Both the position numbers and the translations under genes were made by a program. Shown here one piece after another: positions 1 through 64,000 of a stretch of 64,000 nt of DNA (position 1 is its first letter; each line of letters begins with the position of its first letter). Origin of the DNA: Hahellaceae bacterium (GTDB lineage: Bacteria > Pseudomonadota > Gammaproteobacteria > Pseudomonadales > Oleiphilaceae); the NCBI GenBank assembly GCA_016744695.1, contig JADGDV010000014.1, positions 1 through 64,000 of the forward strand, in the 5' to 3' direction. The notes beneath the pieces are model-generated. The model was not told the origin of the DNA, made no database searches, and saw only the letters and a list, made by a program, of their open reading frames with translations.

Positions 1-1
1 T

Positions 2-292
2 CACATATACGCTAAACGTACTTTCTATATTGATGAAGATACATGGCAGGCAACGGTTATTGATCATTATGACGGTCGTGGAGAGTTATGGCGTGTTGCA
101 GAAGCTCACAACCTCGCTTTCTATGATCAATTAGTACCGTGGTATACGATTGAGACGCTTTATGACTTATTGTCAGGTCGTTATTTGGTTAATGGTTTAA
201 ATAACGAAAGTAGTGATAGTTATAAGTTTCACTTCGAACGCTCTAATAAAGATTATACACCTGCTGCACTTAGACGAGCAGGTAAGCGATAA
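2..292 (+). CDS. DUF1329 family protein, C-terminal part (partial)
   Basis: An open frame runs in from the left edge and ends at the TAA at 290-292, giving 96 residues. The translation has the end typical of DUF1329 proteins: 'HIYAKRTFYIDEDTWQ' near the start, then 'YDGRGELWRV', and a basic C-terminus 'AALRRAGKR'. Members are usually about 450 aa, periplasmic or outer-membrane associated, and often encoded beside a DUF1302 outer-membrane protein. They are found in hydrocarbon- and steroid-degrading gammaproteobacteria, but their biochemical role is not established. The N-terminus lies outside the window. A strong terminator follows directly. Confidence 0.8.
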   Translation, partial: HIYAKRTFYIDEDTWQATVIDHYDGRGELWRVAEAHNLAFYDQLVPWYTIETLYDLLSGRYLVNGLNNESSDSYKFHFERSNKDYTPAALRRAGKR

Positions 293-318
293 GCGTTTCG
301 TTATAACGGTATAATTTA

Positions 319-352
319 AAAGGAGCTAGATATTATCTAGCTCCTTTTTTTG
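319..352 (+). terminator. Rho-independent terminator after the DUF1329 gene
   Basis: An 11-bp perfect inverted repeat (320-330 with 336-346, 'aaggagctaga' and its complement) encloses a 5-base loop and runs into a T tract. It lies 28 bases after the DUF1329 stop and separates that gene from the regulator that starts at 417. Confidence 0.9.
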
Positions 353-416
353 CTTTTCACACACTGTTTGTATTAAATTAGACCCAGATTAAAATTGTCT
401 CGTTAATGGGGTTTGG

Positions 417-3182
417 GTGAAAGCAAGTTTAGATGTAATATCGGCAGCTAATGATGACGCCTGTAAGGACGTTAATAAGCAACTATCTATGTCGGTTGAA
501 CGCTCGTTCCTCCGAAAAAAAATCATAATCCCCCCCCTTAATCAAAGCTATGTACATAGGGTTAGGCTTGATCAACTTGTCGATAAAATTTGCTCATCTC
601 GCTTAAGCCTTTTCTGTGTGCCTGCAGGTTATGGTAAAACATCACTCTTAAGCCATTGGGTGAGTAATGAGAAAAAATTTCCTTCTAACATTGCCTGGCT
701 TACGCTCGATAGCAGAGATAATGATATATTTAGACTGAGTCATTACCTTATCGAAAGCCTATCTAGTATTTTAAACGACGCTGCCAAGTCCAGCTTGTAT
801 AGTATTATTGATGATGCTGAGATTCATTGGAGTGAGGCTGTATCAGAAAGCCTGGTAAGCAAATTAGTTGAAATTATTGAACCTTTAGATTCAGTAATGA
901 TTATTTTAGATAATTATCAGTTTGTGCAGAGTGACTCAATCAATACGTTTATTGATACCTTGTTGGCAAATGCTTCTGATAATCTATTGTTGGTTGTATT
1001 GTCTAGTCAACCTACTGGTTTAGCCGTTACCAAGCTTCGTCTTAATAGAGCCTTAATTGAAATAAGTAAGCGTGACCTCCAATTTACAGAACCAGAAGCT
1101 ATAATTTTATTAAATAAACTTCTACCTGGGCCTGTTGAGCAAGAAATAAAAGATGAACTTGTTCAGCGGAGTGAAGGCTGGGGGGCGGGTTTACACCTAA
1201 CCTCTTTTGCTTTACAGGAAGGGGATTTTCAATCTGAAGTCCTTTTGCCTTCTTCTATTACTTACCTTAAAGAATACTTTATTAATGAAGTGCTTTGTGT
1301 TCTTTCGGAGCAAGACCTGCAACGTTTATGTCGTTTAAGTTCTGTTGAGTATTGGTGTTCTGATTTATGTCGTTATTTATTAGATGACCAAATTGATGAC
1401 CATTGGCTTCAGAGTATGGTAAACAAGCTAGGTTTCATTGAGTTCCTGAATGAAAAAGGTTTATGGTGTCGCCCACACCCAATGTTGAGGCAGGTGTTAA
1501 TTGATTTGGGTGGTTCAGATAAGAAAGCATTGTCTGAGTTATTCACTGAAACGTCAGTATGGTTTGAAGATCGAGAGATGATCTCTGATGCTATCGATTA
1601 TGCTATACGTTCAGGTAATACAGATCGTGCTTTATCATTGATTCTAAAGTTATCTAATGTGTCGTTGCTAGATCAAAATATGGCGACACTCCTGGAAATG
1701 CGAAAAGAAATCCGTCAGCAAGAAAAAGAAACAACCGGCAGGTTATCGATTCTTTACTTGTGGGTGCTTATGTCTTGCTCACGTATTGATGAGGCAGAAA
1801 GGAGCTTGGAGCAATACACTGTATCCCTAAGTAACCACGGAAAAATAGTTTCTAAAGAGTTGCAGGCTGAGCTTTTAGCTGTTCAGGCTTTTATTGCAAA
1901 AAATAAAGGGGATATTGAGCTTGCTGGAAACTTGGCGCGAGATGCTCTAGGCGGGCTCGGTGTAGAACGGGTAGCGGTTAAAGTTATCTGTTATTTAATT
2001 ATTTCTAATAGTCTGAGTTTACTTGGGCGCTTTGATGATGCAAGAAAAATAAATAGAGAGCTGATACAGCTATCTCGTGAGCACAATGATATCAAATTAG
2101 AAATGCTGGGCTTTTATGATTCTGCCCGTATTGAGCTAGCGCGAGGTTATTTGAATCGTGTGTCTACTTTGGTAAAACAAGGGTTAGAGTTGGAGCGAGG
2201 CTCGCTTAGTGAGTTGCATAATCTGGCTGAAAGTCGTCTTAAAGTCTCTTGGGTATTAGTGAAAATGCACCAGGGGAAGTTGATTGAAGCAGAAAGACTT
2301 GCTAACTCGACTATTCGTGAAGCTGAGCGCAGCGATGATATTAGCGCTTTCTTTTCTTATATTATTAAAGCCCTTCTATATAAAGGGGCTGGTGATTTAG
2401 ATCAGGCATTTGCTGTGCTTGGTCGAGCTCAACGGTTTCTTACTGTATGGAAAATAGATGATGTTAGCTATCGTAGCGCTTTGGAAGCGACCAAGGTAAT
2501 GCTATGGATTGATCAGGGGAACTTTGACAGGGCTTCTGCTGGTTTATCTGAGCTTAAAAGCATGCGCCAAAATGGGGTCATAGCAGACTTGTTTCCATTG
2601 TTGCCTAGTATGCTTGATTTACTTGATGTTCGACTATTAATAAAAACAGGTAAGACGCTAGACGCTTTAGAGCGCTTAACTGAATTGCAGCGTATTGAAA
2701 ATAATCAGGCACCTAATAGTGTCACATCCATTTATATACTTATTTACCAATCTATTATATACAGTGCTGGACGTAAGCCAGATAAAGCATTAAAGGCTAT
2801 GCGTAGTGCTCTTCAAAAGGCTGAAGTTGAATGTTGGCTAAGCCCTTTTTGGGACCTTTCTCAGGATATCACTCCTTTAATATCTGAGATGTTAACGGCT
2901 TCTGAGCCTGGATTGTTTTTGGTAGAGTTATCTCAACTTTGTAGTATTGGCCGATCAACAGGTGATCAGTCAACGGAGTCGATACTCGAGGAGCCTATCA
3001 GTAGTCGTGAGATGGGGGTACTTGAGCTGATTGCGCAAGGGCTATCTAACCAGGGGATTGCTGATAAACTATTTATTTCACTTCATACCGTTAAAACTCA
3101 TGCCAGAAGAATTAACAATAAACTAGGTGTTAAAAGCCGAACGCAGGCTATTGTGAAGGCGCGTCAATACGGTCTACTATAA
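417..3182 (+). CDS. MalT-like LuxR family ATP-dependent transcriptional regulator
   Basis: A 921-aa protein with the architecture of the MalT/AlkS group: an N-terminal STAND-type ATPase, a long helical TPR-like sensor region, and a C-terminal LuxR-type helix-turn-helix. The Walker A sequence '[13 protein letters not shown]' is at about residues 69-81 and a Walker B-like '[10 protein letters not shown]' near 160. The DNA-binding domain (about 858-921) carries '[20 protein letters not shown]' and '[16 protein letters not shown]'. Such regulators activate transcription after binding ATP and an inducer, maltotriose for MalT and alkanes for AlkS. The start is a GTG with a purine-rich 'ggggtttgg' upstream. 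Its place beside a DUF1329 gene hints at control of a lipid or hydrocarbon regulon; that is inference and the inducer is unknown. Confidence 0.85.
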
Positions 3183-3201
3183 GGAAGTGATTGTTTTGGA
3201 C

Positions 3202-3579
3202 TTACTTCTTAAAGAGTTTATCTGCCTTTTCTTTTGCCTTATCTCTTATTTCAGGTGTTATGTGGGTTGCGAGGGCTGCAACTGCAGCGATCATGACTGA
3301 TATGTCATCAGTGTAACCCAGTATAGGGGTTAGGTCAGGGATTGCATCAATCAGACTTATAAAGTACCCCAGCGCGCCTACAATGACTGTTTTACACCAT
3401 AAAGGCGTCTCTTTTGCTCTTGCTGTATAATAAAGTATTAGGGCGTTGTGAATAGCTTCATACCCTGCTGACGAGGTGCTATTTTTAACTTTGCTCCAGA
3501 ATGATTTTTCTGGAACCTCTGTAGTTGTTTGCTTGTCTGTTGTAACTTGCTTTTTTATGGTGTTCATTAATAAGGCCAC
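3202..3579 (-). CDS. YkvA-like DUF1232 small membrane protein
   Basis: A 125-aa protein with the DUF1232 core 'YFISLIDAIPDLTPILGYTD' at about residues 72-91, followed by a hydrophobic helix 'ISVMIAAVAALATHI' and a lysine-rich tail. DUF1232 proteins are small inner-membrane proteins, widespread and of unknown function. The frame opens with GTG at 3579; the ATG four codons in (3567) is an equally good start, and neither has a clear ribosome-binding site. It converges on the LuxR regulator with only 19 bases between stops. Confidence 0.75.
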   Translation of the reverse strand: MALLMNTIKKQVTTDKQTTTEVPEKSFWSKVKNSTSSAGYEAIHNALILYYTARAKETPLWCKTVIVGALGYFISLIDAIPDLTPILGYTDDISVMIAAVAALATHITPEIRDKAKEKADKLFKK

Positions 3580-3602
3580 TTTATAATTACTTGATACTTA
3601 AC

Positions 3603-4484
3603 CTAGGCGTTTTTGTCGAGTGATGATAGGTTATTAAATCTAATGATAGATTGTATCTCATTTACATATTCTAAGCCTCTTTCAGAATACCCTTCAAGAC
3701 CGTTTGCTAGGTCTACGCCATTAATAGACTTGCCTGCTTGCCGAGTACCATTCCTGATTGCACGTAACTGCTTATATTCCGAGTGTCTGTTCAAATTTAA
3801 TACATAGCTTTCTACGGAGCCAAAAACTGAACTGAATTTAGCCACTTCATGGCTAGCACCATCACTTCTATGTTCTGGGACTAGCCCGCATCCCTTGGAA
3901 AAACACCATTGGCCAAAAAGGTTATTTCCTTCAAGAGCAAATCGAGAGGTGCCCCAGGCAGATTCGTTAGCCGCTTGAGCTAGAACCAAAGAAGGAGGGA
4001 TTCGGTCAACTTTGTTTAATAGGTTTGTAAAGAAAGTCGAATCGAACCCCTTGCTTACGTCTACACGATACTTTTTAGCAATCGACGATAAATCTTTATC
4101 ATCAACCGAGTTTAAGGTATCTGTATTGTTTATGTTTTTTTGTAGTGCTTTTATTTTTTCTCTTTCGTGTGTGACGCGTTTATTGACACTTGTAATAATA
4201 GGGATTAAGTAGCTAAAGAACTGTTGTTTCTTTTCTTGTGTATTATAAATATGAGCAAAGTCAGGCAAGGGGGCTTTTAGTGAGTTGTTTGTACTTTGAT
4301 TATGTTTAGTAAGCTTTTCTTTCGTTGGTGGAGCTTCGGGCGATACCACTTTATTTGTAGTGGTCTTGCCGAGTGTGTTAGTTGTAGCTGTGAGTGTGCC
4401 GGGAATTTGTATGCCTAAAATGAAGAAAGAGCATAGTGTGGCAAATAATAAAGAGGATAAAGTGCGTGATTGTGCTGTTATCAT
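3603..4484 (-). CDS. Bax-like glucosaminidase (peptidoglycan hydrolase)
   Basis: A 293-aa protein with an N-terminal hydrophobic signal segment (about residues 9-27), a Thr/Lys-rich linker, and a C-terminal glucosaminidase domain (about 150-285). The domain shows 'IPPSLVLAQAANESAWGTSR', in which the glutamate of 'NESAWG' is the expected catalytic acid, then 'GNNLFGQWCF' and 'YVLNLNRHSEYKQLR', all typical of the Bax/FlgJ-type family that cleaves N-acetylglucosaminyl bonds in peptidoglycan. The product should act in the periplasm or at the outer face of the envelope. It lies 23 bases upstream of the YkvA-like gene on the same strand and may be cotranscribed with it. Confidence 0.85.
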   Translation of the reverse strand: MITAQSRTLSSLLFATLCSFFILGIQIPGTLTATTNTLGKTTTNKVVSPEAPPTKEKLTKHNQSTNNSLKAPLPDFAHIYNTQEKKQQFFSYLIPIITSVNKRVTHEREKIKALQKNINNTDTLNSVDDKDLSSIAKKYRVDVSKGFDSTFFTNLLNKVDRIPPSLVLAQAANESAWGTSRFALEGNNLFGQWCFSKGCGLVPEHRSDGASHEVAKFSSVFGSVESYVLNLNRHSEYKQLRAIRNGTRQAGKSINGVDLANGLEGYSERGLEYVNEIQSIIRFNNLSSLDKNA

Positions 4485-4601
4485 AATGCTTCTTTAGCCG
4501 TGATAAGCGTTAATTTTTATATTTAGTTTAATTATTTTATAGTAGTCTGAAGATTAGAAACAGGCCAGATATTATTAAGATTAGGGTTAAGGTGAGCTTG
4601 A

Positions 4602-4865
4602 ATGAGAGTAATGATTTTAATGGGAAAGGCGGTGACCTTGTGTTTTTGGGGGACAGTGTTATTAAGTCTTTTTTCTGTATTCCCTAAGCAAGTTGAAAGC
4701 TTGCTTGGATGGGCAGGCGTGGCAATATTGCTGATACACTTAGTTGAAGTCGCTATTTTTACAAAGCGTTTTGGTAATGAGTTGGTTGAACCAAAATATG
4801 ATAAATTAATGGTTTTAGTGTTTGGTATCTTCCATGTTTTACCGTTTATGATGAAGAAAAGGTGA
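4602..4865 (+). CDS. DUF1145 family small membrane protein
   Basis: An 87-aa protein with two or three hydrophobic helices ('AVTLCFWGTVLLSLFSVFP', 'LLGWAGVAILLIHLVEVAIF', 'VLVFGIFHVLPFMM') and a basic end. The pattern of a short membrane protein with an 'HLVE' turn and a terminal 'G..H...' helix matches DUF1145 (YhhL-like) proteins. Function unknown. A large palindrome directly after the stop (4872-4933) may serve as its terminator. The antisense open frame at 4532-4921 has no protein-like features and was not called. Confidence 0.7.
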   Translation: MRVMILMGKAVTLCFWGTVLLSLFSVFPKQVESLLGWAGVAILLIHLVEVAIFTKRFGNELVEPKYDKLMVLVFGIFHVLPFMMKKR

Positions 4866-4871
4866 ATAGTT

Positions 4872-4933
4872 GTAGGGTGTGTCGTGCGCACCGAAATGTG
4901 AATTGAAAACACGGTGCGCACGGCACACCCTAC
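4872..4933. repeat. REP-like palindromic element (complete copy)
   Basis: Two 22-base arms (4872-4893 and 4912-4933) are inverted copies with a single transition difference, around an 18-base A+T-rich centre. Each arm contains its own smaller palindrome around 'gtgcgcac'. A near-identical single arm occurs at 31341-31362. The position between convergent genes and the form of the arms suggest a dispersed intergenic repeat that may also stop transcription in both directions. Confidence 0.75.
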
Positions 4934-4956
4934 GAGTAATGTATATTTTTACGGTT

Positions 4957-7422
4957 TTATTCTTCCGCCCATACCGGTAAAGATTGTTCTTTAAAGGCGT
5001 GTACGAAGCCTAGGTTAGCATTAGAATTTGTGGCATTATCATAACCATGAACCATGAGTAAGGTCATTAAATTACCTGCCTGATTCGTTTCTAGATCGTT
5101 ATCATCTAATGATTTTGATATAAACCCTTTAAATGTCAATGCTGTTCCTGCTACATCTGCAAAGAATATGCGAACTCTTCCATCAACAATAGCGATGCTT
5201 CCACTTGCACTCACTTCCGTTAAGTCAGTCAAGCCTGTTATATTTTGAGTGCTGACATTATGAGTAGTTTCAATTGTATTTAAGGTGAGCGTTACTGAAG
5301 TGCCTGTAATTGACATTTTTGAAAGGCTGTAATTTCGTAAATAATTATTGGCAGCATTCGCCCCAAAACTGTTACCAGCTAAGCGGTAGGTCGCAGGGTT
5401 GGCAGAAAAATCGGGCTGTATTGTTCGCCTTTCCATCGCCTGAATAATGCCTTGTCCTGCACTCTCTTCATCAAGTGTTACTGTTATCATACTGCCATCG
5501 GGGGTTGATGACGCGATACTCTGGTCTGTTGCTAGACTGGTATCTTGAGCGGATATTTCCAAACGACCGCTATTACTTGATACCAAGCCATCACTGGTTG
5601 ATTTTGTTGTTACTATTGTTTGATAGACCCTATCAGTGAGCGTTTTTGGTGGAAGAATAGCTGATACGTCTAGAGACTGTAAATCATCTCGTGAAAAACG
5701 ATAGGTCTGAAAGTGTTGCTCACCCCCTACTAATAATACAGGCTGACTTTCAGTGATCACGGTGCTGTCAATCGCATCCCACTGGGTTAGTTCTCCCGTT
5801 GTTTCTAATAATGTCCCAGCGCTGTTAAGCTTGACTGAATAGCTAATGACGCCATATTCTTTTCCAGAAATAACACCGGTTGTAAAACCTCCTTCAGCGT
5901 CAGTCTCATTATGACTGGTCCAGGAAAACAGGTTCTGTTCTTCAAGTTTGGTTTTACGATCCCAGCTTGCACCGGCTTCTCTGGTAATAAAAAAACTACT
6001 GCCATTACTTACAAATGAAGAGAGTAGGCTGTCAGGTTTGCCTCCGACTTCTTTAGCTGGCGAGTAAAGTAAATGCATGTAAGGGTCAAATTGCCAGCCT
6101 GTACCACTAGTTTCTGTTTCATTTTTGTCTGAAATGGTTTGATAAGGGGTTTTTCCTGATAAGTAGAGCCCTTGTCGTGTAATGTAAGAGTTACCTGGGG
6201 CTGATGTAAATGCGTTGTTCTGGGCAGGTATTAAGCTTATGTTATTGTCTACTGTTTGAATGAGTGAGCTTCTTTTAAAAGGGAAGTCGCCCGCTAATGA
6301 CGTTAAGGAAACATTAAAGTTTTGAATGAATTCAGTGAGTTCTGGATAAGTGTAGATAGTGGTACCATCAAAAACTTCTTCAAACGTTGTAGATATTGAT
6401 GTGCTAATGGATGCATCAGGGTTTGCTGAATCAGGGGCTATTTGGTTAAACGCCAGAGTGAATAGGCTGCTGTTATAGTTTTTGCTACTAACTAATTTTT
6501 GGAGCTCTTCATCACTAAGGTCAAGCAGTTCTAAATTACGTTCTGTTCCTCCCACAAAGGGCTCTTGCGCTCTTATAATTTCGCTTATACTTGTTTTAAT
6601 ATGATTTTTAAATTCAGCAGTATTATCTAATAGCTCTCGTGCTTCAGGAATAGTCAGTGTTGAAGGAATATCTATTTCATAGTTTTGTAGTAAATAAGTT
6701 AGTCCACCCCAGTTATTCTGTTTAGCTAGTGGCTGGTTTTCACATCCAACATCATTTGCGCTCCCTGGGCAGGGTAGTAGACTGGCTAAATCTTCAGGTG
6801 TGGTTAGTTGGCTATATAACTGCTTTACCTGAAAATCTGAAACCACATTAACTATCACTTCAGGGCTGTTATTAACATTAACGTTAAGCGCTATAAAGGG
6901 CGCAAATAAAACCTGGCCATTATCTAAGGTGACTCTTGCTATAATGTCTAGTCTTCCCGGAGGCACGTCGTCGAAAGATATGGAGTAGGTGCCCAAGGCA
7001 CTATTTTCTTTCACGGTGTAAGGAGGGATGATCGTTGATGTGACTTCATTAAGATTTTCATCAACCTGAATAACACTAACCTGCTTAGCGCTAACGGTAC
7101 TTAAACCACGAAAGGCTAAGGCTTTGCCAGGAGTGATTAGATTGTATAAATCTCGTTGCCAACTGGCAATCATTGTGTCAGTGGCTTCTACTGCAAGGCA
7201 GTAGTTGACTCGTGAGGTTTGAGTCCCAGAGCAAGATGTGACACTGGCTGTCCCCCCATCAATTATTTCGTCATCCGCTGTTAAAGAGTTTCTTGCAAAT
7301 GAGTTAACGGTTTTTCCTGCTTCGTCAACGGCTGAACTACCATCATTTCCGCAGCCTGATAGGGTCATAAGTAAAATAAGAGAGGCACTGATAGTAAAGT
7401 GAGATAATGGGTGTTTTGTCAT
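4957..7422 (-). CDS. Large predicted lipoprotein of unknown function
   Basis: An 821-aa protein that starts with a lipoprotein signal peptide: a hydrophobic stretch ending in the lipobox 'LSGC' near residue 24, so the mature protein should begin with a lipidated cysteine followed by 'GNDGSSAVDE'. The remainder is Ser/Thr/Asn rich and predicted mostly beta, without transmembrane helices. A segment at about residues 120-190 ('GTYSISFDDVPPGRLDIIARV') looks like a carboxypeptidase-regulatory or Ig-like fold. I recognise no catalytic motif or characterised family. It is probably anchored to the outer membrane or exposed on the surface. It is followed by the REP-like palindrome and preceded by a second type of intergenic repeat (7451-7527). 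Confidence 0.7.
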   Translation of the reverse strand: MTKHPLSHFTISASLILLMTLSGCGNDGSSAVDEAGKTVNSFARNSLTADDEIIDGGTASVTSCSGTQTSRVNYCLAVEATDTMIASWQRDLYNLITPGKALAFRGLSTVSAKQVSVIQVDENLNEVTSTIIPPYTVKENSALGTYSISFDDVPPGRLDIIARVTLDNGQVLFAPFIALNVNVNNSPEVIVNVVSDFQVKQLYSQLTTPEDLASLLPCPGSANDVGCENQPLAKQNNWGGLTYLLQNYEIDIPSTLTIPEARELLDNTAEFKNHIKTSISEIIRAQEPFVGGTERNLELLDLSDEELQKLVSSKNYNSSLFTLAFNQIAPDSANPDASISTSISTTFEEVFDGTTIYTYPELTEFIQNFNVSLTSLAGDFPFKRSSLIQTVDNNISLIPAQNNAFTSAPGNSYITRQGLYLSGKTPYQTISDKNETETSGTGWQFDPYMHLLYSPAKEVGGKPDSLLSSFVSNGSSFFITREAGASWDRKTKLEEQNLFSWTSHNETDAEGGFTTGVISGKEYGVISYSVKLNSAGTLLETTGELTQWDAIDSTVITESQPVLLVGGEQHFQTYRFSRDDLQSLDVSAILPPKTLTDRVYQTIVTTKSTSDGLVSSNSGRLEISAQDTSLATDQSIASSTPDGSMITVTLDEESAGQGIIQAMERRTIQPDFSANPATYRLAGNSFGANAANNYLRNYSLSKMSITGTSVTLTLNTIETTHNVSTQNITGLTDLTEVSASGSIAIVDGRVRIFFADVAGTALTFKGFISKSLDDNDLETNQAGNLMTLLMVHGYDNATNSNANLGFVHAFKEQSLPVWAEE

Positions 7423-7450
7423 AGAAAATAGCCGTTTCAGGTTAGCGCGT

Positions 7451-7527
7451 TGTCATCCTCGCAGAAGCGGAGGCCCAGTATTTTGATCGTGTTACTTGTA
7501 TGGATTCCCGCTCTCGCGGGAATGACA
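7451..7527. repeat. Small dispersed intergenic repeat with terminal inverted repeats
   Basis: A 77-base element begins 'tgtcatcctcgc' (7451) and ends 'gcgggaatgaca' (7527). The ends are inverted copies with two mismatches. An inner palindrome 'cccgctctcgcggg' is at 7507-7520. The sequence resembles the 'TGTCATTCCCGC' type intergenic repeats common in many proteobacteria. It lies in the gap between the lipoprotein and the YfaZ gene, with no coding potential. Confidence 0.6.
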
Positions 7528-7619
7528 GTGGTTTCTGTATTAGAAAGAACTATAAAATAGTATAGATGAGTTATAAAGGCTTTGGAGGCTTGAATGTGAT
7601 GGGTTGCCTAAAAGGAGGG

Positions 7620-8189
7620 TTAAAACATCAATTTCATACCAATAAATAGACCTTCATCTAGCGTAAAGTCTGAACCGCTATCAAGATCAGTATTCAAATA
7701 GTGGTAGCCAGCAAATACATCTGCGGTTTGAATTAAGCGGTAGTTTGCTTGAATACGAATGCGAGTCATAGCTTCAGAGTCGGTAAATGATAGAATTGAA
7801 GGTGCATAATGCAGGGCGCCTTCAAATGATAGACCTGGCACTTCAGGCACGTTCAATCTTGCAAAACCACCCAAGCCAATAGCACCACCGTCATAATCAT
7901 TAGTATCATAACCTGTAAGCTGAGCGCCTATACCGACAGTCGCAGGGAGGTTTCCAACAGCTGTTTGACCTTTTGCATGTAGGTCAATGTTAATTATATG
8001 GCGACTACCTTCGTGGTACATGTAACCGGCACCAAAATCGATATTTGATGCGTTGCTGCTCAAATTTACTTGTCCATGTACTGAGTCATCACTCAGTCTT
8101 ATTGTTGCGTCACTGGCCTGTGTTATTGTTGGAAGACTCATTAGCGGAATTATGCTTGTAATGGCGAGTAACAGTTTAGAAACTTTCAT
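7620..8189 (-). CDS. YfaZ family outer-membrane protein
   Basis: A 189-aa protein with a cleavable signal peptide (about residues 1-25, ending 'TITQASDA') and alternating beta-strand segments rich in Gly and Tyr, ending in phenylalanine ('GLFIGMKLMF'), as expected for an outer-membrane beta barrel. The 'IDFGAGYMYHEG', 'GIGAQLTGYDTNDYDG' and 'FAGYHYLNTDLDSGSDF' segments match the YfaZ family. Members are small barrels of unknown role. It is a single gene, transcribed in the same direction as the DUF3187 gene upstream (100-base gap). Confidence 0.75.
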   Translation of the reverse strand: MKVSKLLLAITSIIPLMSLPTITQASDATIRLSDDSVHGQVNLSSNASNIDFGAGYMYHEGSRHIINIDLHAKGQTAVGNLPATVGIGAQLTGYDTNDYDGGAIGLGGFARLNVPEVPGLSFEGALHYAPSILSFTDSEAMTRIRIQANYRLIQTADVFAGYHYLNTDLDSGSDFTLDEGLFIGMKLMF

Positions 8190-8289
8190 TGATAGTCCTG
8201 TGTTAAGAGCTGTGTAGTGAAATATGTATGTTTAAGGTGTGGGAGTTTAAGGCTAAAGGGCTATGTTTGGCCACTATTTTGCAATGATT

Positions 8290-9297
8290 TTATTCAAAAT
8301 GAGCCGTTAATTTAGCGGTGAAAGTAATATCTGGAGATGTATCCGTCATCATGTCCTCAACACCAGAAAGTTCCAATCGGTAGCGGGGTGAAAAATGAAT
8401 ATCACCTCCAATCGATAACATGGCTGCGGGGTCTCCTAATTCTGGTGTTTCACTATCGTACATAGCCGAGTGCGCATCTAGTTGCGCTTTTAGCGTAATT
8501 GATTCATTTATGGTCCAGCCTAGACCTGTTCTTCCTGAAAAAACTGTATTGTTTTGATTTTCCGAAAGTGAACTCTTTGCATCTTCTAGATAACTGGCTG
8601 CACCTCCATACCAAAAGCTAATATTCTGGTTTTTTAGTGTTTGTGTGTTATTTATCATCAGCCCAAGCGACAAATCTGTTCCTTCACTGCCTGTAAGATC
8701 GTCAACATTACCTGTAGGTAGCTTTAATTCGCTTTGTAATATCAGTTCTTGTTCATCTAGAGGTAGGGAGTGGCTGTATTTAATTCTAATATCACCTATT
8801 CCTGATGCTGTGTTTTGTTGAGATAGGATAGGTTCATTATTTCTCAGATAGTGTATATCAAGTTCATCGTTAGTTTCTTTTGTTCTGCCTCCCTGAGGTA
8901 GCCCAAGGGTGTCGTGCCAGCTGTAAATTAAACTATCTAAATAGCCGGCTGAATGCCTTAGATAAGGAATCGAAAGCGTTATTTGTGCGCGCTTGGTTAT
9001 TACGTAAGAGGCGTTGATACTGGTTCGCCATGTTTCACCATCTAACTTTATTGATTCTGATTGAGCTATCGTCTGGCTGTGAAAGTTGGCTACTTGCTGC
9101 TCCAGTTCCAATTCCACAGTACCTTTTTTTCCAACTAGTTGATTGCTCAGTGAAGGAAGGCCGAATATCTGAATGATAGGATTTAGATTTATGGTGTTAA
9201 ATGCATGTGCTTTAGTGGGGTTAGATTCAGAGCCATGGGCTACGCCTGCCAGCAAAGATATTGTAATAAAATGTATTACTTGTTTCACGTTATTCAT
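8290..9297 (-). CDS. DUF3187 family outer-membrane protein
   Basis: A 335-aa protein with a signal peptide (residues 1 to about 22, ending 'GVAHGSES') and a body of amphipathic beta strands. The conserved pattern 'INLNPIIQIFGLP', 'YLDSLIYSWHDTLGLPQGGR', 'ASGIGDIRIKYSHSL' and 'LKLPTGNVDDLTGSEGTDLS' fits DUF3187, which is predicted to form an outer-membrane barrel. Function unknown; the 'PTGN..LTGSEGTD' segment resembles barrel proteins annotated as transporters of the meta-pathway phenol-degradation group. It ends with the aromatic residue expected of barrels ('AHFE', Phe at the penultimate position). Confidence 0.75.
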   Translation of the reverse strand: MNNVKQVIHFITISLLAGVAHGSESNPTKAHAFNTINLNPIIQIFGLPSLSNQLVGKKGTVELELEQQVANFHSQTIAQSESIKLDGETWRTSINASYVITKRAQITLSIPYLRHSAGYLDSLIYSWHDTLGLPQGGRTKETNDELDIHYLRNNEPILSQQNTASGIGDIRIKYSHSLPLDEQELILQSELKLPTGNVDDLTGSEGTDLSLGLMINNTQTLKNQNISFWYGGAASYLEDAKSSLSENQNNTVFSGRTGLGWTINESITLKAQLDAHSAMYDSETPELGDPAAMLSIGGDIHFSPRYRLELSGVEDMMTDTSPDITFTAKLTAHFE

Positions 9298-9511
9298 AAT
9301 GTGTCGGTGTACCTGTTAGCCTCATATTATTTAAATTCTTTATTACCCAAGGCCAGAGTAAACTAAAAAGTTTAGAATTGAAAATATGCCCATATGATTA
9401 CTAATGAATGTCTAGTTTGTTGATCTGATTCATTGGAAAGCGAGCCAAGTCTGTTAGAATACATATTATGATATTATTATCTTTGGTTGTGTTCTTAACG
9501 GGGCGTTCCTC

Positions 9512-11932
9512 ATTAATAACTTATTAAATATACTCAAGTTAAAACCGTTAGCAACGCGGCTACTTGCTTATATTCTCATATTTAGTACTTCTGTAGCGAT
9601 AGTCTCTACGGGGGTTCAGCTGTACTTCGACTTCAAGAGTGAGGTCGACTCCATTGAACATGGCCTTGATCAGGTTTCAGCAACATTTTCTGATAGTTTA
9701 AGTAATAGTTTGTGGCACGTTGATCAAGATGAGCTTCGCTTACATCTAAATGGCATCGATAAGCTTCAAAATATCCATTTTATTTCAGTGGCTACAGGTT
9801 ATGGTGATGTTGTTTCTGTGGGTGAAATGCCAACAGATGAAAAAAGAATTTCACGAAATTACCCTTTGGTCTATAAACGAGCAAACGATAATGTAGAGGC
9901 TCACTGGTTAGGTGAATTGACTATCGTTTCTAGTCTTCAACCCGTTTATCAGCGACTCAAAGGAAAGTTTCTGATTATTTTTGTAAGTCAAAGTATTAAG
10001 ACATTTTTCGTGTCACTCTTTATTCTTTTAATTGTACGCGCCCTATTAACAAGGCATCTTGAGACCATGGCGCGTTATGCCAGAAATCTTGATATGGACA
10101 ACCTTTCCGAAGCACTGAAGCTAAAACGTAAAACACCTGATACAAGCGATGAATTAAGTGATGTCGTTCATGCACTCAATCAGATGAGAATACGCTTATA
10201 TCGAGATACTTCATTATTAAAAAAATCTGAAAGCCAGTCTATTGATGAAAGAGATCAAGCGATTCAAGCCAGTAAAGCAAAAAGCCTATTTTTAGCTAAC
10301 ATGAGTCATGAGCTGCGTACCCCTATGAACGGTGTGTTAGGATTTTCGTCTCTTTTACTGGATACAGGGCTCGATAACGAACAGCGTGAATACGTACAAA
10401 CTATACAAGGGTCTGCGGAATCATTATTGGGCATTGTTAACGATATTTTGGATATTTCCCGTATTGAGTCTGGAAAACTAGTTATTGAGCCCATTGCTTT
10501 TAGTTTAAGAAGTACGGTCGTTGATGTTATTAGTTTGTTAGGTAAAAAGGCAGAAGCAAAAGGGGTGGCCTTAGAAACGCGAATTGATCCAGACCTTCCT
10601 ATGTTGCTTGAAGGAGACCCTGTTCGTTTACGGCAAATATTGATAAACCTTACATCTAATGCCATAAAGTTCACTAGCCGTGGTCATGTCTTAATTAGTA
10701 TTGAGTATATTAAGCAATCTCAAAATGATGTTCAGCTCAGAATGGCTGTAGAAGACACAGGGATTGGCATTATTCAGGAGCATCAGTTAGCTATATTTGA
10801 AGAGTTTAAACAGGCCGACCCATCAACGACACGTAAGTATGGTGGTTCGGGTTTAGGTTTGGCTATTTGTAAGCAGTTAGTTGAGCTTATGGGCGGGCAG
10901 ATCGGCCTAGAAAGTGAGGTGGATAAAGGTGCAACATTCTGGATAAGCCTATCCCTCCCTATGGTTAAAGAGCCATTGACGAATGTTCAGGAAGATATGA
11001 ACGCCCTTGAGGGCTTGAGTATCTTGGTACTTGATTCCTATGAGCTAAGTAAAAAAATAACATTAGAGTCACTTAATCAGTGGGGGGTTCAGTTTGAGTC
11101 GGCTCCTACCGCTGGCGAGGCATTAAAGCTACTGGAACTTGCGTCTGATACAGCGCGTCCCTTTGATATGATTCTAATGGATGATTTTATGCCGGATATG
11201 GATGGCATGGACTTTTGTGAAATTGTTAGATCATCCCCTTATTGTTCTGATGTTAGTCTACTCGTGCTTTCTTCTAATCCTCAGCGTGGAGACGCGGCAC
11301 GGTTCCGCACCGCGGGTGTTGATGGGTTTCTTAGTAAGCAGTTAAGAGACCAGTATTTACGATCAACTATTCAACAGATCGTTATAGAAAAACGTCTTTA
11401 TGAAGAAGGTCAGTCTGAGCAGCGCTCGGCTGGGCAAAGTGGCTCTGGTAGAAAGTTGGTTACACGTTTTACTATACAGGGGCAGGAAGCGCCAAAAGTT
11501 GATGAGGTTGTGAGTGATAGTCAAATTTTGGTTTTGTTGGTAGAAGATAATGTTGTGAATCAAAAATTAGCAGCGCGCATGCTTGAAAAAGCAGGGTGCA
11601 AAGTTGATATTGCAGGTAATGGAAAAGTTGCTATTGATCAATGGCAGGAAAATGATTATCAGATGATTTTCATGGATTGTATGATGCCCGTAATGGACGG
11701 CTATGAAGCCACTCGGGAAATACGCCTTCAGGAGTCATTGTCTGGGCTTGAACGCACCCCTATTATTGCATTAACGGCTAATGCCATGGAAGGGGAGCGG
11801 GAGTACTGTCAAAGTGCAGGGATGGATGAGTTTATTACTAAGCCTGTAAAGTCAGAGCAACTAAGATTTGCGGTTGAACAGTTTTCTGATGCTGGTGTTG
11901 TTCGTACTAGTGACAAGTTAATTGAAGAGTGA
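9512..11932 (+). CDS. Membrane-bound hybrid histidine kinase with two receiver domains
   Basis: The protein has an N-terminal transmembrane helix ('LATRLLAYILIFSTSVAIV'), a short periplasmic region, a second helix ('FFVSLFILLIVRALL'), a HAMP-like segment and a HisKA box 'ANMSHELRTPMNGVLGF' (DNA about 10297-10350). A HATPase domain follows ('LINLTSNAIKF', 'DTGIGI', 'GGSGLGLAICKQLVELMGGQ'), then two receivers. The first (about 11020-11380) has phosphoacceptor context 'ILMDDFMPDMDG' but a single acidic residue in the first strand; the second (about 11530-11890) is canonical ('LLVEDNVVNQK', 'FMDCMMPVMDGYEATREI'). The first conventional start is TTG at 9710, but that would remove the first membrane helix, which is encoded in the same open frame from 9458. 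No ATG, GTG or TTG exists upstream in frame; ATT at 9512 is my tentative start. Confidence 0.75.
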   Translation: MNNLLNILKLKPLATRLLAYILIFSTSVAIVSTGVQLYFDFKSEVDSIEHGLDQVSATFSDSLSNSLWHVDQDELRLHLNGIDKLQNIHFISVATGYGDVVSVGEMPTDEKRISRNYPLVYKRANDNVEAHWLGELTIVSSLQPVYQRLKGKFLIIFVSQSIKTFFVSLFILLIVRALLTRHLETMARYARNLDMDNLSEALKLKRKTPDTSDELSDVVHALNQMRIRLYRDTSLLKKSESQSIDERDQAIQASKAKSLFLANMSHELRTPMNGVLGFSSLLLDTGLDNEQREYVQTIQGSAESLLGIVNDILDISRIESGKLVIEPIAFSLRSTVVDVISLLGKKAEAKGVALETRIDPDLPMLLEGDPVRLRQILINLTSNAIKFTSRGHVLISIEYIKQSQNDVQLRMAVEDTGIGIIQEHQLAIFEEFKQADPSTTRKYGGSGLGLAICKQLVELMGGQIGLESEVDKGATFWISLSLPMVKEPLTNVQEDMNALEGLSILVLDSYELSKKITLESLNQWGVQFESAPTAGEALKLLELASDTARPFDMILMDDFMPDMDGMDFCEIVRSSPYCSDVSLLVLSSNPQRGDAARFRTAGVDGFLSKQLRDQYLRSTIQQIVIEKRLYEEGQSEQRSAGQSGSGRKLVTRFTIQGQEAPKVDEVVSDSQILVLLVEDNVVNQKLAARMLEKAGCKVDIAGNGKVAIDQWQENDYQMIFMDCMMPVMDGYEATREIRLQESLSGLERTPIIALTANAMEGEREYCQSAGMDEFITKPVKSEQLRFAVEQFSDAGVVRTSDKLIEE

Positions 11933-11948
11933 GTCGTACGCACTTTTT

Positions 11949-12200
11949 CTAAGCTGTTGTTTGCTCAAGTAAGTTAATATTTAGAAGCGCTTTTTCGTTA
12001 GTATCTCCACAGGTCTCCAGTTCAGCTTTAAATTCACTGCAAACCTTCGGTCTGTCTGGTAGACCGAATAGCTGGCATAAATTATTATTATCTAATTGTA
12101 TGCATCGCTCACCCGCAAGCTTTCCTTTAGGCATACCTGGAATTGGCGTTGAAATCGAAGGTGCAATACAGCAAGCACCGCATCCTAATCTACAATCCAT
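11949..12200 (-). CDS. YkgJ-like cysteine cluster protein
   Basis: An 83-aa protein with the spaced cysteines of the YkgJ/UPF0153 group: 'CRLGCGACCIAPS' at residues 3-15, 'RCIQLDNNNLCQLF' at about 33-46 and 'RPKVCSEFK' at about 51-59. The family is predicted to bind zinc or an iron-sulfur cluster; the precise role is unknown. An 'aggaat' ribosome-binding site precedes the ATG. It converges on the hybrid kinase (16-base gap) and is divergent from the PilZ gene. Confidence 0.8.
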   Translation of the reverse strand: MDCRLGCGACCIAPSISTPIPGMPKGKLAGERCIQLDNNNLCQLFGLPDRPKVCSEFKAELETCGDTNEKALLNINLLEQTTA

Positions 12201-12315
12201 AGTTATTCCTAGTAGGTAAGTTTTAATTAGCTATTTTATCTGAAATACTGCAAAAAGTTCGTAGTATTTTTAATTAAGCTATACTTACTATAATTAACTT
12301 TGGGCCTTTATAAAT

Positions 12316-12732
12316 ATGCGCTCCTATATACGCCACCCTGCCGATGTACCTATTGAGTTACTGCCCGTTGATCGTGCATCAGAAAACCTTTCGCGTATTA
12401 AAGATGTGAGTATCGGGGGGTTAAGCCTTAAAAGTGACAGGGAGCTGGCACTTAAGACGCTGATTAAAATAAAAATTCCATTAGTGGAGCCTCCGTTTGA
12501 AACAGTGGGAGTCGTCGTTTGGTGTCGAAGGATTCATACTGATTATGAGGTGGGGCTAAGGTTTATTGATGAGCAGGATGCTTATGCGGCTAGAATGGTG
12601 GAGCAAATATGCCATATTGAGCATTATAGAGCCAGTGTATTAGAGCATGAAGGACGAAGCCTAAGTGCAGAAGATGCAGCCAAAGAATGGATTAAAAAGT
12701 TTGCCCGAGATTTTCCTCAGTTCGACTTCTAA
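12316..12732 (+). CDS. PilZ domain c-di-GMP-binding protein
   Basis: A 138-aa single-domain protein. The two c-di-GMP contact motifs of PilZ are intact: RxxxR at residues 2-6 ('RSYIR') and D/NxSxxG at about residues 33-38 ('DVSIGG'), followed by the usual beta-barrel strands 'VGVVVWCRRIHTDYEVGLRF'. It should therefore bind c-di-GMP and act as a cytoplasmic effector. A 50-residue helical tail follows the barrel. The gene stands alone, but the window encodes two GGDEF/EAL proteins that could control its ligand; that link is inference. Confidence 0.85.
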   Translation: MRSYIRHPADVPIELLPVDRASENLSRIKDVSIGGLSLKSDRELALKTLIKIKIPLVEPPFETVGVVVWCRRIHTDYEVGLRFIDEQDAYAARMVEQICHIEHYRASVLEHEGRSLSAEDAAKEWIKKFARDFPQFDF

Positions 12733-12742
12733 GCTTTGTTCA

Positions 12743-13501
12743 TCACAAATTAACAACTGATAGTACCTCAACAAAAGCCCCTGTTACTTTCCACTTAACA
12801 TCAAAATCATAGAGTTTAATACCGTAAATTTTAGGGTCATCGTTTTTGCTAAAGGCTTGATCTTTGTAGGCTGGGCGAGGATCTGCAGAAAGCATATCAT
12901 TAATAATGAGTTTGAGGCTGGGGTAGCGATTTGAGTCTAAAGATTGAAGTTGTTCGAGTGATTGTTGTGAATAGATAACCTGTAGTGGTTTTTTGGGTGC
13001 CTCATTGGCGTAGCCTGCTTTTGCATCAGGTATTGAGTCTGTATATGGAATATAGGGTTTAATATCAACAATGGGTGTGCCATCTACAAGGTCTGCGCCT
13101 CTAACCTTTATTCTTATTTCTCCATCGGTGAGTGTAATGTTAATTAACTCAACCGCAGATAAGCCTAGGTCATTAGGTCTGAATGGTGATCGACTGGCAA
13201 ATACGCCAATTTTCTTATTTCCTCCTAAGCGCGGAGGGCGAATGCAGGGCTTCCATTCAGTGCGTGTATTTTGGTGAAATATAAAGCTAAGCCAAATATG
13301 TGAAAAAGATTCTAGCTCTTTAAATGCTTCAACTCGATTATAGGGGAGGGCAATAATAACTTCACTGATAATGTTTTTGGCTAGGGCTGGTTGCCGTGGA
13401 ATGCCGAACTTTTCTTTAAAGGGCGATGATATTGTACCGATGGTGTTTAGCGTAAATGTATTGGGTAGGCTTTGATTATTGTTGCTAGATTCTTTTGTCA
13501 T
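12743..13501 (-). CDS. trmO: tRNA (N6-threonylcarbamoyladenosine(37)-N6)-methyltransferase TrmO
   Basis: A 252-aa protein of the TsaA/YaeB (TrmO) family, which methylates t6A37 in tRNA-Thr using S-adenosylmethionine. The N-terminal domain starts 'LNTIGTISSPFKEKFGIPRQ' and contains 'FSHIWLSFIFHQN', 'VGVFASRSPFRPN'-like 'IGVFASRSPFRPNDLGLSAV' and 'GADLVDGTPIVDIKPYIPYT', all hallmarks of the family. The C-terminal half carries the usual 'DPRPAYK' and a 'YGIKLYDFDVKW' ending. Length is normal. It is convergent with the PilZ gene, with 10 bases between them. Confidence 0.9.
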   Translation of the reverse strand: MTKESSNNNQSLPNTFTLNTIGTISSPFKEKFGIPRQPALAKNIISEVIIALPYNRVEAFKELESFSHIWLSFIFHQNTRTEWKPCIRPPRLGGNKKIGVFASRSPFRPNDLGLSAVELINITLTDGEIRIKVRGADLVDGTPIVDIKPYIPYTDSIPDAKAGYANEAPKKPLQVIYSQQSLEQLQSLDSNRYPSLKLIINDMLSADPRPAYKDQAFSKNDDPKIYGIKLYDFDVKWKVTGAFVEVLSVVNL

Positions 13502-13543
13502 TATGTAAAGTGACCATTATAGATTGTGTAGTGGATGACTGTT

Positions 13544-14266
13544 TTATAAAAAGAACCGAACAACATAGGGTAAAAATATGGACGTATATAAGCCCATAAG
13601 TCCCATTGAAAGTGCAGAAAAAGCACCTGTTTTATTGTTTAGTTCAAGTGCTCTTGCCGTTGCAATACCGTGACCAATCATACCCATGGCGCTACCTTGA
13701 ATAACTGGATCATTAATGTTTAACCACTTGAATATAGGAGTGGCTGATACGGCAACAACGACTCCCGTAAAAATCACAAAACCCGCGGTTAGTGATGAAT
13801 AGCCACCAATGCTTTCTGATACTGCAATCGCAAAGGGGGTTGTAATAGATTTAGGGGCTAGTGATAGCATTACTTCAATACTGGCGCCAAATGACCATGC
13901 TATAAAAACGGCAGATGCGCTGGCAATAATTCCGCTTATAGCAAGCGTTAGTAATAATGGCCATATATTAGCTTTGATATGATGCAAGTTGTTATACAAG
14001 GGTATTGCTAATGCTACGGTTGCCGTACTTAATAAAAAATGAATGATCTCCACGCTTTCGAAATAACGGCTATAAGGAATGTTAAGTAGTGTGATACTCA
14101 TCATTACAAAGATAATGCCTGTTACGACAGGTTGCAGGAGGGTGTTGGCTCGGCTCCATGAATAAAGAAACACACCTGACTGGTAGGCCAATATTGTTAA
14201 TGGAATACCAAAAAATGGACTGTGTAAAAAATCGGATAATGTCTGTGGAATATATTCAGACATCAT
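13544..14266 (-). CDS. LrgB/CidB family membrane protein
   Basis: A 240-aa polytopic protein with about six or seven transmembrane helices. The LrgB signature segment 'LLSLAPKSITTPFAIAVSES' is visible as 'VMLSLAPKSITTPFAIAVSE' near residues 129-148, followed by 'AVSATPIFKWL' and 'GSAMGMIGHGIATARALELN'. LrgB pairs with the holin-like LrgA; the pair affects murein hydrolase export and autolysis, and homologues have been linked to pyruvate and glycolate transport. Its start overlaps the end of lrgA by 11 bases, so the two are translationally coupled. Confidence 0.9.
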   Translation of the reverse strand: MMSEYIPQTLSDFLHSPFFGIPLTILAYQSGVFLYSWSRANTLLQPVVTGIIFVMMSITLLNIPYSRYFESVEIIHFLLSTATVALAIPLYNNLHHIKANIWPLLLTLAISGIIASASAVFIAWSFGASIEVMLSLAPKSITTPFAIAVSESIGGYSSLTAGFVIFTGVVVAVSATPIFKWLNINDPVIQGSAMGMIGHGIATARALELNNKTGAFSALSMGLMGLYTSIFLPYVVRFFL

Positions 14267-14621
14267 TACGATTCACTTTTTTAAAAATGAGTAGCGTTAG
14301 TACAAAAGCAACCAGCGTGCCTAAGGTTAATGACGCAATAATTGCGATACCTTGCGTCTTAAGTTCATGAGTATAAGTGATGATACCCACACCTGCGGGA
14401 ATGAATAAGAGAGGAAGGTGCTTGAGCAGTTTACTACCGGAGTCTATTAAATTTGTACTTGAGCCCCTTGTTAGGCAAAGGTAGATAAAAAATAATAGCA
14501 TTCCAATAACTGCACCAGGTACTGGTATATGCAAGCTATTATGGATGAACTCTCCTGAGAGCTGGAAGAGAATAATTAAAACAAGATAAGGGAGGGTGGT
14601 CAAATTATGACGGAGGCTCAA
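14256..14621 (-). CDS. LrgA/CidA family holin-like protein
   Basis: A 121-aa membrane protein with four hydrophobic helices and the LrgA/CidA core 'IPVPGAVIGMLLFFIYLCL' at about residues 32-50, then 'LLKHLPLLFIPAGVGIITY'. It is the first gene of the LrgAB pair. The holin-like function is known for staphylococcal LrgA and CidA; in gammaproteobacteria the physiological role is uncertain. A LysR-type regulator often lies beside such pairs but none is seen here. Confidence 0.88.
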   Translation of the reverse strand: MSLRHNLTTLPYLVLIILFQLSGEFIHNSLHIPVPGAVIGMLLFFIYLCLTRGSSTNLIDSGSKLLKHLPLLFIPAGVGIITYTHELKTQGIAIIASLTLGTLVAFVLTLLIFKKVNRNDV

Positions 14622-14726
14622 AGTGCACAGGGTCCTGTTTGAGTAGGCTTTTAAATTGATTTACTTACAAGCGGATTATATTAATCATTAACACCCTGTA
14701 AATATAGCTGAAAATTTAAAGCCCAT

Positions 14727-14754
14727 AAAAAAAGACGGAAAAACCGTCTTTTTT
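14727..14754 (-). terminator. Rho-independent terminator of the DUF2156 gene
   Basis: The stem 'aaagacgg' pairs with 'ccgtcttt' around a 5-base A-rich loop, with flanking A and T runs that lengthen the hairpin. On the minus strand it runs into a T tract 24 bases after the DUF2156 stop. The A/T runs on both sides would let it act on either strand. Confidence 0.85.
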
Positions 14755-14777
14755 AAGTACTCAGTAAGCCTTTAATA

Positions 14778-15791
14778 TTAGATAACTTGCGTTAACTTGA
14801 ACATAGATGCAAGTTGACGAATAGGCAGTGGACCTTTGTGACAGCAGTAAGTCTTTTCAATTTCACCTCTGAAGCGTCCTTTAGTGAATACAAGACCTTT
14901 AAAGTTATATAAGAAATTCCCTTTTTCGTATATTAGCTTACTTATTTTTTTGAATACTTTTGATTCTTGAGGTTCTATTTCCTCGGCAAGCATTAAGGGA
15001 ATAAGGCCTAGGTCGAGATAAGGTACACCTTCTTCTTTAAAAACGTCCATTGCATGTGTCATTAGTGTGTAGAATAGGCCTTGCTTAAACTCTGCACTTG
15101 CTCTTGATATATTCGGCACATAGCTAATGATTTCATTATTATGATATATCGGGTCGAAGTAGATAAAGCCAACTGCTTTACCGTCTTCATAAGCATAAAA
15201 ATGACGTTCGTTTTCTTTGTAATCCATTTTCATTGGGCGAATAAGAAAACGTATTTCATTGCTTTTACATTTTCTTGTTTTAATCCAGGCATCTGATATT
15301 TCACGTGTGTGGTCATCACTGAATCGTTCTTTTATTGTAATGCCACTCTTTTCAGCTTGGTTGATAGCCGTACGAAGAATTTGTTTCTTTTTGCCTTTAA
15401 GTGACCATGTTGATAAATCAATGGTTGATTCTGACCCAAACTGAGTCCCATACATACCAAATTTATCGTGAAGAATATCAACAACAGGTTTACTTACTTG
15501 AATGTACGTCGCATTAGGGAATTTTTTGTGAAAGGCATTTAATATGAGCTCGAAGTCTTTTTTGTCGGCTACAGGGTTGGATAATACAAATGTGCTGCCC
15601 CATTTTTTCATATAACCAATATAACCTACACCAGGAAGGTCAAAGTATTGCATGCCAGGTTGTAGCGTGGAGAAAGATTGAGAATGGCTACCAAACTGCT
15701 TGAGATAATTAACTCTCTCAGAGAATGAAAAATGGCTACTGGCGGTTATATTTAATCTGCTAAATGTGGCTGCTTGATTATTCATTCCCAC
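14778..15791 (-). CDS. DUF2156 domain protein (GNAT-fold, phosphatidylglycerol lysyltransferase-like)
   Basis: A 337-aa soluble protein that matches the DUF2156 pattern, the catalytic half of MprF-type lysyltransferases. Visible segments are 'FDLPGVGYIGYMKKWG', 'TAINQAEKSGITIKERF', 'YAYEDGKAVGFIYFDPIYHN' and 'MDVFKEEGVPYLDLGLIPL'. It lacks the N-terminal membrane domain of MprF, so it may use an acyl- or aminoacyl-donor in the cytoplasm; the substrate is unknown. It lies 63 bases downstream of a methyltransferase gene on the same strand and probably forms an operon with it, ending at the terminator at 14727-14754. Confidence 0.7.
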   Translation of the reverse strand: MGMNNQAATFSRLNITASSHFSFSERVNYLKQFGSHSQSFSTLQPGMQYFDLPGVGYIGYMKKWGSTFVLSNPVADKKDFELILNAFHKKFPNATYIQVSKPVVDILHDKFGMYGTQFGSESTIDLSTWSLKGKKKQILRTAINQAEKSGITIKERFSDDHTREISDAWIKTRKCKSNEIRFLIRPMKMDYKENERHFYAYEDGKAVGFIYFDPIYHNNEIISYVPNISRASAEFKQGLFYTLMTHAMDVFKEEGVPYLDLGLIPLMLAEEIEPQESKVFKKISKLIYEKGNFLYNFKGLVFTKGRFRGEIEKTYCCHKGPLPIRQLASMFKLTQVI

Positions 15792-15854
15792 TTCTCCTGC
15801 TGCTTCGTTAATTTTTTATTTTTATTCTTTTTATTCTAAATTTGTGTTTCAAGC

Positions 15855-16508
15855 TTAAGCTTGTTTTTGTCCCATGATGGACCAATAACAATCTAAACCA
15901 AGAAAGCTGAATTGTTTTTTATCTTTAATGGTAAGGCCTAGCTCTTTCATTACTTCTGGGTAGTTGTAGATATTGTGCACTGCATTATTGGCAACAGCCC
16001 AAAAAATAGTAACAGCACCGTACCAGTAAGCTTTTTGAAGGGTTCTGTTAATGATTCCACCAGACGGGTATTCAAAATCTCCCACAACAACATGTGCGTT
16101 GGGCTTAGCGCATTTCATTAAATGACGAAGTATCTCTTTCATCATTGTTTCACTAAATACGTTCAGGAAGAAATTAGCAATAACCATGTCATATTGATCG
16201 AATTCTTCGAATTTAAGAATATCACTATGTACCTGACGAATCGTAAGATTATCTGGGTGCTTATCAACGGCTTCCTGAAACTTACGAAGCATCGTTTCTG
16301 ATAGGTCCACTACGGTGACGTCAGCGCCTAATTCAGCGGCTCTGATCGCATCTTTGCCATGTCCAACACCTGCAATAAGAATTTTGTCGCCCGGCTTTAC
16401 ATTTTCTGCTTCAAGCATTGCTCGCTTACAGTTATGAATAGACTCACCACCGTAGATGCTGCTTAGGAAATCATATGCTGGACCAATAAACTTATATCTG
16501 TCTTTCAT
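15855..16508 (-). CDS. Class I SAM-dependent methyltransferase
   Basis: The protein has the Rossmann-type methyltransferase motifs: motif I 'ILIAGVGHGKDAIRAAELGA', motif II acid 'VTVVDLSETML', and post-motif 'DMVIANFFLNVF'. The overall layout ('YKFIGPAYDFLSSIYGGESI' at the start) resembles UbiE/COQ5-like and phospholipid N-methyltransferases. I chose the ATG at 16508 (217 aa) because the family-like sequence begins there; the open frame extends 26 codons further to 16586, but that part is not conserved-looking. The substrate is unknown. It is cotranscribed with the DUF2156 gene by position. Confidence 0.8.
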   Translation of the reverse strand: MKDRYKFIGPAYDFLSSIYGGESIHNCKRAMLEAENVKPGDKILIAGVGHGKDAIRAAELGADVTVVDLSETMLRKFQEAVDKHPDNLTIRQVHSDILKFEEFDQYDMVIANFFLNVFSETMMKEILRHLMKCAKPNAHVVVGDFEYPSGGIINRTLQKAYWYGAVTIFWAVANNAVHNIYNYPEVMKELGLTIKDKKQFSFLGLDCYWSIMGQKQA

Positions 16509-16738
16509 GTTGGATCTCTTATTGTTGTTCAGTCGATGGAAATCATAGTAAAGAAGCACCCTTTTAAAAGCTGTGAGGTACTCCACACTTTTTGTTTCAG
16601 AATATTTCTAAATGTAAAATCACGCAAAATAACTGCTTGTTTTATAAGAGTGTCTAACACTGAAATTTGGATTGTAGGACAATATGAAATCGATATGAGT
16701 GGTGGATCACAAAAACTACTTTCTTGGGAGGGGAGTGC

Positions 16739-18763
16739 TTAATGGCATTGATTAAAGTTATATAAGAATGACATAAATGCAGCGTCACGTTTGGAAGGGC
16801 TAACTAGAAACCCTTGTATATATTCACAATGATGCTGCTTCAAAAATAAGAGCTGTGCATTATCTTCAACACCTTCTGCTATTACGCGTAAATGTAAACT
16901 TTGTGCCAAAGATATTATGGCTAGGATAATGGCTGTGTCATTGCTATTGTGTAACATATCGGTAATAAAAGATTTGTCTATTTTCAAGTTGTCTACGGGT
17001 AATTTACTCAAGTAAGATAAAGAGGAATAGCCCGTGCCAAAGTCATCAATTGATACTCGTGAACCTAGTTGCTTTAGCGCTTGTAAAGTTTCTACACAGT
17101 TTTCAAGTTCGTTCATTAATGTATTTTCAGTTACTTCAAAGCAAATAACACTGGCAGGTACCTGGTATTTATTCAGCAGGTTTTTGATTTGCTCTAATAA
17201 GTCTTTTTGCCTTAATAAAACAGGAGACAGGTTCAGTGCGACAGTAAAGTTATCATCTAATTGGCTGTCTGTTTCTGAAATAAACTGACACACTGACTCA
17301 ATAACAAATAAGCTAATGGGGTATATCACGCCAGAGCTTTCTGCAATGGGAATGAACTCTGCTGGCGAAATGGCTCCATGAACAGGATGGTTCCAGCGAA
17401 GTAGTGCTTCAGCGCCAACTATTTTATTGCTGCTCAAATCAACAACAGGTTGATACTCCACATGAAGTTGTTTTTTTCGTAGGGCGAACCGTAATGCATT
17501 TGCAATACTATGTCGCCTTGCAACGAGGGCGTTAATTTTTTCTTCGTAAAAATAATAAGCACTTTTTCCATGCTCCTTTGCCTGATACATCGCTGCGTCA
17601 GCTGCTTTCATTAGAGCCTCAGACGAAGATGCATCTTCAGGAAAAATAGAAATGCCAATGCTTGCGGAAGAGGATACAACATTATTCATAATGTTGAAGT
17701 CTTGGGCTACGGCATTAATGCACTTTTCAGCGATATTGGCGAGATCATCTTTTGACTGAAAATTGGTCAGTATTACAACAAACTCGTCTCCGCCGAGTCG
17801 CGCCAGAGTATCACTTTGTCTAAGTGCTTTTTTTAGGCTCTCGCTTACTCTAACTAAAAGCATGTCACCTGCGCTATGCCCAAGGTAGTCGTTGATGTCT
17901 TTAAAATTATCGAGATCAATAAACATTAGTGCAATTTGGCTTTCGGTTCGGCTGACATGTGATATTGATTGCTCTAGTCTATCTAGACATAGTGCTCGGT
18001 TAGGTAGTTGAGTCAGTGAATCGTAATTAGCAAGAACATGCATTTCCTTAATGGCATTGTTGCGTTCGAGTAATCGTTTTTCCAGTGTTTCTAGCATTTG
18101 ATTAAAAGAACGGCTCAGGCTGCCAATTTCATCTTGAGAATCTTCGGGTACGCGAAAATCATAGTTTTCTTTTTGGCAGACCTGCTTTGTTGCTGCTTCT
18201 AAATCCATAATTGGACGAGATATATAGATTTGTAAACGGCTAGCTAGAAAGAAACTAAATGCGATTGAAAGTAGTGTAAACAGTAAAGCCCAGAAGATGA
18301 ATATGCGCACGCCTTCATAAAAACGTGTGGTTGATACCTTAAATACTACCCGCCCAATCTCTTCTTCGGATACGTCATATATTGGTTGAGATACCCAAAA
18401 CCAATCATGTTGCCATTGCTTGTCTAAATACTTGCAGACCTCAGAATTGATAAGTTGACCGCCCCCTGCATCGACTTGAATAATCTGCTCAGGATCCAAA
18501 TCACATATGGCACTGGTGTAAGATCCAACAATTAAGACGTCACCTAATATTCGTTTTATTTCATCATGAAAATTAAGTGCAACGGGTACTTGGCTATAAC
18601 TCGCGACTAGCTTAGCCTCGTGTTCTATGTCAGAAATAAAGCTACTGCGAGTCTCGTTATAATATGAAATTGTAATGCCTGAAAACCCCAACGCTAACGC
18701 TACGGAGGTGACTAGCGTGATGATCATGATAAGTTTGGATTTGACTGATAAGGTTCGGAACAT
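16739..18763 (-). CDS. Membrane-bound GGDEF-EAL c-di-GMP enzyme (YfiN-like sensor)
   Basis: A 674-aa protein. Two transmembrane helices (about residues 10-32 and 152-174) flank a periplasmic CHASE8-like domain, as in YfiN/TpbB. A HAMP domain follows, then GGDEF at about 250-400 with the intact active site 'LGGDEFVV' and an inhibitory site RxxD ('RQSD') five residues before it. The C-terminal EAL domain carries 'EALLRW', 'ENTLMNELE' and 'SIDDFGTGYSSLSYLSKLP'. Both synthesis and hydrolysis of c-di-GMP are possible. The gene begins 7 bases after a YfiR gene, so by analogy with YfiBNR the periplasmic YfiR-like protein probably controls it. Confidence 0.9.
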   Translation of the reverse strand: MFRTLSVKSKLIMIITLVTSVALALGFSGITISYYNETRSSFISDIEHEAKLVASYSQVPVALNFHDEIKRILGDVLIVGSYTSAICDLDPEQIIQVDAGGGQLINSEVCKYLDKQWQHDWFWVSQPIYDVSEEEIGRVVFKVSTTRFYEGVRIFIFWALLFTLLSIAFSFFLASRLQIYISRPIMDLEAATKQVCQKENYDFRVPEDSQDEIGSLSRSFNQMLETLEKRLLERNNAIKEMHVLANYDSLTQLPNRALCLDRLEQSISHVSRTESQIALMFIDLDNFKDINDYLGHSAGDMLLVRVSESLKKALRQSDTLARLGGDEFVVILTNFQSKDDLANIAEKCINAVAQDFNIMNNVVSSSASIGISIFPEDASSSEALMKAADAAMYQAKEHGKSAYYFYEEKINALVARRHSIANALRFALRKKQLHVEYQPVVDLSSNKIVGAEALLRWNHPVHGAISPAEFIPIAESSGVIYPISLFVIESVCQFISETDSQLDDNFTVALNLSPVLLRQKDLLEQIKNLLNKYQVPASVICFEVTENTLMNELENCVETLQALKQLGSRVSIDDFGTGYSSLSYLSKLPVDNLKIDKSFITDMLHNSNDTAIILAIISLAQSLHLRVIAEGVEDNAQLLFLKQHHCEYIQGFLVSPSKRDAAFMSFLYNFNQCH

Positions 18764-18770
18764 AATTAAA

Positions 18771-19325
18771 TTACTCTACTATGCGCGCGTAACGATAGAG
18801 CTGTGTACTGACTTTAAATCCAGCGCTATCAAGAGTATGTTTATTGAGTTCAAAGGCAATGCGCTTGCTACTTTCAAAAAAATTAATATGCACCCCTTTT
18901 TCTCCGTACCCTTTGTTTGAACTAACGGTGAGTACGCCAAATTCATTTGCACTCCTCAGTAAACTTGCAACGATTTTATCGGGTGAAGGCGGAATATAGA
19001 TAAGATTGCAATCATTTAAACGGGAAGAGCTAACGATGATCGTTTGTACTTTTTTGCCTTTAACTATCTTTCCTGTAAACATTTTTTTAAATTGTTGCGT
19101 TAATGATGGTGAGCTATAGATGCAAACAGTAAAGGAGGTATTTGAGTTTAAGTGGTGCTCTACTGGCCACTCTATGAGGTGGGTGAAGTTCTTAATTAAG
19201 GCAGCCTGAATATCCAAAGGGTCTGTGGCCGCTTTGGCAGGCGAGTAGGAATAGCAAGCGAACAAGGCTATAAACAATAATAGTCGCGTAGTGCTATGTT
19301 CTTTTTCCATTTCTAAGGCATCCAT
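18771..19325 (-). CDS. YfiR family (DUF4154) periplasmic protein
   Basis: A 184-aa protein with a signal peptide (hydrophobic 'LLLFIALFACYSYS', cleavage near 'AKA') and the YfiR/DUF4154 signature: 'IQAALIKNFTHLIEWP', 'FTVCIYSSPSLTQQFKKMF' and 'GEKGVHINFFESSKRIAFEL'. In Pseudomonas aeruginosa YfiR binds the periplasmic part of the diguanylate cyclase YfiN and represses it. ATG codons at 19325 and 19310 are both possible starts. The partner is encoded 7 bases downstream. YfiB, the usual third component, is absent; a TonB-dependent receptor and an acyltransferase lie upstream instead. Confidence 0.88.
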   Translation of the reverse strand: MDALEMEKEHSTTRLLLFIALFACYSYSPAKAATDPLDIQAALIKNFTHLIEWPVEHHLNSNTSFTVCIYSSPSLTQQFKKMFTGKIVKGKKVQTIIVSSSRLNDCNLIYIPPSPDKIVASLLRSANEFGVLTVSSNKGYGEKGVHINFFESSKRIAFELNKHTLDSAGFKVSTQLYRYARIVE

Positions 19326-19417
19326 CCTTTATCTATCTAAATTTAGGCACTTATTCCTCACGCCTACTCCAAGATTGACGTATTTTGGGTGTTGTAGCTC
19401 CATACCTAATGAAACTA

Positions 19418-20179
19418 TCAGGTGACCTGGCTCTCTATAAAGTGGAAGAATTCATTTAACATATCCGGCATTGCCTGGATGTCTTCTTGTAATGATTTAC
19501 GAGAGAACTGATAGACTGCCCGTAAACCATGGTAGTTAGTTATGTCGCTTACTTGATTAAATCTAACTCCCATAGTCGATAAATTTTTAATGAGTTTTGG
19601 TTCTGTTGCGACAAAAATATCCTTTTTTTTGCTTGATAAAAAAATGGCACCTGCCGCCAGATAAAGACTAGGGGCAATAAACGGGAAGCGTCGGTGGAGC
19701 GTTGTGTTTTTTCCTATGGGGTTGAGTTCAGTTGCAAGCCCTTCTTTTGATGACGCCTCTCCAGGGCGTCGCCTAAATTCAGATACAACCGCTACTCTTG
19801 AAATTTCACACACATCATTAGGGTTGATTGAAAGAACATCAACTTGCTCTGGGTATAAAGAATCTGCGCAATGGGTTACAAAAGGAAGCTCCATGCTGGA
19901 AACGGTTTCTGGTAGTGAAATAACACGGATACACCCGACCTTTTCGCCTGTTTGCTTATGACTTAGCAAGCAGTGGCTAGAGTAACGGTCAAACTCGTCT
20001 CGTTCCAAGCCTTGGTGACTCGGTAAGTCATAACCGAATTCTTTACAGTAGACGCCGTAACGAATTCTATATATGTCATTAAGCACTGCACTAGAATCAG
20101 CACGTTGTATTTGGAAAAACTCTTCAAATCCCTTGATCATACTGTTATTTGAATTGTGACTCTTAAGCTGTTCAGCCAT
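19418..20179 (-). CDS. PEP-CTERM/exosortase-associated acyltransferase (N-acyl amino acid synthase-like)
   Basis: The protein (253 aa from the ATG at 20179; another ATG at 20185 is too close to the 'gggag' site) matches the acyltransferase family associated with exosortase systems, related to FeeM-type N-acyl amino acid synthases. Typical parts are 'VLNDIYRIRYGVYCKEFGYD', 'DEFDRYSSHCLL', 'KVGCIRVISLP' and 'VCEISRVAVVSEFRRR'. The fold is GNAT, using acyl-ACP or acyl-CoA. No exosortase or PEP-CTERM protein is in the window. The gene lies 34 bases after a TonB receptor and 92 bases before YfiR, so it is probably in one operon with c-di-GMP signalling. Confidence 0.8.
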   Translation of the reverse strand: MAEQLKSHNSNNSMIKGFEEFFQIQRADSSAVLNDIYRIRYGVYCKEFGYDLPSHQGLERDEFDRYSSHCLLSHKQTGEKVGCIRVISLPETVSSMELPFVTHCADSLYPEQVDVLSINPNDVCEISRVAVVSEFRRRPGEASSKEGLATELNPIGKNTTLHRRFPFIAPSLYLAAGAIFLSSKKKDIFVATEPKLIKNLSTMGVRFNQVSDITNYHGLRAVYQFSRKSLQEDIQAMPDMLNEFFHFIESQVT

Positions 20180-20213
20180 GAACATTTCTCCCTGTTTTTA
20201 AGTGCAATGTTTA

Positions 20214-22247
20214 TCAGCGTTGAACCTTTATAGTCATTGCAACATCAAATTTAATGTCCTGAATACCTTCATAACTATTGGCAATAGACGGTAGAGCATT
20301 ATCTCGATTAAAAATATTTCGTAATGCTAGTCCTATTTGCCAGTTCTCTCTAAATGACTTTTCCATAGTAATATCGGATCGGAAATAGTTTGGTGTATCT
20401 TGTAGATCGAAAGGCGGTAGGGCTTGGTCGCCTGTATAAACATTATTATGAAAGCGGTTGGCGAAAAATATTTCCAATTGTGGCTCTGGCCAGCGATAGC
20501 CTACACCGACATTGACTATGAGCTTGGGGAAGACACTGATCCACTGATTGGTTTCGTTGTTTTCGCTAAAAATATAAGATGCGCTTGTTTCAATAATCCA
20601 TTGATTCAACTGGCTTCTGAGGCTGATTTCACTGCCGCTTGATTGGCTTTCTCCTGAGTTCACATAGCGAGAAGTGAACCCTCCCTGATTAAAAGGTACT
20701 AATGTGATTCGTTCTTGCCAGCGACTGTGAAACAGGGTCCATTCTAGTTCCCACTGTTTTTCACTGTGAACCCAGCTAAGTTCAATGTTTTTCATTTCTT
20801 CAGGGTTTAGGTTTTCTGAGCCTTGAGCAAATGATGTCCCCATAAGCTCTACTGCCGAGGGGGCTCTAAAAGCCTCACCATAGACCAGCTTTACGGCTGT
20901 TGTGTCGGTGGGTTGGTAGATGCCTCCAAGTCTTGGACTAAACTCGTTTCCGAACGTATCGTAATGATCATAGCGGCCTCCCCAGATCATATTCCATTGA
21001 TTTGCCAGTTGTGAGTCGGCATTGATTGATAGGCCAAATAAAGACTGATTAGTATTGCTGTAATCAACGGTTTGTGTCGGGATAATCGTACTTGTATTGA
21101 GGCTGCTGCGTTGTTGGTCGTTGCTTTTGACACCAGCCTGCTCATAATTAGTTTCCATTGACCAGCGTGTGGCCATCGACTCTAGCTCTTGGCGTAGTAT
21201 CAATGAAATGCCCCCACGACTTTCATCGAATTCAGACTTCTCGAGAAGCGTGTCTGACATGAATGGGATCAAAAACTCCTGGCTATGTTCCATTTCCCAG
21301 TAATAAAGTTTGGCTTCAAAATCAATATCATTAGCTAAAGGTTGTTTGTACCCACCGCGCAGCATCCACAGGTTACCATCATGACCACCTCGGTCTTTGT
21401 CGAACGTTGGAAAGGAGGCATTTCCTGCGCCTTGAAAATCATCTGAATCATTGCTGGAGTAATAAATCGCAGCACTCAATCCTTTATTTTCTGCTGTATC
21501 TTGAATAAGGTGCATTATCGCCGTCTGAGAGTCCCAGCTTAGCTCTCTCTGGGATGTGTCGGTAGTACCTTGAGGTGATTGGAAATCGAAGTCTCTATTC
21601 TGATTACCCTCTTGAGATGCGGACAATGATAAGCCCAGAAGCCAGTCGTCACTAAGAGCCTGGCTGGCTTGAAGATTGCCATGATAATAATCATTTGTGC
21701 CTCCAGCGACGTTTGCTTTCGTTGTACCTGACGTGGGTTGCCAGCTTTGATATGACACCGCGGAATGGAATGCATCGCTGCCATATAGTGTGGAGCTAGG
21801 GCCTCGAACTAGCTCGATTCGTTCAAGTGCAGCCAGTTCAATATTGTTAACGGAAAATACATCGGTACCATAAACAAAACTGTTGATTGGAACGTCATCA
21901 AGGAGAGTCGCTCGCCCTCTGGCAGAACCTGAACCATAACCTCTCACTTGTATGGCATTCCCCCCTGTTGGCATAGGTAATACTATAACACCAGGAAGGT
22001 GGTTGAATGCATCAGAGGTTCTTCGTGCTGCTCGTTTTTCCCAGTCTTTTCGATCAATAACGCTAACGCTGCTGGGTGCCGTAAGTCTTGATTCAGAAAA
22101 GTGTGAAGCGGAAGTGATTTGAATTTCAAGTAGCTGCTCTATGTTCAAAGACCAAAGATCAACGGTATCCGAAACCTCTTCTGCTTGTACAAAGGAGGTA
22201 GCAATACTTAGAATGCAGCTAATGCTAGTAATACTTCTTTTTATCAT
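20214..22247 (-). CDS. TonB-dependent outer-membrane receptor
   Basis: A 677-aa receptor with a signal peptide (about residues 1-22, ending 'SFVQAEE'), then a plug domain with 'SRLTAPSSVSVIDRKDWEKR', 'LPGVIVLPMPTGGNAIQVRG', 'LLDDVPINSF' and 'ERIELVRGPSSTLYGSDAFH', followed by the 22-strand barrel with 'SPRLGGIYQPTDTTAVKLVY' and 'RAPSAVELMG'. The early 'LWSLNIEQLLEIQITSAS' is typical of receptors encoded next to YfiR and GGDEF genes. The ligand cannot be read from sequence. It appears to be the first gene of the four-gene operon that runs down to 16739. Confidence 0.9.
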   Translation of the reverse strand: MIKRSITSISCILSIATSFVQAEEVSDTVDLWSLNIEQLLEIQITSASHFSESRLTAPSSVSVIDRKDWEKRAARRTSDAFNHLPGVIVLPMPTGGNAIQVRGYGSGSARGRATLLDDVPINSFVYGTDVFSVNNIELAALERIELVRGPSSTLYGSDAFHSAVSYQSWQPTSGTTKANVAGGTNDYYHGNLQASQALSDDWLLGLSLSASQEGNQNRDFDFQSPQGTTDTSQRELSWDSQTAIMHLIQDTAENKGLSAAIYYSSNDSDDFQGAGNASFPTFDKDRGGHDGNLWMLRGGYKQPLANDIDFEAKLYYWEMEHSQEFLIPFMSDTLLEKSEFDESRGGISLILRQELESMATRWSMETNYEQAGVKSNDQQRSSLNTSTIIPTQTVDYSNTNQSLFGLSINADSQLANQWNMIWGGRYDHYDTFGNEFSPRLGGIYQPTDTTAVKLVYGEAFRAPSAVELMGTSFAQGSENLNPEEMKNIELSWVHSEKQWELEWTLFHSRWQERITLVPFNQGGFTSRYVNSGESQSSGSEISLRSQLNQWIIETSASYIFSENNETNQWISVFPKLIVNVGVGYRWPEPQLEIFFANRFHNNVYTGDQALPPFDLQDTPNYFRSDITMEKSFRENWQIGLALRNIFNRDNALPSIANSYEGIQDIKFDVAMTIKVQR

Positions 22248-22458
22248 TTCGAAGACATCACTGTTAGGGTATCAGGTGATAAGTACCCACTCATTATTAT
22301 TTGAATCTAAAATAAGGTTAGTAGCCTTTTGATAATTCACAAGTACTGAGCGCGTATTGCTTTTGTGTTGTACGATATTACTCTGACATGCTAGCAGTGA
22401 GCATAGGGCGGGGCGTTACAGTGAACGTGTCTGTTAAAGTAAGGCTAACTAGGAATAC

Positions 22459-24681
22459 CTAGCTAGCCACAGATTGTATTCCACGATTAATTAGCTGAAT
22501 AGTTTCGTCGGCAGGTCGAGCCTTTCCAAAGAAAAAGCCTTGTAGTTCATGACAACCAAGACTTTTTAAATAGTTAAGTTGACGGGTTGTTTCAACACCT
22601 TCAGCTACAATATTTAACTTAAGCCCATGGGCCATTGCAATAATGGCGTCGACGATACACGCTTCATTCTCGGAGTTTTGAATGTCATGTACAAATGACT
22701 GATCAACTTTTAAAGTATTGATGGGAAGTTTGTGTAGATAATTTAAAGATGAATAGCCTGTTCCAAAATCATCAATAGCGATTCTAATACCGCTGTCTGA
22801 AAGCTTGCTCAACTTTTGAATCATATGCTCGAGATCATTCATAATAACGTTTTCTGTTAGTTCAATCTCAAGGTTTTCGGGTGGAAAGTTATATGCTTCT
22901 AATTGACTTAATAGTAAGTTTACAAAGCGAGGGTGCTCAACTTGTGATGGTGAGAAGTTAACAGCCAAGCGAATGTCGTGGTGACCGGCTTCAATCCATT
23001 GTTTAACTTCATAGCATGCTGTTTTTAAAACCCATTCACTAATTTCAAATATGAGTTTGGTTTCTTCAGCTAGCGGAAGGAAGTCAGAAGGGTAGATAAT
23101 GCCTTTTTCAGGGTGGTGCCATCGAATAAGTGCTTCAACACCAATTATATCGCCTGTTGCCGCATTTATTTGAGGTTGATAATAAACTCTAAATTCATTG
23201 TTTTCTAAAGCATTACGCATATCACGTTCAGTTTTTAGTCGATTTGAACTGGTCACATTCATCTCGTCAGAGAAAAACTGATACCCGTCTTTACCGCGAC
23301 CTTTAACATGGTACATCGCAATATCCGCATTCTGGATAAGCTGCTCTACGGTGCTTCCTGCTTCTTGATACATTGCAATGCCAACGCTAACACCCACGAA
23401 TACTTCATGTTCACCTAACATAAAGGGCTCTTTGAGTACGTTGATCACTTTACGAGCGATTTTTCGGGCATCTTCTTTTGATGAAATATCAGGTAAAAGT
23501 AAAGTGAATTCATCTCCACCAAAGCGAGAGAGTGTATCGCCTTCACGTAAACAATTTTCTAATCGTATGGATACTGACTGAAGTAAACGATCACCCATGG
23601 CATGCCCTAATGTATCGTTCACGACTTTAAAACGATCAAGGTCAAGAAACATAACAGCTAGATGTTGGGTGTTTCGTTTTGCGTGTGTAATAGCCAAGTT
23701 TAGTCGGTCTTTAAATAAAGCCCGGTTAGGAAGCCTAGTCAGTAGATCGTGATAAGCCTGAAAGTTGATGAATTCTTCAGCTTCTTTTCGTTCTGTGATG
23801 TCCCTAGCGGTGCCGTAGGTACCTATGAGTTTTTTTAGGCCTTTATTAGGCGTACCTTTTAAACCAACAGTACTGCTTTCAATAGGGAATACTGTTATTT
23901 CGAAATATCGGGGAGTGCAGTCGTCGCCTTGAGTTTTTAGATGCAACTCGATGGTTCTTGTAGCTTTACTGCTTTGGCCACCGTTTTCAGTGGCGCTGTG
24001 TTTAAGGGCGTTTTCATTGCCACTATATATGCTGTCTTTGAATGCATAGCTAGCGCGCTCATAGTCTTTTTCATCAACAATGGTTTTGTAGTGTGCTCCA
24101 ATTAATGCTCTTTTTGTATACCCGAGAACCGATTCTATTTTATTGTTCACAAAGGTAAATCGACCTTCTCGATCTAACATAAATACAATATCAGGAGAGC
24201 TGTTAACTATGTAGCGGTGTAATTCTTCTGATTTTTTAAGACGGACTTGCATCGCATTATGTGCTTTTTCAAGCAACTTCTTCTGCAGGGCGTTTTCTAC
24301 GGTTGCCAATAACTCATCTGGAATATAAGGTTTTCTCAGGTAGTCATAAGCCCCGCGGCGAAGCGCTTTACTGACAGCAGTAAATGATGATTCACCACTT
24401 ACAACAATGGTGGCTGCGTCAATTTCATGCTCTGACATGAAATCCATAACGCGATGTCCACTGAAATCACCCATGCGTAAGTCGAGCAGAACAAGGTCAT
24501 ACTGCTGCTTAAGCAGGTATAAACAAGCATTTTTGCCACCCAGTGCTGTATCGACTTGATAGTTATTAGCCATTAACAGTTCTTTTAAACTGCTTAAAAG
24601 CCGTTGCTCATCATCGACTATTAGAAGGCGTGCTTTATTGGTGTTTATTGCCGTGCTGTTGTATCTATTTTCAGCTTTCAT
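22459..24681 (-). CDS. Response regulator with PAS, GGDEF and EAL domains
   Basis: A 740-aa cytoplasmic protein. Receiver at about 17-130 ('LLIVDDEQRLLSSLKEL', phosphoacceptor in 'LVLLDLRMGDFSG'). PAS at about 150-275 ('SSPDIVFMLDREGRFTFVNN'). GGDEF at about 315-470 with active site 'FGGDEFTLLL' and the inhibitory site 'REGD' five residues before it. EAL at about 490-735 with 'EALIRWHHPEKG', 'ENVIMNDLE' and 'AIDDFGTGYSSLNYLHKLP'. All catalytic signatures look intact, so it may make or break down c-di-GMP under phosphorylation control. The natural kinase candidate is the HDOD-GAF-kinase encoded 130 bases upstream on the same strand. Confidence 0.92.
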   Translation of the reverse strand: MKAENRYNSTAINTNKARLLIVDDEQRLLSSLKELLMANNYQVDTALGGKNACLYLLKQQYDLVLLDLRMGDFSGHRVMDFMSEHEIDAATIVVSGESSFTAVSKALRRGAYDYLRKPYIPDELLATVENALQKKLLEKAHNAMQVRLKKSEELHRYIVNSSPDIVFMLDREGRFTFVNNKIESVLGYTKRALIGAHYKTIVDEKDYERASYAFKDSIYSGNENALKHSATENGGQSSKATRTIELHLKTQGDDCTPRYFEITVFPIESSTVGLKGTPNKGLKKLIGTYGTARDITERKEAEEFINFQAYHDLLTRLPNRALFKDRLNLAITHAKRNTQHLAVMFLDLDRFKVVNDTLGHAMGDRLLQSVSIRLENCLREGDTLSRFGGDEFTLLLPDISSKEDARKIARKVINVLKEPFMLGEHEVFVGVSVGIAMYQEAGSTVEQLIQNADIAMYHVKGRGKDGYQFFSDEMNVTSSNRLKTERDMRNALENNEFRVYYQPQINAATGDIIGVEALIRWHHPEKGIIYPSDFLPLAEETKLIFEISEWVLKTACYEVKQWIEAGHHDIRLAVNFSPSQVEHPRFVNLLLSQLEAYNFPPENLEIELTENVIMNDLEHMIQKLSKLSDSGIRIAIDDFGTGYSSLNYLHKLPINTLKVDQSFVHDIQNSENEACIVDAIIAMAHGLKLNIVAEGVETTRQLNYLKSLGCHELQGFFFGKARPADETIQLINRGIQSVAS

Positions 24682-24811
24682 TTTGCCTTTACTGCTATTT
24701 TTAGTACTAGCGAGTACTTTCAGTACTACTCTAGTGTCATTATTGTCATTATGCTGTTCTCCATAACAGTGGTTTATATCCTAACGGTATTTGTTCTCTA
24801 TTTATTGTTCT

Positions 24812-26938
24812 CTATTTATTGTTCTCTATTTCTTGTTCGGGAATAAGGATTTGCATTTCACTTCCCTTATCACTACTTCTGCAACTAATGGTACCTGACA
24901 TATCATTGATTAGATTTTTGCTGATACTTAACCCAAGCCCTGAGTGACCACTTCCTTTTGTGGTGTTAACCGGCTGAAAAAGCTGATTAAGTATATTGTC
25001 AGGTATTCCTGGACCCTGATCTATAATCATAATTTCTACGAAATTCAATCCATTAACATTAACGTTACGCGATGTCTTAATTTTTATTACTCCACCATTT
25101 TCCATGGCTTCAGTCGCGTTTTTTATTAAATTGGTTAGCACTTGTCTCAGGTGATTCCTGCTGCCTTTGAGTCGTTTCAGCTTTTTGTCTAAGCTTAGCT
25201 CACAATCAATGCCGTGACTCAGAAATAGAGAGCCTTCAAACAATGTGCTTAGTTCTCTTATTTCTCGGTTGATATCAACGCCCGGCTCAAGATCTTCCTG
25301 ATTTTGATGTAGGTCCCTTAGTCTTAGAATAATTTGACCTGTGCGGTCGATTTCTTCTCTTAATATATTTATTTCGGGTTGTGCATGATGCTCTTCGCCC
25401 AGCTTAGTGGATAGTGTCTCTAGGTAGTTTCGTACAATACTGAGAGGGTTGTTCGCCTCATGCGCTATTTCACGTACTTTAAGCTGTAACTCTTGATCCA
25501 AATGATTAGGGAGTGGAACCTTATGTTTTTTGACTAAGTTAATGCATGCATTGGCTGCTTCAGATGCAAAATAGTCTAATAATTGAAGTGTGGCAGGGGG
25601 GATTGCTGCATTAGAAAACACCCCCATAATAAGTGCTCCGATGTTTTTGTCATTACATATCATAGGCACACAGATAAAATTTTCACCCCCTGTGAGTCTG
25701 ATAAAATGCTTGTCTATTACAGGTAATCCATCAGTGAATAATGCCTGACTTGAGGTGCATAATATTCTTCGGTTTAGTACTGAACTGGCAATCAGGCTTC
25801 TTTCTGCATGAAGAGGGATTGTAAGCTCTGCCTCTTTTAAATAATGATCAGCTTCGTTTAAATTTCGATATTTTAAACGTCCATCGAGTTCATCAATAAG
25901 CAGCACTTTTGTATTACGGTAGCCAAAGAGTAGTTCAGTAGATTCTTGGATTCCCTGAAAGAGCTGAGGAAAAGAATCTGATTGGGATAGATGTTTGTTT
26001 GCTGTTTGGAGTAGACCAACATTTTTGATTTGATTGGCCAGTTCAGTTTGTTTTGTCTTATCTATTGCTATTGCTTGATCACTTTCACCTTCTTTGCTAA
26101 TTGGAATGTTGAGCGAACTAGCAATATCAACCACTTCATTCTGTATTTGAATGACTATTTCTTTGGTCAATGCGGCAGAAAGGTCAAACATGCTCTCTGC
26201 AATTTCGAAACTAGCAGGGTTTTTAAGTGCATTGTCTTTGCTTAGCTGGCTTGATAAAAATATTAATTTTACCAAGTGGTGTGCGTCTAATACTGACTTT
26301 AGCGGTGCGTGGTGAAATCGAATTGCATCCGATGCAAAGTCACCTAAGCTCCATTCATCAGCAAGCCAGGCTCCGACATCGCTGTGGTTAGTCAGAAATA
26401 GCTCGTTCTCAAGCTCAACTTGGTCTAAATGTGCTCCACTATGTTGGAGCACTTCTGCATATTCTTCAGGGTGATTCGTTTCAAGAACCAGCTCCCCAAT
26501 GTTGTGAAGGAGACCGGTTAAATATGCTTGCTCCGGGTTGGGGTAACTGGTTAGCGTTGCTAGTGTTTTTGCTAAAAGTGCACAGGCAAGAGATTGCTTC
26601 CAAAATTGCTTAAGGTATTCAGTATGGTTGGTGTTAAACCCTGAGAAAAATTGCTGTACAGATGCAGTAATTACAATGGTTTTTATGGTTTCTGTACCCA
26701 GAACCAATAATGCCCGCTCAAGTGAGTTTATCTTGCTTGATCTGGCATAAAATGATGAGTTCGCCAGTGATATTATTCTAGCTGTAATGGCTGCATCACG
26801 ACTGATAATATCGGATATCTGCTGAAAATTTGCCGTGCTGCTTTGGCAGGCCGCCAGCATTTCCACCAGAATATGAGGGAGCGAAGGTAGCTTGTTGACC
26901 TTTAGTTCCTCAAAAATAGTATCTGGGTTAGTTGTCAT
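24812..26938 (-). CDS. HDOD-GAF-histidine kinase fusion protein
   Basis: A 708-aa soluble protein. An HDOD domain occupies about residues 10-210 ('LPSLPHILVEMLAACQSS', 'IISRDAAITARIISLANSSF', 'GLLHNIGELVL'). A GAF-like domain lies at about 320-470. The kinase has phosphoacceptor box 'REIAHEANNPLSIVRNYLE' near 495 and ATPase boxes 'LTNLIKNATEAM', 'DQGPGIPDNIL' and 'SGHSGLGLSISKNLI'. HDOD domains are usually regulatory modules without HD phosphohydrolase activity. It probably phosphorylates the REC-PAS-GGDEF-EAL protein encoded next to it; that is inferred from position. Confidence 0.88.
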   Translation of the reverse strand: MTTNPDTIFEELKVNKLPSLPHILVEMLAACQSSTANFQQISDIISRDAAITARIISLANSSFYARSSKINSLERALLVLGTETIKTIVITASVQQFFSGFNTNHTEYLKQFWKQSLACALLAKTLATLTSYPNPEQAYLTGLLHNIGELVLETNHPEEYAEVLQHSGAHLDQVELENELFLTNHSDVGAWLADEWSLGDFASDAIRFHHAPLKSVLDAHHLVKLIFLSSQLSKDNALKNPASFEIAESMFDLSAALTKEIVIQIQNEVVDIASSLNIPISKEGESDQAIAIDKTKQTELANQIKNVGLLQTANKHLSQSDSFPQLFQGIQESTELLFGYRNTKVLLIDELDGRLKYRNLNEADHYLKEAELTIPLHAERSLIASSVLNRRILCTSSQALFTDGLPVIDKHFIRLTGGENFICVPMICNDKNIGALIMGVFSNAAIPPATLQLLDYFASEAANACINLVKKHKVPLPNHLDQELQLKVREIAHEANNPLSIVRNYLETLSTKLGEEHHAQPEINILREEIDRTGQIILRLRDLHQNQEDLEPGVDINREIRELSTLFEGSLFLSHGIDCELSLDKKLKRLKGSRNHLRQVLTNLIKNATEAMENGGVIKIKTSRNVNVNGLNFVEIMIIDQGPGIPDNILNQLFQPVNTTKGSGHSGLGLSISKNLINDMSGTISCRSSDKGSEMQILIPEQEIENNK

Positions 26939-27220
26939 GCCTGAACTCTAGTCATAAATGCATAGCTTCTTTGGTTTATTATTTTTATTTTCGTGTGTGA
27001 CCGTTTGATTAAATGTAGATCAACTATTGAACAATTCTATAAGAGGATAGTAATGAATATTCTTTACAAATTAAAGGCTTGTTGACGTTATTTTACATGA
27101 ATTATAGGAACTACTGTGCAAAAAATGAATTAGTAGTCATTATTATTTCTTTTTTATAAAATCGATTCATTATAGAATGCAAGCAAATGTGATAACTATA
27201 ATAATAGCAGTACCATCTAT

Positions 27221-28582
27221 ATGACTAAAGTCGGGTCTACCAAAAAGACACGTATCATTGCTTTTACTAGTGGCAAAGGGGGGGTTGGGAAAACCAGTCT
27301 TTCAGTCAATTTAGCCATTGCTTTATCCCGAATGGGTTCCAAAGTTTGCTTGTTTGATGCTGATATGGGCATGGCTAACGTTAATATCATTTTGGGCATT
27401 ACGCCCGCTTATACTTTAGAACACCTTTTTACTAACGAAAAAACGATTCAGGATATTGTTTTTCCTGGGCCTGCTGGTCTTGATATTATTCCGGGGGCTT
27501 CAGGGTTTTCTAAATGTGTTGATCTTGATGAAACGCAGCAAGAACGATTAGTTGAAGCCCTTGAGTTTATTGAACCAAAGTATGATTACCTGATTATTGA
27601 TACCGGCGCAGGAATATCGCCCGCCGTACTTCATTTTGTAGCAGCAGCACAGATGGCTGCGGTGGTTATTACCCCTGAACCTACATCACTGACTGATGCT
27701 TTTTCTTTACTTAAAGTTCTTCATCGACGTGGCTATAAACGAAAGCCTCAGGTGATTGTTAATATGGTTCAGAGTGCATCTAAGGCAGATAAAATATATA
27801 GACGTTTTGATTCAGCAGTAAAAAAATATATAGGGGTCGATACTGAATTCCTAGGTTCTGTTTGGATGGATGAGAGTATTCGCTCTTCTATTACGTTGCA
27901 GCGACCTGTTGCGATGCTTCCAGAGTCTGACCCATCATGCAAGCGTTTCTACCGTTTAGCTGATCGCTTAGATAAAGCATTTAATAGCGGTGGTGTGCCG
28001 AAAGTCTCTTTTTCGCACTACTGGAAAAAAATAGCAGAACGATCTAATGCACGGCGTGTTAAAAAAGCTGTTGAGGCTGAGACTAAAGAAACCAATCTGA
28101 ATGAATTCCAGTCTAAAGGAAGTACTGAACCGTTAACGTCGGCACCAGAAGATAGCTGGGTAGACCTTAGAGTTAAGATGAATCAATTTCTTGAGAATGA
28201 TAATACGACACCTGAGCAAGTGGTTACATTATTATCCAGTTGTATTGTGACCTACGGTGATCGCCTAGGTGGAGCAGCCACAGATCTGTTGCATGGCCTG
28301 CTTCAGGTAATAAAGCCTGCTGAATTAGACGAAGATAATAAAGCGTTAATTGCTCAAGATCTTAAAAGACTGGTGTCGGCTCCCTCGAATATACAAGACC
28401 TTAAAGAAATACCCTCAGAAGAGCCTGTGCTTGATGCTAAAAAGCATCGATATGATGAGCGTGAATTTGGCTGTCAGTCTGTGTTAGTAGAAAAAATTCG
28501 TCAATCTTCCGGTCAAATATCTTTGGATCACTTGCTCGAGTCCATTAAATATACTTCCCTGGTTGAACCGACTGGTTCATAA
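27221..28582 (+). CDS. MinD/FlhG-like ATPase with long C-terminal extension
   Basis: A 453-aa protein. Residues 12 to about 260 form a MinD/ParA-type ATPase with the deviant Walker A 'SGKGGVGKTSLSVNLA' (about 15-30), 'CLFDADMGMANVNIILG' and the 'YDYLIIDTGAGIS' switch region. The closest relatives in appearance are FlhG (FleN) proteins, which are about 280 aa. Here a further 190 residues follow, helical and acidic, with no motif I recognise. No flagellar genes are near. It precedes an alpha/beta hydrolase (42-base gap) and a fatty acyl-CoA reductase. Role unknown; spatial regulation or protein positioning would be typical of the fold. Confidence 0.8.
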   Translation: MTKVGSTKKTRIIAFTSGKGGVGKTSLSVNLAIALSRMGSKVCLFDADMGMANVNIILGITPAYTLEHLFTNEKTIQDIVFPGPAGLDIIPGASGFSKCVDLDETQQERLVEALEFIEPKYDYLIIDTGAGISPAVLHFVAAAQMAAVVITPEPTSLTDAFSLLKVLHRRGYKRKPQVIVNMVQSASKADKIYRRFDSAVKKYIGVDTEFLGSVWMDESIRSSITLQRPVAMLPESDPSCKRFYRLADRLDKAFNSGGVPKVSFSHYWKKIAERSNARRVKKAVEAETKETNLNEFQSKGSTEPLTSAPEDSWVDLRVKMNQFLENDNTTPEQVVTLLSSCIVTYGDRLGGAATDLLHGLLQVIKPAELDEDNKALIAQDLKRLVSAPSNIQDLKEIPSEEPVLDAKKHRYDEREFGCQSVLVEKIRQSSGQISLDHLLESIKYTSLVEPTGS

Positions 28583-28624
28583 TAAGGTGGTTTTCAATGA
28601 TGAATATCTACTTTAAGGATGTAA

Positions 28625-29521
28625 GTGGTGAGAAAGGAATATCTTCAGTTTAAATCGTTGGGTGATGAAATTAAATGTACGCTCTTTTTACCTGATAGCC
28701 CCCCTAATAATTCTGCTGTTAGTTTGATTCCTGCTGTAATTTTTTGTCATGGAGCGATTGATTACAAAGAACATTTTTTTGAGTTTGCCGAATTTCTTGC
28801 TGACAATGGTTATGCCGCACTGGCGATGGATATGCATGGCCATGGGGAAAGTGAAGGTGCTAGATACAATGTAAGAATGAAGCAATGGGTACCCGATATT
28901 CTTGCCGGGATTAAATATCTTTCAATGCATGAGCTGATTGATAGCGCAAGAATTGGCGCTGTAGGGTTTTCATCGGGTGGAACGGCTATTCTTGAAGCGG
29001 CGATTCAGCAAAGTTCAAGTAGTGAACCGCTTGCGCTTAAGGCTCTGGTAACACTAGATGCCACAGTTAAAACAATTATAAGTCCTGTTGAAACAGTGGT
29101 ATTCAAAGCGATATCAGGTCTGGGACGTGTAAAACGGAAGTTGTTAGGGCACGATATAAAAATACCTCTCTATGATTTAGCGGTTAAGCTACCTGCCTCT
29201 TGTAATCCCGAGGTTAATGATGCTTTTCATAGTGATCCATATTTTGAAAAAGGGTACAAATCTTATCCTCTGCCCGGCGCGGTAGAAAGTTTGATTATTG
29301 ATACGATTAAAAGAGTTGATAAAATCACTATTCCGGTGTGTGTTATTCATGGTGAAGAAGATAGAGTTGATTCGCCTGATACAGCCAGAGAGTTATTTGG
29401 GAAACTTAAATCTAAAAAAGAATTACATATAATTCCTCAGAGCGGTCATATTGGTCATTTGGATTATCAAAAAAAGAAAATTCAAAACCTAGCTAAGTCT
29501 TGGTTTGATTCTTGTCTTTGA
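28625..29521 (+). CDS. Alpha/beta hydrolase
   Basis: A 298-aa protein with the alpha/beta-hydrolase fold: oxyanion region 'VIFCHGAIDYKEHF' , 'DMHGHGESEG', nucleophile elbow G-x-S-x-G as 'GFSSGG' at about residues 119-124, catalytic acid region 'VIHGEEDRVDSP' and the histidine in 'PQSGHIGHLD'. The Ser-Asp-His triad is therefore complete. It may be an esterase, thioesterase or lipase; the family does not define the substrate. The position between the MinD-like ATPase and the fatty acyl-CoA reductase suggests acyl-ester metabolism. Start is GTG at 28625 with 'aaggatgtaagt' upstream. Confidence 0.82.
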   Translation: MVRKEYLQFKSLGDEIKCTLFLPDSPPNNSAVSLIPAVIFCHGAIDYKEHFFEFAEFLADNGYAALAMDMHGHGESEGARYNVRMKQWVPDILAGIKYLSMHELIDSARIGAVGFSSGGTAILEAAIQQSSSSEPLALKALVTLDATVKTIISPVETVVFKAISGLGRVKRKLLGHDIKIPLYDLAVKLPASCNPEVNDAFHSDPYFEKGYKSYPLPGAVESLIIDTIKRVDKITIPVCVIHGEEDRVDSPDTARELFGKLKSKKELHIIPQSGHIGHLDYQKKKIQNLAKSWFDSCL

Positions 29522-29740
29522 CTGGGGGCCTTATTACAGCTCTCCCATTGTTCTACAATCCTTTTTATTTCTGCAAACAAGGTCTTGCCTGAGCTGTGAG
29601 CCTGTTCACGTCACCTTAAAGTCTTTTAAATCTTAGAGCGAAATGAGCCTCTGGTCACTCTTTGATATATGACTATCTGTAAAGATATTTATAACAAACA
29701 GCGTTATTAAAATAATAAAACAAGTAGAGGTAGGTGACTT

Positions 29741-31309
29741 ATGACTAATAAGGCGGCAGTTATCTTGAAAAATATCAGCTCGGCTAAATTATCAGTAACC
29801 CATTCGTTAGCAGGAAAAAACATACTGGTAACGGGAACGACCGGCTTTGTAGGGAAGGTGGTGGTTGAAAAGCTTTTACGAGATACACCAGATATCGGTG
29901 GCATCTACTTATTAATCAGGGGCAGCAAAAATTACCCTGATGCTAATGATCGATTTGCTCATGAAATTGCGTGTTCCTCAATATTTGATCGACTAAAAGC
30001 CAATGGCGAACAGGTCTTTCAGCGTCTTTGTAGTCAAAAAATTCATTGTATCACTGGCGAGGTTACTGAGTCTCAGTTTGGACTTGAGAGTGAACAATTT
30101 GAGTCTTTAGCGAAAAAAGTGGATGTGATTGTAAACTCGGCTGCCAGTGTTAACTTTAGAGAAGCCCTTGATCAAGCGTTGTCAATTAATGCACTTTGCC
30201 TTTATAACACGGTTGAGTTTTCTAAATTAGCTGGCCAAATTCCTGTTCTGCAAGTATCAACCTGCTACGTTAATGGCTTTAATAAAGGGGATATGCTTGA
30301 AGAAAATGTTAAGCCACAAAATAACCTTATCCCCCTTAACGATGATGGCTATTATGAGCTAGATGCATTAGTCGATGACCTTCAAGCTAAAATATCTAAA
30401 CTGAAGAATGAGTATTCTGGCGGTACGCTTGAAAATAAGCTTATTGATCTAGGCATTTCAGAAGCTAACCAGTATGGCTGGAATGATACCTATACGTTTA
30501 CAAAGTGGATGGGGGAGCAAATTCTTAGAAAAGAGTTACAAGATGCTCCTTTAACTATCTTACGGCCTGCCATTGTCGAAAGCGCATTAATAGGCCCATC
30601 TCCAGGCTGGATAGAAGGTGTGAAAGTGGCTGATGCTATTCTCATGGCCTACGCAAGAGAAAAGGTTGTGTTCTTTCCTGGGGATCCAAAAGGTATCGTT
30701 GATATTATCCCGGTAGATTTAGTCGCCAACAGTATTATTATCAGTGTAGCCGAACTGCTTAGAAACCAATTTAAAAACACAAACGAACATAAGGTTTATC
30801 AGTGCTGTAGTAGTGGGGCTAACCCTATGAAAATAGGCGATATGATTAAATATACCCAACAAGAAGCCGATATAAATCATCTAAAACATGATCGTTTGTT
30901 TTATCGAAAGCCGAAGCGTCCTTTCATCATGGTGGGCAAGAAGGTCTTTTTAGCGATGATGAGTGCGGTTAAGCTTCCTGTAATGGGAATCAATAAAATT
31001 AGTAAATTGTTGGGCGGTGATGCTCAGGGTGAAATGCTGGAAAATCTTGAAACGGCCATGAAACTATCAACGGTATTTTCTTTTTATACTCAGCCGTCGT
31101 ATGTTTTTCATAATAAAAAGCTAATGAAGCTGCACTCTCAACTCAATGATGCAGACAGGGCTTTGTTTCCAGTAGATGCAATGTTGATTGATTGGGAAGA
31201 ATATATTAGAAACATTCATATCCCCGGGCTTAATAAATTCGCTTTAAAAGAAAGAACGCGTCCTGTGAAAAAAGCAGAGCAAGTTCAACGAAGCGTGAAA
31301 GCTGCATAA
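29741..31309 (+). CDS. Alcohol-forming fatty acyl-CoA reductase
   Basis: A 522-aa protein. The N-terminal Rossmann domain has the NADPH motif 'VTGTTGFVGKVVVEKLL' near residues 29-45, and the extended-SDR catalytic YxxxK is seen in 'YTFTKWMGEQ' at about residue 251. A C-terminal FAR-type domain follows, ending 'LNKFALKERTRPVKKAEQV'. It closely follows the roughly 510-aa Marinobacter reductase that turns fatty acyl-CoA into fatty alcohol for wax esters, with 'GGIYLLIRG', 'QVSTCYVNG', 'PSPGWIEGVKVADAI' and 'IIPVDLVANSII' in the same order. No wax ester synthase (HHxxxDG) is in the window. Confidence 0.9.
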   Translation: MTNKAAVILKNISSAKLSVTHSLAGKNILVTGTTGFVGKVVVEKLLRDTPDIGGIYLLIRGSKNYPDANDRFAHEIACSSIFDRLKANGEQVFQRLCSQKIHCITGEVTESQFGLESEQFESLAKKVDVIVNSAASVNFREALDQALSINALCLYNTVEFSKLAGQIPVLQVSTCYVNGFNKGDMLEENVKPQNNLIPLNDDGYYELDALVDDLQAKISKLKNEYSGGTLENKLIDLGISEANQYGWNDTYTFTKWMGEQILRKELQDAPLTILRPAIVESALIGPSPGWIEGVKVADAILMAYAREKVVFFPGDPKGIVDIIPVDLVANSIIISVAELLRNQFKNTNEHKVYQCCSSGANPMKIGDMIKYTQQEADINHLKHDRLFYRKPKRPFIMVGKKVFLAMMSAVKLPVMGINKISKLLGGDAQGEMLENLETAMKLSTVFSFYTQPSYVFHNKKLMKLHSQLNDADRALFPVDAMLIDWEEYIRNIHIPGLNKFALKERTRPVKKAEQVQRSVKAA

Positions 31310-31622
31310 TTAATTTTTGTAGATTTTTCAAACTATCTTTCGGTGCGCACGGCGCACCCTACAACTTGAGACTTAATTCTCAAGCCGCTTCCTATTTCAC
31401 AAAAACTAATTATACTTCATAAGCATAGCAACTGTTTCTCAGGGCCTATAATAATACTAAGAGAAATTATCAGAGCTATTTCTTCTTTCTGTGTGGTTTT
31501 TAATATTAGACCTCTTTATACCTTGGTCTAATTTAAAACTTACACCTTGAAGCGTAAAAAAGAATAAACGAAGAGCTAGAATCTGATATTAACTGTTAAC
31601 GGAACAACGACGGGAAAAAAAG
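31310..31622. other. Intergenic region upstream of acs
   Basis: These 313 bases hold no protein-like frame. Besides the half REP-like arm at 31341-31362 I see only A+T-rich sequence with several possible -10 boxes (for example 'tataataat' near 31447), which would suit an acs promoter. No clear operator or riboswitch could be recognised by eye. Confidence 0.4.
31341..31362. repeat. REP-like element, single arm
   Basis: A 22-base segment starting 'cggtgcgcacggcgcaccct' differs by one base from the right arm of the complete palindrome at 4912-4933. It forms a short hairpin by itself (7-bp arms 'ggtgcgc' and 'gcgcacc' around 'acg'). No opposing second arm is present nearby. It sits 31 bases after the acyl-CoA reductase stop. 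Confidence 0.7.
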
Positions 31623-33569
31623 ATGAGTGAAGCTAAGGTGTATCCAGTTAAAGACACAGCAAAGGCCAGAGCACTGGTTGATGATAAACAATACCAGGTG
31701 ATGTATAACGAGTCAGTGAATAACCCCGATGCCTTTTGGGGTGAGCATGGTAAACGACTAGACTGGATAAAACCTTATTCACAAGTAAAAAATACGTCTT
31801 TTGATCATTCTGATGTATCAATTAAATGGTATGAAGATGGCACACTGAACGCGAGTGTAAACTGTTTAGACCGGCACCTTGAAACAAGAGGTGATCAAAC
31901 AGCAATTATATTTGAAGGTGATGACCCCGCAGACTCTCGACATGTGACGTATCGTGAGCTTCATGAAGAAACCTGTAAATTTGCTAATGTTTTGAAATCC
32001 CAAGGGGTTCAAAAGGGCGATATCGTTACTATTTATATGCCAATGATTGTAGAGACCGCTGTGGCTATGCTGGCATGTGCTCGAATTGGAGCCATGCACT
32101 CAGTTGTTTTTGGTGGTTTTTCTCCAGAAGCGTTAGGCGCTCGTGTTATTGACGGTTCTGCAAAATGGATAGTTACTGCTGATCAAGGTGTGCGTGGTGG
32201 ACGTGCAATTCCTCTTAAGCGTAATGTTGATGAAGCGCTTAAAAATCCTGAAGTAACAACGGTAGAAAAAGTATTCGTTGTTAAGCGAACGGGTGGTGAG
32301 GTTAATTGGACTGAAGGTCGAGATGTTTGGTATCACGACTTAATAGCTGAGGCTAGCGCTGACTGTCCAGCAGAAGAAATGAATGCTGAAGACCCTCTAT
32401 TCATGCTTTATACCTCTGGTTCTACGGGTAAGCCAAAAGGGGTGTTACATACAACGGGTGGCTACATGGTTTATGCCTCCATGACACATGAGTATGTATT
32501 TGATTATCAGGACGGTGACATCTACTGGTGTACTGCTGACTTTGGTTGGATTACGGGTCACTCATATATTCTTTATGGACCATTGGCCAATGGTGCCGTA
32601 ACAGTCTTGTTTGAAGGCGTGCCTAATTACCCTGACAGCGCTCGGTTTGGTCAGGTCGTTGATAAGCATGATGTAAATGTACTTTATACCGCACCGACGG
32701 CTATCCGCGCACTCATGGCTGAGGGCGATCAATACATGAAACAGAGCACGCGAAAGAGCTTGCGTCTGTTAGGTTCAGTGGGTGAGCCCATTAACCCTGA
32801 GGCTTGGGAGTGGTATTACCGAGTGGTGGGTGATGAGCGTTGCCCTATTGTAGATACTTGGTGGCAAACAGAAACCGGTGGCATATTAATATCACCACTG
32901 CCAGGCGCGACAGACCTTAAACCAGGATCTGCTACACGACCATTCTTTGGTATACAGCCTGCGTTGGTTGATAGTGAAGGCAATATTCTAGACGGTGCCA
33001 CTGAGGGTAACCTAGTAATATTGGATAGCTGGCCAGGTCAAATGAGAACTGTATTTGGTGATCATGAACGATTTATCCAAGCTTATTTCAGTACATACCC
33101 GGGTACTTACTGTACCGGTGATGGTGCACGTCGTGATGAAGATGGCTACTACTGGATTACCGGTAGGGTTGATGACGTACTCAATGTCGCTGGCCACCGA
33201 ATGGGCACGGCAGAAATTGAGAGTGCGTTAGTGGCTCACAAAGATGTGGCAGAAGCGGCGGTTGTTGGGTATCCACATGATATAAAAGGGCAGGGCATTT
33301 ATGTGTATGTTACTGTTAATCATGATGCAGAGCCTACAGATGAACTTAAAAAAGAGCTGATTCAATGGGTCAGAAAAGAGATCGGTCCTGTTGCTTCACC
33401 TGATGTAATTCAGTGGGCACCCGGTTTACCTAAAACACGCTCAGGTAAAATTATGCGACGAATATTACGCAAAATTGCAGCGAATGAGCATGAGAGTTTA
33501 GGTGATACGTCTACACTGGCGGATCCTTCCGTTGTTGATGACTTAATTGATAGCAGGGAAAACGCTTAA
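31623..33569 (+). CDS. acs: Acetyl-CoA synthetase (AMP-forming)
   Basis: A 648-aa enzyme of normal length that makes acetyl-CoA from acetate, ATP and CoA via acetyl-AMP. The AMP-binding P-loop '[19 protein letters not shown]' is near residues 263-281, the signature '[10 protein letters not shown]' near 414-423, the hinge '[20 protein letters not shown]' near 510-529, and the acetylation-controlled lysine in '[17 protein letters not shown]' near 606-622. Its N-terminus '[17 protein letters not shown]'-like '[20 protein letters not shown]' is typical. It is followed one base later by a response regulator that probably belongs to its control circuit. Confidence 0.97.
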
Positions 33570-33570
33570 T

Positions 33571-34227
33571 ATGTCCTATAAGATCATTATTGCGGATGAT
33601 CACCCTTTGTTCCGTGCAGCCTTAAAACAGGCTGTAGGACAAGCGGTAGATAACGTGGAAGTTATTGAGGCCGACACTATTGCCGCGCTGCAGCATGCAG
33701 TTGAAGCATGCCCAGAAGCAGACTTGGTGTTGCTTGATCTCAATATGCCCGGAGCCCATGGTTTTTCTGGACTCGTATTTATGCGAGGTCAGTATCCTGG
33801 CTTGCCCGTAGTGATGGTTTCAGGCACTGAAGATATTCAGGTGATTCGAAAGGCAATTGACTATGGCGCGTCGGGCTTTATCCCAAAGTCAGCATCACTG
33901 CAGTTAATTGCTGACGCTATTCAAGCGGTATTGAATGGTGATGTTTGGTTGCCCGCAGGCGTACAGGGGCAAATAGATAGGGCGTCCCCTGAAACCTGTG
34001 ATTTTTCAGAGAAGTTAGCAACACTTACTCCACAGCAGTTCAGAGTATTAGGGATGCTAATGGAAGGTTTGTTGAATAAACAAATTGCTTATGAACTCTC
34101 TGTATCAGAAGCAACGATTAAAGCGCATATTACCGCGGTATTTAGAAAGTTAGGGGTTCGTAATAGAACTCAAGCGGTTATTGCTGTTCAGCAACTTGAG
34201 GTTGAGCGTCCTCCTATGCCTGAATAA
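33571..34227 (+). CDS. LuxR-type response regulator, possible acs regulator
   Basis: A 218-aa regulator from the ATG at 33571, which starts right after the acs stop; an in-frame upstream ATG at 33547 would overlap acs and is less likely. The receiver has 'KIIIADDHPLFRAALKQAV' and phosphoacceptor context 'LVLLDLNMPGAHG'; the output domain has 'LTPQQFRVLGMLMEGLLNKQ' and 'SEATIKAHITAVFRKLGVRN'. Regulators of this type (ErdR/CrbR/AgmR-like) activate acs in Pseudomonas and Vibrio together with the CrbS/MxtR sensor kinase. The link to acetate is inference from adjacency. A terminator hairpin follows. Confidence 0.88.
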   Translation: MSYKIIIADDHPLFRAALKQAVGQAVDNVEVIEADTIAALQHAVEACPEADLVLLDLNMPGAHGFSGLVFMRGQYPGLPVVMVSGTEDIQVIRKAIDYGASGFIPKSASLQLIADAIQAVLNGDVWLPAGVQGQIDRASPETCDFSEKLATLTPQQFRVLGMLMEGLLNKQIAYELSVSEATIKAHITAVFRKLGVRNRTQAVIAVQQLEVERPPMPE

Positions 34228-34235
34228 GTCTTTTA

Positions 34236-34257
34236 TAGGTCAGATAGCTCTGACCTA
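34236..34257. terminator. Hairpin terminator between the response regulator and ppiC
   Basis: Nine-base perfect stem 'taggtcaga' (34236-34244) with its complement at 34249-34257 and a 4-base loop. It lies between two convergent genes, 9 bases after the response regulator stop. The following tract is A-rich on the plus strand and the preceding tract 'cttttat' gives T/A flanks, so it may act on both strands. Confidence 0.7.
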
Positions 34258-34278
34258 CAAAAGCAATTTCTTTATTGA

Positions 34279-34560
34279 TTACTCAGAACGAGCCGTCACT
34301 TCAATTAAGTGATAGCCAAACTGAGTTTTAACAGGGCCTAGCACTTTATTGAGGTCACCAGAAAAAACGACTTCATCAAACTCTCTAACCATTTGGCCTG
34401 GGCCAAATTCACCCAGAGCCCCACCTTGTTGACCTGATGGACAGCTTGAGAAATTACGAGCAACTTCAGCAAAATCGGTTCCGCCTTCGATTTTTGCTTT
34501 TAAATCATTACATTTTTCTTCGTTATCTACCAATATGTGTCTTGCGCTGGCACTTGCCAT
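34279..34560 (-). CDS. ppiC: Parvulin-type peptidyl-prolyl cis-trans isomerase
   Basis: A 93-aa stand-alone parvulin, the same length as cytoplasmic PpiC (Par10). The domain shows 'ASARHILVDNEEKCNDLK', 'FAEVARNFSSCPSGQQGGAL', 'GEFGPGQMVREFDEVVF' and the end 'VKTQFGYHLIEVTAR', covering the conserved histidine, cysteine and phenylalanine active-site positions. There is no signal peptide, so the product is cytoplasmic. A clear 'aggag' site precedes the ATG. It is downstream of the CvfB-like gene (24-base gap) and probably cotranscribed. Confidence 0.95.
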   Translation of the reverse strand: MASASARHILVDNEEKCNDLKAKIEGGTDFAEVARNFSSCPSGQQGGALGEFGPGQMVREFDEVVFSGDLNKVLGPVKTQFGYHLIEVTARSE

Positions 34561-34584
34561 AACTATCTCCTGCTTGAATTCAGA

Positions 34585-35436
34585 TTAATCGTTCTTATCA
34601 CTTTCTTTAATAAGGGTGATACCGTCTTTTTCAATAGTTATCTGACGATTTTTATAAAGGGCGCCAATAGCCATTTTGTACGCTTTTTTGCTCGCGCCGA
34701 AGGTTTTGTAAATAGCTTCTGGGGCACTTTTATCTGAGAGAGGCAAATATCCACCTTGTTTTAGCAGTTCGGTCATTACCCTACCGGTTAAGGTGTCTAC
34801 TTTTTTATAACCTGGTTGTTGTAGGCTAAGGTCTAATTTTCCATCTTCTCGAATACGTTTGATATAGCCTTTTATCTTCTGGCCATACTCTAATGGCCGA
34901 TAGACTTCGCTATCGAATAGAACACCCCAGTGATCACCGTTAATCAACGCGTTGTAGCCAATATCTGAGTGTTCACAAATGAGTAGGTCAACTTCCAGGC
35001 CATTATGGTAACGACCAGGTTCTTGATCTAGGTACTTATTGATTTTGCTGGTCGCAGCAATTCTGTTTGTTTCATCATCATAGTAGATTGCAACTACATA
35101 AGACTGACCTTCAACCATAGTTTGCTTTTGTTCGCTAAACGGAACAAGCAGGTCTTTAGGTAAGCCCCAGTCAAGGAATGCCCCCACCTGATTAACGGCA
35201 ACCACTTTTAAACAAGCAAATTCACCCACCATTGCTTTTGGTTTTTCTGTCGTGGCGATAATGCGATCTTTGGAATCGAAGTAAATAAAGACCTGTACAA
35301 AGTTACCCACACTTTTGCCTTTGGGAACATACCGGAAAGGCATGAAAATTTGACCTAAATTATCTCCGTCGAGATAGACACCTATATCGGTGTCTTTAAC
35401 TATTTCTAACTTGTTGAACTGACCGACTGTTGCCAT
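34585..35436 (-). CDS. S1-like RNA-binding protein, CvfB/YitL family
   Basis: A 283-aa protein with tandem S1-like OB folds and a C-terminal winged helix, as in CvfB of Staphylococcus. Visible features are 'GVYLDGDNLGQIFMPFRYVP', 'VGAFLDWGLPKDLLVPFSEQ', 'GYNALINGDHWGVLFDSEVY' and 'IREDGKLDLSLQQPGYKKVD'. The end 'ASKKAYKMAIGALYKNRQI' fits the conserved terminal winged helix. These proteins bind RNA; in Staphylococcus CvfB influences virulence gene expression, but the role in gammaproteobacteria is not clear. Confidence 0.9.
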   Translation of the reverse strand: MATVGQFNKLEIVKDTDIGVYLDGDNLGQIFMPFRYVPKGKSVGNFVQVFIYFDSKDRIIATTEKPKAMVGEFACLKVVAVNQVGAFLDWGLPKDLLVPFSEQKQTMVEGQSYVVAIYYDDETNRIAATSKINKYLDQEPGRYHNGLEVDLLICEHSDIGYNALINGDHWGVLFDSEVYRPLEYGQKIKGYIKRIREDGKLDLSLQQPGYKKVDTLTGRVMTELLKQGGYLPLSDKSAPEAIYKTFGASKKAYKMAIGALYKNRQITIEKDGITLIKESDKND

Positions 35437-35484
35437 TTAGAGTGTCCTGAAAATCGTTATCAAAGATAAATGCTATGTAGTATA

Positions 35485-36402
35485 TCACTGCTTAGACAAT
35501 AACAGTGTGGCTGTTTTAGAACTTCCCGGTGAGAGGCTCCAGCTATCATTAAATGCTGCGCCTCGCTCAACGCAAATATAGTCTTCATAATGTTCAATAC
35601 CTACGTCGTTCATTTGCTCTGCTAGCTTAGCGCCAGGGTTCCAAACTATCGCAGTTGGACAGTTTTCACCCTTGATGTTTATCGTGGGGGTTCCAATAAT
35701 AGTTTGTTGTATACCTACATCTTCGTACACGCTATCAACTTCACCTTTAAAATAAATATCCCCTTGTTGATGCTTAACTGAAAATTTACCTGCTTCATCT
35801 CGGTTGGCAGCATCAAGATATTGGTGTTTGTCTAAACCGGAAACATGGACGTCTTGCAGTTTTTCGACACAAAAGTAGCTATGTAGAGCCCAGCTAAAGG
35901 GCATATGTGAATCACTTAAGTTAAGCGCCGTTAATGACATTTTAATGTGGTCTGACAGCATTATTTTTAGGTCTAGCTGAAAGCGGTGAGGGTAGAGTGG
36001 AAGGTCTGATTCAGATGAAGTGAATTGAAAGTTTAACTCTACAGAGCCGTTCTTTGATTCAATAATATTAATAAGTGCCCAAGGCTGTGTTCGAACAAAA
36101 CCATGTTTAGGCTTCTGTGGGTCTAATGGGTTAACGCCGAACCAGGGCGCACAAACGGGGATGCCTCCTCGGATAGCTTTACCCTCAGAAAATATAGCTT
36201 TTGGACTTAGCCAAAGCCATGGAGCTTCACTTTTTTTACCTTGAAACTTTGGTGTAAATTCAAGTAGCTGAGCACCTTGAGGGGCAATAACCGCATGGAA
36301 AAGTGGTGAGTTGACCTCTATAAGGGGGCATTTTTCTTTAGAGCCGTATAAAGTCTCGCTGTCTGTGGACGAAATATAGTGTGAGTTGTTGATGTTGTTC
36401 AT
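35485..36402 (-). CDS. D-hexose-6-phosphate mutarotase (YeaD-like)
   Basis: A 305-aa protein of the aldose-1-epimerase fold. The segments 'IRGGIPVCAPWFGVNP', 'KHGFVRTQPWALINI', 'FSWALHSYFCVEKLQDVHVSG' and 'AIVWNPGAKLAEQMNDVG' follow the YeaD family, including the catalytic histidine pair (H in 'KHGFVR' and 'LHSYF') and the glutamate near the end ('CVERGAAF'). The expected reaction is anomer exchange of glucose-6-phosphate. Its start overlaps the stop of the MATE transporter gene by four bases, so they are translationally coupled. Confidence 0.9.
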   Translation of the reverse strand: MNNINNSHYISSTDSETLYGSKEKCPLIEVNSPLFHAVIAPQGAQLLEFTPKFQGKKSEAPWLWLSPKAIFSEGKAIRGGIPVCAPWFGVNPLDPQKPKHGFVRTQPWALINIIESKNGSVELNFQFTSSESDLPLYPHRFQLDLKIMLSDHIKMSLTALNLSDSHMPFSWALHSYFCVEKLQDVHVSGLDKHQYLDAANRDEAGKFSVKHQQGDIYFKGEVDSVYEDVGIQQTIIGTPTINIKGENCPTAIVWNPGAKLAEQMNDVGIEHYEDYICVERGAAFNDSWSLSPGSSKTATLLLSKQ

Positions 36403-37766
36403 GCGTGAGCCATCTCAAGTTCGTGTGACTTTTTTTTCAACCTGATGAATGCCAAGCCTCCAGCCATTATATTGGCTACCATAACGCCAACAAATACCCC
36501 TTTAATTTGCCAAAAATAAGACCCTATTAAAGCCAGTGGCACCATTAAAATAAAGAGACGGGTAAATACTAGCGCAGCAGCGATTTTAGGTTGATGAAAT
36601 GCATTGTAAGTTGCACTGGCGGTGATCATCAGTCCCATGCCTGCATAGCTGATAGGGATGATCCATAAAAAGGTTTGTGTCAGTTGAATCACTTCTTCAT
36701 TATTAGAGAATAGTCTTGAAATAATCGGTGCGCTAATCGCTAAGAGTAGACATATGCCAGCCCCCCAGAATAAAGCGAATTTAATGGTAAACTGAATGCT
36801 TTCATTCACTCTATTATATTTATTAGCACCACGGTTCTGCCCAATAAAAGGCACTAATACAGATGATAAGGCCATGACGCCAATCATAGCTAAAGATTCT
36901 ATTCGTGTACCAACGCCTAGAGCCGCAACGGCTGAGTCTCCATAGCTTGCCGCGACATGAGTCAATATACCTATGGCTAAAGGTGCCATCATATTGGTTG
37001 TAGCAGCGGGAAGGGCAAGTTTGAATAATGAGCGCCAAGAGTGCAGCACCTCTTCTAGGCGTGGCATCGTAAATGACACCATTTTTTCTCTATGAACTAA
37101 TATCCACATTCCGAACACTAAGGCCATAGAGTAAGAAATGAGGGTAGCAATAGCCGCCCCTGTTAATTCAAGCCTTGGAAAAGGCCCTATTCCGAAAATG
37201 AGTAATGGATCTAATACAACATTCACCCCAGCAGCGACCATCATTACACGGCTTGGGGTTTTAGTATCACCAGAGGCTCTAATTGCGCTATTACCCACCA
37301 TGGGGATCACCACCAAACCAACGCCAATAAACCATACCGACATATAAGGGTGAAGTAGCTCAATCTGTTGTGGTGTGGCGCCTAATGCAGTAAAAATTGG
37401 GTTTATGGCAAGGTAGCCACCGAGTGCAACCAGTAGCACAAGAATAAACGCTAATAAGAGGCAGTCGGTCGTTAAACGTTTAACTTTGTCGTGATTGCCT
37501 GAACCAATGGCTTGTGAAACTAAAGCCGAGGTGCCTATGCTCAGGCCCAGCGCGAGGCTGATGACCAGCATGGTGACAGGGAAGGTAAAACTGATAGCAG
37601 CTAGCTCTTTAGCGCCTAATTGGCCAACATAAAACGTATCAACGACATTGAAGAGTATAATGGATACAATTCCGATCGCCATATGGCGGGATAATGTGAT
37701 GAGTATTTTATCTACGGGGCCTTGAGTCAGGCGAGCGGAAGATTTACGGGTATTTTTAGTCATCAC
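36399..37766 (-). CDS. MATE family efflux transporter
   Basis: A 455-aa inner-membrane protein with about 12 hydrophobic helices in two six-helix halves. The MATE family pattern is visible at the start ('ILITLSRHMAIGIVSIILFN' and 'VDTFYVGQLGAKELAAISFT') and repeated in the second half ('LALPAATTNMMAPLAIGILT', 'ALGVGTRIESLAMIGVMALS'). Such proteins export drugs, cations or small metabolites using a Na+ or H+ gradient. The substrate cannot be predicted. It is the first gene of a pair with the mutarotase. Confidence 0.92.
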   Translation of the reverse strand: MMTKNTRKSSARLTQGPVDKILITLSRHMAIGIVSIILFNVVDTFYVGQLGAKELAAISFTFPVTMLVISLALGLSIGTSALVSQAIGSGNHDKVKRLTTDCLLLAFILVLLVALGGYLAINPIFTALGATPQQIELLHPYMSVWFIGVGLVVIPMVGNSAIRASGDTKTPSRVMMVAAGVNVVLDPLLIFGIGPFPRLELTGAAIATLISYSMALVFGMWILVHREKMVSFTMPRLEEVLHSWRSLFKLALPAATTNMMAPLAIGILTHVAASYGDSAVAALGVGTRIESLAMIGVMALSSVLVPFIGQNRGANKYNRVNESIQFTIKFALFWGAGICLLLAISAPIISRLFSNNEEVIQLTQTFLWIIPISYAGMGLMITASATYNAFHQPKIAAALVFTRLFILMVPLALIGSYFWQIKGVFVGVMVANIMAGGLAFIRLKKKSHELEMAHA

Positions 37767-37808
37767 GCAAGTATACGCTACCTGCGCAACAACATAACTA
37801 TTTAAGCG

Positions 37809-38333
37809 TTATCTCTGTGCCAATTGTTGCTCTTTAACGTGATTATTCAAGTTCGCTCTAAATGTTATTAGCTCACCAATTTGGTCTTTAATGGTTTGCA
37901 GCTTATTTTGGTCTTTAATTTTATTTTTGGTATAAAGGTTTAACGCTTGATATTGGCGGCTGGCTTGCCAGAAAATGGTGCTGGGTTCAATAAACTGAGT
38001 AAAGTCTTTGCAAGATACCCCTTCGTTGCCGGTGCTCATGGATGCTTGGCAGTCTTTGGATTTTTCCCATGCATCGTTAATAATGGCCGCCACTTTATCT
38101 ACGCGACTATCAAGAGGGCCGTTGAGTGATATTGGCCTTTTGTATTGATTTAGGCCTACATTCCCTTCCCACCAATTAACTTTTTGAAGATCAGGGATCA
38201 TTCGGATGTTTTTATTAACGTCACTGCAGGGAGTATCAGAATAAATGGTTCGCTGGTTTACTTCACAGGTATAAATGTCAGCTACTGCATTGCTTGATAA
38301 AACACTCAGGAGTACTACTGTGGAAACTCTCAT
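37809..38333 (-). CDS. DUF4124-like secreted protein
   Basis: A 174-aa protein with a signal peptide (residues 1-18, 'LLSVLSSNAVA') and a short N-terminal DUF4124-like segment 'DIYTCEVNQRTIYSDTPCSD' (two cysteines, typical of this small domain). The rest is helical and charged ('DKVAAIINDAWEKSKDC', 'LYTKNKIKDQNKLQTIKDQI'). DUF4124 has no established biochemical function. It stands alone, with 42 bases to the MATE gene downstream. Confidence 0.72.
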   Translation of the reverse strand: MRVSTVVLLSVLSSNAVADIYTCEVNQRTIYSDTPCSDVNKNIRMIPDLQKVNWWEGNVGLNQYKRPISLNGPLDSRVDKVAAIINDAWEKSKDCQASMSTGNEGVSCKDFTQFIEPSTIFWQASRQYQALNLYTKNKIKDQNKLQTIKDQIGELITFRANLNNHVKEQQLAQR

Positions 38334-38533
38334 GGGGTGCCTCTTTTCTGTTTTTATTATTGATAGTCTATTTTATAATTAAATTCAGGCAGTGATAGTA
38401 CGAGGTTTTATTGTGTAAGAATAGTGCGTAGGTCAAAAAAATGACCAGATGTTCATATTTATTTTTATTGGAGCTTAACTTGATGGTATTTAAAGAGAAT
38501 TAACTACTACCTTAGTCTTCTGAGTGTTTAAAA

Positions 38534-38824
38534 CTAATAGTCTAGCCAGTGCACTTTTACCCAGTCCCTTACTTCTCTTTGATGCATTGCTTCGCTAGTA
38601 ATACCACATTTGATCATTTTTTCTAGTTTGATTGCATACTGTGCACCATCAAATTTCCAAATAGACATCAGTTCATTGATTAAGTAGAGCACTTCGTAGC
38701 CTTCTAATGGGTTGAAGGGGGTCTTGGTTAGAGGGCCAGAAATCTTAGGATCACTATCATGAAATTTATTCCAGTTATAGCTTTCTTGAAATATTAACTT
38801 ATCTTTTAATAGCGAGTATTTCAC
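38534..38824 (-). CDS. Hypothetical protein
   Basis: A 96-aa acidic-to-neutral soluble protein ('YSLLKDKLIFQESYNWNKFH', 'YEVLYLINELMSIWKFDG', ending 'VRDWVKVHWLDY'). It is rich in aromatic residues, with no signal peptide or membrane helix. I do not recognise the family; the length and balanced composition suggest a real gene, and it resembles in type small conserved proteins of unknown function. No operon partner. Confidence 0.55.
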   Translation of the reverse strand: MKYSLLKDKLIFQESYNWNKFHDSDPKISGPLTKTPFNPLEGYEVLYLINELMSIWKFDGAQYAIKLEKMIKCGITSEAMHQREVRDWVKVHWLDY

Positions 38825-39000
38825 TGATTATCCGTATATTTGAGGTGTTTTATTGTTGAGGGGATTTTAGCGTATTAAGTTTTAAAATAAGATGGGCCTG
38901 CGGTTTCTATGTCGCAGTTATTTTATGAAAAGTCTTATTTGCTTGGTTGGCGTGGCAGTTATTTTTAGTGCCTTTAGTTGAGTAGTCACTTGAAAAGATG

Positions 39001-39033
39001 ATGGCCTATCCATTTTCTGCAAGCATAGGCCAT
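39001..39033 (-). terminator. Terminator of the acyl-CoA dehydrogenase genes
   Basis: A nine-base perfect inverted repeat ('atggcctat' at 39001-39009 with 'ataggccat' at 39025-39033) with a 15-base loop starts 8 bases after the stop of the acyl-CoA dehydrogenase. On the minus strand it is followed by 'catctttt', a modest T tract. Confidence 0.65.
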
Positions 39034-39041
39034 TTTGACAG

Positions 39042-40253
39042 CTATTTTAGTTCACTTGAATTTTTATTTAGCATGCGTCTTGCCACAATAAGTTGCTGGA
39101 TTTGTTGAGTACCTTCAAAAATATCTAGTATTTTAGAGTCTCTAGCCCATTTCTCTAATAAGTGGGATTGGTCGTAGCCAACAGTAGAACAAAGTTCGGC
39201 ACACTTAAGTGTGACCTGGTTTGCTGTTCTTCCTGCTTTTGCTTTGGCCATAGAGGCTTCCTTTGAATTAGGTAAACCGTTGTCGGCCATCCAGGCTGCT
39301 TTTATTGTGAGCAGGCGTGCAGCCTCCAAATCAGCCTCCATTCTATAGAGCTCTGCCTCGCAGGCAAGAGAGTTATTAATAGCGGTTGAATAGTCTGCAG
39401 CAACACCTGATGATTTTAATAGGGACTGGGTTAACTCTATAGATGCGCGAGCGAGTCCTACGGCCATAGCAGCCACCACGGGCCGAGTGTTATCAAAGGT
39501 TTGCATAACACCGCCGAAACCTTTTTGAGTATCGATCTCTGGGTTACCCAACAAATTGCCTTTAGGTATACGGCAATTTTCGAAACGAATAGTGGCTGTA
39601 TCTGATGCTTTGATTCCTAGTTTTTTATCTAGGCGAACCAGTTCCATGCCAGGTGTGCCTTTTTCAATAACAAATGACTTTATGGCTGCGCGGCCAAGTG
39701 ATTTGTTGAGAGTGGCCCAAACTACAATCGCTTCACAGCGTCCACCTGCTGTGATAAATATTTTTTCGCCATTAATAATATAGTCATCACCATCAAGTGT
39801 GGCGGTGGTTGTGATATTGGCTGAATCGGAGCCTGCATCAGGTTCTGTAATCGCCATGGCTGCCCAAGTGTTTTTATAACGCTCAAGTTGTTCTTGATTG
39901 GCTACTGCTGCAATAGCGGCATTTCCAAGACCTTGGCGAGGAAGGCTTAGTGCCAACCCTACATCACCCCAGCAAAGTTCAGTTAGCCCAAGTACCGTAG
40001 CCATATTACTTCCATTTCTAATACTGGCCGTATCTGTACTATTATTTTCTTGTTTTAGCTTTGCTGCACCGGCTCCGCCACTCAAGTCACCATCATTCAT
40101 TCCATCCATAATGGATGCGAGCATATCTAGTTCTACCGGATACTCATGTTCTGCAATATCGTATTTACGAGAAATCGGTCTGAAAACTTCAATAGCCACT
40201 TGCTGGGCTTGATTAATGAGCGTGTTAAATTTCTTTGGAATTTCAAAATTCAT
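39042..40253 (-). CDS. Acyl-CoA dehydrogenase, canonical
   Basis: A 403-aa FAD enzyme that introduces the alpha-beta double bond in acyl-CoA. Typical motifs are 'AMAITEPDAGSDSANI' (flavin and substrate binding, about residues 131-146), 'DDYIINGEKIFITAGGR', 'DKKLGIKASDTATIRFENCR', 'TFDNTRPVVAAMAVGLARAS' and the C-terminal 'DSKILDIFEGTQQIQQLIVA', whose glutamate in 'FEGT' is the usual catalytic base. It lies 40 bases downstream of a second, divergent acyl-CoA dehydrogenase, and they are probably cotranscribed. Substrate chain length is not predictable. Confidence 0.92.
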   Translation of the reverse strand: MNFEIPKKFNTLINQAQQVAIEVFRPISRKYDIAEHEYPVELDMLASIMDGMNDGDLSGGAGAAKLKQENNSTDTASIRNGSNMATVLGLTELCWGDVGLALSLPRQGLGNAAIAAVANQEQLERYKNTWAAMAITEPDAGSDSANITTTATLDGDDYIINGEKIFITAGGRCEAIVVWATLNKSLGRAAIKSFVIEKGTPGMELVRLDKKLGIKASDTATIRFENCRIPKGNLLGNPEIDTQKGFGGVMQTFDNTRPVVAAMAVGLARASIELTQSLLKSSGVAADYSTAINNSLACEAELYRMEADLEAARLLTIKAAWMADNGLPNSKEASMAKAKAGRTANQVTLKCAELCSTVGYDQSHLLEKWARDSKILDIFEGTQQIQQLIVARRMLNKNSSELK

Positions 40254-40293
40254 GCTTACTTCCTGTAATTACACATTTGTATTTACTTATCAC

Positions 40294-41610
40294 TTAAACA
40301 TGCAGCCCATAAAGAATAGCGATGGCTCTCATATCTCTATACCAGCGCTCTACAGGGTGATCTTTAATAAAACCGTGCCCGCCTAATAATTGAACGCCAT
40401 TGGTGCCTATTTCCATCGCTTTGTCAGAGCATAATACTTTTGCAAGGTAGGCTTCTCTATGAAATGGGAGCCCTTGGTCAGCTCTGGATGCCGCTCTGTA
40501 AGTTAGCAGGTGCATGCTTTCAAGCTCTATGCCAATATTGGCAATCATAAATGCAACGGATTGTCGGTGGCTAATCGGTTCACCAAAAGCGGTTCGTTCA
40601 TTGCAATAGTTAACCACATAATCTTGAATTGCCTGGGCGCAACCAATCGAAAGAGCGCACCAAGCGAGGTTGGCAAGATCAATAAAGGTTTGATAGCAGA
40701 AGTTGTCATCACCCAATAAGGCATCTTCGGGAAGTTGCACATTATCAAAATCAATAGAGCATAGTTCGGCTGCTTTAAGCCCCATATTGTGACTAGGGGT
40801 TATTGATATGCCTTTGAGAGCACTATTGACGATAAATAGCTTCGGTTGCCCATTTGGGGTGACGGCTGCTACTAATAAGAAATCAGCTTTGTCTCCTATA
40901 GCAACGGCGGTTTTTTTGCCATTGAGTTTGTAACCATCGTTAGTGGGTATTACGTTAGTGGTAAGTCTGTCGGGTGTAAAAAGTGGCATTGGTTCGTTAA
41001 TAGCAATTGTGGCATAAAGAGCCTGTGGCTTATCAAGTGACTTTATAATCGGTGTTAGCCAGCTTGTTTTTTGCTCTTCTGTACCCCACCTTGTTAAGGC
41101 ATTAGCAGCACTCACTGTTGAAAGTAATGCGCAAGCTATCCCCATATCTCCATTGGCTAGAGACTCGGCTATTAATATATTGGTTAATACCGAGGGGGTA
41201 TCAGAATAACCGCCATATTCTTCAGAGGCTGAATACGCGGCGAGGCCTAGTTCATTGGCTTGTTGATAAATAGCATCGGAGGCCTGCTCATCATTATCCG
41301 CCTGGTGAGCGGAGGGTCTAATGACTTCGCTTGAAAATCGGTCAAGACTGTCTTTAATAAGCTGCTGTTCTTCAGATAATGAAAGATCAAAAAGTTCTGC
41401 CCCCTGTAGGTCTTTAGTCTCTGGTGGGGTGAAAAAATCTTTTGCCTGCTGCACTTTTGCGTTGGCAGATGAAAGAACTTGAAAACCAGCACGTGTAGAA
41501 ACATAGGCGATTTTTTCAGCCGGTTTACGAAGTTTTAGTTTATTAACCAGTGGCGACCCAGCGAATTTATTGACGGCTGATAATGCCATGCCGATTTTAT
41601 CTTTAGCCAT
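40294..41610 (-). CDS. Acyl-CoA dehydrogenase-like protein with altered active site
   Basis: A 438-aa protein. After a 75-residue basic N-terminal extension comes the acyl-CoA dehydrogenase fold ('DLSLSEEQQLIKDSLDRFSS', 'LGLAAYSASEEYGGYSD', 'LNGKKTAVAIGDKADFLL', 'CNERTAFGEPISHRQSVAFM'). The C-terminal motif 'GGHGFIKDHPVERWYRDMRA' is intact, but the protein then ends 'IAILYGLHV', where related enzymes have a methionine-glutamate-glycine: the catalytic glutamate position appears to be tyrosine. It may be a non-catalytic partner of the adjacent canonical enzyme, or use another base. No frameshift that would restore the motif is visible. Confidence 0.82.
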   Translation of the reverse strand: MAKDKIGMALSAVNKFAGSPLVNKLKLRKPAEKIAYVSTRAGFQVLSSANAKVQQAKDFFTPPETKDLQGAELFDLSLSEEQQLIKDSLDRFSSEVIRPSAHQADNDEQASDAIYQQANELGLAAYSASEEYGGYSDTPSVLTNILIAESLANGDMGIACALLSTVSAANALTRWGTEEQKTSWLTPIIKSLDKPQALYATIAINEPMPLFTPDRLTTNVIPTNDGYKLNGKKTAVAIGDKADFLLVAAVTPNGQPKLFIVNSALKGISITPSHNMGLKAAELCSIDFDNVQLPEDALLGDDNFCYQTFIDLANLAWCALSIGCAQAIQDYVVNYCNERTAFGEPISHRQSVAFMIANIGIELESMHLLTYRAASRADQGLPFHREAYLAKVLCSDKAMEIGTNGVQLLGGHGFIKDHPVERWYRDMRAIAILYGLHV

Positions 41611-41652
41611 TGGTTATTTTCCTTTCTTTCATTGTTACTTTCCCTGTTATTG

Positions 41653-42342
41653 TCAAGGTAGTCTGATACGAAAGATGCCTCCGTTCAGGTCCCCTCCATT
41701 TTCCAGTGTAATAGTGCCTACATTATCACCTTGTTTGTGCATATGTGCCACTTGATAAGCAAAGTATAGTCCCAAACTTGTACTGCCTGTCTCGAAATCA
41801 ATGCCCTTGAATATTTTGCCGGGTGCGTTGCACATTGATTCAGGGTAACCAGAGCCGTTATCTGCTATCTCGAATACAGTGTGATTATCTTCTTGGTAGG
41901 CTTTTAATATAATGGTGTCTTTTGTATAGCGAGCGGCATTGGTGAGTGTGTTATTAATGATGCCTGCAATCATATCTCGATCAAAGTAACCGACGAGGTC
42001 ATCTTCACATACAATATTGAATTTTATTGAGCGAGATTGCAGCAGACCTTCATAACGCACCGCCTGTTCTTCAAGAAAATCGAGTACATAGTGTTCGTCA
42101 ACATGTATGGATAATTTGTCATTCTCTAAACGGTAAACCCCCAAGAGTTGAATGAGATCATTGTTGACGCGTTCAGCTTCATATTGCAGAGTCGCAACTT
42201 TTCCTGATTTTTTCATTGCATCTGGAAGTTCTTCGTTAATCATTTCCAGAGAGTGGAGTAACATGCTTAAAGAGTTTTTCATATCGTGTACAGCAGATGC
42301 CATCACCATTGAAAAGTCAGGTTTAGTATGTTGTTCGGCCAT
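41653..42342 (-). CDS. Soluble histidine kinase without sensor domain
   Basis: A 229-aa protein that is only a kinase core: phosphoacceptor box 'SAVHDMKNSLSMLLHSLEMI' at about residues 15-34, then HATPase boxes 'IINNTLTNAARYT', 'EIADNGSGYPESM' and 'STSLGLYFAYQVAHMH'. There is no membrane helix or sensory domain, so its input may come from the neighbouring receiver proteins. It is last in a three-gene set (44772 down to 41653) with 25 bases to the preceding gene. Confidence 0.85.
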   Translation of the reverse strand: MAEQHTKPDFSMVMASAVHDMKNSLSMLLHSLEMINEELPDAMKKSGKVATLQYEAERVNNDLIQLLGVYRLENDKLSIHVDEHYVLDFLEEQAVRYEGLLQSRSIKFNIVCEDDLVGYFDRDMIAGIINNTLTNAARYTKDTIILKAYQEDNHTVFEIADNGSGYPESMCNAPGKIFKGIDFETGSTSLGLYFAYQVAHMHKQGDNVGTITLENGGDLNGGIFRIRLP

Positions 42343-42367
42343 TGAATTTATCCTGTCTCTATTCTAG

Positions 42368-44008
42368 TTATAAGAGCGACACTTTCTTTGAAAGCGTGAC
42401 AAAGCGTTTGTACTGCCGGTGTTGAGATGGAATATGTTTTACGTGATCAAGTATACTTTCTAAAAAAGGACGATTTACTTTAGCTGTACCCTGTTTTTCC
42501 ATAAACTTGAGCGCTACCTGCACTAGGTTCAGGTTAAGGGCAGGGTGCTTTGGCGTTTCTTTTAATGCACTTTTGAAGGTTTCAATTGCCTTTTCTAGCT
42601 GACCTTCTTCAAATAATGTAATCCCTTTTTTGTTAAGCTCTCGCGCCTTGAATTTTTGTCGTAGGCTAACGGGTTCGTCAAGTAGTTCTTCAATACGGTT
42701 GATGGTTTTTGGATCACCTTCAAAGCGTTGTGCTAATTGATGTAGTACTTTTTCTGCACGCTCCGTTTCACCGAGCCTATAAAGTGTTTTTGCAAGCTCT
42801 ATTCCCGTTTTTGCATTGATGCTTGATGCGTCAATTAATGATTCAGCTTTTGCAAAGGCTGCTTTAGAGGCTAATTCGTTATTTTGACCAATGTGAACTC
42901 TGGCTTCAATTAAACAGGCGTTCGCTTTTACTTCTTTATTATCGTATTTGCGGGTTGCCTTTTCTAATATGTCGATTGCTTCGTTAGCAAGGTCTGTCGC
43001 CTTTTCGCTTTGATCACCTTCACTTGCATCCGATAAACCGCGACCTAAATTTAAATAATTTTCTGCTGAGTCATGTACAGAATTATTTCCATGCTTTACG
43101 GTTGCCCTATAGGCGTTAATTTCAGATTCAATATCTTGGTTCGCATGGCATAGTAGGCCCAGTTGTTGCTGTCTGGGAATGGCTCTTGGAGAAATGGCTA
43201 CGGCATCTTGTAGTGTATTTTGAGCGTATTTTCTTTTTCCTAGTTTTTCGTAGGCTGATGCTAGGTAGTCATAAGCTTCTAGATAGTCAGGGTTGTCAGA
43301 GATAACGGTTTTAAATTGTTCTATGGCTTCTACAAATTGTTGCTGGCCCATTTGAACTTTACCTAAACCTAATCTGGCCCAGGCAATTTCACGTTTATTT
43401 AAGACATCATGGTATATTTTTTGTGAATGTGAGTAATCACCTGTTAAGTAATAAAGGTGGGCTAAGGTTTTATAGCACCAGCTTTGGTAACGACTACCTT
43501 TTTGGATTTCTTGAGTGCAGAGGGTGATTGCTTTCGGGTGGTTTTCAAGATCAAGTTCTTTGTTTATAGGGAGTAAAGCTTCACGTTGAAGTATGAGGTT
43601 ATCCATCCTCTTCTGTAGTACAGCCTTTGTGATAGGTTTTGCTATATAGCCATCAGGCTGGTATTCCTTTGCGCCTACGACAATATCTTTTGAGGTTTCT
43701 GCGGTAATAAGAATGAATAAGCTGGTGTGTTTTAGTCGTTTTGTAAAGCGTAGCTCCTCTAATACTTGTTGGCCGTTTTGACCACTTCCCATATTAAAGT
43801 CGCACAATATAATGTCGTAGCGCTCATAGGTGCACTTTTGTACCGCATCTTTGCCGTTACTTATTACATCTATATGCTCTGCCCCAAAAGCGCGAATCAT
43901 TTGTCTTACGGACATCCGAAAGCTTTCGAAATCATCCACAATCAGAAAGCGAAGCTTGCTGTACGCTTTGGGTAGAGCTGCTATTGCCTTAAGTTTGGCT
44001 AGACTCAA
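42368..44008 (-). CDS. Response regulator with TPR repeats
   Basis: A 546-aa soluble protein. An N-terminal receiver (about residues 20-140) has 'LRFLIVDDFESFRMSVRQMI', phosphoacceptor context 'IILCDFNMGSGQNGQQ' and 'YIAKPITKAVLQKR'. The rest consists of tetratricopeptide-type repeats ('YLEAYDYLASAYEKLGKRKY', 'LEKAIETFKSALKETPKHPA'). Receivers joined to TPRs usually act by protein-protein contact instead of DNA binding. The start codon is TTG at 44008, overlapping the upstream stop as TTGA, so it is translationally coupled to the membrane-anchored receiver gene. Confidence 0.85.
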   Translation of the reverse strand: MSLAKLKAIAALPKAYSKLRFLIVDDFESFRMSVRQMIRAFGAEHIDVISNGKDAVQKCTYERYDIILCDFNMGSGQNGQQVLEELRFTKRLKHTSLFILITAETSKDIVVGAKEYQPDGYIAKPITKAVLQKRMDNLILQREALLPINKELDLENHPKAITLCTQEIQKGSRYQSWCYKTLAHLYYLTGDYSHSQKIYHDVLNKREIAWARLGLGKVQMGQQQFVEAIEQFKTVISDNPDYLEAYDYLASAYEKLGKRKYAQNTLQDAVAISPRAIPRQQQLGLLCHANQDIESEINAYRATVKHGNNSVHDSAENYLNLGRGLSDASEGDQSEKATDLANEAIDILEKATRKYDNKEVKANACLIEARVHIGQNNELASKAAFAKAESLIDASSINAKTGIELAKTLYRLGETERAEKVLHQLAQRFEGDPKTINRIEELLDEPVSLRQKFKARELNKKGITLFEEGQLEKAIETFKSALKETPKHPALNLNLVQVALKFMEKQGTAKVNRPFLESILDHVKHIPSQHRQYKRFVTLSKKVSLL

Positions 44009-44772
44009 GTTCTTGTTTCCAACAGATCGATAATTTCTTGAATGAGACTGTGCATCACATTAATACGATTATCAAAAAGGCCGATGATGGTTTCAATCTG
44101 GTTTAGCTCTAACCAGGCTGCAATGCCAAGAAATAATGCTACGGTAATGCCAATGAGAGCGAAGCGATTAGTTGAAAACAACCCAACGTTCTTTTTTTCA
44201 ACAATTTTAGACTGATTTATCTTATTTGAGACATCATGCTTTAATTGACGAAACTCTTCATGGAGCTCTTCATAAGCCGTTTCGACTGTGGATAGGCGGC
44301 CGGTAAGTTTTCGCAGTTGTTCTTGGTTGTTGTCAGTTTGATTTTCGTTACTTGAATGAGATTGCTCTAGTTCGGCAATATCTTGCTCTTGTTCTTGCAC
44401 TTCGCGTAGGCAGAGTCTATCGAGCATCAAATACAGTTTCTCACGGTCAAACTGTTTTGAAATTACGCCTACGGCCCCTAATTTATGTGCTTCTTTATAG
44501 TATTGAAGCGCGTTTTGGGATGTATACATGATTGCAGGGATTGTTTTTGTTGCTTTGTTTTTCTTGAGTTCGGCTAATGTTTCGAAGCCATTCATGCCAG
44601 GCATAATATGATCAAGAAAAATAAAATCAGGTTTAAAATGCTTAAGTTGCTCAAGTGCATCTTCTCCTGAAACAGCTTCCTTGCATGCTATTCCAATATT
44701 ACGAAGCACTTTTGATAACAATAAGCGAGCGGTAGATGAGTCATCTACGACAAGAGCAGTTTTTTGCGACAC
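44005..44772 (-). CDS. Receiver protein with coiled coil and C-terminal membrane anchor
   Basis: A 255-aa protein with a CheY-like receiver at residues 1 to about 122 ('TALVVDDSSTARLLLSKVLR', 'FIFLDHIMPGMNGFETLAEL', switch lysine in 'GVISKQFD'). A Gln/Glu-rich coiled coil follows (about 125-195), then a hydrophobic transmembrane helix near the C-terminus ('FALIGITVALFLGIAAWLEL', about 208-227) and a short tail of about 28 residues. Receivers with a C-terminal membrane anchor are unusual. It heads a three-gene operon with a receiver-TPR protein and a soluble kinase, which may assemble at the inner membrane. Confidence 0.82.
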   Translation of the reverse strand: MSQKTALVVDDSSTARLLLSKVLRNIGIACKEAVSGEDALEQLKHFKPDFIFLDHIMPGMNGFETLAELKKNKATKTIPAIMYTSQNALQYYKEAHKLGAVGVISKQFDREKLYLMLDRLCLREVQEQEQDIAELEQSHSSNENQTDNNQEQLRKLTGRLSTVETAYEELHEEFRQLKHDVSNKINQSKIVEKKNVGLFSTNRFALIGITVALFLGIAAWLELNQIETIIGLFDNRINVMHSLIQEIIDLLETRT

Positions 44773-44982
44773 AATTAAACTCTTTTTATTAGTCTGTGTT
44801 TCAGGGGGTATTTTTATTTCAGAATCACGTTAATTGTAGCAACTTACGAAGTAAGTGGTAGTATGTTTATGTGTTGAAATACAGTAATTTAAAAAAGAAA
44901 CGTTCAATTAGTGATCTACGTACGAAAAATGACTTTTGTGAACGCTTGCTAATTAGACTTTAACGACAAGGAGAAGATAACA

Positions 44983-45492
44983 ATGAAACGACGGAGTGCA
45001 TTACTCTTAATAAGTTTAGCTTTGTGTGCAACAACACTTACAGGTTGTGGTTTGGGCTGGGGATTATCTGCAGTGAGCTATGGTGCCTTTCAGGTTAGCC
45101 TGGTTGCAGAAGATGTAAGGGAAAGGGCTGAAGCGAGTAATGCGATGGAACCTGATTTGATTGATACATCAATTGAGGCGATTAGCACGGATAAAGTACT
45201 TGATGCTGAACAGGCTTATTTGCACCTTTATGAGGATAAGTCTTACCCAGATAATGTACGGGCACAGGCCTTGTATCAGAATGGTTTAATGTACAGTGTA
45301 CCAACGCATAAAAGTTACAACAAAGAACGCGCATTAATGTATTTTGAGAAAGTCTTAGAAGAGTTTCCTCACTCAGATAAAAACCTTGAGGTAAGTCAGC
45401 GTATTGCCGAGCTTCAGGACCCGAATAGTAAGAAGAGGCATTATGAATCTAATAAAATGTTATTGATTCAAAAACCTGCGCCTGCTCAGTAA
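44983..45492 (+). CDS. Lipoprotein with TPR-like C-terminal region
   Basis: A 169-aa protein with a lipoprotein signal: hydrophobic 'ALLLISLALCATTLTGC', with the lipobox 'LTGC' at about residues 19-22. The mature part continues 'GLGWGLSAVSYGAFQVSLVA' and then forms helical repeats ('DKVLDAEQAYLHLYEDKSYP', 'RALMYFEKVLEEFPHSDKNL') similar to the TPR-like region of BamD or YbgF-type proteins. A strong 'aaggagaag' ribosome-binding site precedes the ATG. Function unknown; probably an outer-membrane lipoprotein facing the periplasm. Confidence 0.75.
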   Translation: MKRRSALLLISLALCATTLTGCGLGWGLSAVSYGAFQVSLVAEDVRERAEASNAMEPDLIDTSIEAISTDKVLDAEQAYLHLYEDKSYPDNVRAQALYQNGLMYSVPTHKSYNKERALMYFEKVLEEFPHSDKNLEVSQRIAELQDPNSKKRHYESNKMLLIQKPAPAQ

Positions 45493-45682
45493 CTTTTATT
45501 GCATAGCAAAAATATGCCTAAATCCTGGTTGTCATCTTGCCAGTGGTTTTCAATGATTAGCTCAAGGTCTGGGCTAATCGGCATTATGAATGCTACCTCC
45601 TTCTTGTACGTACTACTTGTAATCTATTTTTATGCCCTCATATGTAGGTTCTTTGAAAATAGATCTGAACGGAGATTAGCAA

Positions 45683-46102
45683 TTGAGTGAGCTTTACCAG
45701 CAACTGCAACCGGTGATAAATCAGGAGCATATGAGTGACGATCAACTGCAAATAATTAGGAGCTACTTAATTGCAGAGAAGGAGAGTATAACGCATCAGA
45801 TTCAAACGGGTGTTGACCAAATAAAATATGGACAAGACAAACAGTCTGATGAAGCGGATGCCGCTAGCCAATTTGAGGAGCTTTCATTAACGCTTAGTGG
45901 GCGAGATATGTTGTTGCAACATCTTGCAGAGGTTAATCAATCATTATTGCGCATAGCTGATGACGATTATGGTTTTTGCAATGCCTGTGGGATTGAAATT
46001 AACATGAAGAGATTGGCCGCTATTCCAACCTCTAAAGCATGTATTGATTGCCAAACAATCGTGGAGCTACAAGGTCAAAGTTATGCCTCTAGTGGTGATT
46101 AA
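45683..46102 (+). CDS. TraR/DksA family zinc-finger protein
   Basis: A 139-aa protein with an N-terminal helical coiled coil ('MSDDQLQIIRSYLIAEKESI', 'ADAASQFEELSLTLSGRDML') and the DksA-type zinc finger with all four cysteines: 'CNACGIEINMKRLAAIPTSK' followed by 'ACIDCQ'. DksA proteins bind the RNA polymerase secondary channel and change transcription with ppGpp. This is shorter than classic DksA, so it is a paralogue of the TraR/YocK/DksA2 type. The start is TTG with 'ggag' 9 bases upstream; the DAxD tip residues of true DksA ('DEADAAS' here) are partly kept. Confidence 0.85.
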   Translation: MSELYQQLQPVINQEHMSDDQLQIIRSYLIAEKESITHQIQTGVDQIKYGQDKQSDEADAASQFEELSLTLSGRDMLLQHLAEVNQSLLRIADDDYGFCNACGIEINMKRLAAIPTSKACIDCQTIVELQGQSYASSGD

Positions 46103-46229
46103 TATTCTACATGTCCTGCTAAAACGGCATTAATTGTTAGATGCCGGCAGGGCGAATGTTGGTCGCTAAAAAATGACCAGCGAGAATGCAAGATGGCCAT
46201 TATTTACTTAATTACCTAAAAAACTACTG

Positions 46230-46331
46230 CTATTTTCCTGCTTTCTTAGCTGCCTTGGCCGCCTTTTTCTCTTTAGCGGTTAAAAGCGGTTGCTTTTTAG
46301 TGTTTTTCTTACTGTCTTGTCCTTTGCTCAT
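46230..46331 (-). CDS. Small lysine-rich protein
   Basis: A 33-aa protein, 'MSKGQDSKKNTKKQPL' then 'LTAKEKKAAKAAKKAGK', with about 40 percent lysine. A good 'ggtggaaag' ribosome-binding site lies 4-12 bases before the ATG. Very similar short basic proteins that begin MSKGxDSKK are conserved in Pseudomonas and other gammaproteobacteria, usually as unannotated hypothetical genes. The composition suggests nucleic-acid or ribosome binding, but no function is established. An opposite-strand frame covering the same bases (46186-46377) is a shadow. Confidence 0.7.
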   Translation of the reverse strand: MSKGQDSKKNTKKQPLLTAKEKKAAKAAKKAGK

Positions 46332-46490
46332 GATACTTTCCACCTGTTGTAACGCCATAAACCTAAGGCTAGCTTGAGTCAACCTAAGGACTTTTGTTAA
46401 TCATCGATTTGCTTTTATGCAATTAAGTCAATGCGTAACAATATCAGTATGACCCTATAAACAATTAATAGATAGGAATAGCATTCTTAA

Positions 46491-46604
46491 GTTATTTTTA
46501 ATAAGACAGAACAGTCTAAAGAGCTTATTAGAATATTTGATAACAGAATGGAGCAATTAGTTCGTTCTGGAGAAATTCAAGAAATCTATCGTAAATGGGG
46601 CTAA
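46491..46604 (+). pseudogene. Remnant of a family 3 extracellular solute-binding protein
   Basis: The open frame from 46491 to the TAA at 46602-46604 has no start codon in context. It encodes a typical end of amino-acid-type periplasmic binding proteins: 'ELIRIFDNRMEQLVRSGEIQ' followed by 'EIYRKWG' and stop. In intact members this helix ends the second lobe. An in-frame stop lies directly upstream (46488-46490) and nothing further 5' resembles the rest of the protein, so this looks like a decayed gene fragment of about 37 codons. The surrounding region 46332-46696 otherwise holds only A+T-rich intergenic sequence. Confidence 0.55.
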
Positions 46605-46696
46605 AAGTAGAAGAATTTGGGAAGGAGAGGTTTAGCCTTCATTAAATAAAAGGCCCCTCCCTTTCGCTTAGTGTCTGAATAAATTCACTCAGAGCG

Positions 46697-47089
46697 CTAG
46701 TTTAGTCCATTAGATCCTTCAAAATCATCGGAACTGACAAACTTCATAGAAATTGAATTTACACAGTGTCTGGTATTTTTATCCGTTAATCTTTCACCCT
46801 GAAAGACATGGCCTAAATGCCCATCGCAATGTGCACAAAGTATTTCTGTACGTCGACCATCTGAATCGACTTCATGCTTGATTGCATCAACAAGTTCATC
46901 ATCAAAACTAGGCCAACCGCAGTGAGAGGGGAATTTATCTTCTGATCGATACAAGGGTGCATTGCACTGCTTGCAAATATAGATGCCACCTTCAAAAAAA
47001 TCATCATACTTACCGGTGAAGGGGCGTTCTGTTCCCTTATCAACAATGACATGGGTTTCTTCAGGGGTGAGTTTATTAAATGTTTTCAT
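46697..47089 (-). CDS. msrB: Peptide-methionine (R)-S-oxide reductase MsrB
   Basis: A 130-aa enzyme that reduces methionine R-sulfoxide in proteins. It has both zinc-binding pairs ('CKQCN' and '[12 protein letters not shown]'), the '[10 protein letters not shown]' segment and the catalytic cysteine in '[11 protein letters not shown]'. There is no signal peptide, so it is cytoplasmic. Length is normal. The gene is monocistronic, divergent from the dehydrogenase-like gene at 47188. Confidence 0.96.
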
Positions 47090-47187
47090 GTTGGATTCTC
47101 ATTATTTTATGGTTATTCTTATATAGATTATACCTGTGACTACGATAATGCATTATTCATAATACTGTTACCTATTCGAGAAAACAT

Positions 47188-48417
47188 ATGAGCAACGTCC
47201 AGTTTGACCTGATTGTGTTTGGCGCCACTAGTTTTGTAGGCGAAATATTATGCCAATATTTAACTGAAGAATACGGAATTGATGGCGATGTTAAATGGGC
47301 GGCGGCGGGTCGTTCACAAAGCAAGTTAGAAAAGCTACGCAGTAGCCTAGGTTCTAAAGCAGCAACGTTGACGCTGTTAACCGCAGACGCATCTAATGAA
47401 GTCTCTTTAAAATCTTTGTGTGAGCAAAGCAAGGTCATTATTTCTACGGTTGGCCCTTATGCTTTATACGGTGAGCCGTTAGTTAAAATGTGTGTAGAAA
47501 CAGGGACTGACTATTGTGACCTCACAGGTGAGGTGCAGTGGGTTAAACGTATGATTACTCGCTATCAGGGCAAAGCGCTGGAAACAGGCGCGCGTATTGT
47601 ACATTGCTGTGGCTTTGATTCTATCCCTTCTGATATGGGGGTTTATTTTTTACAACAGCAAGCTCAGAAGCAATTTGGTGAACCGTGTACTAACGTTCGT
47701 ATGCGCGTTAAAGCGTTACGTGGTGGTGCCTCTGGCGGAACGATTGCTAGTGTGGTGAATATCACCAAAGAAGCCTCGAAGAGTAAAGCGCTACGTAAAG
47801 AGCTTGCTAACCCTTATTCTATTTGCCCAATAGATCATGGTTTCTCCGTTCGACAAGCCAATGTGAGTAAGCCTGAGTTTGACTCTGAGTCGCAGCAATG
47901 GGCAGGGCCCTTTATTATGGCTGGCATCAATACGCGCGTGGTTCACCGCAGTAATGCGTTGAGCGGTAAATCATACGGTGAAAACTTTAGATATGATGAA
48001 TCTATGCTCATGGGGAGGGGGAATAAGGGGCTGTTTTCTGCGGGTGGTTTTGTTGTTGGTTTAGGTTTGTTTTTAGTGGGCGCCGCTATTAAACCGAGTC
48101 GCTGGGTAATGGAAAACTATATGTTACCCAAACCCGGTGAAGGCCCTAGCCCTTCTGCTCAAGCTAAAGGGTTCTATGATCTTCGTTTTTATGGTGAAAC
48201 TGAAAGTGGTCAAAAAATAAAAACCAAAGTGACCGGTGACCGCGACCCTGGTTATGGTTCTACCTCTAAAATTCTTGCTCAGGCAGGTTTGAGTTTGGCT
48301 TTTGATATAAGTAAGGCAGAAAAAAAGGGTGGTTTTTGGACGACAGCTACAGCGTTTGATCAGCGTTTTATTGATCGTTTAGAAAAGAGTGCAGGATTAA
48401 CGTTTACTGTTGAGTAA
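47188..48417 (+). CDS. Saccharopine dehydrogenase-like NADP-binding reductase
   Basis: A 409-aa protein with an N-terminal Rossmann fold ('DLIVFGATSFVGEILCQYLT', G-A-T-S-F-V-G at about residues 11-17) and 'VISTVGPYALYGEPLVKMCV', 'DYCDLTGEVQWVKRMI' and 'IVHCCGFDSIPSDMGVYFLQ'. This pattern marks the group of saccharopine dehydrogenase-like oxidoreductases related to the mycobacterial trans-acting enoyl reductase, which act on lipid or polyketide substrates. A hydrophobic stretch 'GGFVVGLGLFLVGAAIKPSR' near residue 290 suggests membrane association. The substrate is unknown. Confidence 0.85.
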   Translation: MSNVQFDLIVFGATSFVGEILCQYLTEEYGIDGDVKWAAAGRSQSKLEKLRSSLGSKAATLTLLTADASNEVSLKSLCEQSKVIISTVGPYALYGEPLVKMCVETGTDYCDLTGEVQWVKRMITRYQGKALETGARIVHCCGFDSIPSDMGVYFLQQQAQKQFGEPCTNVRMRVKALRGGASGGTIASVVNITKEASKSKALRKELANPYSICPIDHGFSVRQANVSKPEFDSESQQWAGPFIMAGINTRVVHRSNALSGKSYGENFRYDESMLMGRGNKGLFSAGGFVVGLGLFLVGAAIKPSRWVMENYMLPKPGEGPSPSAQAKGFYDLRFYGETESGQKIKTKVTGDRDPGYGSTSKILAQAGLSLAFDISKAEKKGGFWTTATAFDQRFIDRLEKSAGLTFTVE

Positions 48418-48532
48418 GGGTTATAAGCTGTGCACATAAATCATTGCTGATAAAATGATCGTTTTTGTTTACAATTGCGATCCCAAAAATTGCTCTGGAT
48501 TTACGTTCCAGAACGCATGATAGGTTAATGAT

Positions 48533-49525
48533 ATGTCTAAAGCTGTGGTCTGCGCGTTATACAAGTTTGTAACGCTAGAAAATTATGAAGCACTCCGTCA
48601 ACCCTTACTCGATGTAATGCTGACGAATGGCGTGAGGGGTACCTTACTACTTGCCCAAGAGGGTATTAACGGTACAGTGGCTGGTAGTCGTGAAGGTATT
48701 GATGCACTGTTGGCTTGGTTTAAGTTAGATAGCCGATTAGCGGAGATAACCTTCAAGGAATCTTATGATAAAGTGATTCCTTTCAACCGAACCAAGGTAA
48801 AACTTAAAAAAGAAATCGTGACCATGGGGGTTGAAGGTATCGACCCAAAGCATGTTGTTGGCACTTATGTTAAACCAACAGAATGGAATGCGTTGATTTC
48901 AGACCCAGACGTTTTACTGGTTGATACACGTAATGACTACGAAGTTAATATTGGTACATTCAAGAATGCGGTAAACCCTCAAACCGAAACATTTCGAGAG
49001 TTTCCAGAGTATGTTGATAAGCACTTAGACCCAGCAAAGCATAAAAAAGTGGCTATGTTTTGTACGGGAGGCATTCGATGCGAAAAATCGACTGCATTTT
49101 TAAAAGAGAAAGGCTTTGATGAAGTGTACCATCTTGAAGGAGGCATACTTAAATACCTTGAAGAAGTGCCTGAAGAAAATACACTATGGGAAGGTGAATG
49201 CTTCGTTTTTGATGATCGAGTGGCGGTAGATCATAATTTGGAAAAAGGGCAATATGACCAGTGTAATGCATGCCGTTTCCCTATTACGGAACAGGATAAA
49301 ACAAGCGAGCACTATGTTAGGGGTGTGAGTTGTCCACATTGTTTTGACAAGAGCACTGATCAGCAAAAGTCTCGATTTGCAGAACGTCAGCTGCAAATTG
49401 ATTTGTCTTCAAGGCGTGGAGAGGAGCATGTAGGAGGCGAAGCGGCAAAAGTGATTGCCAAACGACGAAAGCTCAAGCAAGAAGCCCGCCTTAAACAGCA
49501 GCGTTGCTCTGGCTCTTCTGATTAA
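48533..49525 (+). CDS. trhO: tRNA uridine(34) hydroxylase TrhO (rhodanese family)
   Basis: A 330-aa protein of the YceA/TrhO family, which forms 5-hydroxyuridine at position 34 of tRNAs using oxygen. The N-terminal acylphosphatase-like domain has '[20 protein letters not shown]'; the rhodanese domain has '[20 protein letters not shown]' and the active-site loop '[20 protein letters not shown]'. The C-terminus has the extra cysteine pairs 'CNACRFPI' and 'CPHCFDK' found in many members. Its stop overlaps that of the convergent gene at 49522. Confidence 0.95.
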
Positions 49526-49959
49526 ACTTTGGGTGGGGGGATTGTCGAGAGTATTGCACTTTTCTCCCCCCGAAGCACCTTGATAAGTTCCACTCTAGAT
49601 ACCTCTTTAACGATTCCCTTTTGCTCTAAATAGTCCATCATACGATTAAAATGTTTCCTTCTTTTATTACCTTTCTCAGACATGTCACGGCGATCATTAA
49701 ATTCGTCCATCAAAGTTGAGCCACAGGGGCAATTCCTAAAAACTTCAACAATCGTAGAGCCATCCTCTTCAATTGCCGACTTCATTGATGAGTTAGCCGT
49801 TGGGATTTTTTCGGTTGCGTGCAAAAACTCTTCGACTGTCTGATAGGTTCGGCCACAGCAGGCACATGTTTTTGGAAAGGCTGACTCTGCGAGAGCATTA
49901 AGGCCTTCAAAGAGTTCCTTATCCATTACCACATGTTCTATTTTCTCAGTACGGCCCAT
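49522..49959 (-). CDS. Conserved hypothetical protein with CxxC and CxCG motifs
   Basis: A 145-aa soluble protein with two cysteine pairs, '[20 protein letters not shown]' at about residues 32-51 and '[20 protein letters not shown]' at about 74-93, likely a zinc or iron site. The C-terminal half is charged and helical ('[17 protein letters not shown]', '[13 protein letters not shown]'). I do not recognise a characterised family. It overlaps the stop of trhO by four bases in tail-to-tail orientation, so the two transcripts would be antisense at their ends. Confidence 0.65.
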
Positions 49960-50203
49960 TAAACTACCTAGAAAAATAAAGTGTTAGTTTACTGACTATA
50001 GGTACTGTTTGCATATAGATCAAAAAAGTGGTTTCAATATTTTTGTTTATATTGGGATCCTATTGCTTTTTTCATATTCAAGCTATAGTGGATATACACC
50101 TTAAGAAATTGTGGTTATTTATCTCTAAAAAAGTTGTAGATTTGTTGTAATCAAGTGTCGTCGTTTCTATCTAGCGATATGCGTTAAAAGGAATTATTAA
50201 ACA

Positions 50204-50221
50204 ATGAGCAATTACAATTGA
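50204..50221 (+). promoter_or_regulatory. Possible five-codon leader ORF coupled to the kinase start
   Basis: ATG at 50204 with a good 'aaaagg' site about 10 bases upstream starts a five-codon frame (M-S-N-Y-N) ending in TGA at 50219-50221. That stop overlaps the only available start of the following kinase, TTG at 50218, as TTGA. The kinase TTG has no close ribosome-binding site of its own, so initiation by coupling to this mini-ORF is plausible. This is inference from sequence only. Confidence 0.4.
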
Positions 50222-51966
50222 AGTCCACTATATCTAAAAAAATTACATTTGCTGTTTGTAGCCTACTTATCGCACTAAATATTATTGTGAGTCTGGTTGG
50301 TTATATGAAAAGTACCCAAGAAGCAGAGGATAGGTTTGATCAGCGAGCACATTATATTACTGATATTGCGTCGCAATCAGGTACTAATCTGCTTTGGGAT
50401 TTTGAATATGGCAAGCTCGCATTATTCAGCAAGTATATTCTAGAAGATCCTTCATTATCCGGTATTTTGTTTATTTCTAAAAGCTCGGGGAGCATCGACC
50501 AAAAGCATGCTGTTGGTTTTATTAGAGGTAAAGGACCCGTCGATAAAGAAGTAAGTGATATTGCCAATCTTTTTCCAGATTATTACGATGATACCAATAA
50601 AGTCGACCTTACTTGGGATAACCTAGCTATTGGCGAACTCCATATTTTCTTTGACCGGAGAGGTCTTTACACCGAACAAAACCAAAAAATGCTGGGTAAT
50701 TTGATTTGGGAAACGATGGTGTTTTTGTTTTTCTTTGTCGCAATATATCTAGTACTTCAAACACAATTTATTGTGCCTTTTAAGCGCTCTCATGAACTGG
50801 CCATGTCTCTGACTGACAAGTTTAATAATTTTATTAAGCATATTGGAGAAGGGGGGAGTCTAGAAACTAGCCGTTTTACTGACCTTGGTGAGTTACTTGA
50901 GCGGCACTCAATTCAACTTGATCGCAAAGATGAAGTGGGTGATTTCTACCGAGCGTTTAATTCTCTGGTGAATGCTATTACGGTAATTCTTTCTGAGCTT
51001 TCCCAGTATTCTAGTCAATTAAGTATTCTAAATGAAGAGCTTGAGCATCGTGTAAAAGACCGAACTCAAGAGCTTGAAGCCACCTGTTTTGATTTAAAAA
51101 ATGCGCAAGGTCGTATGGTTCAGCAGGAAAAACTCGCATCAATCGGACAACTGGCTGCAGGTGTTGCTCATGAAATAAACAATCCTTTGGGCTATATTAG
51201 CAGCAATATTAATCGCTTAGAGGAGTACTTTAACGAGATTTTTGAGTTTATAAGTGAGCTTGAAAAAGAGGTCACGAATCATGAGGTTATTGAAGATAGC
51301 GGTGAACATGGCCACTCGCTGACCGCAATTAAAGAGAAGTTTGATTATGATTTTATTAAGCAAGACCTTCCAGAATTATTAAAGGATTGTGTTGAAGGAA
51401 GTATAAGAGTTCAAGGTATTGTTGAGAATCTAAAATCGTTTTCCAGAATGGATGACGCTGGAACGATCATAGAGTTTGATATTAATGATGCGATTAATAG
51501 CACTCATAAATTAGTGCATAACGAACTCAAATATAGTTGTGATGTAGAAAAGGATTTACAAAGCACATTGAAAATTTGGGGGCACTATGGGCAAATTAAT
51601 CAGGTTATCTCAAACCTATTGGTTAATGCCTCTCATGCGATTAGCGACACAGAAAAATTTGGCACTGTATCAATAAAAACCTGGTCTGATGATAACAATG
51701 TTTATTTGGTGATTAAGGACACTGGAAAAGGTATTCATGAAGAGCATCTAGATAAAATATTTGAGCCTTTCTTTACAACGAAGGAGGTTGGAAAAGGGAC
51801 CGGATTAGGACTCAACATCTCCTACGATATTATTGTTAACAATCATAAGGGAGAAATAACCGTTGAGAGCGAGGTAGGCAAGGGAACGACTTTTTTTATT
51901 ACTTTACCCGAAAACCAGCAGGTGACAGAAAGTGACACGATAGAAGGTGGCAGCGACGTCTCATGA
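50218..51966 (+). CDS. Membrane-bound sensor histidine kinase
   Basis: A 582-aa kinase. Transmembrane helices at about residues 8-28 and 158-180 flank a periplasmic sensor domain; a HAMP-like region and coiled coil follow ('LSILNEELEHRVKDRTQELE'). The phosphoacceptor box is 'GQLAAGVAHEINNPLGYISS' near 304-323, and the ATPase boxes are 'VISNLLVNASHAI', 'IKDTGKGIHEEHL' and 'GKGTGLGLNISYDIIVNN'. This HisKA type is common in systems with HD-GYP or c-di-GMP outputs. The start is TTG at 50218. It overlaps the next gene by four bases (ATGA) and begins a four-gene signalling operon. Confidence 0.9.
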   Translation: MKSTISKKITFAVCSLLIALNIIVSLVGYMKSTQEAEDRFDQRAHYITDIASQSGTNLLWDFEYGKLALFSKYILEDPSLSGILFISKSSGSIDQKHAVGFIRGKGPVDKEVSDIANLFPDYYDDTNKVDLTWDNLAIGELHIFFDRRGLYTEQNQKMLGNLIWETMVFLFFFVAIYLVLQTQFIVPFKRSHELAMSLTDKFNNFIKHIGEGGSLETSRFTDLGELLERHSIQLDRKDEVGDFYRAFNSLVNAITVILSELSQYSSQLSILNEELEHRVKDRTQELEATCFDLKNAQGRMVQQEKLASIGQLAAGVAHEINNPLGYISSNINRLEEYFNEIFEFISELEKEVTNHEVIEDSGEHGHSLTAIKEKFDYDFIKQDLPELLKDCVEGSIRVQGIVENLKSFSRMDDAGTIIEFDINDAINSTHKLVHNELKYSCDVEKDLQSTLKIWGHYGQINQVISNLLVNASHAISDTEKFGTVSIKTWSDDNNVYLVIKDTGKGIHEEHLDKIFEPFFTTKEVGKGTGLGLNISYDIIVNNHKGEITVESEVGKGTTFFITLPENQQVTESDTIEGGSDVS

Positions 51967-53783
51967 CATTTCATACAATTTTGAAAGACAAGTCTGTTAA
52001 ACAGGGTGGCTGCATTGATTTTTTTATGCACCTTAAGCAACAACTACCCGGAGTATCACTATCATGGGTTTGGTATGGGCACTCATACTCTAGCTCCATG
52101 CAAAATTCTTTGATGAGTTCTGATATTGATATGCTTTCAGCGGTGCCTAGTGATTTTTTTAATGTAGTGAAAGTGCATTTAATTATTAACCAGTGGGTAG
52201 AGTTTGACTTTACGTTCGCTAATAAAGGCTATCACTGCAAGGCCATTAGCGTCCAGCCTGATGAAGAAAAATCTGCGTTATTGATATTCAGTGAAAAGCC
52301 TGTTTCGCTAAGTCAGCATCAGGTAGATCTAACATTGCTTTGTCTTTCTAATATCTCTTTTTTAAGACAACAGCAGGATATTGATTTAAAGCTGAAAGAA
52401 CTTGGGCGACACATGTTGTATCAAATTGTGTGGTCTGAGTGTCTTGAATGGATCCGTACCTTAGATGTCGAAGATAATGACTTTTATAAGAAAATGATGG
52501 TGCGCACTCAGCTTCTTACTGAGTCTAATGCCAGTGCTATTTATATCGAAGTAGAAAGTGCGGCTCCGGCGTGGAGCCATAAGGGAATTAGTGCCGAGGA
52601 TATTGAGCAAATTGAGGCGATATTAAAAGACAAAAAGAAAGATCTTTACTCGTTGATGGTCATGGAAGATTTCAATCATTTAGCTGATCTCTATTCCGGT
52701 TATTCTGTATTAAAACAACACCCCCATTTATTTATCTGCCCTGTAATTGACCCTAAAGGGAAGAGAAAATCGATTATTATTCTGTCTAAAAGCAAAAACC
52801 AAGATAGTTATTCACTCACTGATCATGCCTATATTAATCAATTGATCAACCAGGTTTATAGTGGGATTGAAAAAAACAGTTTGGTTAAGGCGTTGGAGAA
52901 ATCCCATCGGTCACTCGAAAAAGAACATAATGAGCAAAAAATATTAATTAAGAAACTTCAGGATACTCAGGATCAACTGCTGCAATCTGAAAAAATGGCA
53001 TCAATCGGTCAGCTAGCAGCAGGGGTTGCCCATGAAATTAATAATCCTATTGGGTTTGTAAATTCAAATTTATCGACCTTATCGGACTTTAGCCAATCTA
53101 TGTTGATGGCGATTCATCAATTAGGCCACAGGATATCGTCGGGTAGTGATACTGAATTTAAACAGTATTATGCTGAGCTAGCTGAAAAATATGAAATAGA
53201 TTTTATTACCGATGACTTAACCGCTTTGCTGGAAGAGTCAAAAGAAGGTATTACGCGTGTTAAGGATATCGTACAGGACTTGAAAGACTTCTCTCGCACA
53301 GGGAGTGGTGAATTTGGCTTTGTTGATATTCATATTGTAATTGATAAAACACTCAATCTTATTCACAGTGAAGTTAAGTACTGTGCAGAGTTGATAACCG
53401 ACTATGGGGATCTGCCTGAGATAGAAGTAATGGACTCTCAGATAGGGCAAGTCATTTTAAACTTGTTAGTTAATGCATCTCATGCAATAGAAGAAAAAGG
53501 CACCATCACTATAAAAACAATGATGGTGGAGACAGGAGATCGTGTTCAGATTTCTGTATCAGACTCGGGTAAAGGTATAGCCCCCGAGCATATCAGCAAA
53601 CTATTTGATCCATTTTTTACCACCAAGCCCGTGGGTAAAGGGACTGGGCTTGGGCTTTCTCTCTCTTACGGCATTATTCAGCGTCACCATGGTGATATTG
53701 AGGTAGAAAGTGAATTAGGTGTAGGCACAACGTTTATTGTGACCCTACCTATACAACAACCACCAAAACTGGATAGTGAGTGA
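51963..53783 (+). CDS. Soluble sensor histidine kinase
   Basis: A 606-aa cytoplasmic kinase. The N-terminal 330 residues hold a PAS- or GAF-like sensory part without obvious cofactor motifs, then a coiled coil ('LEKSHRSLEKEHNEQKILIK'). The kinase core repeats that of the preceding gene: 'ASIGQLAAGVAHEINNPIGF' near 346-365, 'VILNLLVNASHAIEEKG', 'VSDSGKGIAPEHIS' and 'GKGTGLGLSLSYGIIQRHHG'. The strong likeness of the two kinase cores suggests duplication. It is coupled to the upstream kinase by a 4-base overlap and lies 8 bases before the REC/HD-GYP gene. Confidence 0.9.
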   Translation: MTFHTILKDKSVKQGGCIDFFMHLKQQLPGVSLSWVWYGHSYSSSMQNSLMSSDIDMLSAVPSDFFNVVKVHLIINQWVEFDFTFANKGYHCKAISVQPDEEKSALLIFSEKPVSLSQHQVDLTLLCLSNISFLRQQQDIDLKLKELGRHMLYQIVWSECLEWIRTLDVEDNDFYKKMMVRTQLLTESNASAIYIEVESAAPAWSHKGISAEDIEQIEAILKDKKKDLYSLMVMEDFNHLADLYSGYSVLKQHPHLFICPVIDPKGKRKSIIILSKSKNQDSYSLTDHAYINQLINQVYSGIEKNSLVKALEKSHRSLEKEHNEQKILIKKLQDTQDQLLQSEKMASIGQLAAGVAHEINNPIGFVNSNLSTLSDFSQSMLMAIHQLGHRISSGSDTEFKQYYAELAEKYEIDFITDDLTALLEESKEGITRVKDIVQDLKDFSRTGSGEFGFVDIHIVIDKTLNLIHSEVKYCAELITDYGDLPEIEVMDSQIGQVILNLLVNASHAIEEKGTITIKTMMVETGDRVQISVSDSGKGIAPEHISKLFDPFFTTKPVGKGTGLGLSLSYGIIQRHHGDIEVESELGVGTTFIVTLPIQQPPKLDSE

Positions 53784-53791
53784 ATTAAAAA

Positions 53792-55105
53792 ATGGATTCA
53801 GAGAAGAAGGAAACCGTTCTGTTTGTCGATGATGAAGCGCCGATACTTTCATCGTTAAAGCGTCTATTTAGAAAGGCGAGTTTTAATTGCTGTTTTGCTG
53901 AGAGCGGAGAAGAAGGGCTGAAATTATTGGAGGGTCAAACGGTTGACTTGATTGTCTCTGATATGCGGATGCCGAAAATGAGTGGTGCTGAGTTTTTGGC
54001 TATTGCCCGCACAAAATGGCCAGACACCATGAGAATATTGCTTACTGGCCACTCAGACATTAGTGCAACGATTGATGCGTTAAATAAAGGCGGGATATAT
54101 CGATATATTAGTAAGCCCTGGAATGATCAGGAACTTGAAGAGGCTATTGAGCAAAGTCTGCGGTTACGTCGCTTAGAGCGTGAGCGTGTTGAATTGTTAG
54201 AACTCACGCAAAGCCAGAATGATAAATTACAGTCGTTTAATGTTGAGTTGGAAAACAGAGTAGACGCCCGCACCCAGGAGATTCAGCAAACCGCCGATAT
54301 GCTTGATATGGCATACGATGAGTTAAAAGAAAGTTACGACCTGTTTATTCGAGTGTTTTCGACGATAGTCAGTAGTCGATTTAATTCTCAACGCATCAAT
54401 ACGAGTATGATGGCTGATCTTGCCAAAAAAATAGCTGTAAAAGTTAACTTATCAGAAGATGAGACAACCCATATATACTATGCCTGCCTACTGCATGAGC
54501 TTGGTAAGCTTAGTTTGCCAGACAATATATTGGCGCAGTCAGAAGCGTTATTGGATAACGAAAGCTTTGAAGTTTACAGGCAGTACCCTGCGTTGGGTGA
54601 AATGGTTTTGATGAGCATAGAAAGGCTAGCATTATCATCAAAAATCATTGGTACCCATATGGAGCGTTATGATGGGACAGGCTTTCCTAATGGCCTCAAA
54701 GGAACGGCTATACCACGGGGTGCTCGGTTGTTGCGTGTGGTACGAGATTTTATTGGCTTACAAATTGGTGTGATTGAAAGAGAGCCAATGAATCATGATG
54801 ATGCGTATGCTTATCTTAAGGCACATGCGGGGAAAATTTATGATCCCGGTGTCGTTAAGGTTTTAGGATTATTTCAAAAGGACTTTATAGTAGAGTCAGT
54901 CAATGCCAATGAAATTCAAATAAGTGTTATGACACTTAAGCCTGGAATGGTTATTTCCAAAGATGTCACGAATGCTAATGGCATTTTATTGATAGCAGAG
55001 GGGTCCACTCTTACAGACACAATAATAGATAGGTTTATGTCTATTGAACGTTTGGAAAATAAGAAACTGAAAGTATATATATACCTCGATGGAGAAAAGA
55101 AATGA
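53792..55105 (+). CDS. Response regulator with degenerate HD-GYP domain
   Basis: A 437-aa protein. The receiver (about residues 5-125) has 'VLFVDDEAPILSSLKRLFRK' and 'LIVSDMRMPKMSGAEFLAI'. A long coiled coil joins it to an HD-GYP-like domain at about 190-360: 'YYACLLHELGKLSLPDNILA', 'IIGTHMERYDGTGFPNGLKG' and 'RGARLLRVVRDFIGL'. The signature HD of true members is HE here and GYP is GFP, so c-di-GMP hydrolysis is doubtful. A terminal barrel-like part ('LKPGMVISKDVTNANGILLI') ends the protein. It may act as a sensor of the two adjacent kinases' output. Confidence 0.87.
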   Translation: MDSEKKETVLFVDDEAPILSSLKRLFRKASFNCCFAESGEEGLKLLEGQTVDLIVSDMRMPKMSGAEFLAIARTKWPDTMRILLTGHSDISATIDALNKGGIYRYISKPWNDQELEEAIEQSLRLRRLERERVELLELTQSQNDKLQSFNVELENRVDARTQEIQQTADMLDMAYDELKESYDLFIRVFSTIVSSRFNSQRINTSMMADLAKKIAVKVNLSEDETTHIYYACLLHELGKLSLPDNILAQSEALLDNESFEVYRQYPALGEMVLMSIERLALSSKIIGTHMERYDGTGFPNGLKGTAIPRGARLLRVVRDFIGLQIGVIEREPMNHDDAYAYLKAHAGKIYDPGVVKVLGLFQKDFIVESVNANEIQISVMTLKPGMVISKDVTNANGILLIAEGSTLTDTIIDRFMSIERLENKKLKVYIYLDGEKK

Positions 55106-55632
55106 CTGTAATTGTAATCATTGATGACGAGATTAATATTCTCAAGTCTATCCAAAGAGTATTACGTCATGAGCCTTGGGAGGTCTTAACCTTTAATGAC
55201 CCTCATCAGGCTATTCGTGACTTGAGTGGTCGCCGTGATATTGATGTAATTATATCTGATTATCGTATGCCGCAAATGAATGGTGTTGAGCTATTACAAT
55301 CCTTAAAAGAGCAATGCCCTGATTCTATTCGTATGATATTAAGTGGTCAGGTAGATATGGAGGCGGTGTTAAACGCGATTAATAAAGCGGAGGTCTATCG
55401 CTTTATTATGAAACCATGGAATGCTGAAGACCTCGTTATTACATTAAAAAATGCCATAGCCCATAATCAGCTTATTATAGAAAATAAACAACTGGCAGAA
55501 ACGGTAAGGGCCCAGCATAAAGAAATTAACAGACACGTAACCGAGCTTAAACGACTTGAGAAAGATTCCCCTGGTATTACGCAAGTGGATTGGGCGGAGG
55601 ATGGTTCGATAGACTTCACTGATGAGTTTTAA
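55102..55632 (+). CDS. Stand-alone receiver protein
   Basis: A 176-aa protein with a receiver (residues 1 to about 125: 'VIVIIDDEINILKSIQRVLR', 'DVIISDYRMPQMNGVELLQS', switch lysine in 'YRFIMKPWNAEDLVI') and a C-terminal coiled coil ('IENKQLAETVRAQHKEINRH') with an acidic end. There is no DNA-binding output. Its receiver resembles that of the preceding HD-GYP-like protein. The ATG overlaps the upstream stop (ATGA), and a terminator follows directly, so it closes the operon. Confidence 0.87.
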   Translation: MTVIVIIDDEINILKSIQRVLRHEPWEVLTFNDPHQAIRDLSGRRDIDVIISDYRMPQMNGVELLQSLKEQCPDSIRMILSGQVDMEAVLNAINKAEVYRFIMKPWNAEDLVITLKNAIAHNQLIIENKQLAETVRAQHKEINRHVTELKRLEKDSPGITQVDWAEDGSIDFTDEF

Positions 55633-55680
55633 CCTAGTCGAAAAAGCTTATATTTCTCGACTAGGTTAAAATCATTTTTT
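55627..55680. terminator. Bidirectional terminator between signalling operon and unknown operon
   Basis: A 15-base perfect inverted repeat ('ttttaacctagtcga' at 55627-55641 and its complement at 55657-55671) with a 15-base loop overlaps the end of the receiver gene and lies just before the stop of the convergent 1396-aa gene. It is followed by T runs on the plus strand and preceded by A/T runs on the other, so it should end both transcripts. Confidence 0.88.
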
Positions 55681-58600
55681 TACAATTCTTCCTTCTCTGC
55701 TTGAGCACTCGAAAGCTTTAGCCATCCCTCCTGAATCGTTGACGGTGTATGAGATAACTTTGGCTCAGGCACCGCATCGACCACGGGTGATTCATCCCAA
55801 ACGGTTAAGCCTGTTTTCCTCACCCAACTCCAATTACCCTGTATTTCAGAGGGAAGTGGCATTCGTATCGTTTCTGGGTTACTTAGAATAGGGCCAACGC
55901 GGAAGGTCACTGACATATTCTCAAGTGCAGTAGCCACATGCTCTCTCAGTAGTTCAATCTTTTTACGAGGCAATATGCCACTCGTGGCATGCACACCGCC
56001 TCGCGGATCAATCACTAGCGTTAACATCACACTCTTTGATGCGGGGTCTGTCTTGCCTGGTGCGACAGGGCGCACCTTTATTACGGGGGCTTCGTTAATA
56101 TAAGGGTGCTTAACCGGCTCTGCGGTTGAAGCTTCCGAATAGGATGAGTAAAACCCTTGTGTGGTTTGGATTGCGCCTAAATAGCCATGATGAGGACGTG
56201 ATGGACGTGTCTGGTTGGCGATCTCTTCATGGATGGGGTAAAACTGGCTGTAGTCATCATTAATGAAATAGCCAATTAAACCATCGCCGAGTCGCGTTAG
56301 TTCGCCTAAACGTACATCAAATGCCGTGCTGCTTAGGTCGCCTTGAGTTTCTAGTTCTTTGGTTTCCAAGCGTAGGCTAGCCCTTACGACAGCCAGTGGT
56401 CGACCCACTAATACTGATAAGTGTTCATCACCTTCGCGGCCCAAGGGGTCGACCGTCCATAAGGTCGAATCTATCATCCGTAGCAGTGCACCTAATGCGG
56501 AGTCGTTTGAATAGCTAGGGGTCTCTTCAGAAACGGTCATTTCAGGGTTTAAAGCACGTTGTGCATCGTGCTCTCCTGCCGCTAACAAACCATTCACTAC
56601 GCCTTGAAGGTGCTTGTTATTGACGGAGGGTGGAGCACCAAACGAACCGGGGTCGCCGGGTACGCCTTGCCATTCTAATGAGGTCGTTAGTATTTCACCA
56701 GAAATAGGGCGTCTGCGTTGAACCTGACCGAGACTATAGCCTTGATCATCATAGAACTCTAAGGCTTCATCTAAATGATCAGGTAGCAGCCATCCACAAA
56801 TGGGAGAAATCGTTTTACTCGCATCTTGTTGATCATTTTCAGCTTGGATCATTCTGAACATGAGTCGACTGGGTTGAACAATACGTGGAGGCAATCGCAT
56901 CATCTGAGGTGAGTCTGCATTACTTTCCATATCTTCGGCTTTAATCGGGTTGTTCAGGGTTTCATGGCTAACATCAATGTATTGGCCAAAGGCATCAACG
57001 ATGCGTAATTTTACTAACCTGAAATGTCCCGCGCGTACTGGGAACTTCTTAAGATTACTGATCGTTCGTTTCTCTTGTTCTAACTGGTCGAGCCCTTTCT
57101 CTTCTGCTTCGTTGCCATTAACCAAAGGAGAAAATTGGTAATCATCAACTTGGGCTAATAGGTAATCATTAAACCCTGATATATTACCGGATAGTACATC
57201 GAGCTTTTCTATGGCTTCTCGCAACTCACCTAAAGCCAATTCTTGGGCATCATTTGCAATATCTTCGGCTGAGCCATCTTCTGCGAGGTCTTCATCTTCA
57301 ATAAATTTCGTTAGTCGGTCTGCCATAGTTCTTGTAACGGCGGGAGTAAGCAGGGTCGACCCTTGGTAGGAATAACCCTCTCTCGTTTCTGTATTGGTAT
57401 CGTTAGTGTCCGTTGTATCGTAATCGTGCTCGTCTAGGTTCCAGTCATCACGATGGTTCGTATTAGGTAGCCACTCTACTTGCCAGTCCATATGAAGAGG
57501 AACCCAAGGCTTACGCCATGGTTTTTGTGCAAACTCGTTGGGTTGCCTACCTTCTATGGTTGCAACACTCGCTAATACCTGAGCATCTAATTCTGGGTTG
57601 ATCTGCAGGTTTTTCATTAATGAAATTTGTACTTGGTACTTTTGGGTGATGCTCTCTGCGGTGAGCTTATCGAGTGTGTACTGTTTAGATGGGTATTGCT
57701 TGTCTAATGCCCCTGATGATTGCAACCCTAAGATATGACTTGCGGCGATTGATGCATTATCCAGATCTAGTAATAAGGCTTCATTAAATAAAGCGTGAGT
57801 CTCTGGGGGAATTTGGCCTGAGTGTAACCGACCATTTGTAATGTGATTGGGTTTAACCGTATACAGAGTGTTGATTTTACTTGTGTTTCTTGCCTTATGG
57901 CCGATGTTAATACCCACGCTGGTGACGGTTTCATCACTTAACCGACAAATCAATAAACCATCGTCGGAAAGTCGACTGTCTTCACCATGTTTATAGCCGC
58001 GTTTAGCTTCAGAAAAAAGAATAACCGGGTCTTTTGGTTGCCAATAACGAGGCATCGATTTACGAATAGCAACCGATTTTCTTGGTTTGGCTTTTCGTTT
58101 AAAAGTGTCTGGATTGGCTTTTTTGAGCATGTTTTCTTTAGTTAATGCCATGCCATCTTTTCGCACAAAAAATCTGGATTTAACGTTTGAACGTGTCTTT
58201 TTATCGTCTTTTTTAACGGTACTTTTTTGTTTTCTACCTTGGTGCTCCCATACTTTTTTTCGCTCTATGCTGTTAGCTTCACTGCTTGAGAGGTCTGGGA
58301 ATGCGTCACCTTCCATAATAGTGTCGGTAACAAATCCACCCGGCTGAGATTCAAAATCTTCTGAATGCAATAAAGACTCTAGCGTTGCTAAGCCATCTTG
58401 CTCCTGTAGTTCAGGTAATAAGCCGTAGTGGTAACCGTTATAGATACGTTCAGCATGTTGGTGATCTGCATTTTTTGCGAGTAGTGCAGAAAGTGCTTCA
58501 ACGCCTGTGTTGCCTACGCAAACAGAGAGGTTGTCTGGGTTGGGTTTGCCTGAATTTTTTGGATCGTAATTACCACCATGCTTATTCCACTTAACACCGT

Positions 58601-59870
58601 AGGTCATACTGTGGCATAACATCTGCCTAGGCCAGTAGGATAAAAAGTCAGCATCAATTGCAACAAAAGCCTGTTCGGCGATTTCAGAGAATCGCGCTGA
58701 TTCTTCTGATAGGTAAGTGAAAGCACTACCTGAATTAATTGTGTTTAGTGCATTGTTAGCAATGTTAAGGATGCCGCTATCAAATAGAACGCCACTCGTG
58801 GAGGCCTGTGTCGGTGTTGATGCAAAGGCAGACGCAGACGCAGACTTTGCCACATATTCTAAATCCCTATATGCCTTTGGTCGCGTTGCATCGCTATACT
58901 CTACTTTAAGGCCCGCCAAACGTTCTTTTTGTTTTTGGTTCTTTTCCAGGCTTGCCAATCGAGCGTTAGCATCTTCAGTATCGCTGGACAATGCCCAGCC
59001 CATTTGATTAAGTTTTTCTTTCCATTGCTCTTTCGATGTTGGCTCATACAAAGGGTCATCATTTTTATCTGAATACCAGCCTGTTACCAAATAGCTAATA
59101 GGGCCACGATCGACATCAGACATGTCGTCATAAAACCCTAGTTTTCCTTCAACATTATCGTAATAGGCGGCGTAGCCAGGGTCACCTTCTCCTATCGCAG
59201 TAAGCCATCGGTCATTGTTGTTATCTCTATCTTCTACAAAACTCCCGAGAGAGACGACTCTATCTGCTTTATCAATGGCTTCACTCTTGATGACCCAAGC
59301 ACGCACCTGACGCTTGCTGTTATTGTTTGCGCCAGGGGATGAGCGAGTCACTAGCCAACGATCAGGCACCAGAGGGAACTCGGTATTTTCATTAACTTCA
59401 AGGTCGTTTTGTTCTTGCTGAATTGAAGATGATTCAGACGGTGGTGTTTCATCTTGTTCATTAGAAACGGTTGTTCCATGGGTTAAACCATCGGGTAAGG
59501 ACCAATGAAGGTAGATGCCGTGCTTACGTTTTTCATAGGTAGCAAAGGGAACTCTTCCACCGACTACTTGTGGGTCTTCAGATTGAACGTTTTCTGATGC
59601 TGTAGTGGCGTTAGACCTTGCTGAATCTACGCCTTCAAACTTCTCTTTCTCTTCTGTGTATCCCGCAATATTATTCGGGTTAAATAAAACGTTAGCCCAC
59701 GCGTCTTTCTCATTAGATTTGTCAACAACCAGTACATCCAGCTCTACTGGCACAAGAAGACATGGCCCTCGCCAAAGTAAAGGGTCATTGGTTCTAATGA
59801 TTTTTGCGTTTAGTCCTTCAGCCAATACTAAATTTTGATAAGCTTTTTCTATTTTATAATTACGTTTCAT
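55680..59870 (-). CDS. Very large protein of unknown function
   Basis: A 1396-aa protein with no signal peptide or membrane helix and no characterised family that I recognise. The first third has 'RGPCLLVPVELDVLVVD' (about 34-50), 'GIYLHWSLPDGLTHG' (about 118-132), 'FPLVPDRWLVTRSS' (about 165) and 'GPISYLVTGWYSDKNDDPLY' (about 253-272). Later come a Ser/Ala low-complexity patch (about 340-355), 'CHSMTYGVKWN' (about 417), a Lys/Arg-rich stretch (about 540-605), 'FRLVKLRIVDAFGQYIDV' (about 955) and a C-terminal part with 'LVIDPRGGVHATSGILPRKK' (about 1285) and 'WSWVRKTGLTVWDE'. 'GGAGGTGG' precedes the ATG, which overlaps the upstream stop by four bases. It ends the operon. Confidence 0.75.
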   Translation of the reverse strand: MKRNYKIEKAYQNLVLAEGLNAKIIRTNDPLLWRGPCLLVPVELDVLVVDKSNEKDAWANVLFNPNNIAGYTEEKEKFEGVDSARSNATTASENVQSEDPQVVGGRVPFATYEKRKHGIYLHWSLPDGLTHGTTVSNEQDETPPSESSSIQQEQNDLEVNENTEFPLVPDRWLVTRSSPGANNNSKRQVRAWVIKSEAIDKADRVVSLGSFVEDRDNNNDRWLTAIGEGDPGYAAYYDNVEGKLGFYDDMSDVDRGPISYLVTGWYSDKNDDPLYEPTSKEQWKEKLNQMGWALSSDTEDANARLASLEKNQKQKERLAGLKVEYSDATRPKAYRDLEYVAKSASASAFASTPTQASTSGVLFDSGILNIANNALNTINSGSAFTYLSEESARFSEIAEQAFVAIDADFLSYWPRQMLCHSMTYGVKWNKHGGNYDPKNSGKPNPDNLSVCVGNTGVEALSALLAKNADHQHAERIYNGYHYGLLPELQEQDGLATLESLLHSEDFESQPGGFVTDTIMEGDAFPDLSSSEANSIERKKVWEHQGRKQKSTVKKDDKKTRSNVKSRFFVRKDGMALTKENMLKKANPDTFKRKAKPRKSVAIRKSMPRYWQPKDPVILFSEAKRGYKHGEDSRLSDDGLLICRLSDETVTSVGINIGHKARNTSKINTLYTVKPNHITNGRLHSGQIPPETHALFNEALLLDLDNASIAASHILGLQSSGALDKQYPSKQYTLDKLTAESITQKYQVQISLMKNLQINPELDAQVLASVATIEGRQPNEFAQKPWRKPWVPLHMDWQVEWLPNTNHRDDWNLDEHDYDTTDTNDTNTETREGYSYQGSTLLTPAVTRTMADRLTKFIEDEDLAEDGSAEDIANDAQELALGELREAIEKLDVLSGNISGFNDYLLAQVDDYQFSPLVNGNEAEEKGLDQLEQEKRTISNLKKFPVRAGHFRLVKLRIVDAFGQYIDVSHETLNNPIKAEDMESNADSPQMMRLPPRIVQPSRLMFRMIQAENDQQDASKTISPICGWLLPDHLDEALEFYDDQGYSLGQVQRRRPISGEILTTSLEWQGVPGDPGSFGAPPSVNNKHLQGVVNGLLAAGEHDAQRALNPEMTVSEETPSYSNDSALGALLRMIDSTLWTVDPLGREGDEHLSVLVGRPLAVVRASLRLETKELETQGDLSSTAFDVRLGELTRLGDGLIGYFINDDYSQFYPIHEEIANQTRPSRPHHGYLGAIQTTQGFYSSYSEASTAEPVKHPYINEAPVIKVRPVAPGKTDPASKSVMLTLVIDPRGGVHATSGILPRKKIELLREHVATALENMSVTFRVGPILSNPETIRMPLPSEIQGNWSWVRKTGLTVWDESPVVDAVPEPKLSHTPSTIQEGWLKLSSAQAEKEEL

Positions 59871-61042
59871 TGGCCACCTCTTGGAGGTACGGGAGCGTAC
59901 GCTTCGTTTGTTAGCTGTTGAATTTCTTGGTCAGAGAGTTTGCTAATCGCCGTGGTAATACCAATGGTTGCGCCTTTGTATTGGCTGGCCATTTCAAACT
60001 TTGGCATATTGTCTAAGGGGGCTTGTTTTCCGCCCCTTTGAAAACGCTGTTGATAGGGGAATTGCAACATTTGCACACTAAATTCAGCGGCTGTTAACGG
60101 TGCATTGTAATCAAACACGTCGGTGTCATCGACGGCTCTTTTTATGTCATTAAGCGCGGTGTGAACAGCCTTTTGTAGTTCTTCTATATGTAATACTTGA
60201 GGGTTAGCTTTGCGAACAGGGATGCTAACAGTATATTGCTCATCACTTGTTCTTGGTATGCCATCAATAGGGTTGCCTTCATCGTCTTTCCACGCCACTT
60301 CATAGCCCGCATGTTCACCGGTCATATGGCGTAGCTTCATATACAAACCGCTGGGGCAAGTTGTAGAACCCTTCACCTCGTTGTTGACGAGCGTTGCTTG
60401 TACGCCAAATTGAATGCCTTCACGAGGCTCTTCAATATCAACAATATCGGGAATACCATCAAACAAACATAATAAAATATCAGGGCCTAAACGGTCCATT
60501 CTCAGCAAACGTAAAGGGGTTCCATTTGAGGTGTTTTTACCTCTATACGCTTTAACTTCTAGCCCCGTCCAACCTGAAACCGCTTGAGAGCGAAATAGAA
60601 ACCCCGTCATATCAGCCGCACTTTTTTTGGCTTTTACCCTTGAATGACGCACATTTTTGGCTTTACTTTCAGTTTCGCGCAATTTAGTTCTAATATTACG
60701 TTCTTCATCGTCTAGTGCGCCCACGACTTTATTAAAAACAGCATGATGATGAGAGAACTCTCTGCTGGTGGTCTTGCCTACACTCAGGGCACCGTCAACC
60801 ATTCGGTCGGTCCAGTTTCTATCAATATAAAAAAACCGAATTGATTCAGGTGGTAGTAATCTTTCGTCAGGAACAAGGTAATCGAAAGGTAAACCGTATA
60901 ATAATCGTAGTCGACCTAGCCAATCGTTTAGGTGTTCAGGGAGAGGCACCTCGGTGCTGTTGTAGACTGATGCCGCATAGTCTTCAACAGATAGACCGTT
61001 TACTTGTTGTATAAAATCCTTTGAATTAGCCCAACTTTTCAT
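59867..61042 (-). CDS. Unknown 391-aa protein of the large-protein operon
   Basis: A 391-aa soluble protein. Its most striking part is a dense aromatic and proline segment at residues 45-90 ('LRLLYGLPFDYLVPDERLLP' then 'PESIRFFYIDRNWTDRMVDG'), which looks like a conserved core. It continues with a coiled, charged stretch ('EERNIRTKLRETESKAKNVR'), then 'MTGFLFRSQAVSGWTGLEVK' and 'ILLCLFDGIPDIVDIEEPRE'. I do not know the fold or function. It lies between the 665-aa and 1396-aa genes, with a two-base gap to the former and a four-base overlap with the latter, so the three are made together. Confidence 0.75.
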   Translation of the reverse strand: MKSWANSKDFIQQVNGLSVEDYAASVYNSTEVPLPEHLNDWLGRLRLLYGLPFDYLVPDERLLPPESIRFFYIDRNWTDRMVDGALSVGKTTSREFSHHHAVFNKVVGALDDEERNIRTKLRETESKAKNVRHSRVKAKKSAADMTGFLFRSQAVSGWTGLEVKAYRGKNTSNGTPLRLLRMDRLGPDILLCLFDGIPDIVDIEEPREGIQFGVQATLVNNEVKGSTTCPSGLYMKLRHMTGEHAGYEVAWKDDEGNPIDGIPRTSDEQYTVSIPVRKANPQVLHIEELQKAVHTALNDIKRAVDDTDVFDYNAPLTAAEFSVQMLQFPYQQRFQRGGKQAPLDNMPKFEMASQYKGATIGITTAISKLSDQEIQQLTNEAYAPVPPRGGQ

Positions 61043-61044
61043 AA

Positions 61045-63042
61045 TTATAAGTCTCCTGGTCCTTCAAAATCTGTTATGTCGAGTTCATCAAATACCGCTG
61101 CGTGTTCGGCATTCAAGTGACCAAATTCGTGCTCTGCATCATTAAGTACGGCATCAAAACCACCCGCTAAAACAGAATCTACGGTGAGCGCTAAATCATC
61201 CACTAAGTTACCAGTGCCAATGAGGCCACCGTTTACTTGGCCAGACTGAATATCCATGCCGAGCATTGACTCAACTTGTCCTGATTCTAAGTTGAGCGCT
61301 TCCATCACGGCATGGCCATCAAGCCCTGGTAATTTATCGCTTATATCAGAAAGCCCTGTTGGGTCAGTGAGCGTGCCGAGTAAGGCTTCGTTTAATATTC
61401 GTGGGCCAACGCGGTCTAACAGTTGTTCAATGAGCATCTTATGATCCAGAAACTGGCGGGGATCAAAATTTGGAATCAATAAACCTAGTTTGTCTTTAAT
61501 ATTGTGCCCATTAATTAACTTAGAGGCTCGTTGGTGGCCTTTTCTTCGCCACTTCAGAAGCTCTAGAGCAAATTTAGAATCGTTCAATGCCATGAGTCGT
61601 CCTAACTCAAACGCAGAGGCATAACCTACGTTTTCAAGCCCTGTTAGGGGGTCAATACGCCTGGCTTGGTCTGATGTGTGGTAGGGGCCTTCATTCGTAT
61701 TACGCTCAACACCGACAGGCACCATTGGCCCGCGATAGAAACTTGTTTTCTGTTCTCCGTCACGTGCTTGGTGGTTAAGAGGAATATGCCCGCTATCTAA
61801 TGCAACATGATATTTTGTATTGGGTGTGGTGGCACTGTTAGTTGCTTGATGAGCGGTCATTCCCATTAAACCGATGCCTCCTGATTCTGGTAAGGCTTTC
61901 ATTAACCCTTCAAAATCACCTTTGCCTTCACATTGAAACGTCCAACGCGCCAAACAGATCAGTTTTATGGTGGGCTCAGGGTAAGGAAAACTGTTGAAAT
62001 CTGGGTTGTAGGTAAACCAAGAAGCTACAGCGATGGGTGTATTTGCAACATGAATCTCTTCAGTAGATGAGATATGTGTAGTCGCGAGGCTATGGGAGGC
62101 AAGCATTGGGCTTGCAGTGCGAGTACCTCGTTCATCGTGAACGATGGGCTGTTCTCTTATCTCAGTGTTATAAGGACTACCATAAATAGCTTCATGAACT
62201 TGGGTACGATAGGCCATTTCCTTGGAAACCCGTGAACGGGGTGATGGGTTTCTGGGGGTCGTCAATACATCATGACTTTTAGGAAGCATATCTTCCTGGC
62301 CTTCTAAAGAGACCAAACAAGCGACATATTTCTGACCACTTACAGGGAGCCGGTTACCCACAACCACTGAGAACCAGCCATCCTTATCTTGGCCTAGCAG
62401 TTCTTTATCTTCGGTGTTCACTTGTCGTACGTGTGTGAGCAAAGGCAGTTCACTAGCAAGGGGGGCGACTTCCTGAAATAGCGAGTTCTTAACTTCTATG
62501 CCTAAGCATACCTTGTCTCTCTCTTTTTGTGTAAGGGAGTCGTATAGTTTGTTGGCGCCAGTCTTACTGGATTCTGGCGCCCAACTAAAGGGTTTATGTG
62601 AAAGCACGCTTTCGACAGTAGAGCTAGGCGGGTCGAGTAAGGTGACCTCATCTTCAGAGAATAACAGAAGCGCTAACCAGGGCTGCTTACTAGTTTCGTC
62701 TTCGTTTGAGGTTCGCTCCCAAGGCAGTGTACGCCTTTTTAATACCGCGCAGGGCAGCCGTGCGTCAAAAGGCCCGTCTGCATTTGCGGGGGGGTAAACT
62801 GAATGAATTTCATCAGCTTGTAATATAAAGCGAGGCCCTGTGACGGTAAAAGGCGCGGTATTGATGTCAGGTAGTTTTTTAGAGTAGCCGTCATCAATTG
62901 ATAAAGACGTATCATCACCTTCCTCTTGAGTAATCGGTTCTTCTACAGACTGGTTGACCTTTAGCTCGTATTCACCTGCTTTTAAGGGAGGTGGGCAGCT
63001 ATCGTAAAAAACAACGCTGCCTTTCTTAGGTTGATTGCTCAT
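61045..63042 (-). CDS. Unknown 665-aa protein of the large-protein operon
   Basis: A 665-aa soluble protein. After an acidic N-terminus, residues 64-110 read 'PFTVTGPRFILQADEIHSVY' and 'PPANADGPFDARLPCAVLKR', followed by 'KQPWLALLLFSEDEVTLLDP'. Near residues 465-510 is a basic helical part 'VGYASAFELGRLMALNDSKF' and 'ALELLKWRRKGHQRASK'. The last 130 residues are Gly/Asp/Leu rich ('LIGTGNLVDDLALTVDSVLA'). No catalytic motif, membrane helix or signal peptide is seen and no characterised family is recognised. Its ATG overlaps the stop of the 303-aa gene by four bases. Confidence 0.75.
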   Translation of the reverse strand: MSNQPKKGSVVFYDSCPPPLKAGEYELKVNQSVEEPITQEEGDDTSLSIDDGYSKKLPDINTAPFTVTGPRFILQADEIHSVYPPANADGPFDARLPCAVLKRRTLPWERTSNEDETSKQPWLALLLFSEDEVTLLDPPSSTVESVLSHKPFSWAPESSKTGANKLYDSLTQKERDKVCLGIEVKNSLFQEVAPLASELPLLTHVRQVNTEDKELLGQDKDGWFSVVVGNRLPVSGQKYVACLVSLEGQEDMLPKSHDVLTTPRNPSPRSRVSKEMAYRTQVHEAIYGSPYNTEIREQPIVHDERGTRTASPMLASHSLATTHISSTEEIHVANTPIAVASWFTYNPDFNSFPYPEPTIKLICLARWTFQCEGKGDFEGLMKALPESGGIGLMGMTAHQATNSATTPNTKYHVALDSGHIPLNHQARDGEQKTSFYRGPMVPVGVERNTNEGPYHTSDQARRIDPLTGLENVGYASAFELGRLMALNDSKFALELLKWRRKGHQRASKLINGHNIKDKLGLLIPNFDPRQFLDHKMLIEQLLDRVGPRILNEALLGTLTDPTGLSDISDKLPGLDGHAVMEALNLESGQVESMLGMDIQSGQVNGGLIGTGNLVDDLALTVDSVLAGGFDAVLNDAEHEFGHLNAEHAAVFDELDITDFEGPGDL

Positions 63043-63950
63043 GCTTGATCTCCCTTATCAATAATAAATTGAACATCGGTTTGGCCAGCGGGGGATAATG
63101 GTCCATTTTCTATAATGGGTGTTAAACTGCTTGCTGATAACCGTTTCATCCATTGGTTCACTTCACCTTGCATGCCAAATACCCCTGTTACCTGCCAGCC
63201 TTCGGCAGTGGATGTACCGATTCTTGAAAATGCTTTCGCTGCTTTATGAGGACCATAATCCATCCCTTCTACTTCGTAGACCAGCAAGGTGTTTTCGGCC
63301 CCGCTTATGGTTAAAGGTTTGTCTGCAAGAATCAGTTCTGGACTTGCAATAGCTAGCGCATCGGCAATATCACTTATGCTATTTTTTTCGGTGCTTTGAA
63401 CCTGAATGCAGACTAAATCAACACTATTAGGTAATAGTGTTTCGATTGTGTCATTGGCGCGTGTTATATCGGTCGCATTTACAATGGCTTGTCTTACTAC
63501 TTTTCCTTTTCGTCTTAACTCTAAGGGGGCGTTAAGTGAAACTACGGCGCCACGAGCTAACAAAGTGAGTTTTGAAAGTTGGACTAATTGGCTATGGTGC
63601 TGCCAACCAACCGCTTCGAAACCATTAACTGATTCAGATAAAGCGATGGCTCCCATTGAAGGAGCATCTAAATTAATGGCTTGTTGTGTTGTTGGTTTCC
63701 CTAAACCAGTAATGGCAATACGAGCGCTTCTTTTGGGTGGTTGCCATTGATGCTTGCCGGGACCAAACTCTTTCTCTTGCAGTAAGGTTCCACCTCGATT
63801 GACAGCCGTTATTTTAAAGCCCTGGTTACCCGAGAACGAAACAGTGGGCATTTCGCCTTGGGTATTGCGTGTAGGTAAATCCCAAACCTGTGTAGACCCT
63901 GAAGCAACAATGTTACTCACTTCTACATCACGGCCATCAGCCATACTCAT
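63039..63950 (-). CDS. Unknown 303-aa protein of the large-protein operon
   Basis: A 303-aa protein, beta-rich in its first 110 residues ('STQVWDLPTRNTQGEMPTVS', 'GFKITAVNRGGTLLQEKEFG', 'RSARIAITGLGKPTTQ') and mixed after that ('ALAIASPELILADKPLTISG', 'HKAAKAFSRIGTSTAEGWQV'). No motif or family is recognised. I chose the ATG at 63950 because it overlaps an apparent upstream stop as ATGA, like the other junctions of this operon. The same frame stays open to the window edge, so a longer N-terminus cannot be strictly excluded. Confidence 0.7.
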   Translation of the reverse strand: MSMADGRDVEVSNIVASGSTQVWDLPTRNTQGEMPTVSFSGNQGFKITAVNRGGTLLQEKEFGPGKHQWQPPKRSARIAITGLGKPTTQQAINLDAPSMGAIALSESVNGFEAVGWQHHSQLVQLSKLTLLARGAVVSLNAPLELRRKGKVVRQAIVNATDITRANDTIETLLPNSVDLVCIQVQSTEKNSISDIADALAIASPELILADKPLTISGAENTLLVYEVEGMDYGPHKAAKAFSRIGTSTAEGWQVTGVFGMQGEVNQWMKRLSASSLTPIIENGPLSPAGQTDVQFIIDKGDQA

Positions 63951-64000
63951 TGTTTCAATCGTTTTAAACTGTTTTCGAAAGCTTGAAGTGCTGTGCCCAG
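63947..64000 (-). CDS. C-terminal end of a fifth gene of the operon (partial)
   Basis: The last 17 codons of a minus-strand frame enter from the right edge, reading 'LGTALQAFENSLKRLKQ' and a TGA that overlaps the ATG of the next gene. The sequence is an amphipathic helix with plausible codon use. It is the only one of the frames here that both ends at the start of the next gene and repeats the ATGA junction. No function can be given from so short a piece. Confidence 0.5.
   Translation of the reverse strand: MGTALQAFENSLKRLKQ

What the first reader, a model, noticed from the sequence alone, without database searches (positions are those of the whole stretch)
55680..64000. Operon of very large uncharacterised proteins, candidate undescribed system
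Four long soluble proteins (1396, 391, 665 and 303 aa), and the tail of a fifth, are joined by ATGA overlaps or a 2-base gap, which implies equimolar, coupled production. None shows signal peptides, membrane helices or catalytic motifs that I know. Several dense aromatic and proline-rich segments look strongly conserved. Such tight packing of big proteins of unknown fold suggests a multi-protein assembly. A phage-tail-like or secreted particle, or another large cell structure, is possible, but nothing in the sequence proves any of these.
Basis: partly seen in the sequence, partly recalled or inferred. Interest (0 to 1): 0.78.

Follow-up and report, generated by a model that had tools for sequence, protein, structure and literature searches.

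The report
Undescribed mobile giant-protein gene cassette
A set of four tightly linked genes, one of them coding for a 3,670-residue protein with a lipase-like part, is passed between distant bacteria as one unit and matches almost nothing in the protein family libraries, so it looks like a real but undescribed protein machine.

Summary
The packed operon is real, but one end was misread. The '303 aa' protein is no separate gene: its frame runs without a stop past the window edge into a 3,670-aa giant (D; contig 63039-74051), which is also the 'fifth' protein. D carries Pfam DUF6603 (E 1.3e-143) and a lipase-like domain with a serine elbow. The 665-, 391- and 1396-aa proteins (A, B, C) match no Pfam, PHROGs, NCBIfam or PADLOC family. 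D-A-B-C lies on one strand in 25 of 27 loci compared, from Hydrogenophaga and a Moraxellaceae MAG to Streptomyces, Embleya and Paenibacillus plasmids; A and B are one ORF in 9. DUF6603 is sparse (9 of 398 phylum-wide genomes), the operon sits beside tRNA-Met, and its tree rejects one host-family clade, so it moves horizontally. A second form, also in haloarchaea, shares D and the start of A. Enzymes beside it vary. Of 17 long-giant genomes, a class-3 lipase lies at the cassette in 3 and in none of the 14 whose giant keeps the internal domain. I favour a mobile scaffold holding a replaceable hydrolase, lipase-type here. Phage-tail and particle readings found no support. Both structure predictions failed; the fold stays unknown.

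The parts
63039..64000 (-). C-terminal end of giant protein D (DUF6603 protein, 3670 aa in all; contig 63039-74051).
   Evidence: DUF6603 at residues 2515-3010, lipase-like domain about residues 1053-1400, both beyond the window edge
61045..63042 (-). protein A, 665 aa; its N-terminal part is related to protein X of the second (type II) cassette
   Evidence: hhalign A against X 96.6%, E 7e-10
59867..61042 (-). protein B, 391 aa; one ORF with A in 9 of 26 loci that have both
55680..59870 (-). protein C, 1396 aa

Best explanation
The operon encodes a horizontally mobile four-protein complex (D-A-B-C) that acts as a scaffold or container for a hydrolase. Shown: four co-inherited genes in fixed order; A and B sometimes one chain; DUF6603 in D; a lipase-like domain inside D with a serine elbow and a following histidine in this lineage; in another lineage that domain is missing from D and a class-3 lipase gene lies in the cluster; other enzymes stand beside DUF6603 genes in other lineages. 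Inferred: D, A, B and C bind each other; D's long alternating-pattern beta regions hold a hydrophobic substrate or shelter the enzyme; in this organism the complex acts on a lipid or acyl ester. Where it acts and against what is not known.
For: D-A-B-C on one strand in 25 of 27 loci (loci were found by matches to A or DUF6603, so the D-A pairing is partly selected, B and C are not); G649 has all four as well. A-B in one ORF in 9 of 26. Lipase-like domain: with the Hydrogenophaga domain as query the best eight of 11 PDB matches are lipases or other alpha/beta-hydrolases or an esterase, weak (E 0.0075-0.16); the profile that includes the own domain gives a putative lipase (E 0.003). Serine elbow AHSxSG and a following HxGFG are kept in own, NORP69 and both Hydrogenophaga. 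Of 16 giants over 2800 aa, 14 have the domain and two, G041 and G649, do not. A whole-genome search for Lipase_3 in 17 long-giant genomes finds one at the cassette in G041 (58 bases upstream of D), G008 (upstream of D; its D was not tested for the domain) and G649 (about 5 kb downstream of C), and at the cassette in none of the 14 genomes whose giant has the domain (for the proteins). Other enzymes beside DUF6603 genes: metallo-beta-lactamase (Embleya NBC_00896; G372 just under cut-off), PhoD (Salinigranum, G829), subtilase (G003), LCAT-like (Halalkalicoccus, just under cut-off). Acyl-chain enzymes in the cluster: AMP-binding/ketosynthase/acyltransferase in G041 and G649, FabA-like and ketosynthase in G372. 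Beta-type alternation above shuffles in D 1-1000, 1400-2500 and the DUF6603 stretch (z 4.3, 6.3, 2.9), not in A, B, C or three control proteins.
Against: No physical interaction data. Both AlphaFold2 models are unusable (mean pLDDT 27.7 and 37.9), so no fold supports a scaffold or groove. The hydrolase serine is lost in nine aligned giants and in G585, so catalysis by D is not general. G041 and G649 are sister branches and G008 is of the same genus as G041, so the domain-for-gene swap counts once. Pfam hits of the domain are below curated cut-offs and no catalytic acid was assigned. The beta pattern is absent from D 3020-3670 and only z 2.0 in the minimal Paenibacillus D. No enzyme family was found in the neighbours that I scanned for Streptomyces NBC_01276, S. 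europaeiscabiei, the G098 group, G416 and (upstream) G187; neighbours of several other loci were not scanned. Enzyme neighbours were not counted against random genes. Subtilase, metallo-beta-lactamase and the Paenibacillus PLD-like protein need not act on lipids.
Confidence: 0.4

Rival explanations
1. A toxin or effector delivery assembly (phage-tail-like, Tc-like or type VI-dependent): A, B, C and D form a carrier and the swapped hydrolase is the delivered effector.
For: Some enzymes in the neighbourhoods belong to classes known as antibacterial effectors (recalled): class-3 lipases, PLD-like, and a Tle1-like phospholipase about 6 kb from the Streptomyces NBC_01724 DUF6603 gene on the other strand. 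The own genome has one type VI sheath gene, on another contig. A protein beside the Halalkalicoccus DUF6603 gene matches a T6SS effector model over part of its length, 39.5 bits against a cut-off of 150.
Against: No sheath, tube, baseplate or Tc family in A, B or C or, by Pfam, in D; no relatives in 50,697 phage records or IMG/VR; of 15 cassette genomes 8 lack a type VI sheath, 11 a phage sheath, 7 both. In Paenibacillus polymyxa baseplate-V genes lie about 9-14 kb away, not in the cassette.
Confidence: 0.2
2. An accessory part of lipid, polyketide or lipopeptide metabolism: D is a large hydrophobic-chain binder and the neighbouring enzymes make, trim or release the acyl product.
For: AMP-binding/ketosynthase/acyltransferase genes flank the cassette in G041 and G649, FabA-like and ketosynthase genes in G372; lipase-type domain or gene at the cassette; amphipathic beta pattern of most of D. 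By eye a CaiB-type CoA-transferase-like ORF lies 2.7 kb upstream of the own operon (L002:13751-14932).
Against: The genes next to the own operon on the other side are signal-transduction genes. G041 and G649 are one lineage and G442 and G372 nearly identical, so this is two lineages. Most other loci were not scanned for such genes.
Confidence: 0.2
3. A biological-conflict or anti-phage suicide system in which the hydrolase is the intracellular effector and the large proteins are sensors or scaffold.
For: Sparse, mobile distribution, plasmid carriage, varied hydrolases including a subtilase that matches a PADLOC model; a CHAT gene and a gene named as part of a CATRA conflict system about 5-10 kb from the Streptomyces NBC_01276 cassette.
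Against: No PADLOC match to A, B, C, the end of D, a Paenibacillus DUF6603 protein or type II X, Y, Z (the whole giant was not scanned there); no NTPase family in A, B, C or D; about 19 kb of mostly structural protein is unusual for known suicide systems (recalled).
Confidence: 0.15

Closest known systems
Pfam DUF6603 (PF20248)
   Same: D contains a full-length DUF6603 domain (479.6 bits, cut-off 27)
   Different: Described only as a family of unknown function; the paper library searched holds no paper naming it; A, B and C have no family at all
Bacterial lipases of the alpha/beta-hydrolase fold (PDB 1qge, 1tah, 7x2p)
   Same: Serine elbow region and following TVGTP block align
   Different: Embedded in a giant protein; match covers about 70 residues, E 0.003-0.014; acid and lid not identified; serine lost in ten relatives
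Polymorphic effector / Tle phospholipase systems of type VI secretion (recalled)
   Same: Varied hydrolases beside a conserved multi-gene unit
   Different: No type VI structural family found in A, B, C or D; 8 of 15 cassette genomes examined lack a type VI sheath

Membership tests
DUF6603 proteins (PF20248) | match above the curated cut-off | tested here: met
   479.6 bits against 27, residues 2515-3010; one copy in the own genome
Catalytic alpha/beta-hydrolase (lipase) | nucleophile elbow, small-x-Ser-x-small | tested here: met
   AHSHSG from residue 1198; AHSxSG in all four rows of the own clade
Catalytic alpha/beta-hydrolase (lipase) | full Ser-Asp-His triad and fold | tested here: inconclusive
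   an invariant His follows (HxGFG); acid not assigned; Pfam hits below cut-off; no structure
Contractile phage-tail-like particle | sheath/tube/baseplate proteins encoded with it | tested here: not met
   no Pfam or PHROGs match in A, B, C; no phage-sheath gene in the own genome or in 11 of 15 cassette genomes, the own counted
Tc toxin complex | TcA, TcB or TcC domains | tested here: not met
   Pfam scans of A, B, C, the last 303 residues of D and its first 3351 list no such family
Known anti-phage defence system | match to a PADLOC model | tested here: not met
   of D only the end and a Paenibacillus homologue were scanned. Only the G003 subtilase neighbour matches, a subtilase model
Secreted or surface complex | signal peptide, or proof of export | not testable with these tools
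   no signal peptide seen by eye at the starts printed; other export routes cannot be excluded

The most novel reading that the evidence does not exclude
A new kind of prokaryotic megacomplex, with a related form in haloarchaea: a giant amphipathic beta-protein (D) with partners A, B and C forms a chamber or groove that holds lipid or acyl substrates and presents them to a built-in or exchangeable hydrolase, spread as a mobile cassette.
Probability: 0.25. Interest if true: 0.82.

Novelty: categorically new. Interest (0 to 1): 0.62.

Why it matters
A set of large proteins, about 19 kb here, whose gene order is kept from Paenibacillus and Streptomyces to Hydrogenophaga and Moraxellaceae, with a related form in haloarchaea, must do something selected for; yet three of the four proteins match no model in the four libraries tried. 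If it is a hydrolase-carrying scaffold, it would be a new way to house an enzyme. The minimal versions (D of about 900 aa in Paenibacillus, A and B in one ORF) make it directly testable by expression and cryo-EM. 'Categorically new' rests on absence of sequence matches; a solved structure could still move it into a known kind.

Tried and rejected
Phage tail, prophage or particle: set aside for lack of phage, PHROGs, IMG/VR or sheath support. Structures of the DUF6603 domain and of protein A: AlphaFold2 with 3 and 4 rows gave mean pLDDT 27.7 and 37.9; no fold search was run because such models give meaningless matches. PDB sequence profiles of A and C: no match up to E 5; of DUF6603 and B: best E 0.51 and 0.052, to unrelated proteins. 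B and C have no detectable counterpart in the type II cassette. DUF6603-like repeats elsewhere in D: not found with the DUF6603 profile; but residues within 1-501 and 1201-1701 resemble each other (94%), suggesting an old internal duplication. A terminator between C and the response regulator gene: none found. Papers: no paper in the library holds DUF6603; three further searches listed none on the cassette (two listed nothing; 122 counted 14 papers and listed five on S. clavuligerus, of which I saw only the listing and the starts of abstracts). No paper was opened.

Full report
Observation. The three inner ORFs and their joints are as described: C 55680-59870, B 59867-61042, A 61045-63042, all minus strand; two ATGA overlaps and one 2-base gap. 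The fourth, '303 aa', is an internal start of a longer frame. The window lies at G000:C30:1-64000 of an 81,124-base contig. Reading across the edge gives one ORF of 3,670 aa, contig 63039-74051, preceded by a 301-aa ORF at contig 74124-75029 and two tRNA-Met genes that lie in an 87-base perfect repeat.

Families. A, B, C and the last 303 residues of D match nothing in Pfam, NCBIfam or PADLOC at E up to 1, and only the end of D has two chance-level PHROGs matches. D matches DUF6603 (479.6 bits) and, below cut-off, alpha/beta-hydrolases around residue 1200 (residues 1-3351). The 301-aa protein matches nothing in Pfam, PADLOC or NCBIfam.

Relatives. One genome-contig scan with A gave three loci: a Moraxellaceae MAG and two Hydrogenophaga. 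Among 196 relatives, A is found in 9 genomes and DUF6603 in 10, the own counted in both; the extra one is G003. DUF6603 occurs in 9 of 398 genomes sampled across the phylum, 6 of 369 of the class and 10 of 163 of the family. Plasmid records with a match: 8 for A (Streptomyces, Embleya, Paenibacillus) and 14 for DUF6603, haloarchaea included.

Cassette. I compared 27 loci (21 from genome stretches and contigs, the own included, and 6 from plasmids; G008, G953 and G760, also positive, were not fetched as long stretches). Profiles of A, B and C were searched against all ORFs and DUF6603 by phmmer. All four lie on one strand in 25 of 27; P. sonchi shows A-B and C but no D; G003 shows none of A, B, C at that threshold. 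A and B are one ORF in 9 of the 26 loci that have both. Loci were found with A or DUF6603, so the D-A pairing is partly selected; B and C were not used to find them. Of three loci added later, G649 has A, B and C beside D; G585 has A and C (B was not listed, its place being taken by an opposite-strand ORF in my simple gene selection); G829 is of the second type.

Second type. G003 (own genus), G829, two Streptomyces plasmids and two haloarchaeal plasmids have DUF6603 with other large proteins X, Y, Z. Profile comparison links D to D2 (99.8%) and the first part of A to X (96.6%, E 7e-10); B and C have no counterpart. So DUF6603 and the A-type module are the shared core. Three weaker plasmid hits (Paraburkholderia, Natrinema, Gemmatirosa) were not worked out.

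Mobility. A tree of C puts the seven own-family rows on three separate branches: the own row with the Moraxellaceae MAG and then Hydrogenophaga, G041 with G649 of another family, and the g12 genomes with G585; one clade for the family is rejected (p-AU 1.6e-61; quick tree, LG+G4, with long branches and odd letter make-up flagged). In congeners G001 and G003 the interval between the same response-regulator gene and the same tRNA-Met pair holds other genes and no cassette; ORFs of similar lengths and order lie at 39-45.5 kb in the window (by length and order only). The cassette has 44.9% G+C; the contig to its left 40.3% (5-kb windows mean 40.5, sd 1.3, highest 43.5), to its right 42.8%, so the contrast is clear on one side only. 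tRNA genes were found in 3 of the 36 stretches scanned (own, G003, G224), with unequal flanks: weak.

The enzyme. The lipase-like domain of D (about residues 1053-1400) is found in 14 of 16 giants over 2800 aa and in no shorter D at E 0.001. The serine elbow is intact in own, NORP69, HydroA and HydroB and lost in nine others aligned; G585 also lacks it. PDB matches are weak: with the Hydrogenophaga domain as query the best eight of 11 are lipases or related hydrolases, the other three unrelated; the four-row profile gives two lipases, E 0.003 and 0.67. As a test I searched Lipase_3 in 17 genomes with long giants: 7 have a match somewhere; it lies at the cassette in G041, G008 and G649 and in none of the 14 genomes whose giant has the internal domain. 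G041 and G649 lack the domain; G008 was not tested for it. In G649 the lipase gene is about 5 kb downstream of C on the same strand; in G041 it ends 58 bases before D. G041 and G649 are sisters, so this is one event. Other enzymes beside DUF6603 genes: metallo-beta-lactamase (Embleya NBC_00896 above cut-off; G372 just under), PhoD (Salinigranum, G829), subtilase (G003), LCAT-like (Halalkalicoccus, just under cut-off), M64 peptidase (G442, about 6 kb upstream), PLD-like (Paenibacillus polymyxa; Streptomyces NBC_01724, other strand). No family was recognised for the other neighbours scanned in G187 (upstream), the G098 group, G416, Streptomyces NBC_01276 and S. europaeiscabiei. Neighbours of S. 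clavuligerus, Embleya NBC_00888, G279, G458, G224, G427, NORP69 and Hydrogenophaga were not scanned with Pfam.

Shape of D. Beta-type alternation of hydrophobic residues exceeds shuffles in D 1-1000 (z 4.3), 1400-2500 (6.3) and the DUF6603 stretch (2.9), not in 1000-1400, 3020-3670, A, B, C or three control proteins; the minimal Paenibacillus D gives z 2.0. This fits long amphipathic strands but proves no groove. Structure predictions were too poor to use.

Delivery machines. In 15 of the 22 numbered genomes known to me to have DUF6603, a phage-type sheath is absent from 11, the own included; a type VI sheath is absent from 8 and present once in the own genome on contig C4; 7 have neither. So the cassette does not depend on either.

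Verdict. 'Categorically new' is by absence of matches in the libraries and papers searched, not by proof of a new fold.

Noticed in passing
L002:11195-11400 (contig 75195-75400): Two tRNA-Met genes in tandem, within an 87-base perfect direct repeat, immediately upstream of the operon; a tRNA-Met pair is also present in congeners G001 and G003.
   Followed up: partly
L047/L036 (G041) and L108 (G649): Small glycine-rich, collagen-like proteins (by eye; no Pfam match for three scanned) lie with the class-3 lipase and ketosynthase genes near the cassette in two bacterial families.
   Followed up: partly
L057:3319-8314: Paenibacillus polymyxa plasmid p-YT9A has two genes annotated as baseplate protein V with a DUF4280 gene and pentapeptide-repeat genes upstream of its cassette; may be a separate delivery locus.
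   Followed up: no
L038, L039, L040 (G187): One genome carries three diverged copies of the cassette on three contigs; a protein downstream of one has a LamG-like stretch just under the Pfam cut-off.
   Followed up: partly
L076:21152-30526: A haloarchaeal protein of 3124 aa is annotated 'BGTF surface domain-containing', but its start does not look like a signal peptide and it is related to type II protein Y; the name may mislead.
   Followed up: partly
window 50218-55632: Two histidine kinases, an HD-domain response regulator and a second response regulator run towards the cassette; the HD-domain regulator has a close match (77-82%) in 3 of 4 congeners.
   Followed up: partly
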